From Candidatus Kryptobacter tengchongensis (GTDB lineage: Bacteria > Bacteroidota > Ignavibacteria > Kryptoniales > Kryptoniaceae), in NCBI GenBank assembly GCA_001485605.1, contig FAON01000004.1, positions 248,001 to 312,000 on the forward strand: a stretch of 64,000 nt of DNA, given 5' to 3'. How positions within the stretch are numbered: position 1 is the first letter of the stretch; the number at the start of each line of letters is the position of its first letter. Shown here one piece after another: positions 1 through 64,000 of the stretch. The notes beneath the pieces were generated by a model. It did no database searches. It was not told the origin of the DNA and saw only the letters and a program-made list of their open reading frames with translations. The translations under genes were made by a program, and so were the position numbers.

Positions 1-110
1 GACATAGTTGATTTAGAAAGGTCAGCATCAAGAACAACTATATCGGGGATTTTTTCGCCAAGTTCTTCAAGTGCTTCACCAAAAGAGACGCGGGTTGCTT
101 TGGCTGGCAT
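1..110 (-). CDS. Transketolase, C-terminal subunit (partial)
   Basis: Only the first 36 codons are in the window; the gene continues beyond position 1. The reading begins [14 protein letters not shown] and continues with [12 protein letters not shown], which is the usual start of the pyrimidine-binding half of split transketolases. Its ATG overlaps the TAA stop of the N-terminal subunit gene by one base (TAATG), so the two are almost certainly translated as a coupled pair. With its partner it would form the thiamine-diphosphate enzyme that moves two-carbon units between sugar phosphates in the non-oxidative pentose phosphate pathway. Confidence 0.9.
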
Positions 111-967
111 TATTTCGCCTCCATCTTTTGTGATAAAAGTTCGTTAAGCTGTTCTTCAAGTTCTGCAAGTGCAAGTTTCGCCTCCTCATCATTCGGAGCT
201 TTCCCATGCCATTCGTGATTATCTTCCATAAATGAAACACCTTTCCCTTTAACGGTGTGAGCAACTATGAAAGTAGGCTTTCCTTTCACAAGTTCAGCTT
301 CGTCAAGAGCGGTTAAAATTTGCTCAAAATCGTGCCCATCAATCTCAATCACATTCCAGTTGAATGCTCTCAACTTATCAACAAGTGGTTCAATATCCAT
401 TACATCTTTTACATAACCATCAATTTGACCTTTGTTATAATCAACGATAGCGCAAAGATTATCAAGTTTAAATTTTGGAGCTGACATTATGGCTTCCCAA
501 ACTTGTCCTTCCTGCATTTCCCCATCTCCGAGCAAGCAATATACACGATAATTTTTTCCATCAATTTTCCCAGCAAGCGCTATTCCCTGGGCAATTGACA
601 AACCTTGTCCAAGTGAACCCGTTGACGCTTCCACATAAGGGAGGTCAAGCCGTGATGGATGCCCCTGAAGTCGCGAATTTATCTTTCTTAAAGTGAAAAG
701 CTCATCATAAGGTATGACTCCTCTGTGAGCCAAAACTGCATAAAGCGCTGGGACACCATGACCTTTAGATAAGATGAAACGATCTCTATCGGGGTCAAGT
801 GCGTTTTCAGGTGTTCTTTTTATCTTTTCCCAGAAAAGGGCAACGAGAATTTCAACACATGAAAGCGAACCCCCAGAATGACCAGAACCAGCTTTGTTTA
901 GCATTTTTATTATATCAATTCGTATTTTCGTCGCTATGACTTTAAGGTCAAGAATTGAATTTTGCAT
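110..967 (-). CDS. Transketolase, N-terminal subunit
   Basis: A 285-residue protein that matches the thiamine-diphosphate (PP) domain of transketolases encoded as two proteins. The cofactor motif starts at [13 protein letters not shown] and closes with the Asn of VDYNKGQ. The early motif [14 protein letters not shown] and the [11 protein letters not shown] stretch are also typical. Alone it lacks the Pyr and C-terminal domains, which are supplied by the overlapping downstream gene at 1-110. It acts in the cytoplasm in the pentose phosphate pathway. The ATG at 967 gives the family's normal N-terminus. About 150 bases separate it from the pnp terminator, so it is probably its own transcript. 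Confidence 0.95.
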
Positions 968-1090
968 TCATCTTCTCCTTTTATTTTAAGCAAGGTTTAG
1001 CACCCGAAAATATAAAAATTTCAACCTTAAAAAACAATTGCTATTTTATTAACGCAGTAGATTCAACAAGTTAAAAAATTAAAAAGAAAC

Positions 1091-1115
1091 CTGTGGGCTT
1101 GAAATAAACCCACAG
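1091..1115 (-). terminator. Rho-independent terminator after pnp
   Basis: A perfect 7-bp stem (CTGTGGG/CCCACAG) with an 11-base loop. On the minus strand it is followed by a T-rich stretch (TTTCTTTTTAATTTTTT). It sits just past the pnp stop at 1119 and closes the rimP-to-pnp gene series. Confidence 0.8.
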
Positions 1116-1118
1116 ATT

Positions 1119-3332
1119 TCATCTTCTAACTCTGGTAGCAGAGGCAGGTTGAGTTTGATGAGTGCTGCGAGTGGTTTGGCTTTGCTGTTCCGACTTGGGG
1201 ATAAGAGATTTCCGACTCAATGTGAATCTTCCCATATCATCAACCGTCAATATCTGAACTTCAATTTCATCACCAACCTTCAATACATCTGAGACCTTTT
1301 CAATTCTTTTATGATCAATTTCCGAAATGTGAAGCAGTCCAATTTTACCAGGCAAAATTTCCACAAATGCGCCGAAATCGGCGATCTTACGGACTATTCC
1401 TTTGTAAACTTTTCCAACCTCAGGGACCTCCGCAAGTTGCTCAACCATTTGCTTTGCCTTTTCACATGCCTCTTTAGATGGACCACTTATCCAAACGAGA
1501 CCATCGTTTTCAATGAAAACTTCAGCACCAAATTCTTGTTTCATCATTTTGATATTTTTACCTGCTGGACCAATCACCCACCCTATCATTTCAACTGGGA
1601 TTCGCGTTGTCATCAATCTTGGAGCATAGGGAGAAATTTCAGAACGCGGACCTGGGATCGTTTGCTCAAGGATATCAAGAATTTTCATCCTCGCCTCTTT
1701 CGCCTGTTCAAGTGCCCGTTCAAAAATATCGTAACTTATGCCACTTATCTTTATGTCCATCTGAAATGCGGTAATTCCATCACGAGTACCTGCAACCTTA
1801 AAATCCATATCACCAAGTTTATCTTCATTACCAAGTATATCAGTTAAAATTGCAACCTCATCACCTTCTTTAACAAGACCCATAGCGATCCCAGCAACAT
1901 GTTTTTTAAGCGGAATTCCACCATCCATCAAGGCAAGCGTCCCTGAGCAAACAGTAGCCATTGAAGATGAACCGTTTGACTCAAGAATGTCAGAAACAAC
2001 CCTTATAGTATAGGGGAATTCTTCCTCAGAAGGTATCAAATTTTTAAGGGCTCTCTCAGCGAGATTTCCATGTCCGATCTCCCTCCTGCTTGGACCACGG
2101 AATGGAGCAACTTCACCAACTGAAAACGGCGGGAAATTGTAGTGAAGCATAAACCTTTTCGTGTATTCAGGCAATAATCCATCAATCAACTGCTCATCCA
2201 TTTTAGTCCCAAGCGTGACAGTTGCAAGAGATTGAGTCTCACCTCGTGTAAATAGCGCTGACCCATGAGTTCTCGGCAAAATCCCAACCTCAGCTGTTAT
2301 AGGTCTTATATCATTTAAACCTCGCCCGTCAATCCTCCGTCCCTCATGTAAAACCATATATCTCATATCTGCTCGCTCAATCTCCTCAATCACTTGCTTT
2401 ACCCAAAATTCAAGCTTTGGATAAAGCGTTATCAATGGAACTACATTTCCAGAATCATCTTGAACTGTCTCGGACAAATACTTTTGTTTCAAGGTTTCAA
2501 TTGTCTCGTTAAGAATCATTTCCATTCTCTCCGCACGCTCAAGCTTTTTCATCGGCGTTCTGTTAAGTTCTTTGATTCTCACCTCGGCTATTTCCTTGAC
2601 ATCATTAATCACTCTTTCTGGAATCTCTTCTTTGACTATTGCTCTCTTCGGTTTCCCAATTTCTCTTGCTATTTCAATCTGAACCTCACAAATCTTCTTT
2701 ATGTATTCATGAGCGAATTTTATTGCCTCAACCATATCTTTTTCAGAAATCTCCTTTGCTTCCCCTTCAACCATCACGATTGAATCAATCGTCCCTGCAA
2801 CGACAAGATCAAGTTCGCTTTTCTCAAGTTGTGAAATCGTCGGATTTATGACAAATTGCCCATCAATTTTCCCAACCCTAACTTCTGCAATTGGTCCGTT
2901 CCAAGGAATATCAGAAATCATCAAAGCAGTTGAACTTGCAATTCCACCAATGATATCTGGATCATTTTCAAGGTCAAATGAAAAAACTGTCACGGTTATC
3001 TGAGTCTCACACCTAAATTCCTTCGGGAATAGAGGTCTCAAAGCTCTGTCAATTAATCTTGCTGATAAAATTTCTTTCTCTGTTGGCTTTCCTTCTCTTT
3101 TCTCAAATCCTCCCGGAATTTTTCCAACTGCGGAGGTTTTCTCTCTGTATTCAACTGAAAGAGGCATAAAGTCAATATCCTCTTTCTGTTCCTCTTCTGC
3201 AACTGCAGTTGCAAGAACCATTGTGTCAGCGTATCTTACCATTACAGCGCCATCTGCTTGCTTAGCGTATTTCCCTATTTCAAACGAAAGGATTCGCCCA
3301 CCAATTTCAATTTCTTTCTTTAAATAAGACAT
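1119..3332 (-). CDS. pnp: Polyribonucleotide nucleotidyltransferase (PNPase)
   Basis: A 737-residue protein of normal PNPase length. It has two RNase PH cores (roughly residues 10-145 and 320-550) separated by the helical domain, then a KH domain (around 570-610, motif IGWVIGPAGKNI) and an S1 domain (around 635-700, DFGAFVEILPGKIGLLHIS). The second core carries the catalytic GDMDFKVAGTRDG motif near residues 505-520. It degrades RNA 3' to 5' with phosphate in the cytoplasm. The gene follows rpsO with 26 bases between, the classical rpsO-pnp order, and is followed by a strong terminator. The C-terminal tail is Ser/Thr/Gln rich and ends in Arg, as in many homologues. Confidence 0.97.
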   Translation of the reverse strand: MSYLKKEIEIGGRILSFEIGKYAKQADGAVMVRYADTMVLATAVAEEEQKEDIDFMPLSVEYREKTSAVGKIPGGFEKREGKPTEKEILSARLIDRALRPLFPKEFRCETQITVTVFSFDLENDPDIIGGIASSTALMISDIPWNGPIAEVRVGKIDGQFVINPTISQLEKSELDLVVAGTIDSIVMVEGEAKEISEKDMVEAIKFAHEYIKKICEVQIEIAREIGKPKRAIVKEEIPERVINDVKEIAEVRIKELNRTPMKKLERAERMEMILNETIETLKQKYLSETVQDDSGNVVPLITLYPKLEFWVKQVIEEIERADMRYMVLHEGRRIDGRGLNDIRPITAEVGILPRTHGSALFTRGETQSLATVTLGTKMDEQLIDGLLPEYTKRFMLHYNFPPFSVGEVAPFRGPSRREIGHGNLAERALKNLIPSEEEFPYTIRVVSDILESNGSSSMATVCSGTLALMDGGIPLKKHVAGIAMGLVKEGDEVAILTDILGNEDKLGDMDFKVAGTRDGITAFQMDIKISGISYDIFERALEQAKEARMKILDILEQTIPGPRSEISPYAPRLMTTRIPVEMIGWVIGPAGKNIKMMKQEFGAEVFIENDGLVWISGPSKEACEKAKQMVEQLAEVPEVGKVYKGIVRKIADFGAFVEILPGKIGLLHISEIDHKRIEKVSDVLKVGDEIEVQILTVDDMGRFTLSRKSLIPKSEQQSQTTRSTHQTQPASATRVRR

Positions 3333-3358
3333 AACTACATCACCGCCTTTAATTTGTT

Positions 3359-3628
3359 TTATTTTCTTAAATCAAGTTCCTCAAGAATTCGCTTATAACT
3401 CTCGTAATTTGTCCTTTCAAGATATCTTAAAAGCCTCCTTCGCTTACCTATCATCTTGATCAATCCCATCCTTGAATGTTTGTCCTTTGGATGTTTCTCA
3501 AAATGCTGTGCAAGCTGATTGATCCTTGCGGTTAAAATTGCAATTTGCACCTCTGGTGAACCAGTGTCCTTTTCATGTTTGCCATACTTTTTAACAAGTT
3601 CCTTTTTTTGTTCGCTCGTCAATGGCAT
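3359..3628 (-). CDS. rpsO: 30S ribosomal protein S15
   Basis: An 89-residue protein of exact family length. It shows the S15 signature around the DTGSPEVQIAILTARI segment and the conserved HPKDKHSRMGLIKMIGKRRRLLRYL run in the second half. It binds 16S rRNA in the small-subunit platform. It lies between ribF and pnp. In other bacteria S15 autoregulates its own mRNA, but I did not find a recognisable regulatory pseudoknot in the 32 A/T-rich bases upstream. Confidence 0.97.
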   Translation of the reverse strand: MPLTSEQKKELVKKYGKHEKDTGSPEVQIAILTARINQLAQHFEKHPKDKHSRMGLIKMIGKRRRLLRYLERTNYESYKRILEELDLRK

Positions 3629-3660
3629 ATCTCCTTTTTTATTTTTGTTTTACTTTTTTA

Positions 3661-4608
3661 TCAGATTTCAACTGCAAACTCTCTCGTTATAAACTCAAGT
3701 GCCATTTCCTTGTCTTTTTTGATCTGATCAACAAGTTCCTTTGGCGATGGAAATTTCATCTCGTCCCTTAATCTCTCTATAAACTCAACTTTTATATGCT
3801 TGAAATAAATTTCCCTTTCAAAATTGAATATATTCACCTCCATAACCCTTCGGCTATCAAGCTCAAATGTCGGTCTGTAACCAATGTTCATAACACCAAA
3901 ATAAGGTTTTCTATCTATCGTCACCCTTACAACATAAACTCCATTTTTAGGGATAAGCTTCCTTGATGAAACTGGCTCAATATTCGCAGTTGGAATTCCA
4001 ATCTCTCTGCCACGACCACTTCCTTTAACAACGACTCCATTTATAAAATAATATCTCCCCAGCAATTTTGACGCAAGTTTAACATCACCCTCATTTAAAA
4101 TTGCTCTAATTTTTGAACTGCTCACCGGATTATTCTCAACGAGAAGTTGTGGGATCAATTCAACCTCAAAGCCATATTTTTCACCAAATTCTTTTAACTT
4201 CTCTGGATTACCTTCCCTATTTCTCCCAAAAGCATGATTGTATCCAACTATAACTTTTCTTAATCCTATCTTTCCAAGCATTATATCCCTGCAAAATTCC
4301 TCGGCGGTTATGTTAGAGAATTCACTTGTAAAATTCACAACGAAAATAATGTCAAGGTCGTAATCACTTAAAAGCTCAATTCTTTCATCAATTGTCGTCA
4401 AGATGTAAAATTTTTCTTTCGGATGTAAAACTTCCTGAGGGTGCGGGTCAAATGTCACAAGAACTGTCCTCGCTCCAGTTTTTAGTTTTTCCTCTTTCAT
4501 CCTTCTCAAAATTTCCTGATGAGCTACATGGACACCATCAAAAACCCCAACAGTTACGATTGAGTTTGGTTCTTTTTCAATTTTATTTATGTTTCTGACT
4601 ACCTCCAT
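3661..4608 (-). CDS. ribF: Bifunctional riboflavin kinase / FAD synthetase
   Basis: A 315-residue protein with the normal RibF layout. The N-terminal FAD synthetase (nucleotidyltransferase) domain has VGVFDGVHVAHQEIL near residue 20 and TFDPHP near 50. The C-terminal riboflavin kinase domain, from about residue 185, includes GRGREIGIPTANI and the GVYVVRV and MNIGYRPTF strands. It converts riboflavin to FMN and then FAD in the cytoplasm. The start overlaps the 3' end of truB by 26 bases, indicating co-translation. The riboflavin biosynthesis gene ribBA is elsewhere in this window (49736-50974). Confidence 0.95.
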   Translation of the reverse strand: MEVVRNINKIEKEPNSIVTVGVFDGVHVAHQEILRRMKEEKLKTGARTVLVTFDPHPQEVLHPKEKFYILTTIDERIELLSDYDLDIIFVVNFTSEFSNITAEEFCRDIMLGKIGLRKVIVGYNHAFGRNREGNPEKLKEFGEKYGFEVELIPQLLVENNPVSSSKIRAILNEGDVKLASKLLGRYYFINGVVVKGSGRGREIGIPTANIEPVSSRKLIPKNGVYVVRVTIDRKPYFGVMNIGYRPTFELDSRRVMEVNIFNFEREIYFKHIKVEFIERLRDEMKFPSPKELVDQIKKDKEMALEFITREFAVEI

Positions 4609-5287
4609 CAGCTCCCTGTAATGAAATTTTCTTTAATTCATCAACTGTTAAGGCATCTTCAAGTTTATACTCTCCAATTTTCGTTCTAACAAGCGATTTC
4701 AAATAAGCTCCGCAACCAAGTTTTTCTCCAAAATCATATACAAGTGTCCTGATATAAGTTCCCTTTGAACATCTCACACGAAAGCGAACTTCAGGAAGAT
4801 CAACCTCAAGTATACTAAAATCGTAAATTTTCACCTTTCTTGGTTTTCTTTCTATGTTAATTCCCTTCCTTGCAAACTCATATAATGGCTTACCTTTATA
4901 TTTGACTGCGGAATACATTGGCGGAATTTGTTCAATTTCCCCGATGAAATGTTTTGCGGTCTCTAAGATTTTTTCCTCGGTAATCCCGTTAAGATTCCTT
5001 CTTTCAATTATCTCAGTTTCAGGATCATAGCTTTCTGTCACAGCGCCAAGTTCCATAACTCCTTCATATTCTTTATCAAGTTCCGTTATCTTTGAAAGTT
5101 CTTTTGTTTTCTTCCCCGTCGCAACTATTAACAAGCCAGTTGCAAACGGGTCAAGCGTTCCACCATGTCCTGCCTTCTTTATCTTGAACCATTTTTTAAT
5201 TTTATCAACAACTTTATAAGATGTCCATCCAGCGGGTTTATTCACAAGTATTATTTCACCCTGTCTTATCCTCTGCGCCAGAGTCAT
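4583..5287 (-). CDS. truB: tRNA pseudouridine(55) synthase TruB
   Basis: It makes pseudouridine 55 in the T-loop of tRNAs. The catalytic motif GHGGTLDPFATGLLIVATG carries the nucleophilic Asp, and the RCSKGTYIRTLVYD and CGAYLKSLVRTKIG segments are characteristic. I chose the ATG at 5287 (MTLAQRIRQGEIILVNKPAG), giving 234 residues; the frame extends upstream only to a TTG at 5320. This start lies 32 bases inside rbfA, so the two genes overlap and are probably translationally coupled. The 3' end overlaps ribF. No PUA domain follows the catalytic domain, as in shorter TruB forms. Confidence 0.93.
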   Translation of the reverse strand: MTLAQRIRQGEIILVNKPAGWTSYKVVDKIKKWFKIKKAGHGGTLDPFATGLLIVATGKKTKELSKITELDKEYEGVMELGAVTESYDPETEIIERRNLNGITEEKILETAKHFIGEIEQIPPMYSAVKYKGKPLYEFARKGINIERKPRKVKIYDFSILEVDLPEVRFRVRCSKGTYIRTLVYDFGEKLGCGAYLKSLVRTKIGEYKLEDALTVDELKKISLQGADGGSQKHK

Positions 5288-5651
5288 CACTTTTCTTGTC
5301 GTTCTTTTCTCTATCTTCAATTTGCTTCAAAAGAGCGTTTATCCTGTCAACATGTTCAAGCGTGTCATCAAGATAAAACTCAATTTCCGGGATAAATCTC
5401 AACCTCAACCTTGAACCAAGCCGGTGTCTTATGTTTTTCTTTAGCGATTCAATTTTTCTTATAGTATTTTGTTGTGTTACCTTGTCTCCGTAGATGCTTA
5501 TATAAATTTTCGCATATCTTAAATCTGGACTCATTCTTACATTTGTAACCGTCCAAAACCCAACATTTTCATGTTCAAGAACTTTGGTGATTATGTCTGA
5601 AACCTCTTCTTTGATAAGTGAAGCAACCCTCTCCGCTCTTATGCTATTCAT
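5256..5651 (-). CDS. rbfA: Ribosome-binding factor A
   Basis: A 131-residue protein with the single type II KH-like fold of RbfA. It begins SIRAERVASLIKEEVSDII and has the VRMSPDLRYAKIYISIYG core and the LRLRFIPEIEFYLDDT strand-helix before a charged tail. It helps mature the 5' end of 16S rRNA and binds free 30S subunits. It sits directly after infB and overlaps truB, the standard infB-rbfA-truB order. The last 30 residues are acidic and basic low-complexity sequence that overlaps the truB start. Confidence 0.93.
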   Translation of the reverse strand: MNSIRAERVASLIKEEVSDIITKVLEHENVGFWTVTNVRMSPDLRYAKIYISIYGDKVTQQNTIRKIESLKKNIRHRLGSRLRLRFIPEIEFYLDDTLEHVDRINALLKQIEDREKNDKKSDDSGAEDKTG

Positions 5652-5678
5652 TTTGAAATCCTCTTTTTAATTCCAAAT

Positions 5679-8555
5679 TTATGTTTTCTTCACCTCTTCA
5701 AGTTTTCTTTTGATTTCAAGGATGTTATACGCTTCAATGACATCACCGACCTTTATATCATTATAATTTTCAAGTGCGATTCCACATTCAAGCCCAGCTT
5801 CAACTTCCTTTACATCATCTTTGAATCTTTTAAGCGATACAATTTTCCCATCATAAATCACGATCCCATTTCTTATTAGACGAGCACGGGCATTTCTTAA
5901 GATTTTACCTTCTGTTACGAAACATCCAGCAACGGTTCCAACTTTTGAAATTTTAAATGTCTCCCTGACCTCTGCAGTCCCAAGAAATTCTTCTCTCTTT
6001 TCTGGCTCAAGCATTCCCTCAAGTGCTTTTCTAATATCGTCAATCACATTATAAATGATATTGTAAAGTCGTATTTCAACATTCTCATTTTCTGCAAGTT
6101 TTTTCGCCCCGGATGTTGGTCTCACATTGAAACCAATTATAATTGCACCTGAAGCTTGAGCAAGCAAGACATCAGATTCACTTATTGCGCCAACAGCTCT
6201 ATGAATGATCCGAACTTTGACCTCCTCAGTTGAAAGCTTCATCAGGGAATCTGAGAGCGCTTCAATTGAACCATTTACATCAGCTTTGATTATAACAGGC
6301 AATTCTTTAACCTTGCCTTCTTTAATTTGCTCTGAAAGTTTATTCAAGGATATAGACCTTAATTGTCTAAATGTTTGCTCCCGTTTTAATTGAGATCTTT
6401 TGTTTGCGATTTCACGAGCTATTTTTTCATCTTCAACAACTACAAATGAATCCCCTGCTTCCGGGAGCTGATCAAACCCTATAACCTGAACTGGCGTTGA
6501 CGGTTTTGCAACCTCAACTCTATTTCCTCTTTCATCAAACATAGCTCTTACCCTTCCAAATGTAGTTCCAGCAACAAACGGATCACCGATTTTTAAACTT
6601 CCATTTTGCACAAGAACTGTTCCAACAGGACCACGTCCTTTATCAAGTTTTGATTCAATTACAACACCACGGGCTTTTTTCTTTGGATTCGCTTTAAGAT
6701 CCATTAATTCAGCCTCAAGCAGAATTTTTTCAAGAAGAAGATCAACATTTTTACCATACTTTGCTGAAATCTCAACACATTGATACTTCCCACCCCAATC
6801 CTCAACAAGGATCCCTCTTTCAGCAAGTTGTTGTCTAATTTTGTCTGGATTTGCTTCTGGTTTATCAATTTTATTTATTGCAACGATTATTGGAACATTT
6901 GCAGCAAGTGCATGGTTAATTGCTTCAACAGTTTGAGGCATAACTGCGTCATCAGCTGCAACGACAAGAACAACTATATCTGTAACCTGAGCACCACGAG
7001 CACGCATTGCTGTAAACGCTTCATGTCCCGGGGTATCAATGAATGTGATCTGCTTGCCGTTTGGAAGGGTCACTTGATACGCTCCTATGTGCTGGGTTAT
7101 ACCACCAGCTTCACCAGCAACTATGTTACTTTGCCTTATGTAATCAAGGAGCGTTGTCTTCCCGTGATCAACATGACCCATGATCGTCACAACAGGGGGT
7201 CTCGGTTCAAGGTCTTCAGGACGATCAGGTTCTTCCTTAATTACATCTTCAAGATATTCCTCAGCCTTTTCAACTTCAAAACCATAATCGCTTGCTATAA
7301 GAGTTATAGTGTCAAAGTCAAGTCGCTGATTTATAGAAACAACAAGCCCAAGGTTAAGACACTTTTTAATTATCTCACTTGCTGAAACCCCCATGATATT
7401 TGCAAGTTCATTAACAGTGATGAATTCAGCAACGCTTATTTTCCTTCTTTCCTTTTCAAGTTGTTCTATCTTTTTCTCCTCTTTCTCTTGTCTTTCTTTC
7501 TTCTTCCGTTTTTTGATTATTTCTCTTATATCTGGACCTGCTTCTTCCATTTCTGCAAGCGTCTGATCAATCCTTCTCAAAATTTCTGCTTCATCAATTT
7601 CAACCCTGCTTCGTTTGCTCTTCTTTATAGGTTTCTTTATTTCAATATCTTCAATTTCAACAAATTTTCTCTTCTTCTCTCTTCTTTCCCTTGCTTGCTT
7701 TTTCTTTCTCGTCTCATCCTTTGCTACTTCAACCTCGGGCGCATGAACAATTTCCTCAACCTTTCCCTCCTTCACAGGTTTTGGTTTCTCCTCAAATCTT
7801 CTAATTCTTCTATCCCTCTTCCTTTCCCTATCTCTTTCCCTTCTTCTATCTCTATCTCTTTCCCTATCAAACTTTCTATCTCGGGTTCCTCTCATCTTAT
7901 CCACATCAACATAAACCATTTCACCCTTTCTATGCCCTTTCTCCGCTTCAACTGATTCTGCTTCCGACTCAGACGAAATCACCTCTGCCTTACCTTCAAC
8001 CGGCTCTTCAACTTGATCAATCTGCTCCTGTGCAACAACTTGAGTTGGCTCTTGCGCTACGACTGGCTCCTCAACTTGCTTTATTTCTTCCTGTATCTCA
8101 ACTTTTTCTTCGCTTTCCTTAGCTTTCTCTTCAACAACTTCCCTTGAAACAACTTCTTCTACCTTTTCCTCCGGCACGATTTGCTCCACCTGAACCTGAG
8201 GTGTGGATTCGGCAACTTCACCTACTTCAATCTCCCCGGCTGGTTGAATGAACCCACTTTCCACGGTCTCAGTTTTAACCTCAATTGTCTGCGAAGTTTC
8301 AACTTTTTCCTCAACCACTGGCTTTGTTTCAACCGCTACAGCCTCGGTGATTTTCATTTCCCTTTCCTTCTTCCTCTTCTGACGCTCAGCCAGCTCTCGC
8401 TCATGCTTATAGTGTCTATTTATTATCTCAAGCATCTTATCATCAACCGGGGACATATGATTCTTCACATCAAATCCCTGCTTCTGTAAAAAACTAACAA
8501 GCTCATCTGATGATATGTTAAGTTCCTTTGCTATTTGATATACTCTTCTCGGCAT
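5679..8555 (-). CDS. infB: Translation initiation factor IF-2
   Basis: A 958-residue IF-2. The N-terminus ([21 protein letters not shown]) is the small IF2_N helical domain. Residues about 60-350 are a long, highly charged, low-complexity linker rich in Glu/Val and then Arg/Asp/Glu. A second IF2_N-like segment ([19 protein letters not shown]) precedes the GTPase, whose G1 motif is [10 protein letters not shown]3 DTPGHEAF and G4 NKIDK. The four-domain C-terminus is complete. It positions initiator tRNA on the 30S subunit. It lies between nusA and rbfA with about 22 bases on each side. Confidence 0.97.
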
Positions 8556-8577
8556 GGTTGTTAGGATTTGGTTTAAA

Positions 8578-9861
8578 TTATCTTGAAGCTCTCCTTATAA
8601 TACTTCTCAATTTCTTTATTTTATTATCGTCAATTCCCTGCAAACCTGAAAGAATTGACTTTATATTTTCATCTGGTAGAGCAAGATAATCCCTGTTGGT
8701 CTCAATACCAGCATCTTTAAGACGCTGATAGATTTCATCACCAATTTGATCCTTCAAATCAGATAGACGAATTATTTTGCGAACATCTTTTTTCTCTCCC
8801 TCAATAATCATTATTTCAATATTATAGCCTGTCAACAAAGAAGCAAGTTTAACATTTATACCATCATCTCCAATTGCAGTTGAAACTTCTTCTGGTGGAA
8901 CATAAACAAGAGCTGTTTTTCGGCTTTCATCAATTTCAACCCCTTTCGGTTTTGCCGGTTGTAATGCTCTTGCTACAAAAATTGCTGGATCATCACTATA
9001 TGCAATCACATCTATATTTTCATTGTTAAGTTCCTTCACTATTGAGTGAATTCTCACACCTTTCATCCCAACACATGCACCAACCGGATCAACTCTCTCA
9101 TCCGTTGATGCAACTGCAATTTTTGATTTTTTCCCTGCTTCCCTTGCAACATTTTTTATTACAACTATACCATCGTAAACCTCCGGTATCTCAAGCTCAA
9201 ATAATTTAACAAGAAACAACGAATCAGCCCTTGAAACTATAACCTGTGGACCGCTACCTTTACGCTCGTCCCTTGGACTTGGTGGTTTAACTTCTTTAAC
9301 AAGAACCCTTAAACTTTCGTTTTTCCTATATCTCTCGTCAGGGATCATCTCGCTTCGTGGTAAGATCAGCTCATTTTTATTATGCATCAAAAGAACTCGC
9401 TCGGGTTTCCCATCCTTACCAATGTAAACCTGATAAACCTCACCTATCAGGATCTCTCCTCTGTATGATTCATACTCTCTCATAACTGAATCACGCTCAT
9501 ATTCACTCAACTTATGAATGAACAGCTGTTTTGCCTGCGAGATTAACCTCAACCCGAAATCTCTCACATCAACTTTTTCAACAAATTTCTCCCCGAGTTC
9601 AAGGCTTGGATCAACTTCCCTTGCCTTTTCAAGCGAGACCTCTTTTAACGGGTCTTTAACAACATCAACTATATCCTTCATAAGATAAATTTCAATATCT
9701 CCTCGCTCCATATTCACAATTATATCAAATTCAGCGTCATCACCGTATTTTTTTCTAACGAGCGTTTTGAATACATCCTCAAGTATGAAAGCAATTTTAT
9801 CCTTCTCAATTTTCTTCTCCTTTGCAAGTTGTGTGAATGCTTCAACTATTTCACGATTCAT
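8578..9861 (-). CDS. nusA: Transcription termination/antitermination factor NusA
   Basis: A 427-residue NusA with an N-terminal RNA polymerase-binding domain (about 1-130), an S1 domain (about 135-200, [14 protein letters not shown]) and two KH domains ([21 protein letters not shown] near 265 and [18 protein letters not shown] near 330). The C-terminal helix-hairpin-helix segment ends at [12 protein letters not shown]. It binds RNA polymerase and nascent RNA and modulates pausing, termination and antitermination. The position between rimP and infB is the standard operon order. Confidence 0.96.
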
Positions 9862-9886
9862 AACTTCACCTTCCGAATTTTAATTT

Positions 9887-10360
9887 TTACCAGACAATTT
9901 CTGTTTTAGCTTCAATTATTTGATTGTATTTCAAAACAAGCAAATTTTCATCATTTTCAATTTTTATTTCAATTGTCTCATCCCCAGCCATTATAAGTTG
10001 ACCCAAAACTTCACGCACCTGCCCTGATAGTTCATCAACATACTTAACCCTAACAAATCTTCCAATGTTCGTAAAGTATTGTCTCTTAACCTTAAAAGGA
10101 TTACCAACCCCGGGAGATGAAACCTCAAGACGATAACTAACTGGTATAAGATCGTGAAAATCAAGTGCATCCGAAATTCGCCTGCTTATCTCCTCACATT
10201 TCTTAACCGTGATGCCATCGTCAGTATCAACGAACACTTCAAGGGTCAATTTCTTCCCAAAACCTTTCAGATTAATATCAACCAGATAAGCGCCTGAACT
10301 CTCAACGATTGGCGTAATTATTTCCCGGAGTTTGGACTTAATTTCCTCAATGTTTATCAT
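9887..10360 (-). CDS. rimP: Ribosome maturation factor RimP
   Basis: A 157-residue protein with the RimP pattern: an N-terminal alpha/beta domain with GAYLVDINLKG and FVDTDDGITVKKCEEISR, the LEVSSPGVGNPFK motif, then a C-terminal SH3-like barrel (roughly 85-157). It acts in 30S subunit assembly. It is first of the rimP-nusA-infB series. No Shine-Dalgarno sequence is visible before the ATG; a terminator-like hairpin followed by eight Ts lies within 20 bases of it. Confidence 0.92.
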   Translation of the reverse strand: MINIEEIKSKLREIITPIVESSGAYLVDINLKGFGKKLTLEVFVDTDDGITVKKCEEISRRISDALDFHDLIPVSYRLEVSSPGVGNPFKVKRQYFTNIGRFVRVKYVDELSGQVREVLGQLIMAGDETIEIKIENDENLLVLKYNQIIEAKTEIVW

Positions 10361-10376
10361 AAAATCAAAAAAAATA

Positions 10377-10394
10377 GTGGGTCTTTTAGCCCAC
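10377..10394 (-). terminator. Terminator-like hairpin just upstream of rimP
   Basis: On the minus strand a GTGGG/CCCAC stem with an 8-base loop is followed by TATTTTTTTTG, which ends only a few bases before the rimP ATG. It could end the transcript of the transporter at 10547-11230, or act as an attenuator in a rimP-operon leader. The stem is short (5 bp), so termination strength is uncertain. Confidence 0.55.
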
Positions 10395-10546
10395 CATGGA
10401 AGCTAAATTTTTAAAAAAATATAAAAAAATAAACTACAATTTGCAAATTAAAGACAACGGCTAAAATAACCGAAAGAATTAAGCAATCTATCAACAAACC
10501 AACTTTGTGCAGAAACCGTCCGCCCACTGATTGACAAAACTATTTT

Positions 10547-11230
10547 TTAAACCTCAACCTTAAACGGATTAAAATCTGTGTCCCAGTCATAGTAATCTTC
10601 ATTCTCAGCTTTTTTCAAAAAATTTACAACTTTATAAGTTACCGGCGTAATCACTGCTTCCCATCCAACTTTAATTGCGTAATTCGTTACCATAACTTTT
10701 AAAAGAAGTTCATTGGTCCAAAAGCCATAAAAAGCAACTGGATAAAAGATAAGGGAATCAACAGCCTCTCCAGCTATTGTTGAACCAATAGTTCGTGTCC
10801 ATAAAAATCTCCCCCGTGTTAAAAGTTTCATCTTCGCAAGAACGAAAGAATTTGTAAATTCACCAGCCCAAAATGCAGTTATTGATGCTATTACAATCCT
10901 TGGGGTTTGACCAAAAACAACATCATAGGCGTCTTGATATTGCCAGTTCGGATCAGGAGGGAGTTTCCTCACAAACCAACTCATAAATGATGCAAAAATT
11001 AAAGCACCAAATCCAGCCCATATCACCTTTCTTGACCTTGAATAACCATAAACCTCAGTCAATACATCATTAAAAATATAGCTTATCGGAAAGAATAAAA
11101 CACCAGCACCAAACGAGAAACCATATATATTTACAACTTTTTCAGCACCGATTATATTTGAACAAAGCAAAATCGTCACAAACGAAGCCATCACAAGATC
11201 ATAATACTTATATACCCTGCGTTTTTCCAT
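10547..11230 (-). CDS. Queuosine precursor transporter (YhhQ/VUT family)
   Basis: A 227-residue integral membrane protein with about six hydrophobic segments. It matches the YhhQ (vitamin uptake transporter-like, VUT) family: LLCSNIIGAEKV in helix 1, FPISYIFNDVLTEVYGYSRSRKVIW in the second region, and TIGSTIAGEAVDSLIFYPVAF in the middle. Characterised members import queuosine precursors such as preQ0/preQ1 across the inner membrane. No queuosine synthesis genes or preQ1 riboswitch are seen here. It stands alone between rimP and a divergent lipoprotein gene. Family assignment is firm; substrate is by homology only. Confidence 0.85.
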   Translation of the reverse strand: MEKRRVYKYYDLVMASFVTILLCSNIIGAEKVVNIYGFSFGAGVLFFPISYIFNDVLTEVYGYSRSRKVIWAGFGALIFASFMSWFVRKLPPDPNWQYQDAYDVVFGQTPRIVIASITAFWAGEFTNSFVLAKMKLLTRGRFLWTRTIGSTIAGEAVDSLIFYPVAFYGFWTNELLLKVMVTNYAIKVGWEAVITPVTYKVVNFLKKAENEDYYDWDTDFNPFKVEV

Positions 11231-11351
11231 ACCGTTTTTTTATGATAAAAAACATAAAGAAAACTTAAAATGCTCCTTCAAATAAAACTTGATTTTTATG
11301 CTTTGCTTTTTATAAATTTAAACAGGTAAAAACAAAAATAGGAGATTCCCA

Positions 11352-12021
11352 ATGAAATTAAAAAATTTCATAAGAATTTTCTTAGTGGGGGGGGGTAATA
11401 ATTTTATCAAGCTGTGAAAAACAAAGCGATTTAATGACACCATCTTTTCAAACCTCAAAAACAGCGTTAACACGAGATTCATATTACTCTACCGTTGATA
11501 TTTTCCAAAAGCACAATAAAAAAGTATGGGAGAAAACAAATTCAGAAAAATCATCTCTTTCAAGTAAAAACGAATATCAAATAACAGCATTGCCAACTTT
11601 TACCTATGATTATGGAACTTTGATAAGCTCTCCAAGATATTTCCCTGCTGATGACGGAACCATTTACGAGATTAACATTTATTCCTATTCAGCTATATAC
11701 TATGGGGAAGATCAACCATGGTCTATTGATACAATACGAGTCCATTTATATACGAGAGTGGAAAGGTTTTACAGATTTTCCCCAGGCGGTCCGTTGTATC
11801 CGGGGCCATGGAACGAATGGGAAGATGATAACACTCAAACTAACAGCTATTTCGCTTCTTTGAGGGTATATTTCTATGGCTTTATACCAAAATATGATAC
11901 ACCCGTTTGGATATATGACAAGTGGCTCGGGATAGGAACACACACTTTCAAAGATAGGCGTTTTGATATCAATAAGCAATTTTCATCGCAAGCTATATCT
12001 TGGATTCCAAACATACCATGA
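11352..12021 (+). CDS. Putative surface lipoprotein, frameshifted at a G9 tract
   Basis: I do not recognise the family. An ATG at 11352, preceded by AGGAG at 11340-11344, opens a signal peptide (MKLKNFIRIFLV) that reads into nine consecutive G and then stops at a TGA soon after. The frame that is open downstream reads VIILSSC, a good lipobox, and continues for about 200 residues to 12021. With eight G instead of nine the two halves join perfectly into a lipoprotein with a normal signal peptide. The mature part is Tyr/Pro rich with an N-terminal Ser/Thr region and no recognised domain. A phase-variable gene currently in the off state is the most likely reading; a sequencing error in the homopolymer is the alternative. 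The next gene follows after nine bases. Confidence 0.7.
11387..11395 (+). repeat. Poly-G tract (G9) in a signal peptide
   Basis: Nine consecutive G residues in a strongly A/T-rich genome, placed within a signal peptide coding region. Losing one G would restore the reading frame of the lipoprotein gene 11352-12021. This is the typical layout of a slipped-strand contingency tract. Confidence 0.85.
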
Positions 12022-12030
12022 TTAAACCAC

Positions 12031-13554
12031 ATGTTATATTCATTATTTAGATTTTTTGCAATGTTTATAATTTCTTCAGTATCATTGTTAATAACGCTTA
12101 TTTTAACATACCCGCAACAGGATCATCCATACTCATGGAACAAGGAAGGCATTGTCTTTAAACTTACACGAGATTATGCGAAATATGATATAAGATGGTT
12201 TACTTCTAATGACAAGATTTTGGTAGTGGTGGAAACTAATAGGGTTGACAGCATTATATTTTACTTTATTGATTTGAAAAGATTAGAAGTAATTGACTCT
12301 GTAAAATTTTCGTTTAATAGCAAACTAATTGACATTCTAACTGCATTTGATGTGGAAAAAAACAGGGATACGGTGTTTGTTTTCTTCAGCCAATTTATCG
12401 GAACACCTCCAGCTAATATCAGTTTAGGAAATTCATTATGGTATTTAAAGGCTGATTTGAAAAATAGAAAATATTCTGTTGAAAATTTATTTACTTACGA
12501 TACGACAAAAAGATATTCAGTCTGGCATATCGACGCTGAATATGACAATGAGTATAACAATTTGTATATCTTTTGGAATTACTCTGGGGATGGATTTAGA
12601 ACTAGATATAAAGTAAGAAAAAATGGGGACTGGAGTGATACATCAGGGATAGTGTACATTTACAAAGTTGGTTCTGCGCAGGTTTACGGCTGGGATTTAC
12701 CTCTATACTCTGATTTGCTTATAGATAACACCGGAAAGTTTCACGCTTTAGGATTACGCTCGGGAATTGAGCATGGATTATCCACCGACTCAGGAAAAAC
12801 TTGGAATGGTCAGGAAATATCTCCAGGTAACGCTCTTTTTGAACGCAAACTTTTAGTTGACTATAATGGAAATCTTCATGCTTTCTTTTCCGTTGGTACT
12901 CGTAATGAGTTTGGTAGATTTGGACCACCAACAAGTATACAGTATGCTTTCTCAACAGATGGTGGTAAGACATGGTCTGCTCCAATTGACATAACTAAAT
13001 CATTACCATCCCCAAAAATCATAGGTCTCTCTTTTGACGCTGTTGTTGACTCATGGAATAGAGTCCATCTTGTTTTTGACGCCGAGATAAAAGGAGTCGG
13101 ATATATTTACCATACATACTGGAACGGGCGAAGGTGGTCGGATTTTCAAAAACTTGACTTTTCTTATATGGGTGGAATCGTACAACTAAATGTAGACGAG
13201 TATAACAACCTACATCTTGTTTTCTCATCAAAGCCAGCTCATGGTTTAGTTTATGCAGTAGGAACTCCACTAAATGCACCTGAACAACCGAAGTATTTCA
13301 AAATTTATCCCAACTTCCCGAATCCGTTTAATTATAAAACAAATATCAAATTTACATTAAGTAAGCAAGCCTATGTTTTGATTAAAATCTATGACATTAC
13401 GGGAAAGTTGATCACCACTTTAATGGACTCTGATAAAAAACCCGGAACATATCAAATAGAATTTAACGCTTCTAATTTATCAAGCGGGGTATATTTTCTG
13501 GAGTTTAATGTTGACGGTATAAGAGAATTTAAAAAATTACTTCTGATAAAATAA
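12031..13554 (+). CDS. Secreted Asp-box (BNR) repeat protein with T9SS sorting domain
   Basis: A 507-residue exported protein. The N-terminus has a hydrophobic signal segment (about residues 5-28). The middle has at least two BNR/Asp-box motifs, STDSGKTW and STDGGKTW, the hairpins of sialidase-type beta-propellers. The last 85 residues are a type IX secretion (Por) sorting domain: YPNFPNPFNYKTNIKF, then a KIYDITGKLI turn, LSSGVYFLEF and KKLLLIK at the end. It should be secreted and anchored at the cell surface. No sialidase catalytic Arg triad is obvious, so enzymatic activity is not claimed. It is probably co-transcribed with the lipoprotein gene nine bases upstream. Confidence 0.8.
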   Translation: MLYSLFRFFAMFIISSVSLLITLILTYPQQDHPYSWNKEGIVFKLTRDYAKYDIRWFTSNDKILVVVETNRVDSIIFYFIDLKRLEVIDSVKFSFNSKLIDILTAFDVEKNRDTVFVFFSQFIGTPPANISLGNSLWYLKADLKNRKYSVENLFTYDTTKRYSVWHIDAEYDNEYNNLYIFWNYSGDGFRTRYKVRKNGDWSDTSGIVYIYKVGSAQVYGWDLPLYSDLLIDNTGKFHALGLRSGIEHGLSTDSGKTWNGQEISPGNALFERKLLVDYNGNLHAFFSVGTRNEFGRFGPPTSIQYAFSTDGGKTWSAPIDITKSLPSPKIIGLSFDAVVDSWNRVHLVFDAEIKGVGYIYHTYWNGRRWSDFQKLDFSYMGGIVQLNVDEYNNLHLVFSSKPAHGLVYAVGTPLNAPEQPKYFKIYPNFPNPFNYKTNIKFTLSKQAYVLIKIYDITGKLITTLMDSDKKPGTYQIEFNASNLSSGVYFLEFNVDGIREFKKLLLIK

Positions 13555-13558
13555 ACAA

Positions 13559-13576
13559 GGGGGCAAATATGCCCCC
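13559..13576. terminator. Terminator hairpin between convergent genes
   Basis: A 7-bp stem GGGGGCA/TGCCCCC with a 4-base loop lies between the converging ends of the Asp-box gene (plus) and the octahaem lipoprotein gene (minus). On the minus strand it is followed by a T-rich run (TTGTTTATTTT), so it fits best as the terminator of the cytochrome operon. It may serve both directions. Confidence 0.7.
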
Positions 13577-13584
13577 CATTTAGC

Positions 13585-14739
13585 TCACTTTAAAACTACT
13601 GCACTATTCCCAGCCCTGACCAAAAATTCAACCTCATAACCATACAAATTTAACTTCCCATTTATATGCTTTGTCTTATCCTTTATGTAGAGCTGGGCGT
13701 TGGAAATTCCAACTACATCATTATGACATGCACTTGCACAAGATGTTGGAGAAACTTTTGGATGAGTTCCAGCTGGTGGCAGTCCATGACAACTCCCACA
13801 AGTTGCTTGAGTTCCATCAACGATGTTCCACTTTGGAGCGTTATTTAGATTTCCGTTTCGGAAATAACCGTGACAATATGTATTTGAACATGTTAGGTTA
13901 TTTAAATCATAATCCGGGTTTGGGACAAGATATTCGCCAATTCCAATTGGGGTTTTATGCCTTGCGAGGGAACTATCTTGAAAAATTACTTCAGCGTTTG
14001 GTGTATCATCAAGATGACCTGGCGATCTTAAAGAAGTTGGTTTAATATGACATTCAACGCAATCAAACCCGAGAGCAAATTTACCTTCTTTCACATGAGA
14101 TTGATGTGCACCAACTCCACGAGCAGATGTTGAAAAATTACTATTTAAGTCCCTTGGTGGTGCAGGATTTGAAAGACTGCCGTGACATGTATTGCATGCT
14201 TCAGGTCCAGCTGTTGCATTATGGCATGTATAACAAGACGATTTGCTTATCCCGCCTCTGTAATCGCTTCCGTGACATTGTTTGCATTGCTCAAAATTCC
14301 AACTTGTATTGCGTATAAATTTTCCATGCGAATTTGAACCCGTCACTTGAACCCAATCGGTCGGGTGAATTTTTATACTTCCGAACGCAAGACTATCTTC
14401 CACAACCCATTTTCTTATCCTTTCTGCCTTGATAGATGCATCTGCCCCGAGATATTGTCTCATACTTCCGCCAGATTGAGTTACAAGGATAATTTTACTA
14501 TTCGCATCTCCAGGAAATGCCGTCCCACTTTGGGCTATACCAAAATATGTTGAAAGATCAAAGTCAGCCGAAGCTTGATTATGACAGCTTACACAGTGCT
14601 CATCAAAAATTTTCTTTATATCATCCTTATAAGTTAATTTCAATGATATTGGTGGCGTAATTATTTCCTCTTTCAATTCACTGCACGAAGATAAAATTAA
14701 AGAAGCAAGTGCGAGGAAAATTAAAACTTTAGCTTTCAT
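13585..14739 (-). CDS. Lipoprotein multihaem cytochrome c with CX4CH sites
   Basis: A 384-residue protein with a lipoprotein signal (lipobox LILSSC, Cys about 19). I count eight covalent haem sites: six CXXCH (CVSCH, CKQCH, CYTCH, CNTCH, CVECH, CGSCH), one CX4CH (CSNTYCH) and one CX3CH (CASACH). The N-terminal part (KKIFDEHCVSCHNQ, then a Trp-containing helix) resembles the monohaem domain of Planctomycete-type cytochromes. The C-terminal part with paired CX4CH and CXXCH resembles the family first noted in Geobacter (GSu_C4xC__C2xCH). It is last of the Rieske/cytochrome b operon, beside a beta-barrel gene, so an outer-membrane, possibly surface-exposed, position is likely. Localisation is inference. 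Confidence 0.85.
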   Translation of the reverse strand: MKAKVLIFLALASLILSSCSELKEEIITPPISLKLTYKDDIKKIFDEHCVSCHNQASADFDLSTYFGIAQSGTAFPGDANSKIILVTQSGGSMRQYLGADASIKAERIRKWVVEDSLAFGSIKIHPTDWVQVTGSNSHGKFIRNTSWNFEQCKQCHGSDYRGGISKSSCYTCHNATAGPEACNTCHGSLSNPAPPRDLNSNFSTSARGVGAHQSHVKEGKFALGFDCVECHIKPTSLRSPGHLDDTPNAEVIFQDSSLARHKTPIGIGEYLVPNPDYDLNNLTCSNTYCHGYFRNGNLNNAPKWNIVDGTQATCGSCHGLPPAGTHPKVSPTSCASACHNDVVGISNAQLYIKDKTKHINGKLNLYGYEVEFLVRAGNSAVVLK

Positions 14740-14759
14740 TTTTGTTCAGCTTTTAATTT

Positions 14760-15980
14760 TTAATCTTTTGAACCATGACAATACCCACAGAATCCAACAC
14801 CTGATTTTCTTGTGTTGATATGACAGGAAAAACATACAGAACCATCGTTTGTGTGCCAATCTCCTTCAACATTTTTCATATAATTTTTGGGATGTGTCTT
14901 TGGATCGTTGCCAAGCCCTGGATTTCTATCAACATGGCAGATTATACAAGTTGGATCAGCCCCTTCGGTATCGTGACAGCTCATACACATTTCAATATCC
15001 CGTTTCGCAATCTTAGCATGTCTTCCACCACCAGAGCCAACACCAATCGTAACGAAGTCATTTCCACTGTGCCATTCAGGTTTGACCTGACTTGTAGTTA
15101 TATCGCCACCCGGGGCATGACAACCACTACAAAATGTTTGACGGTCATGACAAACATAGCAATCTTTTTCTTTACTTTTTGCCTCAATTCCATGAGTATA
15201 ACGATAATTCAAATCATGAACTCTCTGCAAAACCAATTGTTCCTTCCCAGAGCTCTGCGGTGTAAATGGGGCATAAAAATCCTTTCCCGTCAATGGAACC
15301 TTGATAAGATTTACACCATCATGACATTGCTGACAAAAATCATCGTTATGGCATGTGATACAGTTATTCTCCACACCACCTGCACGGACAAATTTTTTAT
15401 GCTCTGTTGTAAAATCAACAACCTTATGACTTTCTGGTAAAAGTGAAACCGTCTCAACATGGCAGGATTCGCATTCATTTGTTGCAGTGCGATTATTATG
15501 GCAAGTAAAACAACTCTCCATACTCGGCAAATGTTCCGGCGTTGCATAATCAACTTTATCGGCTCCAGCGTGGCAATCAAGACAATTTAACTTTTGATTC
15601 TCAATATGGAATTTATGCGAAAAGATAAGCTTTCTAACGGGTTCCTCATACGGAACCATATTTTTCGTGTCAAGATGGCAAAATTCACATGGGGTTGATT
15701 TCTCATCATGGCAATTGAAACAAGTTGCCTGTTTCGGAAGTAGGAAATCGGATGATTTTTCGCTTGTCAAAGCGCCTGCGTGACAATCTGTGCATTCAGC
15801 CCCTACATTTTCAGCGTGAAACCTATGCGAAAACTTTATGTTCATCCATTGCTTTACATTATCACCATAAAATTCACCTCTCTCAGATGTTCTCAAATCA
15901 GAAAAGGCAACAAAGATAAAAGTGAGGGGGACTAACAAAATTGAAAGAGCATAAAATGTTAAAATTTTCGCTGTCTTCAT
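14760..15980 (-). CDS. 14-haem c-type cytochrome (periplasmic, MtrA-like role)
   Basis: A 406-residue protein with an N-terminal signal or anchor helix (about residues 5-26) and fourteen CXXCH sites by direct count. The first half has repeated units of the form FSHRFHAENVGAECTDCH and FSHKFHIENQKLNCLDCH, in which upstream His residues would be the distal axial ligands, as in cytochrome c7/c3-type modules. It lies between the beta-barrel gene (28 bases upstream) and the lipoprotein cytochrome (20 bases downstream). By analogy with porin-cytochrome complexes it could be the periplasmic or barrel-inserted haem wire. No catalytic haem motif (such as CXXCK) is seen, so an electron-transfer role is more likely than catalysis. 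Confidence 0.88.
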   Translation of the reverse strand: MKTAKILTFYALSILLVPLTFIFVAFSDLRTSERGEFYGDNVKQWMNIKFSHRFHAENVGAECTDCHAGALTSEKSSDFLLPKQATCFNCHDEKSTPCEFCHLDTKNMVPYEEPVRKLIFSHKFHIENQKLNCLDCHAGADKVDYATPEHLPSMESCFTCHNNRTATNECESCHVETVSLLPESHKVVDFTTEHKKFVRAGGVENNCITCHNDDFCQQCHDGVNLIKVPLTGKDFYAPFTPQSSGKEQLVLQRVHDLNYRYTHGIEAKSKEKDCYVCHDRQTFCSGCHAPGGDITTSQVKPEWHSGNDFVTIGVGSGGGRHAKIAKRDIEMCMSCHDTEGADPTCIICHVDRNPGLGNDPKTHPKNYMKNVEGDWHTNDGSVCFSCHINTRKSGVGFCGYCHGSKD

Positions 15981-16008
15981 TTTTAAACCTAAATTTAATT
16001 TTATTTAA

Positions 16009-17292
16009 TCAGCGAATCACTTCCCCTGGGACAAGACCAAGATTTGTGAAAAGCCAATAATTAAATTTGAAAAATACTCTAAAATCGGATTTATAAACTC
16101 TATTCTGGATATACTGCGATTGAACATCAAATGAAATAGATTTGCTGGGCTTTACACTTCCACCCAAAGCTATGACTAAATCTTTATGTCTTTCTCCACC
16201 TTCCCATAGTTTATAAGAAGAAAAAGTCAAACTTGCATTCGGAATAAATCTATTGTTAAACATCGGATAATAAACCTGTGCTGATACACCGTCAAGCTCA
16301 CCAGCATAACCCAATCTTTTTGCGAAGTTAACAGAAGCATATCCAACATCAAATCCAAGCACAATTCTTTGAGCCTTATCATCAACATAACGAACATTTG
16401 AAAAACCAGCATAGACTCTCAAAAGAGATGAGATCCTGTAATGAACCCCCGCTTCAACTTCTTTAGTTGCGCCATAATTGAAAACAGAGAAAATTGAATT
16501 CACCGGAATTCTTGGATCCCTGTAATCATAGCTAACACTCAACTTTAATCTTTCAATTAAATTAATACCAATTGAAACCTCACCCCTTGAAAATTTAACC
16601 TTATTTATGTCATAGTCAAGTCGTGAATAAAATTCAAAAATTGAGAGCTCATAATTTAAATCGCCACTTACAATCTGATATTGTGAAGATGTAAAATTGA
16701 TTTCCTGAACGAAGACATCGCCAAGGCTATCTGCACGAAGGGCTTCATAAGCTTTCGGTTTACGATGTTGATTGAAATAACTTAACGAGGCATTAAGAGA
16801 ACCCTTTGAAAATTTTAACTGCCCTCCAAACATAAAATTATTTTTCGGCTCATCGTTCAAAGCAAATTTCTGGTCTTGAGGCATGAGAAATCCACCGTAA
16901 ACATTCGCATTTAAAAACTTGGAAATTTTTGCATTGACATATGCCCCATCAATAGTACCAACACCAACGCCTGAATAAACGGCGAATCTCCCAAGCTTTA
17001 AATTGAAGCGGTTAAAGATATTTCTCCAGTTAAGATAAAAGTTATAAAATCTAAATCTTGGATCACCAGTCTGTTTTTCACGAAAATCATTTGAGATATT
17101 AACAAATGAATGTAACGATAAATTACCCTTGCTCAATGTTATCTGAGCAAGTTGAAACGCTCTAAGGTGCTCACTCCTTACCTCAGGGGTTTCATATCTC
17201 TGCCACATATAGGCTGTGGTTGTGAGGCGGAGATTTAGGTTCTGCGAAAACAAAAGCGCTGGGGCTAATAATAAAAGAAACAATTTTTTCAT
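16009..17292 (-). CDS. Outer-membrane beta-barrel protein of the cytochrome operon
   Basis: A 427-residue protein with a signal peptide ending near LLFSQ (about residue 16), followed throughout by alternating aromatic and polar strands typical of outer-membrane barrels, such as FNLKLGRFAVYSGVG and LKLSVSYDYRDPRI. No haem motif is present. The gene overlaps the 11-haem cytochrome gene upstream by four bases and precedes the 14-haem cytochrome gene, so it belongs to this electron-transfer operon. Its length is close to the Geobacter OmbB-type porins and well below MtrB. I infer a porin for a porin-cytochrome conduit, but sequence similarity to known conduit porins could not be tested. Confidence 0.75.
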   Translation of the reverse strand: MKKLFLLLLAPALLFSQNLNLRLTTTAYMWQRYETPEVRSEHLRAFQLAQITLSKGNLSLHSFVNISNDFREKQTGDPRFRFYNFYLNWRNIFNRFNLKLGRFAVYSGVGVGTIDGAYVNAKISKFLNANVYGGFLMPQDQKFALNDEPKNNFMFGGQLKFSKGSLNASLSYFNQHRKPKAYEALRADSLGDVFVQEINFTSSQYQIVSGDLNYELSIFEFYSRLDYDINKVKFSRGEVSIGINLIERLKLSVSYDYRDPRIPVNSIFSVFNYGATKEVEAGVHYRISSLLRVYAGFSNVRYVDDKAQRIVLGFDVGYASVNFAKRLGYAGELDGVSAQVYYPMFNNRFIPNASLTFSSYKLWEGGERHKDLVIALGGSVKPSKSISFDVQSQYIQNRVYKSDFRVFFKFNYWLFTNLGLVPGEVIR

Positions 17293-18716
17293 TTTTTTCT
17301 TTCAATTTGTTTGATTTTAAAATAAAGAGCAATCACAAGAATTGTTATTATCAATGTTGACATACCAAGTCCCCACCTTCTAAAATAGTATTCATCAATT
17401 GCATCAAGCCCAGCCTTGGTAACCCTGTCTATTATCTCATAACCAGGCGCAATCGTTTCTTTAAACTCATCAAGATTTGCCGTATGGATCACCGTTCTTG
17501 CTTTGATTAGAATTTGAGGGACATCGTTCATATCATACCTTGCATCAGACACATCCATACCCTTAAATTCAGCTTCATCAAGGATCGCTTTTGCTCTGTT
17601 TGTCCTCATAACAAGTGTATCAATCATATCTCTCATTTGCTTTGCCACTTCAAAACCTTTTTCTCCCTCTCTATGGCACTTTATACATGTTGACTTTGTG
17701 CTTATGCCAAGCATTTCATCGGTCGGTCGTTCAATTAGATGATTACCATGACAAACTTCACACTGCGGTATATTTCTCTTCTCAAAAACCTCGGCGTGGG
17801 GACTCCGTGAGAACATTTCAGCGTTTAAAGCATGACAGATACCACAAACATGCGAGATTGACTTAACACCAGGAGGAATAGCGCCGTGATTTCCGTGACA
17901 ATCGTTACAAGCTGGCGCTGACAAATCTCCTTTCTCAAGCAACGCCTTACCATGAACACTTTGAGCATATTTCTCGTATTGATCGGTCGGGATCTTATAA
18001 TCACGCATATAATTTGCGTCACTGTGACATCTTGCACAAGTTTTTGGTAAAGTTGAAGCGAAAACCGTTGACCTTGGATCGTTAGCTGGAAAGATATCAT
18101 GAGCGGAGTGGCAATCTGAACATGTTGCTACTTTGGTATCACCTTTCAAAATCCTTTGACCATGGACACTTGTTTTATATTTTTCAAACTGATCCGTTGG
18201 AAGAGCTGGATTAAACTTTTTCATATAATTCGCATCACTGTGGCATTTGCTACAAAGTCTAACCTCGGATGTTGGATAAACTGGGGATGTAGGATCATTT
18301 ACTTTTTTAATGTTGTGAACGCCATGACAAGTTACACATGTTGCAATTTCGCTTTTACCATGAACGCTTGCCTTAAAAAGTTTAAACTGATTTACATCAA
18401 TCTTTGAACCAAACTTTTTCATGACCATTTCATTTGAATGACACTTCAAACATACATCAATGATCTTATCGCCCTTGGGAATTCCAATAAACCCTTTCCC
18501 CTTGCTCATTGCAACTTCCATATCATCACTTGTTTTATCTCCGCCATGACAATCTGCACAAGAAACACCAAGTTTAAAATGGACATCTTTGGGGTAAAGT
18601 TCTGTTGCTTTATCCCCAACCGCATCTTTATGACAGTTATAACATCCATCTTTGCCTTGAGATAAAGCAAAAGTAAGTGTAAACAAAACAATCGCTAAAA
18701 TGACAAACTTCTTCAT
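17289..18716 (-). CDS. 11-haem membrane-tethered cytochrome c of the bc-type complex
   Basis: A 475-residue protein with a signal peptide, eleven CXXCH sites by direct count (CYNCH through CIKCH) and a C-terminal transmembrane helix (about 448-468) followed by a short Lys/Arg tail. Repeats of the form KYKTSVHG...CSDCHSAHDI and CSKCHSDANYMKKF recur across the domain. It directly follows cytochrome b and Rieske genes (21-base gap), in the place where cytochrome c1 or f would be. The likely role is electron acceptor from the Rieske protein on the periplasmic face. A region of about 100 residues between the last haem and the membrane helix is haem-free and helical. Confidence 0.87.
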   Translation of the reverse strand: MKKFVILAIVLFTLTFALSQGKDGCYNCHKDAVGDKATELYPKDVHFKLGVSCADCHGGDKTSDDMEVAMSKGKGFIGIPKGDKIIDVCLKCHSNEMVMKKFGSKIDVNQFKLFKASVHGKSEIATCVTCHGVHNIKKVNDPTSPVYPTSEVRLCSKCHSDANYMKKFNPALPTDQFEKYKTSVHGQRILKGDTKVATCSDCHSAHDIFPANDPRSTVFASTLPKTCARCHSDANYMRDYKIPTDQYEKYAQSVHGKALLEKGDLSAPACNDCHGNHGAIPPGVKSISHVCGICHALNAEMFSRSPHAEVFEKRNIPQCEVCHGNHLIERPTDEMLGISTKSTCIKCHREGEKGFEVAKQMRDMIDTLVMRTNRAKAILDEAEFKGMDVSDARYDMNDVPQILIKARTVIHTANLDEFKETIAPGYEIIDRVTKAGLDAIDEYYFRRWGLGMSTLIITILVIALYFKIKQIERKK

Positions 18717-18737
18717 CCAAGTTTAAATTTTTTATTT

Positions 18738-19820
18738 TTAATCTAACACATAACCAAGGATTGTCATTGTGAGCATGTAAATTAATACGAAAAGACCTAT
18801 ATAGTTTATCAATCTGTTTCTGTATCCTTTATCAGTTTTCACATCCCAAAATGGGACGAGCATCCAAAGTATTCCAGCAACTGTGAAGATGAGAAGACCG
18901 AAAAATTCACCTTCAATAAATAGAACTTTTGCGGGTAAAAGTTTTAATGTTTGATACATAAAGAGAAAATACCACTCTGGTTTGATCCCGGCAGGAGCGG
19001 GCGCAAATGGGTCAGCTTTTTTGCCAAGCTCCCATGGAAAAAAAACAGCAAGTATTGCAAGTATATTCAAAATTATAAGCCACAACAAAAGATCACGAAG
19101 CAGGAAGTTTGGAAAAAATGGAATGTATTTTCTTTTTTCGGGTGGAAGCTTCTCCCATTCAGGTGGTTCACTCATACCTTGAATTTGAATGAACAAAAGA
19201 TGAAGGAAAAGAATCACCGTAAAAATTCCCGGAAGTATTGCCACATGTAAGCCGAAAAACCTCGCAAGCGTTGCCCCTGTGACATCTTCACCACCACGAA
19301 CAATTCTTAACAGTTCCTTACCGATCACAGGAATTGAACCGATTATCTCCGTTCCAACCTTCGTTGCAAAAAAGGCAAGTTCATTCCACGGGAGAAGATA
19401 ACCACTGAAACCAAATGTAAGAGAGAAAATCAAAAGCAAGAAACCAGTCACCCAAGTTAACTCCCTTGGCTTGCGATATGCTTTTGTGAAATAAACACTA
19501 AACATATGAATAAAAACAGCAAGTATCATCAAATTTGCAGACCAGCTGTGAATTGAACGAATAAGCCAACCAAATTTAACCTTTGAAACTATAAATTGAA
19601 CACTTTCATAAGAGCTATCCTCCCCAACCCTATAATAAAGCAATAAAAGGATGCCGGTTACAACTTGAATTATAAATAAGAATAAACTCACCCCACCAAA
19701 ATAATACCAGATTGAATGCCTATGCCAAGGCACAGTTTTATGCGACATAAACTCAATAAAACTACGAATTTTATACCTTTCATCAAACCAGTTGAAAAAC
19801 TTTTCCCCGAGCCCACCCAT
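18738..19820 (-). CDS. Cytochrome b of a Rieske/cytochrome b complex (b6 plus subunit IV fused)
   Basis: A 360-residue membrane protein. The haem-ligand pairs are H91/H105 and H192/H207; the 15-residue spacing of the second pair is the b6-type spacing rather than the mitochondrial one. The Qo-site PEWY motif is present at about residues 281-284. The chain continues through subunit IV-like helices, so b6 and subunit IV are one protein. It oxidises quinol at the inner membrane and passes electrons to Rieske and low-potential haems. It lies three bases after the Rieske gene and before the 11-haem cytochrome gene, together forming a quinol:cytochrome c oxidoreductase-like unit. Confidence 0.95.
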
Positions 19821-19823
19821 ATC

Positions 19824-20267
19824 TTATCCTTCTTTTGTTATATAAATTTCGTCCCCTTTTATCACAACACGAAATGCCTCAAGAGGTCTTGGTGGAGGAC
19901 CCGATATATTTCTCCCGTTCAAATCATACTTCCCGTTATGGCAAGCGCACCAGATTGCTTTCATATCACTACGATACTGGACTGTACAATCAAGATGTGT
20001 GCAAACTGCGGAAAAAGCACGAAATTCACCTGTCTCAAGCCGAATTAAAAGACCAGGTTTACTCCCAAACTTAAAAATTGTCCCCGTGCCTGGTTTGAAA
20101 TCATCAATTTTCCCAACCTTCACACTTTTCACTTTTGCCTCAGGCATTTTAGGAGGATTGATATACCGAAAGATTGGATATAGAACAGAGACAAGCCAAC
20201 CTAAAAAACCAAATCCCAAAATATAACTTAAAAAATCACGCCTTGACCTTTTAAAATCAGAATTCAT
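19824..20267 (-). CDS. Rieske iron-sulphur protein of the bc-type complex
   Basis: A 147-residue protein with a twin-arginine-like N-terminus (RSRRDFLSY), one membrane helix (about 13-35) and a C-terminal Rieske fold. Ligand motifs are C89-x-H91 and C107-x-C109-H110, with C94 and C109 forming the usual disulphide. I chose the ATG at 20267; the frame extends upstream only to a TTG at 20279. It donates electrons from quinol to the downstream multihaem cytochrome. It is first of the downstream cytochrome block and begins only about 42 bases after a terminator-like hairpin, leaving little room for a promoter. Confidence 0.94.
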   Translation of the reverse strand: MNSDFKRSRRDFLSYILGFGFLGWLVSVLYPIFRYINPPKMPEAKVKSVKVGKIDDFKPGTGTIFKFGSKPGLLIRLETGEFRAFSAVCTHLDCTVQYRSDMKAIWCACHNGKYDLNGRNISGPPPRPLEAFRVVIKGDEIYITKEG

Positions 20268-20309
20268 TAGATTTATCAATTTCTTTTTTCTTTATTTAAA
20301 AAACATAAG

Positions 20310-20341
20310 AGGGCATATCCCATACATTCAGGATATGCCCT
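20310..20341 (-). terminator. Terminator between the two cytochrome blocks
   Basis: An 11-bp perfect stem (AGGGCATATCC/GGATATGCCCT) with a 10-base loop. On the minus strand it is followed by CTTATGTTTTTTAAA. It lies 10 bases past the stop of the tetrahaem cytochrome gene and about 42 bases before the Rieske ATG. Confidence 0.82.
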
Positions 20342-20351
20342 AAATCCCAAA

Positions 20352-20909
20352 TCATTCTGCCTTTGGAAGTGGATGAGCTATTTTTGGCCACTCTTTCTTA
20401 AAATCAAACCCTTTAAATGTTGGACTTTGCTCATTGTGGCAGGTCTTGCAAAGTTTTTCTGCACTCCCATCTGAAACCAAAACAAGCACAAGCCCGTTCT
20501 TTACTGCTTCTTCTCTGTTTTGCATAATCTTCAAAGTTTTATAGTCTGACCCTGGACCATGGCAAGCTTCACATTGAACGCCGTCTTCAACTTTAAATTT
20601 CTCTAAAAACGCTTCCTTTGGAGCGCCATAACCTGTGACATGGCATTTCAAACACTCGGGCGCCTCATGCGGGGGAACTTTAATCCCCTTTTCTTGTGCG
20701 ATTTTCTTCGCCTCTTCCGTCTTCAATGTCTCATATGCCTTTGCATGCTTGCTTGCCTGCCAAATCTCAAACATTTTCCCTTTCTTTTCACCCTTATGAC
20801 ATGGTGCACAAACTGCAACGCCAACATACTTATGTTTAGGTGCCTCTTGTGAGATCAAATAACCCAAAACGAGTGGAACCAAAAGTAAAACGAGCAAATA
20901 TCTTTTCAT
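20352..20909 (-). CDS. Tetrahaem cytochrome c554-like protein
   Basis: A 185-residue exported protein with a signal peptide (about 1-20) and four CXXCH sites (CAPCH, CLKCH, CEACH, CKTCH). The segment VGVAVCAPCHKG, the WQASKHAKAYETL helix and GVQCEACHGPGSDYK match the cytochrome c554 family, known as electron carriers of hydroxylamine oxidoreductase and also found beside unrelated respiratory complexes. It is the last gene of the upstream block, before a terminator. Here it is probably a periplasmic shuttle; no hydroxylamine oxidoreductase gene is in the window. Confidence 0.88.
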   Translation of the reverse strand: MKRYLLVLLLVPLVLGYLISQEAPKHKYVGVAVCAPCHKGEKKGKMFEIWQASKHAKAYETLKTEEAKKIAQEKGIKVPPHEAPECLKCHVTGYGAPKEAFLEKFKVEDGVQCEACHGPGSDYKTLKIMQNREEAVKNGLVLVLVSDGSAEKLCKTCHNEQSPTFKGFDFKKEWPKIAHPLPKAE

Positions 20910-20970
20910 TTTTCCTCCATATGTTAATTTTTGTTTTGCGTATTTATTTTAACAAAAACAAATCAAAATG

Positions 20971-22932
20971 TCAATCTCGCTCTCCAACCATAGGGGAACT
21001 AATTCGCCTTTTCATATCACGAAGGACATCAACAACAAGACCATAATTATGCAAACCCGATGCACTCCATTTCTCAATTTCAAACACAATCTTTAAAATT
21101 TCATCTTTATCTTTTCCTTGATACTTTGGAGCTAAGTCCTTGATTTCGGCAATTAACTTCCTTACATCATCCTTCCATTCAACGGCCATATTGTCATAAC
21201 CAGATTCATGACAATTAAGACACACTTTCTCACTTGGTTTTACAACCTTATTGTTCACAACATGACAATCAACGCATTCAACCCCTGCTTGGCTCATAAC
21301 ATCAGGACTTCCCCTGCCCATAAAAGTCCCCTCATAAATTCTATTTGACTCCAAATGGCATGTTTTACAATCCTGAGATGCAATCTTCTGATGATGGCAT
21401 GAATTACACCTATCCTTCGTTAAAATTAATTCACCGTGCTTTCTTGCGTTTGAATGACATACATTGCAATTTAAATTATTTTCCTGAACATGTTTTGCGT
21501 GTGAAAAGATAGTGCCGTAAATAGAATTTGATATGTTCTCAATACCAGTATGGCAATTTGCACATTCACTTGGGACTTTTGAAGAAGAAAATCTCTTTGG
21601 AAGATCATAATTTACCTTTGCTAACCTTAAAGCTTCGGCAAGATATTCATAACCTTTTGAAATTATTTGATCTGAATATGTTATGTTGTGAACCGCTTTA
21701 CCTGCTTCAACAATTTGAACTGCGCTTTTCGCCTTTTCAATATATTGCTTTGCCTCGGAAACATTTACAAGCGAATCAACAATGCTAATCTGCTCCTTTA
21801 ATTGTTTTATCTTTTTATCAGCGCCCTCCTCCCACAGTGCAAGAAGTTTTGCATAGCCCTTTCCGTGACATACCTCGCACGATTGTGGTTTTGCAACCTT
21901 AACCTTTGCTTTACCGATCAGCTCCTCGTGAAAAACATGACAGCTTGCACAACTCAAACCAGCTTCAAACATTGGATTCGGGTGACCCTTTAACCCGTTC
22001 ATATCTTTCCCAGTGAACAAAAATAACTGCTGTTTATGCTCACCCACATGACAAGCGCTACATTCAAGCTCCTCTTCGGGATTTATTTTTCTAATTTTAT
22101 GTTGAATTGTGAGATGACATTGTATACATTCAATCTTGTGCTCCGTTATATGAACTCTATGTAACAAAGTCGTATTTTCATATTGACTCAAACGAGCATG
22201 ATCAAAATGACAAGAATAACAATTTTCTCTTGGAACAAACCCATCACCAATCACTGTATTAACATGACAGCGTGTGCATTCAATTTTTCTCTCTACAATG
22301 CTGGAATGATCATATTTATACTTTGACATCTCCTCTTTTGGAATAGACTCCCAATGATGGCATGTTTGGCAACTTGACAATTTTTTGTAAGTTACAAATT
22401 CAACATCACCATCTCGTTTGAAATGACAGAGAAAACAAGTTGTTTCAGTAACAGTAATATGTTCCCCTTGAACTATTTGCGAATGACAACTTGTGCATCT
22501 TAATTTTTTACCTCGCCTCATTTCCTCAAGATGCGGGGTATGATCAAAGACAACACCTTTAAAGATAACTTTACCTTTCAACAATCTTGTCTCATGGCAA
22601 CCGCTCTGCAAACACGACTCATCCGAAATTTCTGCCCAAGGCTTTCTTTTTGTATATGAGCGGGCAAAATAATTCACAACTTGAACAAGCCCCTCAAGTT
22701 TCCCTCTCACAGTCCCAGCAAGACCAGGCGGGAAATGACACCTGACGCAGGTAACATCTCTATGCGTTGATGTCTTCCAACTTTCATAAAATGGCTCCAT
22801 ATAATGACATGTTGGACAAAAAGAAGGTCTAGATGTAAATTCAGCCGAAAACGCTAAAACAAACAAAAAAGCTAAAACGCCGATGCCAATCTTCAAACCA
22901 AGTTTCCCTACCTTTTTCATTTTCCTGATCAT
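20971..22932 (-). CDS. Giant NapC/NirT-type multihaem cytochrome c (18 haem sites)
   Basis: A 653-residue protein. An N-terminal membrane anchor (about 10-30) leads into a NapC/NirT-like start with SFCPTCHYMEPFYESWKTSTH and CVRCHFPPG. I count seventeen CXXCH sites plus one CX4CH (CLQSGCH) as third site. Two haem-free helical segments interrupt the haem clusters: one near 375-440 containing AVHN and a C-terminal one containing GLHN, suggesting an internally duplicated two-half design. It overlaps its paralogue upstream by four bases. NapC-type domains take electrons from membrane quinol, so it could be a quinol-linked haem wire. No enzyme family could be assigned. Confidence 0.85.
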   Translation of the reverse strand: MIRKMKKVGKLGLKIGIGVLAFLFVLAFSAEFTSRPSFCPTCHYMEPFYESWKTSTHRDVTCVRCHFPPGLAGTVRGKLEGLVQVVNYFARSYTKRKPWAEISDESCLQSGCHETRLLKGKVIFKGVVFDHTPHLEEMRRGKKLRCTSCHSQIVQGEHITVTETTCFLCHFKRDGDVEFVTYKKLSSCQTCHHWESIPKEEMSKYKYDHSSIVERKIECTRCHVNTVIGDGFVPRENCYSCHFDHARLSQYENTTLLHRVHITEHKIECIQCHLTIQHKIRKINPEEELECSACHVGEHKQQLFLFTGKDMNGLKGHPNPMFEAGLSCASCHVFHEELIGKAKVKVAKPQSCEVCHGKGYAKLLALWEEGADKKIKQLKEQISIVDSLVNVSEAKQYIEKAKSAVQIVEAGKAVHNITYSDQIISKGYEYLAEALRLAKVNYDLPKRFSSSKVPSECANCHTGIENISNSIYGTIFSHAKHVQENNLNCNVCHSNARKHGELILTKDRCNSCHHQKIASQDCKTCHLESNRIYEGTFMGRGSPDVMSQAGVECVDCHVVNNKVVKPSEKVCLNCHESGYDNMAVEWKDDVRKLIAEIKDLAPKYQGKDKDEILKIVFEIEKWSASGLHNYGLVVDVLRDMKRRISSPMVGERD

Positions 22933-24905
22933 TTTTGTTTTTCCACAAACTCAAATCCTTTGATAAAATTTACAATTTTTTGTGTTAACTCATCCATAAA
23001 TTGCAAGTTATGGGCTCCGTAAGAACCCTCACTAACAAAATCATCAACCATTCTCCTAAGTTTATCAAACTCCACAATCTCAGCGGAACTTTCGCTGGAT
23101 TTCAACTTTTTAATTATCTCAGGCTTCATCTTTTCCCACTTTGAAATCAATTCCTTAATTTTGTCCCTCTTCCGAGCAAAATCGTCAATATATTCTTTCT
23201 CATGACACGCCCCACAAATTTCAACACTTGGCTTAACAGGAAGATTTCCCTCCGTCACATGGCAGTCTTGACATGAAACCCCAGCTTGAAACATAAAATC
23301 TTCAGTGTCAGCCAAAAATTTGCCTTGATAGAAATTCACCTGCTTTGAATGACAACTTTCACACTTAGCCTCACTTACCGGGGAAGTTAAATTTCTATGA
23401 TGGCAACTATTACAATTACTTGCAACATCAAGTATCCTGCCGTGATTAACCTGCACGGGCTCCCCACCTGTATGACAATTGACACAGTTTAGTTTGAAAA
23501 GATGAACCCCATGGGGAAAGTTTTTGCCATTATACGCACTGTTCAAATTTTCAATCCCGAAATGACAATCAAGACACCTTGAATTATTTTTATAAACTGC
23601 TTCAAGCTCTGGCTTGCCCCTCCATGTATCTATCTTTTTCTCAATTGCATCAAGAAGCAAATTCACATACTTTATATTGTGAGCACCGTAGCTTCCATCT
23701 TTCTTCACAATCTCAAAATTAACCCTAACATCTTCATCTTTGAATTTTTTCAATCCAGCTCTTTTCAAAAGTCCCGCTATTTCAATTTCATACTCAATCT
23801 TTTGGATTCTCTCCTTTACAATTTTTTGCCATTTTTGAACGAGCTTATCATATCCTTTGCCGTGACAGTTACTGCAAGAATTTGGATTGAACTCAGGAAG
23901 CTCAAAACTTACCTCGGCATGTGTTTTTACGAGCTTAACCTCATGACATCCTCTGCACGAAACCCCAGCCAAAAACATCGGGTCAGGCAACACCGCAACA
24001 TCTCTGCCACCACTCCCAGAATAAACTTTTTCTTGAACCGAATGTTTATTTCCATGACATTCTTGACATACAGGAGAAAAAACCTCAAAAACTTCAACTT
24101 TACCATGCTTTATTTCATCATGACATTTAAAGCAGTTAATTTTTTCATTGCTCACATGAACCTCATGCATCTTCTTTGACCCAAGCGTCATCCCTGTTAT
24201 GTTTATATGACATGCGGAACATTTATCTAACCTTACATCGCCTCTCCCAACCGTAACATGAAGATGGCATGTTCCACATTCAATTTTGTTCTTCACATAC
24301 TCCGAATGATTAAACGGGATTCCCCATATCATTATATCATCTTTTGGTGGACCATGACAGCTACCGCAACCTGAAACAGGATAGCTTCGTGCAACCTCAC
24401 CTCCGGGGAAATGACAAAGGATACAAATTTTTGTAGAAACCGCCTCATGGCGACCTTGAACAAGTTCAGAATGACATGTCTGACATTGCAACTTAAAACC
24501 TATTTTCCCTTCGTCCAGATGTTTCGCATGCGAAAACTTAACTTTACCACCCACAAAAAATATCTCTTTATCAACAAATTTTTTCTCCTCGTGACATTTA
24601 ATGCATGACTCATTATCAACTTTTGATGTGATCTCATAACTATAAGCACCAAGATAGTACCTTGCTATCTCAGAGAGCAATCGGATTTTCCCTTTTAAAT
24701 AGTTTCCAACACCGGGACCATAATGACATGTTATGCAGTTAACTTGATTATGCGTTGAAGACAACCAATTTTCGTAATAAGGTTTCATAAAATGGCACGA
24801 ACCACAGTATTCAGGGTCATCTGAAGTTCTCAAAAAAAGAAAGAAAAGATAAACGATAAAAAACAGCGATAGAACTAAAACGATTATCTTACCCTTACTT
24901 CTCAT
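22929..24905 (-). CDS. Giant NapC/NirT-type multihaem cytochrome c (18 haem sites), paralogue
   Basis: A 658-residue paralogue of the following gene, with eighteen CXXCH sites by direct count. The N-terminal anchor (about 7-27) precedes YCGSCHFMKPYYENWLSSTH and CITCHYGPGVGNYLKGK, again NapC/NirT-like. Each half ends in a haem-free helical region with a GSYGAHN motif (around residues 410 and 625), a strong sign of internal duplication. The gene overlaps the cytochrome b gene upstream by 11 bases and its paralogue downstream by four, so the three are likely co-translated. The partner cytochrome b could hand it electrons from quinol. Confidence 0.85.
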   Translation of the reverse strand: MRSKGKIIVLVLSLFFIVYLFFLFLRTSDDPEYCGSCHFMKPYYENWLSSTHNQVNCITCHYGPGVGNYLKGKIRLLSEIARYYLGAYSYEITSKVDNESCIKCHEEKKFVDKEIFFVGGKVKFSHAKHLDEGKIGFKLQCQTCHSELVQGRHEAVSTKICILCHFPGGEVARSYPVSGCGSCHGPPKDDIMIWGIPFNHSEYVKNKIECGTCHLHVTVGRGDVRLDKCSACHINITGMTLGSKKMHEVHVSNEKINCFKCHDEIKHGKVEVFEVFSPVCQECHGNKHSVQEKVYSGSGGRDVAVLPDPMFLAGVSCRGCHEVKLVKTHAEVSFELPEFNPNSCSNCHGKGYDKLVQKWQKIVKERIQKIEYEIEIAGLLKRAGLKKFKDEDVRVNFEIVKKDGSYGAHNIKYVNLLLDAIEKKIDTWRGKPELEAVYKNNSRCLDCHFGIENLNSAYNGKNFPHGVHLFKLNCVNCHTGGEPVQVNHGRILDVASNCNSCHHRNLTSPVSEAKCESCHSKQVNFYQGKFLADTEDFMFQAGVSCQDCHVTEGNLPVKPSVEICGACHEKEYIDDFARKRDKIKELISKWEKMKPEIIKKLKSSESSAEIVEFDKLRRMVDDFVSEGSYGAHNLQFMDELTQKIVNFIKGFEFVEKQK

Positions 24906-25758
24906 CCGATTTTTCCTCCTTCATAAGTTTCTCCCTCATTATTTTCTCATATTCAAGCGGATGTTCTTTTATCATTCTCTCTTTTGAAATCTTTCCAGTG
25001 AATATCGTTGGGTTAAATGGAAATACATGTGGATTAAAATGAGCATTATACCAATGCCATATCACAATTGCAAGGGTTGCAAGCATTGCCTCATCTGAAT
25101 GAGCTTCTTTAGCTATATCAAAAACAAACTTTGGGAAAATACCAAGAAAGAAATTATGAAACCACAAAATCAAACCTGATAAAACCATGATAACCATCCC
25201 CCAGTAAACAGCCCAATAATCAAATTTTTCAATATACGAATACCTCCCATATTTTGGACGTTCATTTGTCTTACCAAGCATGTATTTTATATTCTGCCAG
25301 AAATCAAGAAAATCCTTCTTCCTTGGCAAAAGCTCCCTGAATTCTTTTCTTCCTTCCTTCGTAAATGCGATATAAATTGTATGCCATATTGAAACAAAAA
25401 TTAACATCCCAGCCCCGACCCTGTGAAGTATTCTTGACACCTGAATTCCACCTATAACTTCAAAAAACAACTCCGCCCATTTTGATTCGTGAAATTTTAT
25501 CGGGAGCCCAGTTATTATCAACAATAAAACCCCAATTGCAAGCGTTAAATGCTGAAGCCGAATATTCAAACTGAAACGAACAAAATACTCCTCTTCAACT
25601 TTTTCCTCAACCTCTTTTTTCCTTCGTTCAATCTCAGCTTTTATTTTCTCCGCAATTTCATTTTTTAACCTTTCCCTAAATTCATCATCAAGCGTGATGC
25701 CCTTCTCTATTTCAACCTCATGTATTAATTTTTCCGCCTCCTTTTTTGGCTCCATCAT
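24895..25758 (-). CDS. Membrane dihaem cytochrome b (FdnI/HydC-like) with charged N-terminal extension
   Basis: A 287-residue protein. Residues 1-60 are a strongly charged Glu/Lys helix absent from its paralogues. Four membrane helices follow, with the cytochrome b561/formate dehydrogenase gamma pattern: NIRLQHLTLAIGVLLLIITG in helix 1, LHRVGAGMLIFVSIWHTIYIAF in helix 2, and IVIWHWYNAHFNPHVFPFN near the end. These His residues are the likely haem b ligands. It is the second of three such cytochromes b in this block and overlaps the 18-haem cytochrome gene, suggesting a quinol-oxidising membrane subunit for it. The cytoplasmic coiled extension is unexplained. Confidence 0.85.
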   Translation of the reverse strand: MMEPKKEAEKLIHEVEIEKGITLDDEFRERLKNEIAEKIKAEIERRKKEVEEKVEEEYFVRFSLNIRLQHLTLAIGVLLLIITGLPIKFHESKWAELFFEVIGGIQVSRILHRVGAGMLIFVSIWHTIYIAFTKEGRKEFRELLPRKKDFLDFWQNIKYMLGKTNERPKYGRYSYIEKFDYWAVYWGMVIMVLSGLILWFHNFFLGIFPKFVFDIAKEAHSDEAMLATLAIVIWHWYNAHFNPHVFPFNPTIFTGKISKERMIKEHPLEYEKIMREKLMKEEKSDEK

Positions 25759-25762
25759 TTAA

Positions 25763-26797
25763 TCACTCCTTTTTTCTTTTCCTTCTTATATGTCCGATCA
25801 AATCAAGAACAATATGAGTAAAAAGCCCAATTAATACAATTAATGTGAACCATTTAAAGAATGTATAAACATAATACACAATTCCGGATTCCCTCTCTCC
25901 CGGCAAAACATGAAATTTCCCCTTTGCGACATTTTCATTTGCCCTTGGATGACACTTGCCACATGTCTTGGCAAGATTTGCCGGATGAATCGGAGACCTC
26001 GGGTCTCGGGAAGGTAAAACACTATGATATTCATGACATGAAGCACAATTCGCAGCTCTTACGACCCCAAATTTTAATGCTATCCCGTGAAAACTCTCTT
26101 TATACGCCTCTGGATTCTGAACTGGAACCCCAACTCTTTTCATCAGCTTAACATCTGAATGACATTTATCACATGTCCCAACGACATTTTTAGGATTTAA
26201 ACTTGACCTCGGATCTTCCGGCGGTAAAATATCATGCTCACGATGACAGTCCGAACAAACAGCTGAGCTCAATTCGCCCTTTTGAATCCCAGCCCAGTGA
26301 ATTGAATTATAATATTCTTCTTTTACAGTTTCATGACACCTTCCACAAAGTTCAGGTATCCTCGTTTTATAAACACTTGAATTAGGGTCCTCTGGTTTTC
26401 TCACATAATGAACCGTATGACAATCTTTACAATCAGGGGCATTTTTACCCTTTGCAAGGGCTTTCGCATGAACGCTCTCTTTATACTTCTCTGGTTTAGC
26501 CGTGACAGGTGCTCCAACCACATTCCCCTCAAAATGACACTGCAAGCAATGAATCCTTTGTGGCTTTGTTAAATGAGGTATCACACGAACATCAACATGA
26601 CATGAGACACAGGCAAATTTGCTATGAACCGAAGCTTCAAAATCTTCTTTTGAAACATAAAGTGATTTAAATTTCCCATGTTCAACGATTCCGAAATTCT
26701 TAACACCATGACAAACAAAACAACGCTCATTTCTAAGCTGCGCACTTGTCTGAGATACCGCGAACAAAAAAATCGCAAAATATAAAAATCTCCTCAT
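25763..26797 (-). CDS. 9-haem cytochrome c with C-terminal membrane anchor
   Basis: A 344-residue exported protein with a signal peptide (about 1-19), nine CXXCH sites (CFVCH through CGKCH) and one membrane helix near 310-332 with a basic tail. Haem repeats have the form YKESVHAKALAKG...CKDCHTVHYV, like those of the large fusion at 27771-30173. Its C-terminal CASCH...HSVLPSRDPRSPIHP...CGKCHP segment closely matches the same part of the fusion. The cytochrome b gene upstream overlaps it by four bases, so the pair corresponds to a split version of the fusion protein, like Geobacter Cbc-type complexes. Confidence 0.88.
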   Translation of the reverse strand: MRRFLYFAIFLFAVSQTSAQLRNERCFVCHGVKNFGIVEHGKFKSLYVSKEDFEASVHSKFACVSCHVDVRVIPHLTKPQRIHCLQCHFEGNVVGAPVTAKPEKYKESVHAKALAKGKNAPDCKDCHTVHYVRKPEDPNSSVYKTRIPELCGRCHETVKEEYYNSIHWAGIQKGELSSAVCSDCHREHDILPPEDPRSSLNPKNVVGTCDKCHSDVKLMKRVGVPVQNPEAYKESFHGIALKFGVVRAANCASCHEYHSVLPSRDPRSPIHPANLAKTCGKCHPRANENVAKGKFHVLPGERESGIVYYVYTFFKWFTLIVLIGLFTHIVLDLIGHIRRKRKKE

Positions 26798-27501
26798 TTC
26801 CCATATCCCTTATTTTTTATCTCCTCTGATGAACTTGTCAAATTAAGATATTCAAGGTAATGATTTTCCTTAAGCCACTCCTCTGAAACATAACCATGCC
26901 AGAACGAAGCATTTATAGGGAAATTGCTCGGAGAAAAATGAACAAGATAAAGATGCCAAAGCACAAGAAATGTTATCACAAGCGTTGCTGTTGCACTATG
27001 TAATGCCTGCGAAAAGTCAAAGAACCATTTCGGTAAAATTCCAAATAAATAATTGTGGAACCACAGAACAATACCGCTTAAAATCATCAAAATAACGAAC
27101 AAAAAGAACGCCCAGTATTGGATTTTTTCCTTATAAGAATATCTACCATACATCGGTGGCTTTTCATTTTTCCCAATATCATACCTTATGCTTTCAACAA
27201 AATCCGCAAAGTCTTTCTTCCTCGGCAACAACTCTCTAAACTCTTTTCTCCCCTCCCTCGTGAACAAAATATAAATCAAATGATAAACTGCCGTAATAAA
27301 AAGAAGTACTGCTGAAATTCTGTGCAATGTTCCCCTCGTCTCAAAACCCCCCTCAATAAATATCAAAAATCTTCCAAACCAAGTATCATGATACCTCAAA
27401 GCAAAACCTGTGATTATCAAAAGCGTTACACTTACCATCAAAAGGAAATGTTGAATTCTCCACGATAAAGAAAAACGCAAAACTTTCTTTTCAGAGGGCA
27501 T
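26794..27501 (-). CDS. Membrane dihaem cytochrome b (FdnI/HydC-like)
   Basis: A 235-residue protein of four membrane helices with RIQHFLLMVSVTLLIITG, LHRISAVLLFITAVYHLIYILF and LVLWHLYLVHFSPSNFPIN, whose His residues fit haem b ligands of the formate-dehydrogenase-gamma type. I chose the ATG at 27501; a TTG at 27513 opens the same frame. It lies between the rubrerythrin-like gene (15 bases) and the 9-haem cytochrome gene (four-base overlap). It probably oxidises menaquinol and passes electrons to the 9-haem partner on the outer face of the membrane. Confidence 0.86.
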   Translation of the reverse strand: MPSEKKVLRFSLSWRIQHFLLMVSVTLLIITGFALRYHDTWFGRFLIFIEGGFETRGTLHRISAVLLFITAVYHLIYILFTREGRKEFRELLPRKKDFADFVESIRYDIGKNEKPPMYGRYSYKEKIQYWAFFLFVILMILSGIVLWFHNYLFGILPKWFFDFSQALHSATATLVITFLVLWHLYLVHFSPSNFPINASFWHGYVSEEWLKENHYLEYLNLTSSSEEIKNKGYGK

Positions 27502-27516
27502 TTTCAACCTCAAATT

Positions 27517-27774
27517 TTATTCATAATATTCAAAACTTGACCTTATGCCATTAAGAATTGAAACTTCTGCTTCAAGCTCCTTTAGTTTCTCCTCAAGCAA
27601 TCTCCTATGTTCTTTTTCCATCTCGGCAAGCTCAAGCAAAAACTTTTGAATACTTGGTTCGCAAGCCTTTAATGAAGCGGAATAGTAATAATCAAATGAA
27701 TCCTTCTCTCTTTCAATTGCTACTTTCAAGATTTCAATCATTATGTTCTTAATTTCCTTCTCTTCGCAGTTCAT
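27517..27774 (-). CDS. Small rubrerythrin/ferritin-like helical protein
   Basis: An 85-residue, wholly helical protein resembling one two-helix half of the rubrerythrin diiron domain: Glu21 in AIEREKDSFDYYYSA and the E53-x-x-H56 motif in EMEKEHRRLL. A full diiron site would need a dimer. A Cys at residue 3 and one at 38 are present; no rubredoxin domain follows. Its start overlaps the fusion cytochrome gene by four bases and its stop is close to the next cytochrome b gene, so it is embedded in the respiratory operon. Possible roles are peroxide protection or metal/haem assembly, but neither is shown by sequence. Confidence 0.7.
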   Translation of the reverse strand: MNCEEKEIKNIMIEILKVAIEREKDSFDYYYSASLKACEPSIQKFLLELAEMEKEHRRLLEEKLKELEAEVSILNGIRSSFEYYE

Positions 27775-30173
27775 ACAAATTCTCCTTTTTTAATTTCCTG
27801 AAGTTTTATTTTCTCAAGCTCAAGTGGATGTTCCTTTTCCATTTCCTCTTCAGTTAAATATCCGGTTATCCAAGCGAAGTTCATCGGATAAACATCTGGA
27901 TTGAAGATAACATAATAAATGTGCCAGACGATGATAGCAAGGAATGCAAGCCACGCTTCAAAATAGTGAATTGTGTTGCAAACATCAACAAATGTTTTTG
28001 AGAGCCACCCCATAAAATGATTCTCAAACCATAAAACAACACCTGTCACAGTCATCACAACAGTTCCCCAAATCAAAGCCCAGTATTCACTCTTCTCAAT
28101 ATAATTAAACCTCCCAAACTTCGGTTTTTCTTTTGAAAGCCCAAGGTTATATTTCAAAACCTGAACCATATCCCTTAAATCTTGCATTCTAAACATTATG
28201 TCTCGTATAAACTCACGTCCACGCCTCGTAAATATAATGTAATACAAATGATAAATTGAATCAATGACAAGCACAATCGCTGCAATCCTGTGAATCAACC
28301 CTCTATATTTGAACACCGCCTCACCGCCGATATTTCTAATTGCTGCAACCCACCACGCATCGGGAAAAGCAAGCATAAAACCAGTTATAACAAGTGTAAA
28401 GAAACTCACAACGAGTGCTAAATGCTGTATCCTTTCTTCAAGCGTCATTCTCAAATAAAGATTTGTCTTTCTTGGAAGTTCGTTCGCAGGATGCGACATC
28501 TTTGCATGTCTTTGTTTATACTTATCAATTGTTTTTCTTATCCAGTCAAGAAGATTATGAACGAACATTGAACCGACGATTGAGACAATTAAAACAATGT
28601 AAATCGTTGAAACCCAGTAAATAATTTTATCATCCGAGCTTGCAACTGTCACATGAATTTTGCCCTTGGTGAAATTTTCATTCGCTCCAGGATGGCATTG
28701 ACCACATGTTTTAACAAGATTTACTTTGTTAATTCTTGATCTTGGATCAGAAGAAGGCAAAATATCATGAACCCCATGACAACTGGCGCAATTCGCAGCC
28801 TCAACATTTCCTAATCTAACATTTAAACCATGATAGCTATCCGTAAATGTTTTAAATTTATCGGCGGGTATACCGTATTTTTCAGCAAGTTTAACAGAGG
28901 CATGACATTTTGAGCAGAGCTGTAAAGCAACATTTTTTGGAGCTACGGGCGACCGTGGATCGGTTGGTTCAAGGATCAAATGTTCACCATGACAATCCGT
29001 GCACGCAGGTGAATCAAAATTACCCTTTGCAAGAGCAAGACCATGGATGCTTTCTCTGAATTCATCGGATATTTTTGTATGACATCTACCACAGGTTGAG
29101 GTTATGTTAAGTTTATAAACCTTTGAATTTGGATTGCTTGCTTTCATCATTTCATGCGCACCGTGACAATCACTGCAAACCGCTACATCCTGATTACCCG
29201 CCTTGAACAATCTCCCGTGAACGCTATTTTCATAAGAAGCAATAAAAGATGAAACATGCGTCATCCTGCTCCTAACATCAGGATTATCAAGATGACATTT
29301 CAAACATACTTCAATCTCATTCGCCCTGCTTATCTTTGATTTACCGCTCGTAACCTTCATTATATCATGTTCCCCGTGACAATCTACGCACGAAGGAGCA
29401 GCCTCAAACCCGCTGACAAAAGCCTTTCCATGTTCAGACTCAAAATAATCCTTCGCTATTCCCTCATGACACTTTTCACATGTCTTCCCTACGTTTGCCC
29501 TTGCAACAGTTGAATTCGGATCTCTTGCGTTCAAAACTTTATGTCCCGTATGACAATCAGAACAATTTATATACTGCGCATGTATGCTTTCCTTATACTT
29601 TAAAACAAACTCCTGATACTTATGAACAATCTTCTTATCGCTATGACATTTAATACAAACATCAGACGACGCAAATTTAATTGAATGATACCCATGACAT
29701 GAGATACAATCAGCTCCATTTTTAAAACTAAAATGAGCACTTATCTTATAATCTTCAAATTCCTTCTTATGGCACGAAGAACATTGTTTCGTAAAATCAG
29801 CCCTTGATACTTTAACTATTTTGTGAGCATTCCCGTGGCACGAAATACAGTTAATTTTTCCAAAGTGCTTGCTTGATTTGAAACTTGAAACCTCATCTAA
29901 ATGACAATTTGAACAATTAACTGGCTCAATTTTCTCCTTATGCGGGATCTCCTCTGGATTAAACTGCTCATGACAATCAACACAGTTTAGCGACCCATGG
30001 AGAGATTTGTTAAATTCATTTGAATTAATATAAAGAGAAATCACTCTGCCTCCTTTCTCCATAATCAATGTCTTGTCCTCGTGACAAGCAAAACAATCAG
30101 CATTGGTTTGCGCAGATAGCTTAAGTATGAAAATCACACTTAAGATTGAAAATATTGAAAGTTTTCTAATCAT
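27771..30173 (-). CDS. CbcL-like fusion: 17-haem cytochrome c domain plus membrane cytochrome b
   Basis: An 800-residue protein. After a signal peptide (about 1-21) come seventeen CXXCH sites by direct count, ending near residue 500. A membrane helix (about 515-540) and a basic linker lead to a four-helix dihaem cytochrome b domain (about 570-770) with RIQHLALVVSFFTLVITG, LIHRIAAIVLVIDSIYHLYYIIF and IIVWHIYYVIFNPDVYPMN. This is the layout of Geobacter CbcL (HydC/FdnI-like b plus multihaem c), although CbcL has fewer c haems. It should take electrons from quinol and deliver them to the periplasm. It is the first structural gene of the upstream block; a degenerate receiver gene lies 49 bases before it. 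Confidence 0.88.
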   Translation of the reverse strand: MIRKLSIFSILSVIFILKLSAQTNADCFACHEDKTLIMEKGGRVISLYINSNEFNKSLHGSLNCVDCHEQFNPEEIPHKEKIEPVNCSNCHLDEVSSFKSSKHFGKINCISCHGNAHKIVKVSRADFTKQCSSCHKKEFEDYKISAHFSFKNGADCISCHGYHSIKFASSDVCIKCHSDKKIVHKYQEFVLKYKESIHAQYINCSDCHTGHKVLNARDPNSTVARANVGKTCEKCHEGIAKDYFESEHGKAFVSGFEAAPSCVDCHGEHDIMKVTSGKSKISRANEIEVCLKCHLDNPDVRSRMTHVSSFIASYENSVHGRLFKAGNQDVAVCSDCHGAHEMMKASNPNSKVYKLNITSTCGRCHTKISDEFRESIHGLALAKGNFDSPACTDCHGEHLILEPTDPRSPVAPKNVALQLCSKCHASVKLAEKYGIPADKFKTFTDSYHGLNVRLGNVEAANCASCHGVHDILPSSDPRSRINKVNLVKTCGQCHPGANENFTKGKIHVTVASSDDKIIYWVSTIYIVLIVSIVGSMFVHNLLDWIRKTIDKYKQRHAKMSHPANELPRKTNLYLRMTLEERIQHLALVVSFFTLVITGFMLAFPDAWWVAAIRNIGGEAVFKYRGLIHRIAAIVLVIDSIYHLYYIIFTRRGREFIRDIMFRMQDLRDMVQVLKYNLGLSKEKPKFGRFNYIEKSEYWALIWGTVVMTVTGVVLWFENHFMGWLSKTFVDVCNTIHYFEAWLAFLAIIVWHIYYVIFNPDVYPMNFAWITGYLTEEEMEKEHPLELEKIKLQEIKKGEFV

Positions 30174-30222
30174 ATGTGCTTTTGAATTTATTTGAAAGGG
30201 GGATATAGTTCATAAATCAGAT

Positions 30223-30588
30223 TCAGGTCGACAAGCTTTTGAACTCACTTATTAAATTTTTCAACTCCGATATCCTGAAAAGTTTCTCCCCACACTTTAT
30301 AACCCTCTCATCTTCAATCTCAAGATTTTCGCTCAACGCATAGAACGGAGCGATATAAATTATCTTCGCTTTCGGCATCAACTCATTCATAATCATCTTA
30401 ACATCAAATTGATTCTGCTTATAGATATTCTCATCAATTATCACAATGTCAAATTTATCTTGAGCCATTTTCTCCATCATTTCCCGCCCAGACACAGCAC
30501 TTGAAACCTCAAAACCTTCACGGATAAGGAATTTGACGAGCAAGTTTCGCATTGATTCATCAGCGTCAACAACAAGAACTTTCTTCAT
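30223..30588 (-). CDS. Stand-alone, atypical response-regulator receiver domain
   Basis: A 121-residue single receiver domain with no output domain. Acidic pocket residues D8, D10 and E11 and the phosphoacceptor position D52 (DIVIIDEN) are present. The conserved Ser/Thr at the end of strand 4 is replaced by Ala80 (IIYIAP), and the usual Lys-Pro of strand 5 is altered (around K101, EKLF). The switch after phosphorylation may therefore be lost or changed. It lies just upstream of, and in the same direction as, the cytochrome block, so it may be co-transcribed and may signal or scaffold in respiration or motility. That link is inference. Confidence 0.8.
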   Translation of the reverse strand: MKKVLVVDADESMRNLLVKFLIREGFEVSSAVSGREMMEKMAQDKFDIVIIDENIYKQNQFDVKMIMNELMPKAKIIYIAPFYALSENLEIEDERVIKCGEKLFRISELKNLISEFKSLST

Positions 30589-30850
30589 CCCTTAACTCTT
30601 TCATTTGATTTATTTTCTAAAAAATTTCATCAATCACCGTGCCAGAAATTCCACCTAAAACAATTGATTTTTAATAATAAAAAAATCCGATTTCATATTT
30701 ACAATGTGGCAAAATTGCCCTTTAAGGGGAATCAATTGCAAAAAAATGACAAAACTTCGGGGAGACGGAATAAGCAACTAAATTGATTTTGCTTAAAACT
30801 CAAATAAATGTTAAATTTTTTCAGAGACCAAAAAACAAAATCAGATTCCG

Positions 30851-33800
30851 ATGCGCAAAGCTTGGGCTCTGCTCCCAATGTTAATTCTTATCTTTTCCCT
30901 TTCAACTTCACAGGACACAAAGGAAAACGCCGACTTTAAACTTGCTATAAATCTTTACAATGAGGGTTTCTACGACCTTGCCATTTCACAACTTAAAAAA
31001 TTCATTGACTCATACCCCAACAGCCCACAAACTCCCGAAGCTCAATTTTATCTTGGTATGTCCTACTTTAAACTACGAAAATTTGAAGACGCCCAAATCA
31101 TATTTCAGAATTTCGCCCTCTCAAAAACTTCACACCCAAGAGCAATTGAAGCCCTTTGGAAATCCGCCGAATGTTTTGTTGAAATGAAAAAATATAAAGA
31201 AGCAGGTTCAGCTTTTGAAAGAATAAAACTTTTTTACCCCAAAAGCCAACTTGCATCAAAAGCACTGATTGAATCAGCAAAATATTTTGAACTCGCAAAC
31301 GATTTACAAAACACGAAAAAAGTTTTACTCGCACTTATACAGGAATACCCAGAAAGCGAGTATCTTTACATTGCAAGATTTAAATTCGCAGAAATTTTAA
31401 CTAAAGAAGGAAACCTTGAAAGAGCACTGATTGAATACAGAAAAATCTCAAACGAAGTTGATGATAAAAATTTAAAATTCAAAGCAAATCTCAACATCGC
31501 AAAGATAAACGCAACCCTTGGTAAAACCGAAGAGGCAGAAAAACAACTTACTCAAATCATATCCCAAAGCGGGCTTAACCCCGAGGTAATAGCATCAGCA
31601 TACTTTGAACTTGGGAAAATTCAAGCAGAATTCGGTGAATATGAAAATGCGATAAATTACATGCTGAACGCTCAATCCACACTCTCAACCGCTACTCAAT
31701 CAGACGATGTTAAAAACCTAAAGCAAAAAATCCTTCTACAACTTGCAAATTATTATTTCAACACAGCCAATTATCAAAACGCTATAAAATCTTATACAGA
31801 CCTTCTTAATTCAATATCCGAATCCGAAACAAATCCCGAACTTTACTTCAATATCGCAACCGCTTTTGATAAAATTTTAAACTATCAAAAAGCAAACGAG
31901 TTTTATCTTAAGGTCATAAATTTTGATACAACTACATCCAGAAAATCACTCGCACTGCTTAATCTTGCAAATAATTCCGTTCGCATCGGTGATTATGAAA
32001 AGGCAATTGAATTTTATAAAAAATATGTTGAACTATTCCCAACAAGTGATCTTCTCCCCGAAGTTCTATTTAAACTTGCTACTCTCTACGAAGAAAAACT
32101 CAAGGATTACAAAAAAGCAATTTTTTATTACACCGACCTTTTAAATCGCTTCCCGAAAGATAAATATGCCGACGAAGCAACCTATCACATTGGGCTATGT
32201 TATATCAAACTTGGTGAAATTGAAGAGGCAATTTCAACATTTGAAACCCTGCTCAAAAACTACACCTCATCCGAGTTATATGATGATGCTTTGGATAAAG
32301 TTGAAATGTTGAAAAGATTTCAAATAACTGATCAAACCAATCACACAACATCAATAGCAGAACTTATCGGAGACATTTTAACGAATAAACCCAGAAACGA
32401 AATAATCCTCAAACTTGCTGACCTTTACAATTTGATATTAAAAGATTACTCAAACGCACTTAAATACTACGACCTCGCTCTTTCCGAAGGAAACTTTGAC
32501 GCCCAAACTCAATACCTTATAAAATATAAGAAAGCAAACTGCGCTTACAATCTTTTCATTGAAAACAAAATAAAATCCGACTCCGCAATAAGTGTAATTC
32601 AAAGTTTTTTGAACTTTAAGCCACAAATTGATCCCCAAAAAACTGATACCGCTGTCTTTTACCTGTATAAAACTTTAACCCATGGATTGAGCCAAGACAG
32701 CAAAAGAAAAATTGCTGAAGATTTTAAAAGCAAGTATCCAGAGTCTAAATTTTACGGCATATTTGTGATTGATATTTTAAACTTTCACTTTGCAAACGGT
32801 AACTGGAACGAGGTTATAAAAATTGCAACTGATAACCTCAACAAACTTAATCAAAACCAAATCTCGGGAGTCCTTTTCAAAAGGGCTTATGGATATTACA
32901 AAATTGGTGAAAAACAAAAATCGCTTTCGGATATTGCTTTTCTCTTACAGAGATATTCCCCATCTCCTTATGATGCAAGGGCACTTGACCTTAAGGCACA
33001 AATTTACAGGGAGTTGAAAAGTTACGCTGAAGCAATAAATGTTTTGCGTGAAATTGAACAAAATTTATTCTACACAGATATCGCAAAAGATGTCAAACTT
33101 AAAATTGCGGATATCTACTTTGAATCAGGGGATTACTTGAAGGCAATAGATGAATACAAAAGATATATTTCCACTGACAAAGTCATAGAGTTTGAAAGAG
33201 AGCCAGAGGTTATATTTAAAATTGCGACCGCATATCAAAAACTTGGTGATCTATCAAGCGCAAAAAGATATTACAAACTTTATCTTGCAACCCCGAAGCC
33301 AGCCCCCGGGATAAAACTTGAAGCAATGCTACCACATACAGGCGAAGTTTACTATGCACTCGGAAATATCTATAAAACAGAGGGAATAAACGAAAAAGCG
33401 GTTTATTATTTTGAAAAAGTTGGAAAATTTAACGCCACCCTTGGAAAGAGAACAATGCTTGAATCTGCGGATCTGCTTTTTGAGGAAGAGAAATATGATG
33501 AAGCGCTCAAAAGATATACAGAAGCACTAAAAAACGCAGAAAATGACACCGATAGAATTACAATTCAATCAAAAATTATCATCTGCTACTTCAGAATGAA
33601 CGACATTGATAGAGCAAATAAATCAATAAATTCATTCAAACAAACATTCTTGAAATTTGACATTAAAAATTATCTTGCCGAATTTCAAATTGAATTCGGT
33701 GGTTATTACTTCAGAAACAAAGATTTCACAAATGCAAAAAAAGTTTTTGACGATGTAATAAAGAATTACCCAGACTCAAGATTTTCACATCTTGCACACT

Positions 33801-34513
33801 ACTGGCTTGCAAAAATTGATGAATACAACGGAAACATATCATCTGCAACAAAAACATTGCTTGAACTCAACAAGAAACCACTGGATAGAGAAACAAAATT
33901 GCGTGTTAATCTTTCGCTTGGAAACATTTACTTTAAACTTGAAAAATATGACTCCGCAACAATTTACTATAGATTTGTCGTTGAAAGCGCAGAAAAACCA
34001 CAGATTTTGCAATCCGCCATGAATAATTTGCTCGCATGTTATGAAGAGCTCGGATATTACGAACTCGTTATAGAACTCGCAAGAAAATACATTGAAAAAT
34101 TTCCAAACGCCGAAGATATAACCGATAAAAGAATAAAGATTGGAGTAATGTATGAAATGCTTGGTAATTATGACCTCGCATTAACTCATTTTCAAAAATT
34201 ACTTGAAGAAGCAGATAAAGACCTTGAAGCCGAACTTCACTACTACATTGGTGAAGTCCTCTATTACAAGGGAGAATATGAACAAGCAATACTTGAATTT
34301 TTAAAAGTCCCATACCTTGTTACGAAGAAAACAAAGATTGATTGGACTGCGAACGCATTTTATATGGCTGGGCAATCATATGAAAAGATGAAAAAATATG
34401 AACAAGCAATTAACATGTATCAGCAAATTATTGACCGACCTGGGATTGATCCAATTTTCAAGGCAGGAGCTCAGAAAGAAATTGAAAGAGTAAGGTCAAT
34501 TTTAAAACAGTGA
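30851..34513 (+). CDS. Large exported TPR-repeat protein
   Basis: A 1220-residue protein with a signal peptide (about 1-20) followed by tandem tetratricopeptide-type repeats nearly to the end. Many units have the outer-membrane-lipoprotein/YfgC-like form A.FYLG..YFKL..YE.AI..F. Examples are AQFYLGMSYFKLRKFEDA near residue 65 and ATYHIGLCYIKLGEIEEAI near 430. It has no catalytic motif and no lipobox. It is probably a periplasmic scaffold; similar large TPR proteins in Bacteroidota and Ignavibacteria are of unknown function. The next gene begins 48 bases downstream. Confidence 0.82.
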   Translation: MRKAWALLPMLILIFSLSTSQDTKENADFKLAINLYNEGFYDLAISQLKKFIDSYPNSPQTPEAQFYLGMSYFKLRKFEDAQIIFQNFALSKTSHPRAIEALWKSAECFVEMKKYKEAGSAFERIKLFYPKSQLASKALIESAKYFELANDLQNTKKVLLALIQEYPESEYLYIARFKFAEILTKEGNLERALIEYRKISNEVDDKNLKFKANLNIAKINATLGKTEEAEKQLTQIISQSGLNPEVIASAYFELGKIQAEFGEYENAINYMLNAQSTLSTATQSDDVKNLKQKILLQLANYYFNTANYQNAIKSYTDLLNSISESETNPELYFNIATAFDKILNYQKANEFYLKVINFDTTTSRKSLALLNLANNSVRIGDYEKAIEFYKKYVELFPTSDLLPEVLFKLATLYEEKLKDYKKAIFYYTDLLNRFPKDKYADEATYHIGLCYIKLGEIEEAISTFETLLKNYTSSELYDDALDKVEMLKRFQITDQTNHTTSIAELIGDILTNKPRNEIILKLADLYNLILKDYSNALKYYDLALSEGNFDAQTQYLIKYKKANCAYNLFIENKIKSDSAISVIQSFLNFKPQIDPQKTDTAVFYLYKTLTHGLSQDSKRKIAEDFKSKYPESKFYGIFVIDILNFHFANGNWNEVIKIATDNLNKLNQNQISGVLFKRAYGYYKIGEKQKSLSDIAFLLQRYSPSPYDARALDLKAQIYRELKSYAEAINVLREIEQNLFYTDIAKDVKLKIADIYFESGDYLKAIDEYKRYISTDKVIEFEREPEVIFKIATAYQKLGDLSSAKRYYKLYLATPKPAPGIKLEAMLPHTGEVYYALGNIYKTEGINEKAVYYFEKVGKFNATLGKRTMLESADLLFEEEKYDEALKRYTEALKNAENDTDRITIQSKIIICYFRMNDIDRANKSINSFKQTFLKFDIKNYLAEFQIEFGGYYFRNKDFTNAKKVFDDVIKNYPDSRFSHLAHYWLAKIDEYNGNISSATKTLLELNKKPLDRETKLRVNLSLGNIYFKLEKYDSATIYYRFVVESAEKPQILQSAMNNLLACYEELGYYELVIELARKYIEKFPNAEDITDKRIKIGVMYEMLGNYDLALTHFQKLLEEADKDLEAELHYYIGEVLYYKGEYEQAILEFLKVPYLVTKKTKIDWTANAFYMAGQSYEKMKKYEQAINMYQQIIDRPGIDPIFKAGAQKEIERVRSILKQ

Positions 34514-34561
34514 TCTTTTGACGATTTTAACTCAATTTTACAATAAAATTTGGATTAAAAA

Positions 34562-37854
<3,293 letters not shown>

Positions 37855-40071
37855 TTAATCCCTTAGTAAATACTGGACTTTCAAGAAAAATTCCCTGTTT
37901 GTTTGCCTTACCCCGTACGGTTCTCCAAAATCAAGCAAATTGATAGTTGAACCAACATAAAAAATTGTGAACGGATTAAGTTTGAAACTTAACAATGGGA
38001 AAAATTGAACAGAGCCGCTAAAAGAATCATATTGTGTTATCAACCTCAAAAATAAATTTGGGTTGAATTGATAAATCCCAACAAGACCAGCAACATAACC
38101 ATCATAAAATAGTTCTTTCGTTTTTTCGTCCTCCAATCTCGCTTTTGTATACCAGATTGATAACTCAATTTTTTCGGTTGGCTTCAATTTAAAATAAACA
38201 TTAAAATCTTTTGAGAGCCCAAGTCTTGGCTCACTTGTGCGATAAATCTTACGACCATATTCACCATTAAATTGAAGCGTTAAAAATTTAAACGGCACAG
38301 AATACACATTGGCGAAGATCCTGTGTATTTTCTCAAATTTACGACCCCCGAAGATTTCATCATTTACCGGGAGAAAACCAACGAAAACATCGGTTTGGGT
38401 TTTTAACTGCAAACCGGCTCCAACTACCACCCATCTTTCCTTTCTTGTACCACTATAGTTGAACACAAGTCCTCCTTCAACAAGCACGAATGCGATATCA
38501 ACGATTGAATTCTTTGGATAAAATGTAAAGCGATTTTCTATGTTTATCTGTCTTCGGTTATTTGCTGTGACAAATCCAAGATGAGGTTGAAATGTCGGAG
38601 AAAAATCACGGTAAGAAATCACAAATCCATGATGCTTTGTATCCCTCAAAAATCTAAAGAGCATACCAACACCAGAATATCTTTCGCCGTTAAAAGTTGC
38701 ATCATAACTTGTTTCCCCGAACTTTCTCTGACTTGAAAAAAGAAGTGAATCATTTATTTCCTTCGTCGCACTGTAAAGAATTTGACCTCTAAAATAATAA
38801 CTTTTCCAGAAAAAGTAATTCCAATCAAGCCCACCGACATAATTATAAGAGTTTGAAAGATTCCTCGCAGTAAAAAGCAAGCCAGCATAAGATTGCTCAC
38901 CGAAATCGTATCTTACCCTGCCAAGATTTACCAACGATCTTAACCCCGTTTGAACTGTTGAACTTCCCTCTTCGCCAGGGATAATGAAAGGGGTTTTCTC
39001 ATCAAGCGAAGACAAATAAGCAATGGTTAAATTATTTGACTTCTGTTTAAGTTTAAACGCAAAAAGAGGATCATTTATCATTCTTGAATAGAATACATTT
39101 ACAGGTGTTTTAAAAACCTCGCTTCCCTCAAAAAAGAAAGGTCTCTTTTCAGGATAATAAAGTGCAAATGTGGTGTTAACACTTATTTGATATGCGTCCG
39201 TCTCAACCTGACTGAAATCTGGGTTTAAAACACCTTCAATTGTAAGTTCAGGATTTGGTGAAAACTTAACCCCAGTACCACCTCTAACCCTAATTGGTTC
39301 ATTTTTCATCCCAAGCGATGGATCAGTGTAACTTCTAATAGAGCCAGATTGATAACTCATAACATAAGGTAAAACTTCAACAAATTTAACTGAACCAATA
39401 TCATCTAAACCCGTTAATTTTCCCGATTGGCATAAAAGACAAGGGTTATTTTTATCAACTGGTGTCCAAGAGAAAACAAATCTGCTTTTGCGTGGATAAT
39501 TTCTCCCAATAAGTATATTCCATTCTTGATTTTCTCTCTTCGGAAACCTCAAACTTTTAAATGGAATTGCTATCTCAACTGTCCATCCAGAATCGCTTAT
39601 CAATCCAGCAGAATGCCAAACAAAATCAAACATTATATCCTCCGAATTTCCCGTTCTCATCCCATCACCCTGAATTCCATAAGGATTAACCGCCAATTCA
39701 TATGCGTTTTGATTGTCCCCGTATGTGTCAATTATCAAAATAATGAAATCATCTTCCCAAATTTTATCCCTGTCGGTTATGTGTGCCCTTATCTCATTTG
39801 GATTTGTATCATAGCAAACAAATCCAAAATAAAGATTTAACCCATCATAAAGAACCATTGCAGTTGTCTTTTGACTTGCAGGCTCATTATCAGTTATTTG
39901 AACTTCGTATTTTAACTCAACCTTTTCCGCATGCTTCCAAAATTCCTCCTCAAGTTTCCCATCAATGTTAATTACACCATCAATTTTAAGTGCTTTGATC
40001 CTGTATTCTGTTTGAGAGTTTACCAATTGCATAGACGCAAAGGTCAAAAGTATAAGTAACAATCCACGCAT
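37855..40071 (-). CDS. DUF5916 protein: CBM9-like domain plus outer-membrane barrel
   Basis: A 738-residue exported protein with signal peptide (about 1-19). Residues about 25-215 form a carbohydrate-binding family 9-like domain (KIDGVINIDGKLEEEFWKHAE, YDGLNLYFGFVCYD, GWTVEIAIPFKSLRF). The rest is a DUF5916-type region of beta strands that resembles an outer-membrane barrel, including YPEKRPFFFEGSEVF and ending in KVQYLLRD with a terminal charged residue. Proteins of this build are common in Bacteroidota; function is unknown and ligand binding is inferred only from the CBM9-like part. It converges with the galactokinase-like gene with no gap. Confidence 0.82.
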   Translation of the reverse strand: MRGLLLILLTFASMQLVNSQTEYRIKALKIDGVINIDGKLEEEFWKHAEKVELKYEVQITDNEPASQKTTAMVLYDGLNLYFGFVCYDTNPNEIRAHITDRDKIWEDDFIILIIDTYGDNQNAYELAVNPYGIQGDGMRTGNSEDIMFDFVWHSAGLISDSGWTVEIAIPFKSLRFPKRENQEWNILIGRNYPRKSRFVFSWTPVDKNNPCLLCQSGKLTGLDDIGSVKFVEVLPYVMSYQSGSIRSYTDPSLGMKNEPIRVRGGTGVKFSPNPELTIEGVLNPDFSQVETDAYQISVNTTFALYYPEKRPFFFEGSEVFKTPVNVFYSRMINDPLFAFKLKQKSNNLTIAYLSSLDEKTPFIIPGEEGSSTVQTGLRSLVNLGRVRYDFGEQSYAGLLFTARNLSNSYNYVGGLDWNYFFWKSYYFRGQILYSATKEINDSLLFSSQRKFGETSYDATFNGERYSGVGMLFRFLRDTKHHGFVISYRDFSPTFQPHLGFVTANNRRQINIENRFTFYPKNSIVDIAFVLVEGGLVFNYSGTRKERWVVVGAGLQLKTQTDVFVGFLPVNDEIFGGRKFEKIHRIFANVYSVPFKFLTLQFNGEYGRKIYRTSEPRLGLSKDFNVYFKLKPTEKIELSIWYTKARLEDEKTKELFYDGYVAGLVGIYQFNPNLFLRLITQYDSFSGSVQFFPLLSFKLNPFTIFYVGSTINLLDFGEPYGVRQTNREFFLKVQYLLRD

Positions 40072-40228
40072 ATATTGTATAAGATTTTGATTTTAAAAAT
40101 TCCAATATCTGAATACGGAAGGCATAATTGGAAGGTTACACAAAAAACTTCTTGCGCCATAGCCTTTTGGCTTTGACGCTGCTAATCATAACCCACATAT
40201 AAAACCATGTTAAGAGGTGAAAGTGACC

Positions 40229-40548
40229 ATGTTTAACTTGCAAAGAGCCAAAAAATCTCCTACCATCTTCTGTCGCCTTACCGGTATTACACCTCAAGCC
40301 TTTGAGAAACTTATGACTGTCCTCAAAAAGCCTATCCTGAATTTGAAAGGAAAAGGTTGTCAAGGAGGGAAAGGGAAAGAGAAATAGGTGCAGGGGGAAA
40401 GTTCAAGTTGTCTTTGGAAGAGAGGGTCTTTATGACCCTTTTCTCTCTTCGCCACTACACTACTTACACTCTTTTGGGTTTCCTTTTTGAACTTCATGAG
40501 AGCAACGCTTATCGCAATTTTTGAGAGAACACCTCCCTTTGCTAGAGA
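40229..40548 (+). pseudogene. IS5-family transposase, N-terminal fragment
   Basis: Reading from the ATG at 40229 gives MFNLQRAKKSPTIFCRLTGITPQAFEKL, then a frameshift around 40350-40385 into a frame reading GKFKLSLEERVFMTLFSLRHY and continuing to ESNAYRNF. A further single-base shift near 40522 leads to REHLPLLE. This is the helix-turn-helix N-terminal domain typical of IS5-group transposases. The fragment ends at the inverted repeat of the inserted segment at 40549, and its continuation is found at 42456. Confidence 0.78.
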
Positions 40549-40683
40549 GAGGCTGTGTCATAACCTCTTTTATCATCAGTAAAATCTTCACACATTATAT
40601 ATGATTTGCTTAATTTTTCATTCCTATAACTTGCCCGTTAAAAGAGCAAAATAGCCACTTTTAGCTAATTAAGACACAGCCTC
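40549..40683 (+). mobile_element. MITE-like element, copy 1 (135 bp)
   Basis: Perfect 11-base terminal inverted repeats GAGGCTGTGTC (40549-40559) and GACACAGCCTC (40673-40683). The interior is A/T rich with no coding capacity. About 45 bases at the left end and 40 at the right end match copy 2 (42153-42454) closely, so both are internally deleted derivatives of one larger element. Confidence 0.72.
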
Positions 40684-40697
40684 TATAAAATAGAGAG

Positions 40698-40740
40698 TCG
40701 GCGAAGCTCCAAAGGAGTCCCTTAGGGACGATCCCTTCGG
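40698..40740 (+). repeat. GC-rich inverted repeat, left copy
   Basis: Contains TCGGCGAAGCT (40698-40708) and CTTAGGGACGATCCCTT (40721-40737). Both recur as exact reverse complements at 42390-42400 and 42300-42316, on the other side of the T9SS propeller gene. The stretch 40741-40980 that follows holds an AATTAAAGGGGGTGA fragment of the palindromic repeat found at 41849-42082; the remainder up to the next gene is A/T rich with nothing else recognised. Confidence 0.7.
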
Positions 40741-40983
40741 GAGGGGAATTAAAGGGGGTGAACTGAAATAAAGTTGGACAATAACAAGGTAAGTGTCGTT
40801 ATCGCTAAGCAACTCCTCTGGGCAAGCGTAAATGTAACAATCTTATATTGACTCGCCCTTTGCAAAGAGATAAAAAGATAAGTTAAAATAAAGTGAGCAA
40901 ACTCACTTGACAAATTAATTTTGCTTTTTTAAATTAAAAACGAAAAAAATTAAACAGGGTTTAAACTAAAGAAGGTGGAAGCC

Positions 40984-41850
40984 ATGAAAAGAGAGATTTT
41001 ATTATCCCTTTCACTTATTTTATTTTTCGCTTTTTCATTTTCACAAAATCCAGAATGGATTAATTTCACTTATGGTAATTACATTGGGGCACTTGCGATT
41101 GAGGGAGAGTATATTTGGGTTGGGACAAGTGGTGGTTTGATTAAGTTAAATATGCTAACTGGTGAGAAGGTTACTTATAACAGGGCAAATTCAGGTCTGC
41201 CAGATAATTGGGTTTGGGCTGTTGCAATGGATGGGCAGGGAAACAAATGGATTGGGACAAATTGGGGATTAGCAAAGTTTGATGGAGTGAATTGGACAGT
41301 TTATAACACTTCAAATTCAGGTCTGCCAAGTAATTATGTTTTTGCTATTGCGATAGATGTGCAGGGGAACAAATGGATTGGGACATCAAATGGATTAGCA
41401 AAGTTTGATGGAGTGAATTGGACAGTTTATAACACTTCAAATTCAGGTCTGCCAAGTAATTATGTTTTTGCTATTGCGATAGATGTGCAGGGGAACAAAT
41501 GGATTGGGACAAGTGGGGGTCTTGCGGTATACAGGGAGGGTGGAGTGATACTTGATGTTTATGAGAAAGATAAAGAGATAACACCGAGAGAATTTGCATT
41601 ATATCAGAATTATCCAAATCCATTTAATCCATCAACTTTTATAATTTTTGATTTGCCGAGGGAAGCGAAAGTTAAGCTCGGTGTGTATGATGTTATGGGT
41701 AGGTTGGTGAGGGTTTTGGTTGATGAACAGATGCAAGCGGGCAGGTATAGAGTTGAGTTCAGGGGTGATGGATTGGCAAGTGGGGTTTATTTTTACAGGC
41801 TTGAGGCTGGTGGTTTTGTGAGTGTTAAGAAGATGGTTTTGGTTAAGTGA
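40984..41850 (+). CDS. Secreted propeller-repeat protein with T9SS sorting domain
   Basis: A 288-residue exported protein; I chose the ATG at 40984 because AAGGTGG lies five bases before it and a signal peptide (KREILLSLSLILFFAFSFSQ) begins there. Residues about 30-185 hold two-component-regulator-type propeller repeats (GNKWIGTxxGLAKFDG, NWTVYNTSNSGLPSNYV). Two 42-residue units are encoded by identical 120-base DNA. The C-terminus (about 205-288) is a type IX sorting domain with NYPNPFNPST, VYDVMGRLV and ending KKMVLVK. Three or four blades are far fewer than a closed propeller needs, so the protein is shortened or oligomeric. It lies inside the nested mobile-element region. Confidence 0.82.
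   Translation: MKREILLSLSLILFFAFSFSQNPEWINFTYGNYIGALAIEGEYIWVGTSGGLIKLNMLTGEKVTYNRANSGLPDNWVWAVAMDGQGNKWIGTNWGLAKFDGVNWTVYNTSNSGLPSNYVFAIAIDVQGNKWIGTSNGLAKFDGVNWTVYNTSNSGLPSNYVFAIAIDVQGNKWIGTSGGLAVYREGGVILDVYEKDKEITPREFALYQNYPNPFNPSTFIIFDLPREAKVKLGVYDVMGRLVRVLVDEQMQAGRYRVEFRGDGLASGVYFYRLEAGGFVSVKKMVLVK
41266..41511 (+). repeat. Tandem 126-bp coding repeat
   Basis: Positions 41266-41385 and 41392-41511 are identical over 120 bases, with a period of 126 bases (42 codons). A third, diverged unit lies just upstream (about 41177-41265). The repeat is in frame within the propeller gene. Confidence 0.92.
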
Positions 41851-42082
41851 CTCACCCCCTGTCCCCCTCTCTAAAATTAGAGAGGGGGAATTAAAGGGGG
41901 TGAGTTGAAAAATGACTTTTTGAAATCGTTTCTTACCCTTACAACTCTATCTATAAGAGAAGTGAAGAAGTTGACTCACCCCTTGCTAAAAATTGACTCA
42001 TCTCCTAACCCCCTCTCTATAAAATAGAGAGGGGGAATTAAAGGGGGTGAGTTGAAAAATGACTTTTTGAAATTGCTTCTCG
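41849..42082. repeat. Two palindromic intergenic repeats
   Basis: A 49-base stretch is identical at 41878-41926 and 42025-42073. In the first copy CTCACCCCCT (41851-41860) pairs with AGGGGGTGAG (41895-41904), and an inner perfect 12-bp stem CCCCCTCTCTAA/TTAGAGAGGGGG spans 41863-41888. The second copy has the same inner stem (42009-42035) with a weaker outer one. Partial copies occur at 41973-41985 and 42128-42152. The first copy begins on the stop codon of the propeller gene and could act as its terminator. Confidence 0.85.
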
Positions 42083-42244
42083 CCCACTAACCCTCTCTCT
42101 AAAATTGTAAAGGGGTAAAGAAATTGACTCACCCCCTGACCCTCTCTATAAAGAGGTTGTGTCGCAACCCCTTTTTTTATCACCAGTAAAATCTTCATAA
42201 ATTGATAACATAAATTACCAAATACATAATCAGGAGATAAAATC

Positions 42245-42300
42245 ATGCTAAACATCCGACCATATACTAACAAACAACAACTTTTATTTCCACTCCCCAA
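42245..42300 (+). pseudogene. Transposase start, remnant
   Basis: An AGGAG box about ten bases before ATG, then MLNIRPYTNKQQLLFPLP, which resembles the first residues of DDE transposases of the IS1182/DUF772 group. The reading breaks after about 18 codons where GC-rich repeat sequence begins. It suggests the parent of the MITE-like copies was an element of that group. The family call is tentative because the stretch is so short. Confidence 0.45.
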
Positions 42301-42402
42301 AGGGATCGTCCCTAAGGTCCAAAGGTCCTATGGACTCCTTAGGAGACCCTCCAAGGGAGTCCTTTCGGACCTTAGGGGGACCACTTCGTAGCTTCGCCGA
42401 CA
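42300..42402 (+). repeat. GC-rich inverted repeat, right copy
   Basis: AAGGGATCGTCCCTAAG (42300-42316) and AGCTTCGCCGA (42390-42400) are exact reverse complements of the left copy at 40698-40737. Between them are nested palindromes built from GGTCC/GGACC, AAGGTCC and CCTTAGG, so the whole stretch should fold strongly. Confidence 0.7.
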
Positions 42403-42455
42403 TATCATCCAGCAAAGCAAAATGGCTATTTTTAGCTAATTAAGACACAGCCTCC

Positions 42456-42690
42456 AGAGAGGGTAAGGGAGAAATTTGTTGGAAGAGATGCCAGAGATAG
42501 AGTTGCTGATAGACGCAACAGAACAAGAGAGGCGGAGACCGAAGGAAGGGAGAAAGAAGAGACATGTGATAAAGAGCCAAGTAGTTGTTGAGAAGAGAGA
42601 GGGGTTGATTTTGGATGTTTCAAATTGGATGGAAGGGGAATCAGATTTTCGGTGGGAGGTATCGTGGGAGTGGGAAGAGATATGAAGAGA
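42456..42690 (+). pseudogene. IS5-family transposase, C-terminal fragment
   Basis: Joined to the fragment at 40548, it reads on as ERVREKF, then after one shift LEEMPEIELLIDATEQ, KKRHVIKSQVVVEKREG and LILDVSNW. The Asp of IDATE corresponds to the first catalytic acidic residue of IS5-type DDE transposases. After about 42690 the frame is lost; the remaining sequence to the inverted repeat at 42823 shows no convincing coding. The joined reading supports a clean insertion between the two halves. Confidence 0.75.
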
Positions 42691-42887
42691 TGGTAAAATT
42701 GTTGCCAAGATTGGTGAACATGGAGTAGATGAGGAGGGATGGGGGATGGAATGGATGATGTGAAAGAAAAAGGAGAAGAAAGTTGACAGAGAAAAGGTAG
42801 GGGAATGATTATTTTGCTATCACGCAAGAAGTTTAAAGATGGCTTCTTTATGTTTCGCCTTTCAAGGATGGTGATGGAAAAATTATT

Positions 42888-42910
42888 AGCCCGCCCAAAT
42901 TGGGCGGGCT
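42888..42910 (-). terminator. Terminator after the TonB receptor gene
   Basis: An 11-bp stem AGCCCGCCCAA/TTGGGCGGGCT with almost no loop, followed on the minus strand by AATAATTTTT. It lies 31 bases past the receptor stop codon. Confidence 0.85.
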
Positions 42911-42940
42911 TATGAAAAACATATTTTACTTCAATCTAAA

Positions 42941-45109
42941 TCAAAACAATACATGATAAACCAAACTGATATTTCTTCCAGGCATCGGTGCAAAATTCTT
43001 TATCCTTGAGAGATGGTCATAGTATGTCTTGTTCATTAAATTCTCAACATTCAAATTTATCTCATGAGCAAGCCCAGAGAAAGGCAACCTGAATCCAAGA
43101 TGCAAATTAACAATCGTATAACCAGATGTCCTGGTTTCTTCAGGTGCAACTTTATTTTGCGATGAAACTGCTTTAACCTCAATCCCAAAGTTATATCTGC
43201 TTGTTCTATACTCAATCCCCGCTATCATCCGAAGCGGTGGAATCATAGGTAAATACTCGTTTGTCTCTCTTTTCCTTCCCTCAACATAATCAAAAAGTAG
43301 AGAGGTGTTTAAATTTTTAAATAATTCACGCTCAATCTTTATCTCAAATCCACGCAAGATAGCATTCGCTGAAGTGTATTCATAAATTGGAAGACTTGAT
43401 ACAGAATCAATCTCCCCAGTTGGGGTTGCATAAATATAATTATCAATGTAATTTACAAAACCTGAGATTTCCGCATTCGTCTTGGATGTAAGCAATTTAA
43501 ATGAAAGATCAAATTCGTTTGATACCTCCACTCTTAAATTCGGGTTCCCAACTTCAAAGCTCATCGTCCCAAGATGTGGTCCATAGGCAAAAAGCTCTTG
43601 AAGAGCGGGGACTCTGAAACCACGAGAAAAATTGAAAGATATAACCGCTGGGTCAGTCACCTTATAAATCAGACCAACTGAACTTGACAAAACATTAAAA
43701 TTCTTTTTCTGCGCTGGCAAACTTTCAAATTCTTTTGACTTAACAGATGCCAAATCATATCTTATACCTGCTTGCAAATTCAATCTTTTAATTTCAATCT
43801 CTTCGTAAAAAATCAAAGACGCAAGATAAAGCCCAGCATCGGCGAAAAACTTCTCTTCCCCAACTGTGTTGTAATTTTGATATAAAAAGCTAAACCCAAA
43901 CATACCCGAGAGATTACCTACCTTCCCATGCTTTAACTTTAAATCAGCTCCGCTGTTTTTTATTTTTATATGCGTCGCAACCTCACCATCTTCTATCTCT
44001 TTATGATCGTAATCAGTTTGACTTAGCATCAATTCAACTCCTTGAATCATTGGACTTTCAAACTTAATATCCGATTTAAACGCAAGCCTATTTCTATTAA
44101 TCTTAAATCTTGGCTCTTCATCTTCCTCCGTTGGTATTCCATAATTTCCTTGAAAATTTCTAAATGATAGACCTACACTTGCATTTTTAATATGATAAGC
44201 AAGCCCAAATGCAGAGGTTAGATTTTCAGTATCAGTGTTTTTGAGAGTTTTGATCGGCGTTTTCGTATCTCCACTTTTTCTATACCCAAATTCACCTCTT
44301 ACGCCGAAATTTTTAATTCCATAATCAATTGCACCAGATCCCGCTAAAGATGAATTAACAGTTGCGCCATTGAACCTAAATGAACCTCTCAATTTATCGT
44401 GCACAGTTTTTGGTATATCCTCGGTAATTATATTTATCAAGCCACCGACAGAATTAACGCCATAAAACAAACTTGCTGGACCACGAACTATCTCAACTCT
44501 TTCCAACGAAACGGGATCAAACGAAATAGCATGGTCAGCAGATAAATCTGAGGCATCCCCAATTCTCACCCCGTTATCAAGGATAAGAATTCTCGTCCCT
44601 GTTAAACCGCGAATCACAGGTCGCCCAACGAATGATCCATTGTATTCAAGATTTACCCCCGGCTCATAAGAAAGCGTCTTCGCAATGTTATCCCCTAATC
44701 TTAACCCAAGTTTATCCTCATCAAGAACAGCAACTGGCTGATATATCTCAAAAGCACTTCTTTCATACATTGACCCTGTCACAACAACTCCAGGAAGTGA
44801 AATGACTGTTTGTTCAAGTTCAATGCTCACTTCAACTGTTTCTCCATCACTCACATTTATTCTTTTTCTAAATTTCTTATAACCAATGTAACTTACTTCA
44901 ATTGTGTATTCACCACTTGGCACTTTGTCAATAATAAAACTTCCATCAAATTTAGTTATTGTTCCCTTTTTAAGTTCAATTAAATGAACATCCGCTGAGG
45001 GCAATGGTTCATGATTTGCCTTATCTATAACTTTTCCTTTTATTGTCCCTTGTGAAATTAAACTTGTATAAAATCCCAAAATAAGGACAAAAATTGCAAT
45101 TATACGCAT
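42941..45109 (-). CDS. TonB-dependent receptor, ZnuD-like (probable metal uptake)
   Basis: A 722-residue outer-membrane receptor. After a signal peptide (about 1-19) comes a CarboxypepD_reg-like beta-sandwich (about 20-110, GTIKGKVIDKANHEPLPSADV). The plug domain follows (about 115-230) with RPVIRGLTGTRILILDNG, DLSADHAISFDP and IVRGPASLFYGVNSVGGLIN, and then a 22-strand type barrel ending in NISLVYHVLF. The DHA(V/I)..DP and RGPA.L.YG motif pair resembles ZnuD-type zinc receptors. A small His/Cys-containing protein is encoded 70 bases upstream. Zinc or copper uptake is therefore a fair inference; the substrate is not proven. Confidence 0.85.
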   Translation of the reverse strand: MRIIAIFVLILGFYTSLISQGTIKGKVIDKANHEPLPSADVHLIELKKGTITKFDGSFIIDKVPSGEYTIEVSYIGYKKFRKRINVSDGETVEVSIELEQTVISLPGVVVTGSMYERSAFEIYQPVAVLDEDKLGLRLGDNIAKTLSYEPGVNLEYNGSFVGRPVIRGLTGTRILILDNGVRIGDASDLSADHAISFDPVSLERVEIVRGPASLFYGVNSVGGLINIITEDIPKTVHDKLRGSFRFNGATVNSSLAGSGAIDYGIKNFGVRGEFGYRKSGDTKTPIKTLKNTDTENLTSAFGLAYHIKNASVGLSFRNFQGNYGIPTEEDEEPRFKINRNRLAFKSDIKFESPMIQGVELMLSQTDYDHKEIEDGEVATHIKIKNSGADLKLKHGKVGNLSGMFGFSFLYQNYNTVGEEKFFADAGLYLASLIFYEEIEIKRLNLQAGIRYDLASVKSKEFESLPAQKKNFNVLSSSVGLIYKVTDPAVISFNFSRGFRVPALQELFAYGPHLGTMSFEVGNPNLRVEVSNEFDLSFKLLTSKTNAEISGFVNYIDNYIYATPTGEIDSVSSLPIYEYTSANAILRGFEIKIERELFKNLNTSLLFDYVEGRKRETNEYLPMIPPLRMIAGIEYRTSRYNFGIEVKAVSSQNKVAPEETRTSGYTIVNLHLGFRLPFSGLAHEINLNVENLMNKTYYDHLSRIKNFAPMPGRNISLVYHVLF

Positions 45110-45178
45110 AGCACCTCATGAAATTTTAGTTTTTAAAAATTTACAGTTCAACTTGAAGGAAAAGAGAGAACTAAAGGC

Positions 45179-45508
45179 TTATAATAAAACTGGCGGGGCA
45201 CGCTTTGAAATGAAAAGATGCGGTAAAAATTTAAACGGGATCAAATCTTCAAAAATGAACACATTCAAGGACAAAGTGAATAAGTATAACCCATACCCCT
45301 TTGTAAAGATATGATTTGAACTTAAATGAGAAATAAAGCAAGCAAAATCAGAATTTAAATCAGGGTAAAATTTATGTCCTATGCAATTATGTTCGCTTAT
45401 TTGCTTAAAGCCAAAGTTTAAATGCAGATGAAAATTAAAACTAGCATATATAACCCAAGCCAAATAAATCAGAAAAGTTAACAATATGTAAAAACTTCTC
45501 CTTCGCAA
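45179..45508 (-). CDS. Small membrane/periplasmic protein with RAPP tail, partner of the TonB receptor
   Basis: A 109-residue protein with one N-terminal hydrophobic helix (about 7-24), several His and Cys (HLHL, SEHNCIGH, DFACFISHLSSNH) and a C-terminal KRAPPVLL. Small proteins with His/Cys clusters and an R-[AG]-P-P end (DUF2946-like) often sit beside metal-related TonB receptors. It lies directly upstream of the ZnuD-like receptor in the same direction. A role in metal sensing or handover is inferred. The family match is by pattern only. Confidence 0.55.
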   Translation of the reverse strand: MRRRSFYILLTFLIYLAWVIYASFNFHLHLNFGFKQISEHNCIGHKFYPDLNSDFACFISHLSSNHIFTKGYGLYLFTLSLNVFIFEDLIPFKFLPHLFISKRAPPVLL

Positions 45509-45583
45509 TTCAAACAGGCGATTTATTTTTCATATTTAAATAACGAGCGATCTTAAAAATTTAGTTCCAGCTCAATTCTACTT

Positions 45584-46507
45584 CTAAATAAAACCGAGTA
45601 AACGCTTTATATTCCCCGATAAAATTTTCTGAATTTCATCTGACGATAAGCCAAGTTTATCAAATATCTCCAGCTGTTGATTTAATATATCAACCCTATA
45701 TCCCCGTGGGAAAATTCCGCTATCTGTCCCGAAAATAATTCTATCAACGCCGAAAATTTCCAATGTTTTTGCGAAGACAGTTTTAAGATCAATTTGATAC
45801 GGTAAAACCCTTATCCAGGAGTTTGAGCTTGATGTATCAACATAAACATTTCTACACTGCAACCCAAGCATTAAAACCTCTTGAAAATATCCAGCCCCAA
45901 AATGCGGTATTATGAAGTTAACATCTGGATGTCTAACTGCGATTCTATGAAGATCAGTTGGATTACTGTAAGTTCCATCTATTTGATCTCTAACACCTAT
46001 AGCCTCACGAACTGGAATTTTTAAAATCCCAAAATGCGTAAAAACAACAAGATGATACTCCTCCGCAATTAGATAAATTCTTTCAAGCAATTCATCGTAA
46101 ACATGGATATGATAAAGAGCAGGAAATAAAATCATCCCTCTCATCCCCATATTCTCAACGGCGTGCTTTACCTCTGAATCCACATTTTCAGCAAACGGGT
46201 TTAAGGTGAAGAAACCAACAAATTTATCTGGAAATGCAGATATTGCAGTTGACACCGAAACTGTGTCCTCCGGGATGCTCGCAAAAAGAACAAGTTTTGA
46301 AATACCATATTTCTCCATTTCATCAATCCATCGCCTTGCAAGCTGCACAGGGCTAACAGGTGGAGTTTCTATGCCATATCTTTCTCTAAGAAAAGTAAAC
46401 TCCTCATTCAGCGGTGTTTCCTTTCCCTTCATCCTTATCAGGGTTTTAAAAAAATTGAAGGAGAAAAAGTGAACATGCGCATCCCAAATCTCAAATCCTT
46501 CGGTCAT
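45584..46507 (-). CDS. Amidohydrolase (Amidohydro_2 family)
   Basis: A 307-residue TIM-barrel metal hydrolase. It has the HxH motif DAHVHFF near the start, His in FTHFG, His in IIPHFGAGYF and the final Asp in FGTDSGIFPRG, the metal-site set of the Amidohydro_2 (ACMSD-like) family. I chose the ATG at 46507 (MTEGFEIWDAHVH), since only a TTG at 46549 lies upstream in frame. It has no signal peptide. Substrate cannot be told; family members include decarboxylases and hydrolases of small cyclic acids. It is isolated between the TonB region and the greA terminator. Confidence 0.85.
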   Translation of the reverse strand: MTEGFEIWDAHVHFFSFNFFKTLIRMKGKETPLNEEFTFLRERYGIETPPVSPVQLARRWIDEMEKYGISKLVLFASIPEDTVSVSTAISAFPDKFVGFFTLNPFAENVDSEVKHAVENMGMRGMILFPALYHIHVYDELLERIYLIAEEYHLVVFTHFGILKIPVREAIGVRDQIDGTYSNPTDLHRIAVRHPDVNFIIPHFGAGYFQEVLMLGLQCRNVYVDTSSSNSWIRVLPYQIDLKTVFAKTLEIFGVDRIIFGTDSGIFPRGYRVDILNQQLEIFDKLGLSSDEIQKILSGNIKRLLGFI

Positions 46508-46618
46508 TTGTCGTTCCGAATAAATTTTTACGCAATTTAAAAATACCAAAATTCCCCTTACATTTCAACTAATCCTTTAAAAAGGACATATTTGAAAAGT
46601 CGCCTTAAAAATAAAAAA

Positions 46619-46652
46619 GACCGCTGGCGCTCGGGGACACACGCCAGCGATC
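46619..46652 (-). terminator. Terminator after greA
   Basis: An 8-bp perfect core stem CGCTGGCG/CGCCAGCG with a 12-base loop, followed on the minus strand by GTCTTTTTTATTTTT. It is about 125 bases past the greA stop and ends the ribBA-tldD-GH113-greA series. The remaining bases to 46779 hold nothing I recognise. Confidence 0.85.
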
Positions 46653-46778
46653 TCGGCGGGAAAGGAAACGGGGATGATTATGCTTCTCATTGCTAATATA
46701 ATAAATTCAGAAACATTTGTCAAGAGTTTTATTGAACTTAATGCCCAACTTTAAAAAATCTTTATTCCATAAATTGAC

Positions 46779-47264
46779 CTACAGCCGATTTATCTCAAGT
46801 ATTTTATACCTCACAATTCCAGCAGGGACTTTAACCTCAACAACATCTCCAACCCGCTTCCCCAACAAACCTTTCCCAATCGGGGATTGAACCGAAACCT
46901 TTTTCTCAGCTGAATTCGCCTCTTGCGATGAAACGATTGTGTATTCAATTATTTGATTTGTATTGAGATTTAAAACCTTAACCTTTGAATACAAATAAAC
47001 CTTATCTGCTGGCAAATTCTTTGTATCTATCACCTTCGCCCTTGCAAGTGTCTCCTCCAGTTTTTGAATTTTCAATTCAAGAATTTCTTGCTCTTGCTTC
47101 GCCGTTTCATATTCCGAATTTTCAGAGATATCACCATGAGCTCTTGCCTCTGCTATTTTCATAGCTATTTCAGCCCTTCCCTTCGTTTTAAGCTCCGCTA
47201 ATTCCCTGCGGAGTTCCTCGTATTTCTCCCTTGATAAGTAAATTACTTCCTTCTTATCCGCCAT
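46779..47264 (-). CDS. greA: Transcription elongation factor GreA
   Basis: A 161-residue protein with the N-terminal coiled coil (LSREKYEELRRELAELKTKGR, then ISENSEYETAKQEQEILELKIQKLEE) carrying the acidic tip (GDISENSEY). The C-terminal FKBP-like domain includes SPIGKGLLGKRVGDVVEVKVP. It rescues backtracked RNA polymerase by stimulating transcript cleavage. It is the last gene before the strong terminator at 46619 and lies 10 bases after the GH113-like gene. Confidence 0.96.
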   Translation of the reverse strand: MADKKEVIYLSREKYEELRRELAELKTKGRAEIAMKIAEARAHGDISENSEYETAKQEQEILELKIQKLEETLARAKVIDTKNLPADKVYLYSKVKVLNLNTNQIIEYTIVSSQEANSAEKKVSVQSPIGKGLLGKRVGDVVEVKVPAGIVRYKILEINRL

Positions 47265-47274
47265 CTCTAAATCA

Positions 47275-48324
47275 CTAAATTTTGTTTTTACTCAAAACTT
47301 GTTGCCTCAACCAATGTTCCTTAATAGTTTCAAATGCTGGTTTCCCATAAGGAGAAAAACCAGTTTTCAATGAGTCGGATTTCAAATTGGCATCCCAATT
47401 CCAAAAAAATATACCATCAACAAAATCAATATGTGAAATAATATCAAGTGCAACTTTATAACACAAATTCTGCTCCTCAAAATCAATAACCTCACCCTCC
47501 TTCCACGGTCTCATACTTGCTCCATCCGTTGATGGATACCCAATTTCCGTAAAAATTAACTTCTTACTCCCGTGATTTTCAGTAAACCAACTTTTCAAAT
47601 CATTCAAATATGGTTGCCATCCAAGAACAATTTCATCATAAACAGGATCAGGTTTATTTGACACAGGAGCAAAAAAATCTATGCCAACATAATCAATTTT
47701 ATCCCAAAATGAAACATCTCTATATTCATCAAAATTTGATGCGTAAATGATTTTACCATTGTAGATTTCCCTAACACTATCAATCAACTCCGACCACAAC
47801 TTTAACTCTTGGCTTAACGAAGAAAGTTCCGTTCCAATGCAAAACATTTCAACACCCAGCATTTCACACAGCCTCGCATAGTTTAAAACATACTTTGAAT
47901 AATTCCTAAACCATGCAGAAACATCAAATGGTTTTATCTTCGTCCTTGATACTCCATCATATGTATCAAGATGAATTTTCAACATAACCCCGAAATTCTT
48001 ATCATGCGCATATTGAATAATTTGCGATACTGAATAAAGGCTTGGCGTTTTATTTGGATCTTCAATTATGAGCGTATCTTCTGGATTTTTTTGATAGAGC
48101 GTAACAACAATTGAAACCCAATTTGCTCCACAAGTGGACATTGTATCAAAAGAACTTTTCGCATAAGTTGTGCCATATTCAGTTCTTCTCCATGACACAA
48201 AGTTAAAACCTCTTTTATAAATTTGAACTCTCTCCTTTATCGTTTCATCTTTGATGTTAACGACAAAATTACATCCATAGATAATAAAAAAGAACAAAAC
48301 AAAATTTTTTAAACCCGTCTTCAT
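47275..48324 (-). CDS. GH113-like glycoside hydrolase lipoprotein
   Basis: A 349-residue protein with a short lipoprotein-type signal (IIYGC, Cys18). It has a TIM-barrel pattern, starting KRGFNFVSWRRTEYGTTYA. Acid/base Glu166 in GTELSS and nucleophile Glu260 in FTEIGYPS fit clan GH-A enzymes of the GH113 (beta-mannanase-like) group, as does the late WNWDANL. The probable location is the periplasmic or outer face of a membrane, acting on a mannan-like or other beta-glycan. Its ATG overlaps the tldD stop (TGATG). Substrate specificity is inferred from family only. Confidence 0.75.
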   Translation of the reverse strand: MKTGLKNFVLFFFIIYGCNFVVNIKDETIKERVQIYKRGFNFVSWRRTEYGTTYAKSSFDTMSTCGANWVSIVVTLYQKNPEDTLIIEDPNKTPSLYSVSQIIQYAHDKNFGVMLKIHLDTYDGVSRTKIKPFDVSAWFRNYSKYVLNYARLCEMLGVEMFCIGTELSSLSQELKLWSELIDSVREIYNGKIIYASNFDEYRDVSFWDKIDYVGIDFFAPVSNKPDPVYDEIVLGWQPYLNDLKSWFTENHGSKKLIFTEIGYPSTDGASMRPWKEGEVIDFEEQNLCYKVALDIISHIDFVDGIFFWNWDANLKSDSLKTGFSPYGKPAFETIKEHWLRQQVLSKNKI

Positions 48325-49739
48325 CAGATCTGAGTCCCACCAACTGTAATTTCACTCACGAGTATTGTTGGTTGCCCTACCCCAACTGGGATATATTGAC
48401 CGTCCTTTCCACAACTTCCAGTTCGCTTCTCTATTTCAAGATCATTCCCCACCCCGATGACTTTTTTCATAATCTCCGGACCATTCCCAATTAAATTCGC
48501 TCCGCGGATTTGATATGTTATTTCACCATTTTCAATCAAATATCCTTCATTTACTTCAAAAACAAAATTTCCACTCACAATATCAACCTGCCCACCACCA
48601 AGTGACTTGGCATAAATCCCAAACTTTACACTTTTTATTAAATCATCAGGATTATCTTTACCAGCATCAATATAAGTATTTCTCATTCTGGGAAGCGGAT
48701 AATGTTTATATGATTCCCTGCGACCATTCCCTGTTGATTCAAGGTTCATGAGTTTAGCGTTCAATTTATCAAGCATATAACCTCTCAAAATCCCATTTTC
48801 AATTAAAATAGTTTTTTGCATCGGTGTTCCTTCATCATCAATTGCAAGCGAGCCTCTTGAATTTGGAACTGTGCCATCATCAATGATCGTAACAAGTTCA
48901 GAACAAACTTTTTGCCCAATCTTTCCTGAATACACCGAAATCCCTTTTCTATTAAAATCACCTTCAAGTCCATGCCCAACTGCCTCATGAACCAAAACAC
49001 CACCCCAACCAGATTTAATCACAACTGGAAAATTTCCAGCTGGGGCTGGTTTAGCACTTAACTTTGAAACCGCTTGACTTGCTGACTCAACACCAGCTTT
49101 TTCAGGTGAGTATCCCACCAAATAATCATATCCATATCTCCCACCCAAATAACTAACTCCCATCTCTCGCAGTCCATCATCAATAGCGATAGATGTTATA
49201 AAAATTCTAAACAAAGAGTCATCACTTTCAACGAATGTTCCTTCTGAATTTGCAACCCAGAAATACCGAAATGTTTCCTGATAATTTATATCAACCTGTT
49301 TTATCCGACCATCATAACTTCTTGCGGAATCATTCGCACGCCAAAGCCACTCAATTTTTTTATCCAGATCAAGAAGATAAATTGGCTTTTCAATTAAATA
49401 ATTTTGTTTTGCTTTCCTTTTTTCTTCAAGGTTAACACTTAAGATTTTTGAACTGCTATCGGCAATATATGAAGCGACCTCGGCGACATTTAAAATTTTC
49501 TCAAAGCTAAAATCATCAGTATAAGCATATCCAGTCCTTGTGCCAGAAATAACCCTTATTCCAAGCCCCGATGAAACCCCGGAATTTAAACTTTTTATTT
49601 TGTTCTCGGATAAATTTATCATTGTTTCAGTTTTATATTCAAAATAAATTTCAGCGAACTCCCCGCCTCTTGAAAGCGCTTTTTCAAGAACTTTTTTTAT
49701 CTGCCAACTTTCAAGTATTTCGGGCAAGATGAAACTCAT
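48324..49739 (-). CDS. tldD: TldD metalloprotease
   Basis: A 471-residue protein with the HEAVGH zinc motif at 251-256, preceded by SGWGGVLV. The C-terminal segment has [24 protein letters not shown] and [19 protein letters not shown], both typical of TldD. It forms a protease with TldE (PmbA), known for processing microcin precursors and peptide maturation. No TldE gene is next to it here, where the two are often adjacent. It overlaps ribBA upstream by four bases and the glycosidase gene downstream by one. Confidence 0.92.
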
Positions 49740-50974
49740 GTCCCTTCATTTTCTTTCTTCTCATTCATCAAAATTAAATGCCCAAGTTTATCCCTTTTAG
49801 TTCGCAAATAATGAATATTGATATCGTTTGGCTGAATCTCAATTGGAACTCTTTCAACAACTTCAAGACCATAGCCAGCAAGACCGATGATCTTTTTGGG
49901 ATTATTTGTCAAAAGTCGCATCTTTTTTATCCCGAGATCAACAAGAATCTGTGCACCTATTCCATAATCTCTTAAATCAGGTTTAAATCCAAGCACTTCG
50001 TTTGCCTCAACTGTGTCTTTTCCTTCATCCTGCAATCTGTATGCTTTAATTTTATTTACAAGTCCAATTCCTCTGCCCTCTTGCCTCATGTAAAGCAAAA
50101 CCCCTCTACCCTCACGCTCAATCATTTTCATAGCCGAATGGAGCTGATCCCCACAATCACACCTAAAAGAGCCAAAAACATCACCAGTTAAACACTCCGA
50201 ATGAACACGGACAAGCACAGGCTCGCCATCATCAACTTTACCTTTGACAAGAGCAACATGAACTTTTCCATCTGTTAAACTTTCATATAGATGAAGCTCA
50301 AAGAAACCATATTTCGTTGGTAATTTCGTTGTTGTTATCTTTCTGATTAGTTTTTCTCTTTTAAGCCGATAACTTATTAAATCTTTTATTGTGATGATTT
50401 TAAGCCCAAACTTTTTCGCAATTTTAAAGAGTTCGGGAACACGAGCCATTGTTCCATCATCATTCATAATCTCGCAAAGCACACCTGCTGGATAAAGCCC
50501 AGCAAGTCGTGCAAGGTCAACCGCTGCTTCAGTATGTCCTGCTCTTCTCAAAACACCACCTTCAACCGCCTGAAGTGGGAAAATATGCCCTGGCTTTGCA
50601 AAATCCCCAGGCTTTGAATTTGGATCAACAATTGCCTGAATTGTCTTCGCTCTGTCAAAGGCGGAGATACCCGTCGTTGTCCCTTTCTTATAATCAACGC
50701 TTACAAGAAAAGCCGTGCCATGCCTTGATGTATTAAATTCAACCATGGGCTCAAATTCAAGCTCTTGTGCCCTCTGCTCCGTGATAGCAACACAAATTAA
50801 CCCCCTTCCATATTTTGCCATAAAATTAACAATTTCTGGCGTCACCTTCTCAGCTGCAACTATAAAATCACCTTCATTCTCCCTATCCTCATCATCAACA
50901 ACTATAACAATCTTGCCATTACGAATATCCTCTATCGCCTCATCTATCGTATTAAATTTCTCAACTGGCATCAT
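49736..50974 (-). CDS. ribBA: Bifunctional DHBP synthase / GTP cyclohydrolase II
   Basis: A 412-residue fusion. The N-terminal RibB domain (about 1-205) has [18 protein letters not shown] and [14 protein letters not shown]. The C-terminal RibA domain (about 210-405) has the zinc-site [20 protein letters not shown] and [14 protein letters not shown]. It makes both precursors of riboflavin ring synthesis in the cytoplasm. It starts a minus-strand series with tldD, the glycosidase and greA. No FMN riboswitch fits in the 37 bases between its start and the yajC terminator. Confidence 0.96.
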
Positions 50975-51011
50975 AACTCACCTCCGAAAAAACTTATATT
51001 TAAAAAAATTT

Positions 51012-51032
51012 GGGACAGATTAACTCTGTCCC
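51012..51032 (-). terminator. Terminator after yajC
   Basis: An 8-bp stem GGGACAGA/TCTGTCCC with a 5-base loop, followed on the minus strand by AAATTTTTTTAAA. It separates yajC from ribBA. Confidence 0.82.
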
Positions 51033-51064
51033 TTTAAAGCAACAAGATATTTTAATTAACAAAA

Positions 51065-51370
51065 TCAGCCCTGACCTTCACGCGTCACAACAGCGATAGC
51101 AGCTTTCTCAAATTTAATTTTAACCCCATCATCAACTTCAATTAAAACAGTTTTATCATCAAGCCCGACAACTTTACCATGAATCCCACTTGAGGTTATA
51201 ACCTTATCGCCCTTTTTAAGGGAAGAGATTAACTTCTGATGCTCTTTAGCCCTTTTTTGCTGTGGTCTTATTATCAAGAAATAAAAGATCAAAAAGATAG
51301 CTAAAAACATTATTATCGTGCTGATCAAACTACTCGTAGCATCCGGTTGAGCCTGAAATAAAAGAATCAT
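51065..51370 (-). CDS. yajC: Preprotein translocase subunit YajC
   Basis: A 101-residue protein with a single membrane helix (about 15-38, followed by IIRPQQKRAKEHQKLI) and a soluble beta domain with GDKVITSSGIHGKVVGLDDKTVLIEV. It is an auxiliary component of the SecDF-YajC complex of the inner membrane. It is followed by a clear terminator. secD/secF are not in the window. Confidence 0.95.
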   Translation of the reverse strand: MILLFQAQPDATSSLISTIIMFLAIFLIFYFLIIRPQQKRAKEHQKLISSLKKGDKVITSSGIHGKVVGLDDKTVLIEVDDGVKIKFEKAAIAVVTREGQG

Positions 51371-51448
51371 AACTTTTCCTCCAAATAAATTTGCTTCTAA
51401 AATTTTGATTTAAGATAAAAAAATTAACCAAGATTTCAAAATTTGAGT

Positions 51449-51730
51449 TCAAAACATCGTTACTATCTCATTTTCATACTCTGGGAAGTAATGGTTTATC
51501 TCGCGAAGATTAAAGCGTTTCAGGATTGATGTGTTTGGTTCACGATCAAGCAAAAACTCAAATGATAAATAAACAAGTTTTTCTGCAGTTATCCTTCCCT
51601 CCGTTAACTTTTTGAAATAACTTTCTTCAAGCGAGACGATGTGCGTCGTTTGAGTTTTCCCCGAAACCGTGACCTCAAACTCTGCAACTGGGAATGGTTT
51701 TATCTGTTTTACCTCAATTTGATATGCCAT
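51449..51730 (-). CDS. Small conserved protein of unknown function
   Basis: A 93-residue cytoplasmic protein with no signal peptide. A beta-strand N-terminus (FPVAEFEVTVSGKTQTTHIVSL) leads into helices (TEGRITAEKLVYLSFEFLLDREPNTSILKRF) and a closing INHYFPEYENEI. Short proteins of this exact pattern are found in many bacteria, but I know no function. It lies between the permease and yajC genes on the same strand. Confidence 0.75.
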   Translation of the reverse strand: MAYQIEVKQIKPFPVAEFEVTVSGKTQTTHIVSLEESYFKKLTEGRITAEKLVYLSFEFLLDREPNTSILKRFNLREINHYFPEYENEIVTMF

Positions 51731-51745
51731 GGCTTTTGAAGAAAT

Positions 51746-53092
51746 TTATTTTAATGCAAGGAAAATATACCTTGCAAGAAAAACAAATGTCAAAACAATT
51801 ATTATCCAATTTATCTCCTTGAACCTCCCACTAAATAACTTCACAAGCGTGTAAGATGTAAAACCAATCGCTATGCCATCAGCAATGCTGAATGTTAAGG
51901 GGATTGCAAGCATAGTTATAAAAGCAGGAATTGACTCCGTGAAATCTTCCCAATTTATTTGGACAACTGGTCTAACCATCATACTTCCAACGATTATCAA
52001 AGCAGGAGCAGTTATCGGATAAAGAACATAACCAGGTGCGAGCTCAACCCCACCACCAATTAACTTAACAATCGGATAGAAGAAAAGCGATATTAGAAAG
52101 AAAAAGGCGACAAAAATTGAAGTTAAACCAGTTCTTCCACCCACAGCAACACCGGATGCGCTTTCAATATAGGCAGTTACAGTTGATGTCCCAAGCAAAG
52201 CTCCAAATGTCGTCCCAAGTGCATCTGATAGCAAAGCCTTCTCAGCTCGTGGAAGCTTCCCGTCTTTCCCAACAAGCCCGGCTGCTTGCCCAACTCCAAT
52301 CAATGTCCCAACAGTATCAAACAAAACCATATAAAGAAAAACAAGAACCGCAACAATAAATGTAATGTCAAAAAAATTTGAAAAATCAAGTTTTAAAAAT
52401 GCCGACTCTTTAACCTCCGGAAGCGAAAAAATTTTACCTTCAAACTTAACCACACCTAAAATAACTGAAAGAATAGTTGAAAAGATTATCCCAATTAAAA
52501 TTGAGCCCTTAACTCCACGAGCAAGGAGAATTGATGTAAAAATTAACCCAATAATTGAAATTAAAACTTCAATCCTGTGTATTTCCCCAAGTTGAGGCAA
52601 ATGTGTTCCGGAGTTAATTTTTATTATTCCACCCTGAAGGAAACCTATCAAAGTTATAAATAAACCAATTCCTGTTGCTATTGAATTTTTTAAACACCCG
52701 GGCATAGCATCAATCACAGCCTCCCTCAACTTAACAAGCGAAAGAACACTAAAAAGAACCCCGGAGAGAAAAACAATGGCAAGTGCAGATTGCCAAGAAA
52801 GTTTCATGCTTCCAACAACGGTATAAGCAAAAAAGAAATTTTCCCCCATCCCCGGAGCAAGCGCAATTGGATAATTTGCAAGCAAAGCCATTATTATTGA
52901 TCCAATTGCAGACCCAATGCATGTTGCAATAAGCCCAGCCCCGAAATCAATCCCAGCGTGTGATAAAACAACAGGTTGAACAAAAATTATATACGACATC
53001 GTCATAAAAGTTGTAATACCAGCGATGAACTCAATTTTAATGTTCGTGTTTCTCTTGCTAATCTCAAAAGTCTTTTCAAGAATATCTTTCAT
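51746..53092 (-). CDS. NCS2 family purine permease (AzgA-like)
   Basis: A membrane protein of about 448 residues with roughly 12 to 14 hydrophobic segments. The start KDILEKTFEISKRNTNIKIEFIAGITTFMTMSYII and the motifs APGMGENFFFAYTVV, LFDTVGTLIGVGQAAGLV and LGTSTVTAYIESASGVAVGGRTGL are those of the AzgA/GhxP adenine/guanine/hypoxanthine permeases. I preferred the ATG at 53092; another in-frame ATG is at 53107. It imports purine bases with protons. It is probably expressed with the small gene downstream. Confidence 0.93.
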   Translation of the reverse strand: MKDILEKTFEISKRNTNIKIEFIAGITTFMTMSYIIFVQPVVLSHAGIDFGAGLIATCIGSAIGSIIMALLANYPIALAPGMGENFFFAYTVVGSMKLSWQSALAIVFLSGVLFSVLSLVKLREAVIDAMPGCLKNSIATGIGLFITLIGFLQGGIIKINSGTHLPQLGEIHRIEVLISIIGLIFTSILLARGVKGSILIGIIFSTILSVILGVVKFEGKIFSLPEVKESAFLKLDFSNFFDITFIVAVLVFLYMVLFDTVGTLIGVGQAAGLVGKDGKLPRAEKALLSDALGTTFGALLGTSTVTAYIESASGVAVGGRTGLTSIFVAFFFLISLFFYPIVKLIGGGVELAPGYVLYPITAPALIIVGSMMVRPVVQINWEDFTESIPAFITMLAIPLTFSIADGIAIGFTSYTLVKLFSGRFKEINWIIIVLTFVFLARYIFLALK

Positions 53093-53341
53093 AACAGGAT
53101 ACAACATTAAATTTTTGATTCCAAAAATTTATAATAAAAAATTTCATCAAAATCAACCTGAACCCGTTCCCAATTTGTGTTGCACTATTAGCACCTTTAG
53201 CGCCCCCAATTTTGCCTTATTTAATTTGACAAATGATTTTAAAATAACTATATTTACTTAAGGGAAGTTGTTCTTATGAAACTGGCATAACATCTCAAAT
53301 GTTAAAGAAAATGAACACAAACAAAATAAAATAAATTCACC

Positions 53342-55837
53342 ATGGAAGGAAATTTCTCTAATCGGGTTCAAGAAGTCATAAGATTAAGTCGCGAAGAAGC
53401 GTTGCGATTGGGTCATGATTATATTGGAACAGAGCATCTCTTGCTGGGGATAATCAGGGAAGGAGAAGGTCTTGCAGTCAAAATCCTGCGTAATCTTGGT
53501 TGTGATCTTTACAAGCTCAAAAAAGCAATTGAAGACACTGTCAGGACAACTGGTGGAACGATGGTTATGGGAAGTTTGCCATTGACAAAGCAAGCAGAGA
53601 AAGTTTTGAAAATCACTTATCTTGAAGCTAAGCTTTACAAATCCGATGTGATCGGCACCGAGCATCTTCTTCTCTCTATTTTAAGGGATGAAGATAACCT
53701 TGCATCCCAAATTTTAAGACAGTTTGGAGTAACATATGAAGCAGTACGCAATGAACTTGACAATATATTGAGCGGGAAATCAGGTTTCACTGAAAGAACA
53801 AAACCATTTGAATCGACAAAATCTCAAGAAAGAACAAAAACACCCGTCCTTGACAATTTCAGCAGAGATTTGACTAAACTTGCCATTGAAGGAAAACTTG
53901 ATCCTGTAATTGGCAGAGATAAAGAAATTGACAGAGTTGCACAGATCTTAAGCAGGAGAAAGAAAAATAATCCCGTCCTAATAGGAGAACCAGGCGTTGG
54001 AAAAACGGCAATCGTTGAAGGGCTTGCCCTAAGAATTGTGCAGAAAAAAGTCTCAAGAGTTTTACATAATAAGAGGATTGTCCAACTTGATCTTGCAGCT
54101 CTTGTTGCAGGGACAAAATACCGTGGTCAATTTGAGGAAAGAGTAAAAGCGATTTTAAATGAACTTGAAAAAGCAAGGGATGTGATTTTGTTTATAGATG
54201 AATTACATACAATAGTGGGTGCAGGTGGAGCTTCAGGCTCCCTTGATGCTTCAAATATGTTTAAACCAGCCCTCGCAAGAGGTGAACTTCAATGTATAGG
54301 CGCCACAACACTTGACGAATATCGCCAATATATTGAAAAAGATGGAGCGCTTGAGAGAAGATTTCAAAAAGTTATGATTGACCCACCAAGCGTTGAAGAA
54401 ACAATTTACATCTTGATGAATATAAAAGACAAATACGAAGAACATCACAATGTAAGATATACAGATAAAGCAATTGAAGCGTGCGTTAGATTAAGCGATA
54501 GATACATAACTGATCGTTACCTGCCTGATAAAGCAATTGATGTGATGGATGAAGCAGGTGCAAGAGTTCACCTGTCACATATCGTCGTCCCGAAGGAAAT
54601 TGTTGAGTTGGAAGAAGAGATTGAAAGAATTAGACAACTAAAAAATCAAGTTGTTAAAAATCAAGACTTTGAACAAGCTGCAAGGCTGAGAGATCTTGAG
54701 AAAAAACTTCTTAGCGACCTTGAAATAGCAAAACGTGAATGGGAAATAAAAGCCCAAAGCATGGTTTTTGAGGTTACAGAAGAAGATATAGCTGAGGTTG
54801 TCGCAATGATGACTGGAATACCGGTAAATAAGATAAGTCAGTCGGAGTCGGAAAAATTAATGAATATGGAACAAGAACTTAAGAAACAAGTTGTAGGACA
54901 AGACGAAGCAATTGAAAAATTAACGCGAGCTATAAGAAGAGCAAGGGCGGGATTGAAAGACCCAAGAAGACCAATAGGTTCATTTATCTTCCTTGGACCA
55001 ACTGGCGTCGGAAAAACCGAACTTGCTAAGGCTCTCGCAAGGTATTTGTTTGATACCGAAGATGCTTTGATAAGGATTGATATGTCAGAATATATGGAAA
55101 AATTTAATGTTTCAAGATTAATAGGTGCTCCTCCTGGATATGTCGGATATGAAGAGGGTGGGCAGTTAACTGAAAAAGTTAGAAGAAAACCTTACTCTGT
55201 CGTTTTATTTGATGAAATTGAGAAAGCGCATCCCGATGTGTTTAATATCTTGCTTCAAGTTCTTGATGATGGTCAACTTACGGATAGCCTTGGCAGAAGA
55301 GTTGATTTCAGAAATACTGTTATAATTATGACATCAAACATTGGAACAAGGGATATAAAAATCACTGGGGGAATTGGGTTTGGAATAAGCGAAACACCAA
55401 AAGATAGGTTTGAAGCAATGAAAGCAACAATTGAGGAAGCGGTGAAACGAGTCTTTAGCCCCGAGTTTTTGAACAGAATTGATGAAATAATCATATTCAA
55501 ACCACTTGAGAAAGAGCATATAATTCAAATTGTTGATATTGCGGTTCAGGATATAATGAAAAGGCTAAAGACAATGAATATGTCGCTTGAGCTCACAAGA
55601 AGTGCAAAGGAGTTCCTCGCTGAAAAAGGTTATGATCCCGCTTTCGGAGCCAGACCATTAAAACGTGCTGTTCAAAAATATCTTGAAGAGCCACTTTCAG
55701 AAGAAATCTTAAAGGGTAAATTTACATCTGGAAGTGTAATCAAAGTAAAACTGTCAAAAAATCGTGATGAACTTGTATTTTACGAGGCTGGGAAACAAAA
55801 GGATGAACCTGAAGAGCTTGCTGAGGAAGAAAAATAA
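53342..55837 (+). CDS. clpC: ClpC-type AAA+ ATPase
   Basis: An 831-residue HSP100 protein. It has the double Clp_N domain (about 1-145, with GTEHLLLGIIREGEG and GTEHLLLSILRDEDN), a first AAA+ module with Walker A GEPGVGKT (about 220), a UVR coiled-coil segment (KNQDFEQAARLRDLEKKL, about 440), and a second AAA+ module with GPTGVGKTE (about 555). A C-terminal D2-small domain follows. The UVR segment marks ClpC rather than ClpB. It unfolds proteins, usually for ClpP. The 234 bases upstream hold no gene and no operator I could identify. Confidence 0.95.
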   Translation: MEGNFSNRVQEVIRLSREEALRLGHDYIGTEHLLLGIIREGEGLAVKILRNLGCDLYKLKKAIEDTVRTTGGTMVMGSLPLTKQAEKVLKITYLEAKLYKSDVIGTEHLLLSILRDEDNLASQILRQFGVTYEAVRNELDNILSGKSGFTERTKPFESTKSQERTKTPVLDNFSRDLTKLAIEGKLDPVIGRDKEIDRVAQILSRRKKNNPVLIGEPGVGKTAIVEGLALRIVQKKVSRVLHNKRIVQLDLAALVAGTKYRGQFEERVKAILNELEKARDVILFIDELHTIVGAGGASGSLDASNMFKPALARGELQCIGATTLDEYRQYIEKDGALERRFQKVMIDPPSVEETIYILMNIKDKYEEHHNVRYTDKAIEACVRLSDRYITDRYLPDKAIDVMDEAGARVHLSHIVVPKEIVELEEEIERIRQLKNQVVKNQDFEQAARLRDLEKKLLSDLEIAKREWEIKAQSMVFEVTEEDIAEVVAMMTGIPVNKISQSESEKLMNMEQELKKQVVGQDEAIEKLTRAIRRARAGLKDPRRPIGSFIFLGPTGVGKTELAKALARYLFDTEDALIRIDMSEYMEKFNVSRLIGAPPGYVGYEEGGQLTEKVRRKPYSVVLFDEIEKAHPDVFNILLQVLDDGQLTDSLGRRVDFRNTVIIMTSNIGTRDIKITGGIGFGISETPKDRFEAMKATIEEAVKRVFSPEFLNRIDEIIIFKPLEKEHIIQIVDIAVQDIMKRLKTMNMSLELTRSAKEFLAEKGYDPAFGARPLKRAVQKYLEEPLSEEILKGKFTSGSVIKVKLSKNRDELVFYEAGKQKDEPEELAEEEK

Positions 55838-55844
55838 TTAATTC

Positions 55845-55874
55845 AAGTGGACGGTTTCCCAAGCCGTCCACTTT
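55845..55874 (+). terminator. Terminator after clpC
   Basis: A 10-bp perfect stem AAGTGGACGG/CCGTCCACTT with a 9-base loop, followed by TATTAAAA, weak in T. It lies 8 bases past the clpC stop and 23 bases before pyrE. Confidence 0.75.
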
Positions 55875-55896
55875 ATTAAAATAAAATCTCCTTACT

Positions 55897-56487
55897 ATGC
55901 AATTCTCTCAAATTTCAACCGAGGATGTTTTAAAGATTTTCAAAGAAACAGGGGCTCTTCTTGAGGGTCATTTTCTTCTTACTTCCGGACTTCACAGCTC
56001 AAAGTATTTTCAATGTGCTAAAGTTTTACAGTATCCAGAATATGCTGAACTTTTATGTAGACAAATAGCAAGACATTTTTACACAAGTGAAATTGAACTC
56101 GTTGTTTCTCCAGCAATAGGTGGAATTATCGTCGGGTATGAGGTTGCACGACAACTTGAAGCAAGAAATATATTCGCTGAAAGAGAGGGCGGTGTTATGA
56201 AGTTAAGACGCGGGTTTGGAATAAAACCTGGAGAACGAGTCCTCGTCTGCGAAGATGTCGTGACAACCGGTGGAAGCGTTTTTGAAGTCATTGATCTCGT
56301 AAAAAATGCCGGCGGAAAATTGATAGGTGTCGGTTGCATCGTTGACAGAAGCGGTGGTAAAATTGATTTCGGGACAAGATTTGCTTCCGTCATTAAACTT
56401 GAAGTCCCAACTTTTAAACCTGAAGAATGTCCATTGTGTAAAGAAGGAATTGAAATTGAAAAACCAGGAAGTAGAGGGATTTACTAA
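55897..56487 (+). CDS. pyrE: Orotate phosphoribosyltransferase
   Basis: A 196-residue type I phosphoribosyltransferase. The PRPP-binding motif [14 protein letters not shown] is at about residues 117-130, and the N-terminal [15 protein letters not shown] with EREGG near 88 is characteristic of PyrE. It makes orotidine monophosphate in pyrimidine synthesis. A cysteine-bearing tail ([15 protein letters not shown]) is like that of many bacterial PyrE proteins. The next gene starts 17 bases later. Confidence 0.94.
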
Positions 56488-56504
56488 AAAAATTTATTTG
56501 CCTT

Positions 56505-57074
56505 ATGCAAAACGAGAAAATAATGGGAAATATGAAACTTAAGAAAAGAAATATAATTTATCGTGGGAAGGTTTTTGACATAATTGTTGATGAGCTTGAA
56601 TATTTTGAATCAAAAAATCATACAATTCGTGAAGTAGTTCAACATCCAGGCGGTGCTGTTGTCCTTGGGCTTCTTCAAGACCAAAGAATAATTTTGATAA
56701 AACAGTATAGATACCCAATTGACAAATTTATATATGAATTACCAGCTGGAAAGCTTGACCAAGGAGAAGACCCAAAAGTTTGTGCGATAAGAGAACTTGA
56801 AGAAGAAACAGGATTCAAGCCAGAAAGAATTGAACTTTTAACCTACATTTATACAAGCCCTGGATTTTGCACTGAAAAACTTTACATCTATTTAGCAGAA
56901 AATTTACAGAAAAAGAAACAAAACCTTGAGGAAGGAGAAGTTTTATCAGTTGAATTTAAAACAATTGATGAAGCTGTAGATATGATTCTAAAAGGTGAAA
57001 TCGTTGACGCTAAATCAATCGCCGGAATAATGATTGCCGAAAAAATTTTAAAACAACGATGGGGGAGGAAATAA
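56505..57074 (+). CDS. Nudix hydrolase, ADP-ribose pyrophosphatase type
   Basis: A 189-residue protein with the Nudix box beginning at GEDPKVCAIRELEEETGF and the preceding ELPAGKLDQ, as in ADP-ribose pyrophosphatases (NudF-like). The N-terminal strand set (IIYRGKVFDIIVDELEY, VVQHPGGAVVLGLL) is the dimer-forming domain of this group. Alternative in-frame starts at 56523 and 56532 would be equally good. It hydrolyses ADP-ribose and related compounds. Its last 16 bases overlap a tiny zinc-ribbon gene. Confidence 0.88.
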   Translation: MQNEKIMGNMKLKKRNIIYRGKVFDIIVDELEYFESKNHTIREVVQHPGGAVVLGLLQDQRIILIKQYRYPIDKFIYELPAGKLDQGEDPKVCAIRELEEETGFKPERIELLTYIYTSPGFCTEKLYIYLAENLQKKKQNLEEGEVLSVEFKTIDEAVDMILKGEIVDAKSIAGIMIAEKILKQRWGRK

Positions 57075-57238
57075 AAAACGGAAATAGACAGTTCAATGTT
57101 GAAATGAAAAAATGTATTTTTAAAGGTTGTTCCGGAAATCTTGAAGAGATAAGTTATTATGAGCGAAATAACTGGATCACCGTTGAATATCAATGCAAAA
57201 AATGTAAAAGAAAATTTACCGTCAAAATAGAAACATAA
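57059..57238 (+). CDS. Tiny zinc-ribbon protein (59 residues)
   Basis: A 59-residue reading frame fitted exactly between the Nudix and photolyase genes: it overlaps the first by 16 bases and ends two bases before the second. Cys19-x4-Cys24 and Cys46-x2-Cys49 make a plausible zinc ribbon. The reading has normal local codon use and no stop. It has no signal peptide or membrane helix. Tight packing supports a real gene. The role is unknown; many such ribbons bind RNA or act as subunits. Confidence 0.6.
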   Translation: MGEEIKNGNRQFNVEMKKCIFKGCSGNLEEISYYERNNWITVEYQCKKCKRKFTVKIET

Positions 57239-57240
57239 AA

Positions 57241-58611
57241 ATGAAAGTTGATATCTTATGGTTTAGGCGTGATCTCAGAACAAAAGATAACCCTTTGCTA
57301 TCCCTTCCCGAGTTTTATGTTTTACCAGTTTTCATATTTGATAAAAATATCCTTGGTAAACTACCTAAAGATGACAAAAGGATAACCTTTATATTTGACA
57401 AGGTGATAAAATTAAAAAACAATTTAAAAAGCCTTGGGCTTGATCTTGCAATCTTTTATGGAAAACCTTTGGATGTTTTTGATCTCATATCAGAAAGATA
57501 TCAAATAAGAAAAATTTTTGCCTCTGGGGATTGGGATAGTTACGCAAGAGAAAGAGATAGACAAATCTCATCAAAGTATAACCTTCAACTTGTCCATGAT
57601 AACTTCCTAATAGAACCAAATCTGATTTATAACCTGCAGGGCAAACCTTACACAGTTTTTTCCCACTTTGAAAAAGCTGTATCAAAATTAATTTATGAGC
57701 ACGCCAAACTTGAATATAAACCGAAAGAAACACTTAACCTCGCAGATTTTGAATATTCAAAGATCATAAAGGTATGTGAAACCATAGAACTCTTACCCAT
57801 AGACATAAAAAGCATAGGATTTGAAAAACAGACATTAACCTTTGAAGGGGCTATAAAAGAGCCAAAGGAACTTTTAGACAGATTTGAAAAACAAGTAGAT
57901 TTTTATGAAGAGAATAGAAACTATCCTTTTTTAAATGCCACATCCCTTTTAAGTGTTCATCTACGGTTTGGAACTATATCAGTAAGAGAGATATTCAGAT
58001 GGGCTATTGAACACGATAAGAAAGGGAAGTTTATAAGCGAGTTAATCTGGCGAGAATTCTTCAACTATATCTTATATCACTACCCATACAGTGAGTTTGA
58101 AAACTTTAGGAAGGATATAACGGTAGATTGGCGGGAAGACCATAAAAAGTTTGAAGCTTGGAAAAAAGGGCTGACAGGATTTCCCCTTGTGGATGCAGGA
58201 ATGCGCCAACTTGAACAAGAGGGTTATATACATAACCGTGTTAGAATGGTTGTAGCAAGCTTTCTAACAAAGAATTTGCATATTGATTGGAGGCTTGGCG
58301 AAGAATATTTTTCCCTTAAACTTTTGGACTATGAGGCTTCTTCAAACATAGGTAATTGGCAATGGAACGCAGGAGTTGGCACGGACACAAAGATAAGGTT
58401 TTTTAATCCATTTTTACAATCTTTAAAATTTGACCCTAACGGAGACTATATAAAAAAATACATCCCAGAGTTAAGAAAATTAGACCCCAAGTATCTACAT
58501 AGCCAAGAGTTTTTTGTAAAAGAAAAGATATCGGGCTACCCAAAACCCTTGGTAGATCTAAAACAATCTATATCAAAATTCAAAGAAATTTACCACAGAA
58601 AAAATATATAA
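57241..58611 (+). CDS. phr: DNA photolyase (class I, cryptochrome/photolyase family)
   Basis: A 456-residue protein. The N-terminal antenna-binding alpha/beta domain starts DILWFRRDLRTKDNP, and the C-terminal FAD domain has ELIWREFFNYILYHYP, FPLVDAGMRQLEQEGYIHNRVRM and ASSNIGNWQWNAGVGTD, typical of CPD photolyases. It repairs cyclobutane pyrimidine dimers with blue light. It is followed after five bases by a TudS-DUF1722 gene, an arrangement paralleled by ybgA-phr in E. coli. It is slightly richer in ATA codons than neighbours, so acquisition by transfer is possible but weakly supported. Confidence 0.93.
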   Translation: MKVDILWFRRDLRTKDNPLLSLPEFYVLPVFIFDKNILGKLPKDDKRITFIFDKVIKLKNNLKSLGLDLAIFYGKPLDVFDLISERYQIRKIFASGDWDSYARERDRQISSKYNLQLVHDNFLIEPNLIYNLQGKPYTVFSHFEKAVSKLIYEHAKLEYKPKETLNLADFEYSKIIKVCETIELLPIDIKSIGFEKQTLTFEGAIKEPKELLDRFEKQVDFYEENRNYPFLNATSLLSVHLRFGTISVREIFRWAIEHDKKGKFISELIWREFFNYILYHYPYSEFENFRKDITVDWREDHKKFEAWKKGLTGFPLVDAGMRQLEQEGYIHNRVRMVVASFLTKNLHIDWRLGEEYFSLKLLDYEASSNIGNWQWNAGVGTDTKIRFFNPFLQSLKFDPNGDYIKKYIPELRKLDPKYLHSQEFFVKEKISGYPKPLVDLKQSISKFKEIYHRKNI

Positions 58612-58616
58612 GAGAG

Positions 58617-59522
58617 ATGAAACCAACAGTTGTAATAAGTGCATGTCTTAACGGACTTCCATACAGATATAATGGTGCCACAGTAAACGATGAACTTGTT
58701 AATAAGTTAAAACCACTGTTTAACTTAGTTCATGTTTGCCCTGAATTTGAAATAGGGCTTGGAATACCGAGGAAAACAATAAAACTACATAAAGTTGGGG
58801 ACGAAATTAGAGCGATCCAAGATGAAACGGAGATAGATTTAACATCAAGGCTTGAAAACTTTGCAAATAATTTCTTAAAAAATCTCGGAGATGTCCATGG
58901 ATTCATTCTGAAGGCAAAATCACCAAGTTGCGGTGTCGGAAGCACAAAAGTTTATGTAAATGGCAATGTCTACGGGAAAACATATGGAATTTTCGCAAAA
59001 GTTGTAAAAGAAAACTTACCCCACATTCCTTTAATTGATGAGGGAAGATTAAGAAACAAAGATTTGATGTGGGAATTTTTAACAAAAGTTTTCATGCTCT
59101 TCAGATTTGAGAAAGCAAAATCAGGTATAAATAATTTAATTGAGTTTCACAGCAGACATAAATATCTTTTCATGAGCATATCTCAAAAGCATCTCAAAAA
59201 TCTTGGAAGAATAATTGCCGAGCACAAAACCGGGAATTTTGAGCAAATAATTAAAAAATACGAATTGACATTTAAAGATATGATGAAACAAAGTTTCAGG
59301 AGGACAAATCTTGTTAACTCAATCATACATATCTTCGGTCACATTTCTGAAAATCTTTCACGAAGCGAAAAAGCTTATTTTTTAAAAATGGTTGATAAAT
59401 TTAAAAATGCTAAAGTTGAATTAACAACAATTGTTGAAATGCTGAGAATTTACGGAATGAGGTTTGAAAATGAATACCTGCTTGGGCAGTATTTTCTTGA
59501 GCCATTTCCAGAAATTTTATGA
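58617..59522 (+). CDS. TudS (DUF523) and DUF1722 fusion protein
   Basis: A 301-residue two-domain protein. The N-terminal DUF523 domain (about 1-150) has the three conserved cysteines, C10 in SACLNG, C41 in HVCPEFEIG and C105 in SPSCGVG, the ligands of the iron-sulphur cluster in TudS thiouracil desulphidases. The C-terminal DUF1722 domain (about 165-300) contains FHSRHKYLFMSISQKHLKNLGR. E. coli YbgA carries DUF1722 and sits next to photolyase, as here. Thiouracil desulphidation by the N-terminal half is inferred from family; DUF1722 has no known function. Confidence 0.88.
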   Translation: MKPTVVISACLNGLPYRYNGATVNDELVNKLKPLFNLVHVCPEFEIGLGIPRKTIKLHKVGDEIRAIQDETEIDLTSRLENFANNFLKNLGDVHGFILKAKSPSCGVGSTKVYVNGNVYGKTYGIFAKVVKENLPHIPLIDEGRLRNKDLMWEFLTKVFMLFRFEKAKSGINNLIEFHSRHKYLFMSISQKHLKNLGRIIAEHKTGNFEQIIKKYELTFKDMMKQSFRRTNLVNSIIHIFGHISENLSRSEKAYFLKMVDKFKNAKVELTTIVEMLRIYGMRFENEYLLGQYFLEPFPEIL

Positions 59523-59526
59523 GGAG

Positions 59527-59601
<75 letters not shown>

Positions 59602-59806
59602 AAAGTCTGTTTTAAATATAAAAATTTTCAGCATCAAAATCAAGTAAAAAGGCACCTTGCTCCCTAAAAACACAACCTCCTTAAGAAGCACAACGGAGAT
59701 ATTTTATGCCCCATCAAATGGTATACCAAAGGAACTCAACTTGATTTTATCTTTTTCGTTTTTTAAAATTTATCAAAGCTTTAACCATAATAAATTCAAA
59801 AAGGCT

Positions 59807-60100
59807 ATGAAAAGTATGAGTTTATTTGAGCAACTTGTTTTTATTCTTTATACACAGGGGTGGGAACAACTTGGCAAGATACCGAACCCTATAACTGGAA
59901 AGATTGAGAAAAAACTTGAAGAAGCAAAATTCACAATTGATTTGCTTGACATGTTAAAAGAAAAGACGAAAGGAAATTTAACGGAGGATGAAATTAGATT
60001 CCTTGAATACTCAATCTCACAACTTAAAATAAACTACTTTTTTGAAGTTGAAAACGAAAGAAAACAAAAATCAGAAACAACCCCACAAAACCAATCATAA
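59807..60100 (+). CDS. DUF1844 protein
   Basis: A 97-residue protein; I chose the ATG at 59807 because the frame upstream (to 59657) is not conserved-looking. The region FEQLVFILYTQGWEQLGKIPNP, AKFTIDLLDMLKEKTKGNLTEDE and the final Leu-rich helix are the DUF1844 pattern. It is a small cytoplasmic helical protein of unknown function, often found near NAD kinase or folate genes. It ends 17 bases before nadK. A polar tail (RKQKSETTPQNQS) follows the domain. Confidence 0.85.
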   Translation: MKSMSLFEQLVFILYTQGWEQLGKIPNPITGKIEKKLEEAKFTIDLLDMLKEKTKGNLTEDEIRFLEYSISQLKINYFFEVENERKQKSETTPQNQS

Positions 60101-60117
60101 ACAAAACTCATACCTCA

Positions 60118-61023
60118 ATGAAATTTGGTATCATCGGTAACCTTGCAAAGGAATCACTTTATGAAATAGTTTTTAACTTGACAAATCAACTTGAATGTGA
60201 AAAAATACAATTTTTCCTTCAAAAGGAAATCGCTGATGAAATTGAAAAAAGATTTTCAAAAAAAATTGAACAAAAGTTAAACTTACCTGAACTACTTGCA
60301 AGCTCTGACATAATTGTCTCATTTGGTGGCGATGGAACAATTTTATCAACCGCAAGATTAGTTGGGCATCGTGAAATCCCCATACTCGGCGTAAACCTTG
60401 GTAAACTTGGCTTTCTTGCTGAAGTTTCACCTGAAGAAATTTTTGGCTTTATAAAAAAAGTTTGCAACGATGAATACAGAATTGAGGAAAGAATGGCTCT
60501 TGAAGCAAGTGTAAAAGGTAACGATGAAAAATACTTTGCATTAAATGACATCGTAATTGATAGAGCTGGTTCAACAAGAGTTGTTGATATTGAGACATAC
60601 ATAAATGATGAATATTTGATAACATACACAGCAGATGGACTTATTATATCAACTCCAACTGGTTCAACTGCATACTCACTTGCAGCTGGGGGACCGATAG
60701 TGACACCCTCAAGTCATGTTATAACTCTTACCCCCATTTGTCCACACACTCTAACAGCAAGGTCTATTGTGATACCAGATGACAGTATAATAAAAATAAA
60801 AATTGAATTTCATGAAAAAGACATTTTGATCACTGCAGACGGTCAAATTGAGCATAAAATTAAACCACCCCTTGAGGTCATCGTAAAAAAAGCGGATTAT
60901 AAAGTAAAACTTGTAAAACGACTTGAAGTAAGCTATTTTGATGTTTTAAGATCAAAATTAATGTGGGGGATGGATTTAAGAATTGAAAAAACAAAGACAG
61001 GAAACGAAAATGCCAACTTATGA
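60118..61023 (+). CDS. nadK: NAD kinase
   Basis: A 301-residue NAD kinase with the GGDGTILST motif at about residues 64-72, the FALNDIVIDR strand near 142 and the TPTGSTAYSLAAGGPIV signature near 180. It phosphorylates NAD to NADP in the cytoplasm. The 3' end overlaps the HD-domain gene by 14 bases. It follows the DUF1844 gene. Confidence 0.96.
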   Translation: MKFGIIGNLAKESLYEIVFNLTNQLECEKIQFFLQKEIADEIEKRFSKKIEQKLNLPELLASSDIIVSFGGDGTILSTARLVGHREIPILGVNLGKLGFLAEVSPEEIFGFIKKVCNDEYRIEERMALEASVKGNDEKYFALNDIVIDRAGSTRVVDIETYINDEYLITYTADGLIISTPTGSTAYSLAAGGPIVTPSSHVITLTPICPHTLTARSIVIPDDSIIKIKIEFHEKDILITADGQIEHKIKPPLEVIVKKADYKVKLVKRLEVSYFDVLRSKLMWGMDLRIEKTKTGNENANL

Positions 61024-61564
61024 AGATGCTCTTAACCTTCTATTTGAATTCACAGAAAGTGAAAATTTGCGAAAACACGCCTTTGCGGTTGAATCAGCAA
61101 TGAGAGCTTATGCCAGAAAGTTCGGAGAAGATGAGGAAAAATGGGCAATCGTCGGTCTTCTGCACGATTTTGATTATGAAAAATTTCCAACACCAGATCA
61201 ACATCCGTGGGTCGGTTCAAAAATACTTGAAGAAAGAGGATACCCAGAAGATATACGCAGGGCAATTTTAGGTCACGCTGATTATACGGGTGTCCCAAGA
61301 GATACACTCATGGCAAAAGTTCTTTATGCATGCGATGAACTCTGCGGTTTCATCACAGCCGTTGCCCTCGTCAGACCAAATAAAAAAATTGAAGAAGTAA
61401 CCGTTGAATCCGTAAAGAAAAAACTTAAAGATAAAGCATTTGCAAGGTCTGTAAATAGAAATGATATTTACAAAGGTGCCGAAGAACTCGGGATCCCACT
61501 TGATGAACATATCCAATTTGTAATTGAAGCAATGAAATCAATAGCGGATAAACTTGGTCTATGA
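61010..61564 (+). CDS. HD-domain protein (HDIG type)
   Basis: A 184-residue HD phosphohydrolase-like protein. I chose the ATG at 61010 (MPTYEDALNLL); the frame also opens at 60983. Metal-site residues are His in KHAFAVESAM, HD in LLHDFDYEKFP, His in ILGHADYTG and Asp in YACDELCGF. Substrate is unknown. It overlaps nadK by 14 bases and the DedA gene by four (ATGA), so it is tightly coupled with both. Confidence 0.88.
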   Translation: MPTYEDALNLLFEFTESENLRKHAFAVESAMRAYARKFGEDEEKWAIVGLLHDFDYEKFPTPDQHPWVGSKILEERGYPEDIRRAILGHADYTGVPRDTLMAKVLYACDELCGFITAVALVRPNKKIEEVTVESVKKKLKDKAFARSVNRNDIYKGAEELGIPLDEHIQFVIEAMKSIADKLGL

Positions 61565-62094
61565 CATCATACTTAACTATCTACATTTGGATATCGCTTG
61601 GAATAGTGTTTCAAGGAGAAGTTGCGTTACTTGGAGCTGGACATTTAATTTATGCTGGCAGTGTTAATTTTTGGATAGTTATTTTAATCGCGACTTTTCT
61701 CTCCTTTATCAACGGTGAGATTATTTTTATTTTATCAAAAACGGGATTAAAACTTATACCAATCCCATATGAAAAAATTTTTAAAGCTGGGAAATTAGTT
61801 GAACAATATAAAACATCGCTCTTGCTCTTTTCAAGGTTTATTTATGGGGTGAGAAATATCATACCCGCAGCGTTTGGACTCACAGATATAAAACACGCTG
61901 AATTTTCAATTCTGAATTTTGCTGGCGCATTCATCTGGGCAGTGACATTTACAACCGTAGGACTTTTCTCTGGAGGGCTTCTCTCAAATTTTATTGATGT
62001 AAAAAGATATCAAATGCTAATTCTCGGGATTTTTTTAGGAATCGCTTTCACAAGCATGATGTTTAAAATTATAAAATCACAAAAACAAAAATGA
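61561..62094 (+). CDS. DedA family membrane protein
   Basis: A 177-residue membrane protein with re-entrant and transmembrane segments of the DedA (SNARE-associated/VTT) family: an early acidic residue in FQGEVALLGAGHLI, INGEIIFILSKTGL, and SRFIYGVRNIIPAAFGL with its conserved Arg and Gly. It is probably a lipid carrier or scramblase-type protein in the inner membrane, as proposed for family members. It overlaps the HD gene and precedes a Rieske gene by nine bases. Confidence 0.85.
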   Translation: MTSYLTIYIWISLGIVFQGEVALLGAGHLIYAGSVNFWIVILIATFLSFINGEIIFILSKTGLKLIPIPYEKIFKAGKLVEQYKTSLLLFSRFIYGVRNIIPAAFGLTDIKHAEFSILNFAGAFIWAVTFTTVGLFSGGLLSNFIDVKRYQMLILGIFLGIAFTSMMFKIIKSQKQK

Positions 62095-62103
62095 AATTTA
62101 TTC

Positions 62104-62565
62104 ATGACAGACGATAAATTATCAAGGCGTCAATTCGTTCAGCTTACGGGCTCATTTCTTATAGCGTCAATAGGAGCATCAACGCTCTTGGCTCTGTTTC
62201 AGGGATGTGGGAAAGAAGAATCAAACCCCACGCAACCACCAACATCTGGGGCAAGCTTTACTATAAAATTAAGCGAACATCCTGAGCTTGCACAGGTGGG
62301 CGGGTTTAAAACATTTACTATAAATTCAATTCCAATCATTGTATTTAGAACAGGGGAAACAACATTTAAAGCGCTTTCTATGATATGCACTCATCAAGGT
62401 TGCACAGTTAGCTGGGTAAATTCATCGCAACAATTTCAATGCCCATGTCATGGTTCAAAATTTGATAAAGATGGAAAAGTAATCCAAGGACCAGCAACAC
62501 AAAATTTGAAGTCTTATAACACCGAATATAAAAGTAGCACGAATGAAGTGATTATATACCTGTAA
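62104..62565 (+). CDS. Tat-exported Rieske iron-sulphur lipoprotein
   Basis: A 153-residue protein with a twin-arginine motif (SRRQFVQLTG) and then a lipobox-like FQGC (about residues 32-35), followed by a Ser/Thr/Pro linker. The Rieske motif is complete: CTHQGC and CPCHGSKFD. Unlike the Rieske protein at 19824 it is not beside a cytochrome b gene, so it is not clearly part of a bc complex. It could be a stand-alone periplasmic electron carrier. It lies nine bases after the DedA gene and converges with the histidine kinase gene. Confidence 0.88.
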   Translation: MTDDKLSRRQFVQLTGSFLIASIGASTLLALFQGCGKEESNPTQPPTSGASFTIKLSEHPELAQVGGFKTFTINSIPIIVFRTGETTFKALSMICTHQGCTVSWVNSSQQFQCPCHGSKFDKDGKVIQGPATQNLKSYNTEYKSSTNEVIIYL

Positions 62566-62566
62566 T

Positions 62567-64000
62567 TTATTTTCCCCGAATAAATCGCTCAATCAAAAAC
62601 TCTATTTTATCTATATCATACGGCTTTTGAATGAAACCGTTCAAACCTTCTTCCGCCATCAAAGTTGCTGGATCTGATTCAGGTAGAAAATATCCACTTG
62701 TTAAAACAACACAAGCATTTGGGTTTATCTGCCTTATCTTTCTAAAAGTTGTAATTCCATCAATCGTTGGCAAACCAATGTCTATCAAAACGAGATCAAT
62801 TTTTTCAATGTTCATTTTGTAAATCTCAATTGCATCATAACCATCATCGGTTGCAAATACTTTATAACCCCTTGATTCAAGATATTCTTTCAAAAGGTAT
62901 CGCAAACTTTCATCATCTTCAACTATCAGAATTGTAGCTGGCGTAATTTCCCTAACCTTAATCTCTTCAACTTTTTTAACTTTCTTTTCAACCGCTGGTA
63001 GATAAATATAAAAAGTTGTTCCCTTCTCAACCTCTGTTTCATAAGTGATGAAGCCATCATGGTTTTTTATAATCTTCAAGACTATTGGAAGCCCAAGCCC
63101 TGTGCCTTTTTCAGGTGGTTTTGTTGTGAAAAAAGGCTCAAAAATTTTATCTCTGATCTCCTCTGGAATCCCCATCCCTGTATCAGAAACCGAAATAACG
63201 ACATATTCTTCAGATTTCACATTTGCAAACTTGTTTTTCAAAACTTCTCCCTTAACATTGCTAACACTTATCCTCAAAGTTCCTCCATTTGGCATAGCAT
63301 CTCTTGCATTTATACATAAATTCATTATCGCCTGCACCATCTGCCCGTAATCAACATTTATAAATTTTACATTCTCATCAACAAATGTCTCAATTTTTAT
63401 ATTTTCTGGGAAACTGTGAGTGATAAGCGTTTTGATTTCCTGAATTAAATCATTAACATCCACAGCCGAGAATTTCCCAATTTCCCTTCTAACAAAATTG
63501 AGAAGTCGTCTTGTTATATCAGCACCTCTTTCAGCACTTTGCTTGATAATTTCAAGCACTTTAATTATTTCCTGATCTACTTCAGTTAGCCTCCTTTTTA
63601 AAACATTAACTCCCGCTTGTATTGATGTAAGAACATTATTAAAATCATGCGCAATTCCGCTTGAGATAGAACCAATTGATTCAAGTTTTTGGAATTGAAG
63701 CATCTGCGCTTCAAAAAGTTTTTGTTCAGTTATATCACGCTTTATAGCAACAAAATTCGTTATGTTGCCTTGGCTATCAAACAATGGAGAAATTGTCATG
63801 TACTCATAATAAAAATCACCGTTTTTCTTTTTGTTAATCAATTCACCTTCCCAAATCTTCCCGCTTAAAATTGTTTCCCACATATTTTTATAAAAATTGT
63901 GGTCATGTTTCCAACTTTTCAATATCCTTGGGTTCTTTCCAAGAACCTCGTGAATTTTATAGCCTGTCATTTTCTCAAAAGCAGGATTAACATACTGGAT
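62567..64000 (-). CDS. Hybrid sensor histidine kinase with PAS and receiver domains (partial)
   Basis: The reading runs off the right edge; 477 residues are visible. The first visible residues (IQYVNPAFEKMTGYK) are the middle of a PAS domain, followed by a PAC segment (YYEYMTISPLFDSQGNITNFVAIKRDIT). The HisKA domain has SSGIAHDFNNVLTSIQ with the phospho-His. The ATPase has NLCINARDAMPNGG, GMGIPEEI and GTGLGLPI. A complete C-terminal receiver follows (ILIVEDDESL, acceptor Asp in DLVLIDIGLP, LTSGY, QKPYD). The signal is unknown, and the missing N-terminus may carry more sensor domains. Confidence 0.93.
   Translation of the reverse strand: MQYVNPAFEKMTGYKIHEVLGKNPRILKSWKHDHNFYKNMWETILSGKIWEGELINKKKNGDFYYEYMTISPLFDSQGNITNFVAIKRDITEQKLFEAQMLQFQKLESIGSISSGIAHDFNNVLTSIQAGVNVLKRRLTEVDQEIIKVLEIIKQSAERGADITRRLLNFVRREIGKFSAVDVNDLIQEIKTLITHSFPENIKIETFVDENVKFINVDYGQMVQAIMNLCINARDAMPNGGTLRISVSNVKGEVLKNKFANVKSEEYVVISVSDTGMGIPEEIRDKIFEPFFTTKPPEKGTGLGLPIVLKIIKNHDGFITYETEVEKGTTFYIYLPAVEKKVKKVEEIKVREITPATILIVEDDESLRYLLKEYLESRGYKVFATDDGYDAIEIYKMNIEKIDLVLIDIGLPTIDGITTFRKIRQINPNACVVLTSGYFLPESDPATLMAEEGLNGFIQKPYDIDKIEFLIERFIRGK

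Follow-up and report, generated by a model that had tools for sequence, protein, structure and literature searches.

A frame break at a nine-G tract in the signal peptide of an apparently orphan lipoprotein gene of Candidatus Kryptobacter tengchongensis

In the 64 000-nucleotide stretch of a Candidatus Kryptobacter tengchongensis contig that was analysed here (the window), the reading frame of a lipoprotein gene is interrupted within its signal peptide, at nine consecutive G (Table 1). The most likely reading, with a probability of roughly 0.6, is that the break is an unselected one-base indel, either a mutation or a miscount, in a dispensable and species-restricted gene. The earlier note had proposed that the tract is a phase-variable on/off switch. 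A chance one-base slip or an assembly miscount is at least as likely, and this proposal is not supported: no second tract of this kind and no orthologue with a conserved tract were found, and a sodium symporter gene in a relative provides a parallel for such a break.

Table 1. Features of the lipoprotein locus and the other long G runs of this genome
Feature	Position	Strand	Remarks
Queuosine precursor transporter gene (TIGR00697)	10547–11230	−	Divergent left neighbour; found in 3 of the 7 genomes of the genus, this one among them
AGGAG ribosome-binding site	11340–11344	+	7 bases upstream of ATG 11352; read directly
ATG frame as assembled	11352–11417	+	21 codons and TGA (stop 11415–11417)
Lipoprotein gene, tract one base shorter	11352–12021	+	222 residues; lipobox LSSC, cysteine 21
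Run of nine G	11387–11395	+	Falls within the hydrophobic core of the signal peptide
Internal-ATG part of the lipoprotein frame, open as assembled	11434–12021	+	195 residues, without the signal peptide
T9SS-cargo secreted protein gene	12031–13554	+	Sorting domain at residues 429–503; starts 9 bases after the lipoprotein stop
G+C-rich hairpin	13558–13577		Lies in the gap separating the convergent T9SS and cytochrome genes; resembles a terminator on the minus strand
Multihaem cytochrome lipoprotein gene	13585–14739	−	Convergent right neighbour; found in 5 of the 7 genomes of the genus, this one among them
Run of at least eight G	Contig C3		Eight G at 6000–6007; inside an open 616-residue ORF, oxidoreductase-like as read
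Run of at least eight G	Contig C9		At the end of an ORF, by the contig end
Run of at least eight G	Contig C9		Intergenic as read
Run of at least eight G	Contig C10		Intergenic as read, near the contig end
Second run of at least nine G	Contig C13		Nine G at 45943–45951; intergenic, with a tRNA gene on one side and an ORF on the other

The earlier note's description of the sequence itself, with nine consecutive G residues, an early stop and a good AGGAG site ahead of the ATG, is borne out. As assembled, the ATG frame translates as MKLKNFIRIFLVGGGNNFIKL followed by a stop and ends before the lipobox. With one base fewer in the tract it reads MKLKNFIRIFLVGGVIILSSC-EKQSD... and continues to the stop at 12019–12021, giving the lipoprotein signal and long open frame that had been anticipated. 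In this joined frame the lipobox occupies residues 18–21, its cysteine opening the segment CEKQSD, and the features of a type II signal peptide (a basic n-region, a hydrophobic core and the lipobox cysteine) are recognizable by eye; the translation downstream of the tract carries no further damage. Downstream of the tract the frame has a clear coding character, with a codon log-odds score of +53 bits over 207 codons (−219 and −88 for the other two frames), and an equally long stop-free run would arise with a chance of about 2 × 10−5 at the local composition. Since the post-tract frame codes and so long a stop-free run is improbable by chance, the assembled sequence does contain a genuine frame break at the tract. 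On paper, a change in tract length toggles the lipoprotein frame between intact and broken.

The sequence of events that best accommodates these features would begin with a dispensable locus at which a T9SS-cargo gene stood in tandem with a recently functional lipoprotein gene, whose signal peptide became interrupted by one base too many in the G run. Such an indel would be an ordinary event at a slippery homopolymer, arising either as a slippage mutation in the sampled population or as a miscount in the consensus. In the nine-G form ribosomes would halt after 21 codons (at 11417), and neither a complete signal peptide nor the lipoprotein would be produced; the loss of one G, or the gain of two, would restore the frame. 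Because about 600 bases of untranslated message would then lie ahead of the T9SS start at 12031, polarity could also lower expression of the T9SS gene. We infer both the lack of selection on the indel and these effects on expression from the sequence. In favour of an unselected indel, the genome has just one other run of at least nine G, and that one is intergenic beside a tRNA gene. Against it stand the otherwise clean assembly, the avoidance of G runs elsewhere, the position in a signal peptide and the undamaged downstream frame, and these points are equally in keeping with a switch that has been kept.

The lipoprotein appears to be a species-restricted orphan, with no convincing relative among 395 genomes of the phylum. 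A search of 41 genomes returned only the protein itself, and the search of the 395 phylum genomes returned itself and one 30% match (E = 0.0075, 75 residues) that is not credible as a relative. Pattern searches gave 11 matches in genome contigs and two in viral contigs, none of which was confirmed, and none was found on plasmids. No Pfam or NCBIfam family matched, and the lone PDB match (E = 0.32) is meaningless. The first 410 residues of the neighbouring T9SS protein were found in two of the 395 phylum genomes (itself and one 29% match), and the DNA of the whole insert (11231–13584) matched, beyond itself, only over segments of about 40–50 bases in the sorting-domain part, in the relatives G001 and G003. 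Folds predicted without alignments were poor, with a mean pLDDT of 38.9 for the 195-residue ORF and 43.2 for the T9SS protein.

The T9SS gene to which the earlier note had drawn attention is indeed a close tandem neighbour. Its product carries a C-terminal sorting domain (Por_Secre_tail, PF18962, E = 7 × 10−14; TIGR04183, E = 1 × 10−9) together with weak BNR/Asp-box matches. In the relative G004 the cytochrome and transporter genes are only 55 bases apart, with neither the lipoprotein gene nor the T9SS gene between them. In G006 the cytochrome gene lies at the start of contig C13, and ahead of it stands the terminal part of a T9SS gene with 61% identity over the final 62 residues; this T9SS gene is frame-broken within the sorting domain near the contig end. 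The transporter gene lies at the very start of contig C8, and both contigs (C13, 1–378; C8, 1–60) end in this locus. In G001 and G003 the cytochrome gene is present with other genes beyond it, and in the less complete genomes G002 and G005 neither flanking gene was found. From the arrangements in G004, G006, G001 and G003, the T9SS gene already stood at this site in an ancestor of the present genome (G000) and G006, or was gained there, and elsewhere it has been lost or is decaying. Judged from the same comparison, the locus is dispensable and variable in presence, since it is absent in G004 and its T9SS gene is frame-broken in G006. Terminator-like and promoter-like sites in the region were about as frequent as expected (two terminator-like sites versus 1.5 in shuffles; 11 promoter sites versus 10.7 by chance).

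One-base breaks in poly-G runs do occur in the genus without being switches, because a housekeeping-type gene, that of a conserved sodium symporter, is broken in G002 and open in five orthologues. The break in G002 falls in a run of eight G (G002:C6:36302–36309, minus strand), and the frame needs one base less. The orthologues in G000, G001, G003, G004 and G006 encode NGGGAFMIPYF with interrupted G runs, and the frame is open there; the gene is thus found in six of the seven genus genomes, G005 being without it. The match in G003 (G003:C47:3853–5292) contains one TAA, which is apart from the G run. Counting the lipoprotein gene, at least two of the G runs of eight or more that lie in coding sequence across the seven genomes therefore break the frame.

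A general problem with frame breaks or homopolymers in the assembly was considered and is not supported. Proteins of relatives traced in 400 kb of this genome showed no frame breaks (0 of 67), nor did proteins of this genome traced in the relatives (0 of 47). Sampled stretches of relatives, G001 and G004 for the most part, supplied 1133 ORFs for the comparison, and 354 ORFs were used in reverse, with tracing over 85% of the protein length at 60% identity or more; the samples of shared proteins, 67 and 47, are small and bound the frame-break rate only to a few per cent. A smaller comparison gave one candidate among 25, for which, as read, tandem repeats in the target account. In ORF length and coding density the genome resembles its relatives, and A/T runs of eight occur inside long intact ORFs. 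A lone miscount in one of the two longest G runs of the genome is possible, and a real one-base mutation would look identical to it.

The length of the tract is not beyond composition. Runs of nine or more G/C number two in 2.68 Mb versus about 4.3 expected, and runs of eight or more number six versus about 19, the expectations being from a first-order model built on the window base and G-G/C-C frequencies. Matches to a run of eight G in the window were equalled or exceeded in 17 of 100 dinucleotide shuffles. Intact genes in this genome avoid long G runs. In 400 kb there are 233 G/C runs of five, 37 of six, none of seven, none of eight and this run of nine. Synonymous-codon resampling (336 ORFs, 374,502 coding bases, 100 draws) predicted 15.8 runs of at least seven G and 4.3 of at least eight, and none of either was seen with the lipoprotein tract set aside; the open gene on contig C3 that contains a run of eight lies outside this sample. 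The lipoprotein tract has thus escaped an avoidance under which runs of at least seven G are otherwise absent from the sampled ORFs. Its position in a signal peptide is mildly surprising, as about 7% of codons fall among the first 25; seven of 144 coding-strand runs of at least five G lie within the first 25 codons, versus 6.7% of codons there. No G/C run above three was present in the signal of any of eight lipoprotein candidates identified in the sampled ORFs by a simple pattern. The seven genomes hold 12 runs of at least eight G in total, and none of the other 11, read by eye, lies in a signal peptide, including the five others in this genome; runs of at least nine G number 2, 2, 1, 1, 1, 0 and 0 per genome.

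True phase variation, in which slipped-strand mispairing would switch the lipoprotein, and perhaps the T9SS protein by polarity, with the assembly representing the off state, is a tentative second reading. It is kept alive because coding sequence elsewhere avoids long G runs and the assembly is otherwise clean, and the signal-peptide position and the intact coding frame downstream accord with it. It stays a candidate only, however, because the genome has a single such tract and no repertoire, one tract length was observed in one assembly with no length variants, and no orthologue with a conserved tract was found among relatives. MutS-family genes are present in this genome (two matches), with no sign of lost mismatch repair, so slippage need not be raised.

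In the HpuAB haemoglobin receptor, HpuA is the lipoprotein partner. HmbR and HpuAB of Neisseria meningitidis are phase-variable and carry poly-G tracts within the ORF (PMC3786947), so that, as would apply here, a one-base change in a reading frame breaks or restores a surface protein; switching states were, however, assessed there across isolates, whereas here there is one length in one assembly and no relatives with the tract. In a PhasomeIt study of Neisseria, nine is the cut-off for poly-G/C tracts and switching at seven G is mentioned for siaD (PMC5953494). The present tract reaches this cut-off but sits at its lower limit. The same study gives an average of 15.4 such tracts per meningococcal genome and about 5 to 10 in poorer Neisseria (PMC5953494), in contrast to two here, one of them intergenic, although Neisseria is richer in G+C and the counts are not directly comparable. 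Slippage switches also exist outside pathogens: for a Bifidobacterium breve pilus, a replication-slippage switch is reported as shown by deep sequencing (PMC9187656), but this concerns a different structure and evidence of a different kind from the single assembly available here. No paper turned up in a literature search on phase variation at homopolymers or simple sequence repeats in metagenome-assembled genomes.

The earlier note had also called the product a surface lipoprotein. The lipoprotein signal stands, but the residues after the cysteine agree only in part with the Bacteroidota surface-lipoprotein export signal, C-X-K-(D/E)2-X (PMC5080379): in C-E-K-Q-S-D the lysine is at +3 (cysteine +1), whereas +4 and +5 are Q and S rather than acidic, and a Bacteroidota consensus may not be that of this lineage. 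A fuller picture, in which a lone contingency switch in a T9SS-bearing environmental lineage that purges long G runs toggles an orphan surface lipoprotein and its T9SS partner, possibly as a module for evasion of phages or grazers or for attachment, seems rather unlikely. If the tract does vary, the lineage would have a contingency locus here and no other visible ones, which would help in asking what selects switching outside hosts. If it does not, the case illustrates that one poly-G frame break, seen in a single assembly, counts as weak evidence, and the gene would best be annotated as frame-broken, not as a short peptide.

Recoding, by which transcriptional or ribosomal slippage on the tract would yield a fixed fraction of full-length lipoprotein, is improbable: the nine G could act as a slippery site and the frame beyond them is intact, but no orthologue with a conserved tract was found, no Rfam match occurs in 10500–14800 and nothing specific points to it. 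A start at the internal ATG 11434, where an ORF does exist, would give a 195-residue cytoplasmic protein with the tract in an untranslated leader and is barely credible, as it gives up a good ribosome site and ATG together with a basic n-region, hydrophobic core and lipobox that connect with one another across the tract, in a frame that is open for 16 codons further upstream (211 residues open) with no earlier ATG, GTG or TTG, and no AGGAG-like site was seen before this ATG when the sequence was read.

Some further observations concern the surroundings and the other G runs. On the minus strand of the window, 13585–20279 holds successive genes for multihaem cytochromes, a porin-like protein, cytochrome b and Rieske-like proteins, an order partly kept in G001, G003 and G004. 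The T9SS protein has 53 matches in G000, pointing to a large set of T9SS cargo; among the matches listed, every one except itself covers only the C-terminal part. In G003, nine consecutive G (G003:C8:128815–128823) lie in an apparent 23S rRNA (GACACTGTCTC-G9-CACGGTGAAATTG) and could reflect either a natural loop or a fault of assembly. The start of a G002 contig (G002:C28:1–60), is nearly all G and A, includes a run of ten G and adjoins an ORF; it has the look of an artefact of assembly or adapters.

What the first reader, a model, noticed from the sequence alone, without database searches (positions are those of the whole stretch)
20352..30173. Seven-cytochrome upstream block; 99 covalent haem sites in 17 kb
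By direct count the upstream block encodes 17+9+18+18+4 = 66 haem c sites and three dihaem cytochrome b modules; the downstream block adds 33. The genes overlap or are separated by a few bases almost throughout. The combination of a CbcL-like fusion, a split Cbc-like pair and NapC-type giants suggests several parallel quinol outlets with different redox potentials in one locus. Geobacter uses CbcL and ImcH (NapC-type) in this way, at different potentials; here all types sit together.
Basis: partly seen in the sequence, partly recalled or inferred. Interest (0 to 1): 0.7.

Follow-up and report, generated by a model that had tools for sequence, protein, structure and literature searches.

The report
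Modular cytochrome operon for extracellular respiration
A hot-spring Kryptonium-type bacterium carries one 17-kb gene block that appears to send respiratory electrons from the inner membrane out through the outer membrane, and comparison with hundreds of relatives shows that the outer-membrane exit is constant while the inner-membrane electron outlets are interchangeable modules.

Summary
The upstream block has seven cytochromes with 66 covalent-haem motifs (65 CxxCH, one CX4CH) and three b modules with conserved His ligands; the downstream block adds 33, giving 99 (96 strict). An 85-aa rubrerythrin-like gene was missed. The organism is a close relative of Ca. Kryptonium. With the downstream Rieske/cytochrome b, beta-barrel, 14-haem and lipoprotein genes, the region is a complete inner-to-outer-membrane electron-export locus, collinear in congeners. 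Across relatives the conduit (T4, barrel, 14-haem, lipoprotein) is constant while inner-membrane modules come and go: CbcL-like fusion, a b-c-b-18-haem quartet, a second 18-haem giant, ImcH, Rieske/cytb/11-haem. That patchwork favours parallel quinol outlets over a serial chain. Corrections: the giants are NrfH-type (one TM, CxxCHxM), not ImcH, which is absent here; one giant (N18a) belongs with the split b/c genes, so there are about three or four outlets. In 245 class genomes giants and ImcH rarely co-occur (7 genomes). Different redox potentials remain untested. Iron respiration by this lineage was reported in outline in 2016, and Pcc and CbcL parts are known types. Verdict: new variant of a known kind, moderate interest.

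The parts
30223..30588 (-). RR: receiver-domain-only response regulator, first gene of the cluster
   Evidence: PF00072 E 1.3e-10; conserved first gene in congeners
27771..30173 (-). A17: CbcL-like fusion, 17 haem c motifs + C-terminal dihaem b module (800 aa)
   Evidence: c3/c7 Pfam domains + PF01292; in the clade of CbcL-type fusions
27517..27774 (-).
   Evidence: PF02915 E 1.5e-7; 80-93% identical in congeners
26794..27513 (-). B1: stand-alone b-type cytochrome
   Evidence: PF01292 E 1.1e-17; own clade with Caldifarciminota B1
25763..26797 (-). C9: nine-haem c cytochrome with C-terminal TM helix
   Evidence: 9 CxxCH; TM near residue 305
24895..25758 (-). B2: stand-alone b-type cytochrome
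   Evidence: PF01292 E 1.8e-14; own clade spanning several phyla
22929..24905 (-). N18a: NrfH/NapC-type membrane anchor fused to an 18-haem protein
   Evidence: PF03264 over cut-off; CxxCHxM invariant; adjacent to B2 and C9 in its clade
20971..22932 (-). N18b: second NrfH/NapC-type giant, 17 CxxCH + one CX4CH
   Evidence: PF03264 E 3.3e-12; N-terminus resembles NrfH 2j7a; clade distinct from N18a
20352..20909 (-). T4: small four-haem cytochrome c554-family protein, candidate periplasmic carrier
   Evidence: PF13435 E 1.1e-22; upstream of the porin across the class
20310..20341 (-). Terminator-like hairpin between T4 and Rieske, conserved with compensatory changes in congeners
19824..20279 (-). 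Rieske [2Fe-2S] protein
   Evidence: PF00355 E 4.9e-13
18738..19820 (-). cytochrome b/b6-type subunit (360 aa)
   Evidence: PF00033 E 7.2e-52, PF13631 E 1.7e-44
17289..18716 (-). M11: 11-haem c cytochrome with C-terminal TM, in place of cytochrome c1/f
   Evidence: 11 CxxCH; TM near 450
16009..17292 (-). Outer-membrane beta-barrel (porin of the conduit)
   Evidence: about 24 strands in model, Foldseek best hits outer-membrane barrels; homologue in 157/245 class genomes
14760..15980 (-). M14: 14-haem c cytochrome, same size and motif number as Pcc periplasmic cytochrome IALB_1838
   Evidence: 14 CxxCH, 406 aa; IALB_1838 is 400 aa with 14 motifs
13585..14739 (-). lip8: lipoprotein cytochrome, 6 CxxCH + CX3CH + CX4CH, candidate outer-surface cytochrome
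   Evidence: lipobox LSSC; PF09698 Geobacter CxxxxCH...CXXCH
13558..13577 (-). Terminator-like hairpin at the end of the cluster

Best explanation
The region 13585-30588 is one modular extracellular-electron-transfer locus. Quinol is oxidised at the inner membrane by about three or four alternative modules: the CbcL-like fusion A17; a complex of B1, C9, B2 and the NrfH-anchored 18-haem N18a; a second NrfH-anchored 18-haem protein N18b; and a Rieske/cytochrome b/11-haem bc-type complex. All feed one Pcc-type outer-membrane conduit (T4 carrier, beta-barrel, 14-haem M14, lipoprotein cytochrome) that passes electrons to an extracellular acceptor such as Fe(III). The 18-haem giants probably act as long periplasmic wires from the quinol site. 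Shown: gene content, motifs, conserved order, module presence/absence, conserved hairpin. Inferred: quinol oxidation, complex membership, direction of flow, acceptor. Not shown: that the modules work at different potentials.
For: Domain and motif content. Collinear in congeners L032, L033, L035, with one indel in L034 and fragments L036/L037. Sister family keeps A17-T4-barrel-M14-lip8 with or without the B1-C9-B2-N18a quartet. Other families carry A17 + ImcH, or split A17 + N18b, with or without Rieske/cytb/M11, upstream of the same T4-barrel-M14-lip8. Barrel homologues in 157/245 class genomes; giants within 20 kb of it in 39 of 40 genomes, the other split over contigs. b modules fall in three separate old clades, not tandem copies. 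N18a with complete context is next to B2 and C9 in Kryptoniota and Caldifarciminota. CxxCHxM, the NrfH-type haem-1 motif, is invariant in 23 giants. Beta-barrel model. Iron respiration proposed for this lineage (PMC4737851).
Against: No expression, redox or growth data. Serial use or one supercomplex is not excluded. Direction (reduction of an acceptor or oxidation of an outside donor) is not set by sequence. The genome also has two haem-copper oxidases and two other cytochrome b genes, so aerobic life is possible. The barrel model has mean pLDDT 66 and was not matched to MtrB or OmbB.
Confidence: 0.62

Rival explanations
1. The seven upstream cytochromes form one serial chain or one large complex: the b subunits oxidise quinol and pass electrons through C9, N18a and N18b to T4, with no alternative outlets.
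For: Near-zero gaps or overlaps from A17 to N18b; B1-C9-B2-N18a recurs as a block.
Against: A17 is the only inner-membrane module directly upstream of the conduit in L046, L102, L103 and L104, and split A17 plus N18b in L048, L085 and L088. For the B1-C9-B2-N18a quartet itself this reading is accepted.
Confidence: 0.18
2. The locus runs inward: electrons from extracellular Fe(II) or a partner cell enter through the conduit and reduce quinone, feeding the cell's oxidases.
For: CbcL/MtrH/MtoC homologues occur in both Fe(III) reducers and Fe(II) oxidisers (PMC6295460); the genome has two haem-copper oxidases.
Against: The lineage is described as a heterotroph with a complete TCA cycle; ImcH, known only as a quinol oxidase in that survey, occupies the same operon in relatives; an outer lipoprotein cytochrome is present.
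Confidence: 0.12
3. The locus serves reduction of soluble acceptors (for example selenite, tellurite or nitrite) rather than solid-acceptor respiration, as proposed for the Geobacter ext cluster.
For: Rieske, cytochrome b, porin and multihaem set resembles extHIJKLMNOPQS (PMC5877670); NCBIfam ExtP hit to the cytochrome b, below cut-off; T4 belongs to the c554 family.
Against: No nitrite or sulfite reductase family over its cut-off in these proteins; the 14-haem/porin/lipoprotein trio fits a trans-membrane conduit.
Confidence: 0.08

Closest known systems
Ca. Kryptonia iron respiratory pathway (2016, PMC4737851)
   Same: Same lineage; the paper reports an elaborate, unique pathway for iron redox chemistry with components non-homologous to Mtr. 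Probably this locus.
   Different: Main text gives no gene anatomy; its Supplementary Fig. 8 could not be read here. No module analysis in the text read.
Pcc porin-cytochrome clusters, Ignavibacterium album IALB_1838 type (PMC4245776)
   Same: Beta-barrel next to a 14-haem, about 400-aa cytochrome; lipoprotein cytochrome with atypical motifs; related class.
   Different: Here joined to a full set of inner-membrane modules; strand count in a low-confidence model is about 24, above the 18-22 reported.
CbcL/MtrH/MtoC family
   Same: N-terminal multihaem c + C-terminal FdnI-like b module; 800 aa and 17 motifs lie within the reported 416-1034 aa and 3-23 motifs.
   Different: Direct identity to Geobacter CbcL not measured; sits in one operon with other outlets.
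Geobacter CbcBA / Cbc5 (cbcEDCBA)
   Same: Split c and b subunits encoded together, predicted menaquinol:cytochrome c oxidoreductase.
   Different: Two b subunits and an NrfH-anchored 18-haem partner; homology to CbcA/B/C not tested.
ImcH and NapC/NrfH/CymA
   Same: Like NrfH: single N-terminal TM, CxxCHxM haem 1. Like ImcH: sits beside the same conduit in the class.
   Different: 18 haems instead of 4-10; not ImcH (no 3 TM, no CX3CH first motif).
Geobacter extHIJKLMNOPQS
   Same: Rieske + cytochrome b + porin + multihaem + lipoprotein cytochrome in one cluster.
   Different: No rhodanese or ExtKL here; CbcL-type and giant modules added.
Rhodoferax ferrireducens mtrABC-cymA-cymA-mtrH cluster
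   Same: Several types of quinol oxidase in one cluster with an outer-membrane conduit.
   Different: Mtr conduit and CymA instead of Pcc conduit and 18-haem giants.

Membership tests
CbcL/MtrH/MtoC (A17) | N-terminal multihaem c domain (3-23 CX2CH) fused to FdnI/b561-type b module, 416-1034 aa | tested here: met
   17 CxxCH, PF01292 at 577-759, 800 aa; ranges from PMC6295460
CbcL/MtrH/MtoC (A17) | His ligands conserved in the membrane part | tested here: met
   His at 584, 628, 642, 736, 751 invariant or nearly so over 84 rows
CbcL/MtrH/MtoC (A17) | Six transmembrane segments | tested here: inconclusive
   Hydropathy scan: five plus an N-terminal signal-like segment
ImcH (N18a, N18b) | Three N-terminal TM segments and atypical CX3CH next to them, 5-9 CX2CH | tested here: not met
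   One TM, first motif CxxCH, 17-18 motifs; definition from PMC6295460; no full-length ImcH in genome
NapC/NrfH (N18a, N18b) | PF03264 domain, single TM anchor, haem 1 in CxxCHxM | tested here: met
   29.1 and 46.9 bits against cut-off 24.1; Met invariant in 23 rows; N-terminus aligns with NrfH 2j7a
NapC/NrfH (N18a, N18b) | Small protein with about four haems | tested here: not met
   650 aa with 18 motifs; works like NrfH at its N-terminus but is a fused giant form
NapC/NrfH (N18a, N18b) | Menaquinol oxidation | not testable with these tools
   needs biochemistry
Pcc porin-cytochrome conduit | Beta-barrel gene adjacent to a periplasmic c cytochrome (5-14 haems) and an outer-membrane c cytochrome | tested here: met
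   porin-M14(14)-lip8; barrel fold; ranges from PMC4245776
Pcc porin-cytochrome conduit | Sequence homology of the barrel to OmbB/OmbC | not tested
   no OmbB sequence at hand
Mtr conduit | MtrB 28-strand barrel with 10-haem MtrA | tested here: not met
   14-haem partner; no PDB sequence match for the barrel profile; about 24 strands in a low-confidence model
bc1/b6f-type complex (Rieske, cytb, M11) | Rieske [2Fe-2S] protein and cytochrome b N- and C-terminal domains encoded together | tested here: met
   PF00355, PF00033, PF13631, PF00032
bc1/b6f-type complex (Rieske, cytb, M11) | Cytochrome c1 or f as third subunit | tested here: not met
   11-haem M11 follows instead
CbcBA/Cbc5 (C9, B2) | Adjacent separate c and b subunits | tested here: met
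   C9-B2 gap 4 nt, kept across phyla
CbcBA/Cbc5 (C9, B2) | Sequence homology to Geobacter CbcA/CbcB | not tested

The most novel reading that the evidence does not exclude
NrfH-anchored 18-haem giants are an unrecognised family of quinol-oxidising, periplasm-spanning wires that take the place of ImcH and small periplasmic shuttles, handing electrons straight to the outer-membrane conduit, and N18a is the fourth subunit of a new b-c-b-giant quinol dehydrogenase found in at least two separate clades.
Probability: 0.3. Interest if true: 0.7.

Novelty: new variant of a known kind. Interest (0 to 1): 0.47.

Why it matters
Why bacteria keep several quinol outlets for one extracellular pathway is known mainly from Geobacter. 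Here the outlets sit as swappable modules next to one constant exit, across a class of bacteria, so evolution has already made many of the single-module deletions: relatives with only CbcL, CbcL plus quartet, CbcL plus ImcH, or CbcL plus giant can be compared directly. The near-exclusion of ImcH and the giants is a concrete, testable prediction of equivalent function, and thermophilic 18-haem quinol-anchored proteins are good targets for structure work.

Tried and rejected
Tandem duplication as the origin of the three b genes or of the two giants: rejected, they fall in separate old clades. A strict N18b-Rieske/cytb pairing: rejected, three of four f14 loci and L062/L064/L065/L071 lack it within 4.5 kb on the same strand, and congener G004 lost cytochrome b and M11 but kept N18b. 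ImcH elsewhere in the genome: only weak matches to the giants themselves. This bc complex as the only one in the genome: rejected, two other cytochrome b genes. One uninterrupted transcript: doubtful, a conserved hairpin lies between T4 and Rieske. The hairpin was sought in other families and not found consistently; my own hairpin scan missed several clear ones because of its tail rule, so searches are the evidence, not. Fold search with the N18b model gave nothing below E 0.001, only NrfH at the N-terminus.
Full report
OBSERVATION. Haem c motifs are 17+9+18+18+4 = 66 upstream, counting one CX4CH, and 11+14+8 = 33 downstream, counting one CX3CH and one CX4CH. Strict CxxCH gives 65+31 = 96. Shuffled sequences give about 0.1 per protein. 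A whole-genome count of the motif (292 against about 51 in the reversed control) puts roughly 40% of the genome's sites here. Intergenic gaps in the upstream block are -11 to +4 nt, apart from 61 nt before T4.

ORGANISM. The window is G000:C4:248001-312000 of a 2.68-Mb, 98.7% complete genome. Congeners' contigs are titled Candidatus Kryptonia, Candidatus Kryptonium thompsonii JGI-4 and Candidatus Thermokryptus; the sister family's are titled Bacteroidetes or Candidatus Kryptoniota.

PARTS. A17 has c3/c7 domains and a C-terminal PF01292 module; B1 and B2 are PF01292. Five His columns are invariant or nearly so over 84 b modules, consistent with dihaem b. N18a and N18b score over the PF03264 (NapC/NirT) cut-off, have one TM helix and an invariant CxxCHxM at haem 1. 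The N18 profile finds D. vulgaris NrfH at its N-terminus and the N18b model matches NrfH there, at a weak E of 0.011. ImcH is defined by three TM segments and a CX3CH motif (PMC6295460); the giants lack both, and the genome has no ImcH. T4 is a cytochrome c554-family protein. Rieske and cytochrome b are clear Pfam hits; M11 follows in the place of cytochrome c1/f. The protein at 16009-17292 has no Pfam match but models as a beta-barrel of about 24 strands (mean pLDDT 66) whose best PDB fold matches are outer-membrane barrels. M14 (406 aa, 14 motifs) matches in size and motif number IALB_1838 of Ignavibacterium album, described as the largest Pcc periplasmic cytochrome (PMC4245776). lip8 has a lipobox and atypical motifs, as Pcc outer cytochromes often do.

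CONSERVATION. Three congeners with complete loci are fully collinear with the window; two fragments of a further species agree; one species (G004) lacks cytochrome b and M11 and keeps a divergent Rieske gene. In the sister family, G011, G012, G014, G015 and G017 have A17-B1-C9-B2-N18a-T4-barrel-M14-lip8 (G015 split over two contigs), while G007, G008, G016 and G018 have only A17-T4-barrel-M14-lip8; G013 has a 19-haem/b pair in front of A17 instead. Family f14 has split A17-N18b-T4-barrel-M14-lip8, in one case with Rieske-cytb-M11. Families f13 and f17 have A17, mostly a 19-haem/b pair, then ImcH, often Rieske-cytb-M11, then barrel and M14, with T4 before or after. The conduit is the constant part; the inner-membrane set varies module by module. 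In 245 genomes of the class, the barrel was found in 157, ImcH in 128 and giants in 43. Giants lie within 20 kb of the barrel in 39 of 40 placeable genomes, ImcH in 29 of 108. Both occur together in only 7 genomes (Fisher p 1e-7 over all; 4e-19 among barrel-bearing genomes). These p-values ignore kinship: giants sit in five families, of which three (f1, f7, f14) have no ImcH and two (f2, f61) have both, so the honest unit is the family and the support is suggestive.

MODULES. The three b modules belong to three well-separated clades, each with members in other phyla, so the block is an assembly of old parts. N18a forms a clade (Kryptoniota, Caldifarciminota) in which every member with enough context stands next to B2 and C9; a second clade in Latescibacterota, Zixiibacteriota and Calditrichota has the same adjacency. 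N18a is therefore best read as a subunit of a B1-C9-B2-N18a complex. N18b is in a different clade and is often, not always, near Rieske/cytb.

MECHANISM. Best reading: about three or four quinol outlets (A17; the quartet; N18b; the bc-type complex) feeding one conduit. The natural loss of single modules with the conduit kept argues for parallel use; a serial chain would not survive loss of its middle. Shown are gene content, order, motifs and patchwork. Inferred are quinol oxidation, direction and acceptor. Different potentials, by analogy with Geobacter CbcL/ImcH/CbcBA (PMC12307469), are plausible but untested. The idea that the giants bridge the periplasm is inference from 18 haems and a membrane anchor.

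REGULATION. A terminator-like hairpin between T4 and Rieske occurs in all six Kryptonium-type genomes with a readable junction, with changed sequence and kept pairing: 6 of 11 pairs change on both sides, 93.9% of cells paired, 0 of 500 shuffles as high.

KNOWN OR NEW. The 2016 Kryptonia paper already proposes an elaborate iron respiratory pathway non-homologous to Mtr; its supplement was not readable here. Pcc conduits in Ignavibacteria, CbcL homologues in 15 phyla, and a multi-outlet cluster in Rhodoferax are published. What I did not find described in the library searched is the class-wide swapping of modules, the 18-haem NrfH-anchored giants, their near-exclusion with ImcH, and the b-c-b-giant quartet. 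Hence: new variant of a known kind.

Noticed in passing
window 20310-20341 (-): Terminator-like hairpin between T4 and Rieske with compensatory changes in congeners; not found consistently in other families.
   Followed up: partly
window 27517-27774 (-): 85-aa rubrerythrin-like gene overlapping the end of A17 by ATGA, kept in congeners but not seen in the sister family's quartet loci; a possible oxidative-stress or metal-related helper.
   Followed up: partly
L111:4356-4766: Congener G004 keeps a 56%-identical Rieske gene in front of the porin but has lost cytochrome b and M11: an orphan Rieske protein.
   Followed up: no
L109:13231-15312 and L110:6762-8147 (own genome): Two further multihaem proteins outside the window (693 aa with 9 motifs; 461 aa with 8 motifs).
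   Followed up: no
G000:C4:213229-216935: Eight CxxCH motifs in 1.6 kb next to a cytochrome b and near a haem-copper oxidase operon: probably a second, aerobic bc-type complex with a multihaem subunit.
   Followed up: no
L098:3788-5161: A sigma-54-type response regulator lies near the CbcL gene in a class relative, where Kryptonium has only a receiver-domain protein.
   Followed up: no
L050, L091, L092, L097 and others: Many class relatives carry another pair, a 19-haem protein with a stand-alone cytochrome b of a separate deep clade, beside CbcL and ImcH.
   Followed up: partly
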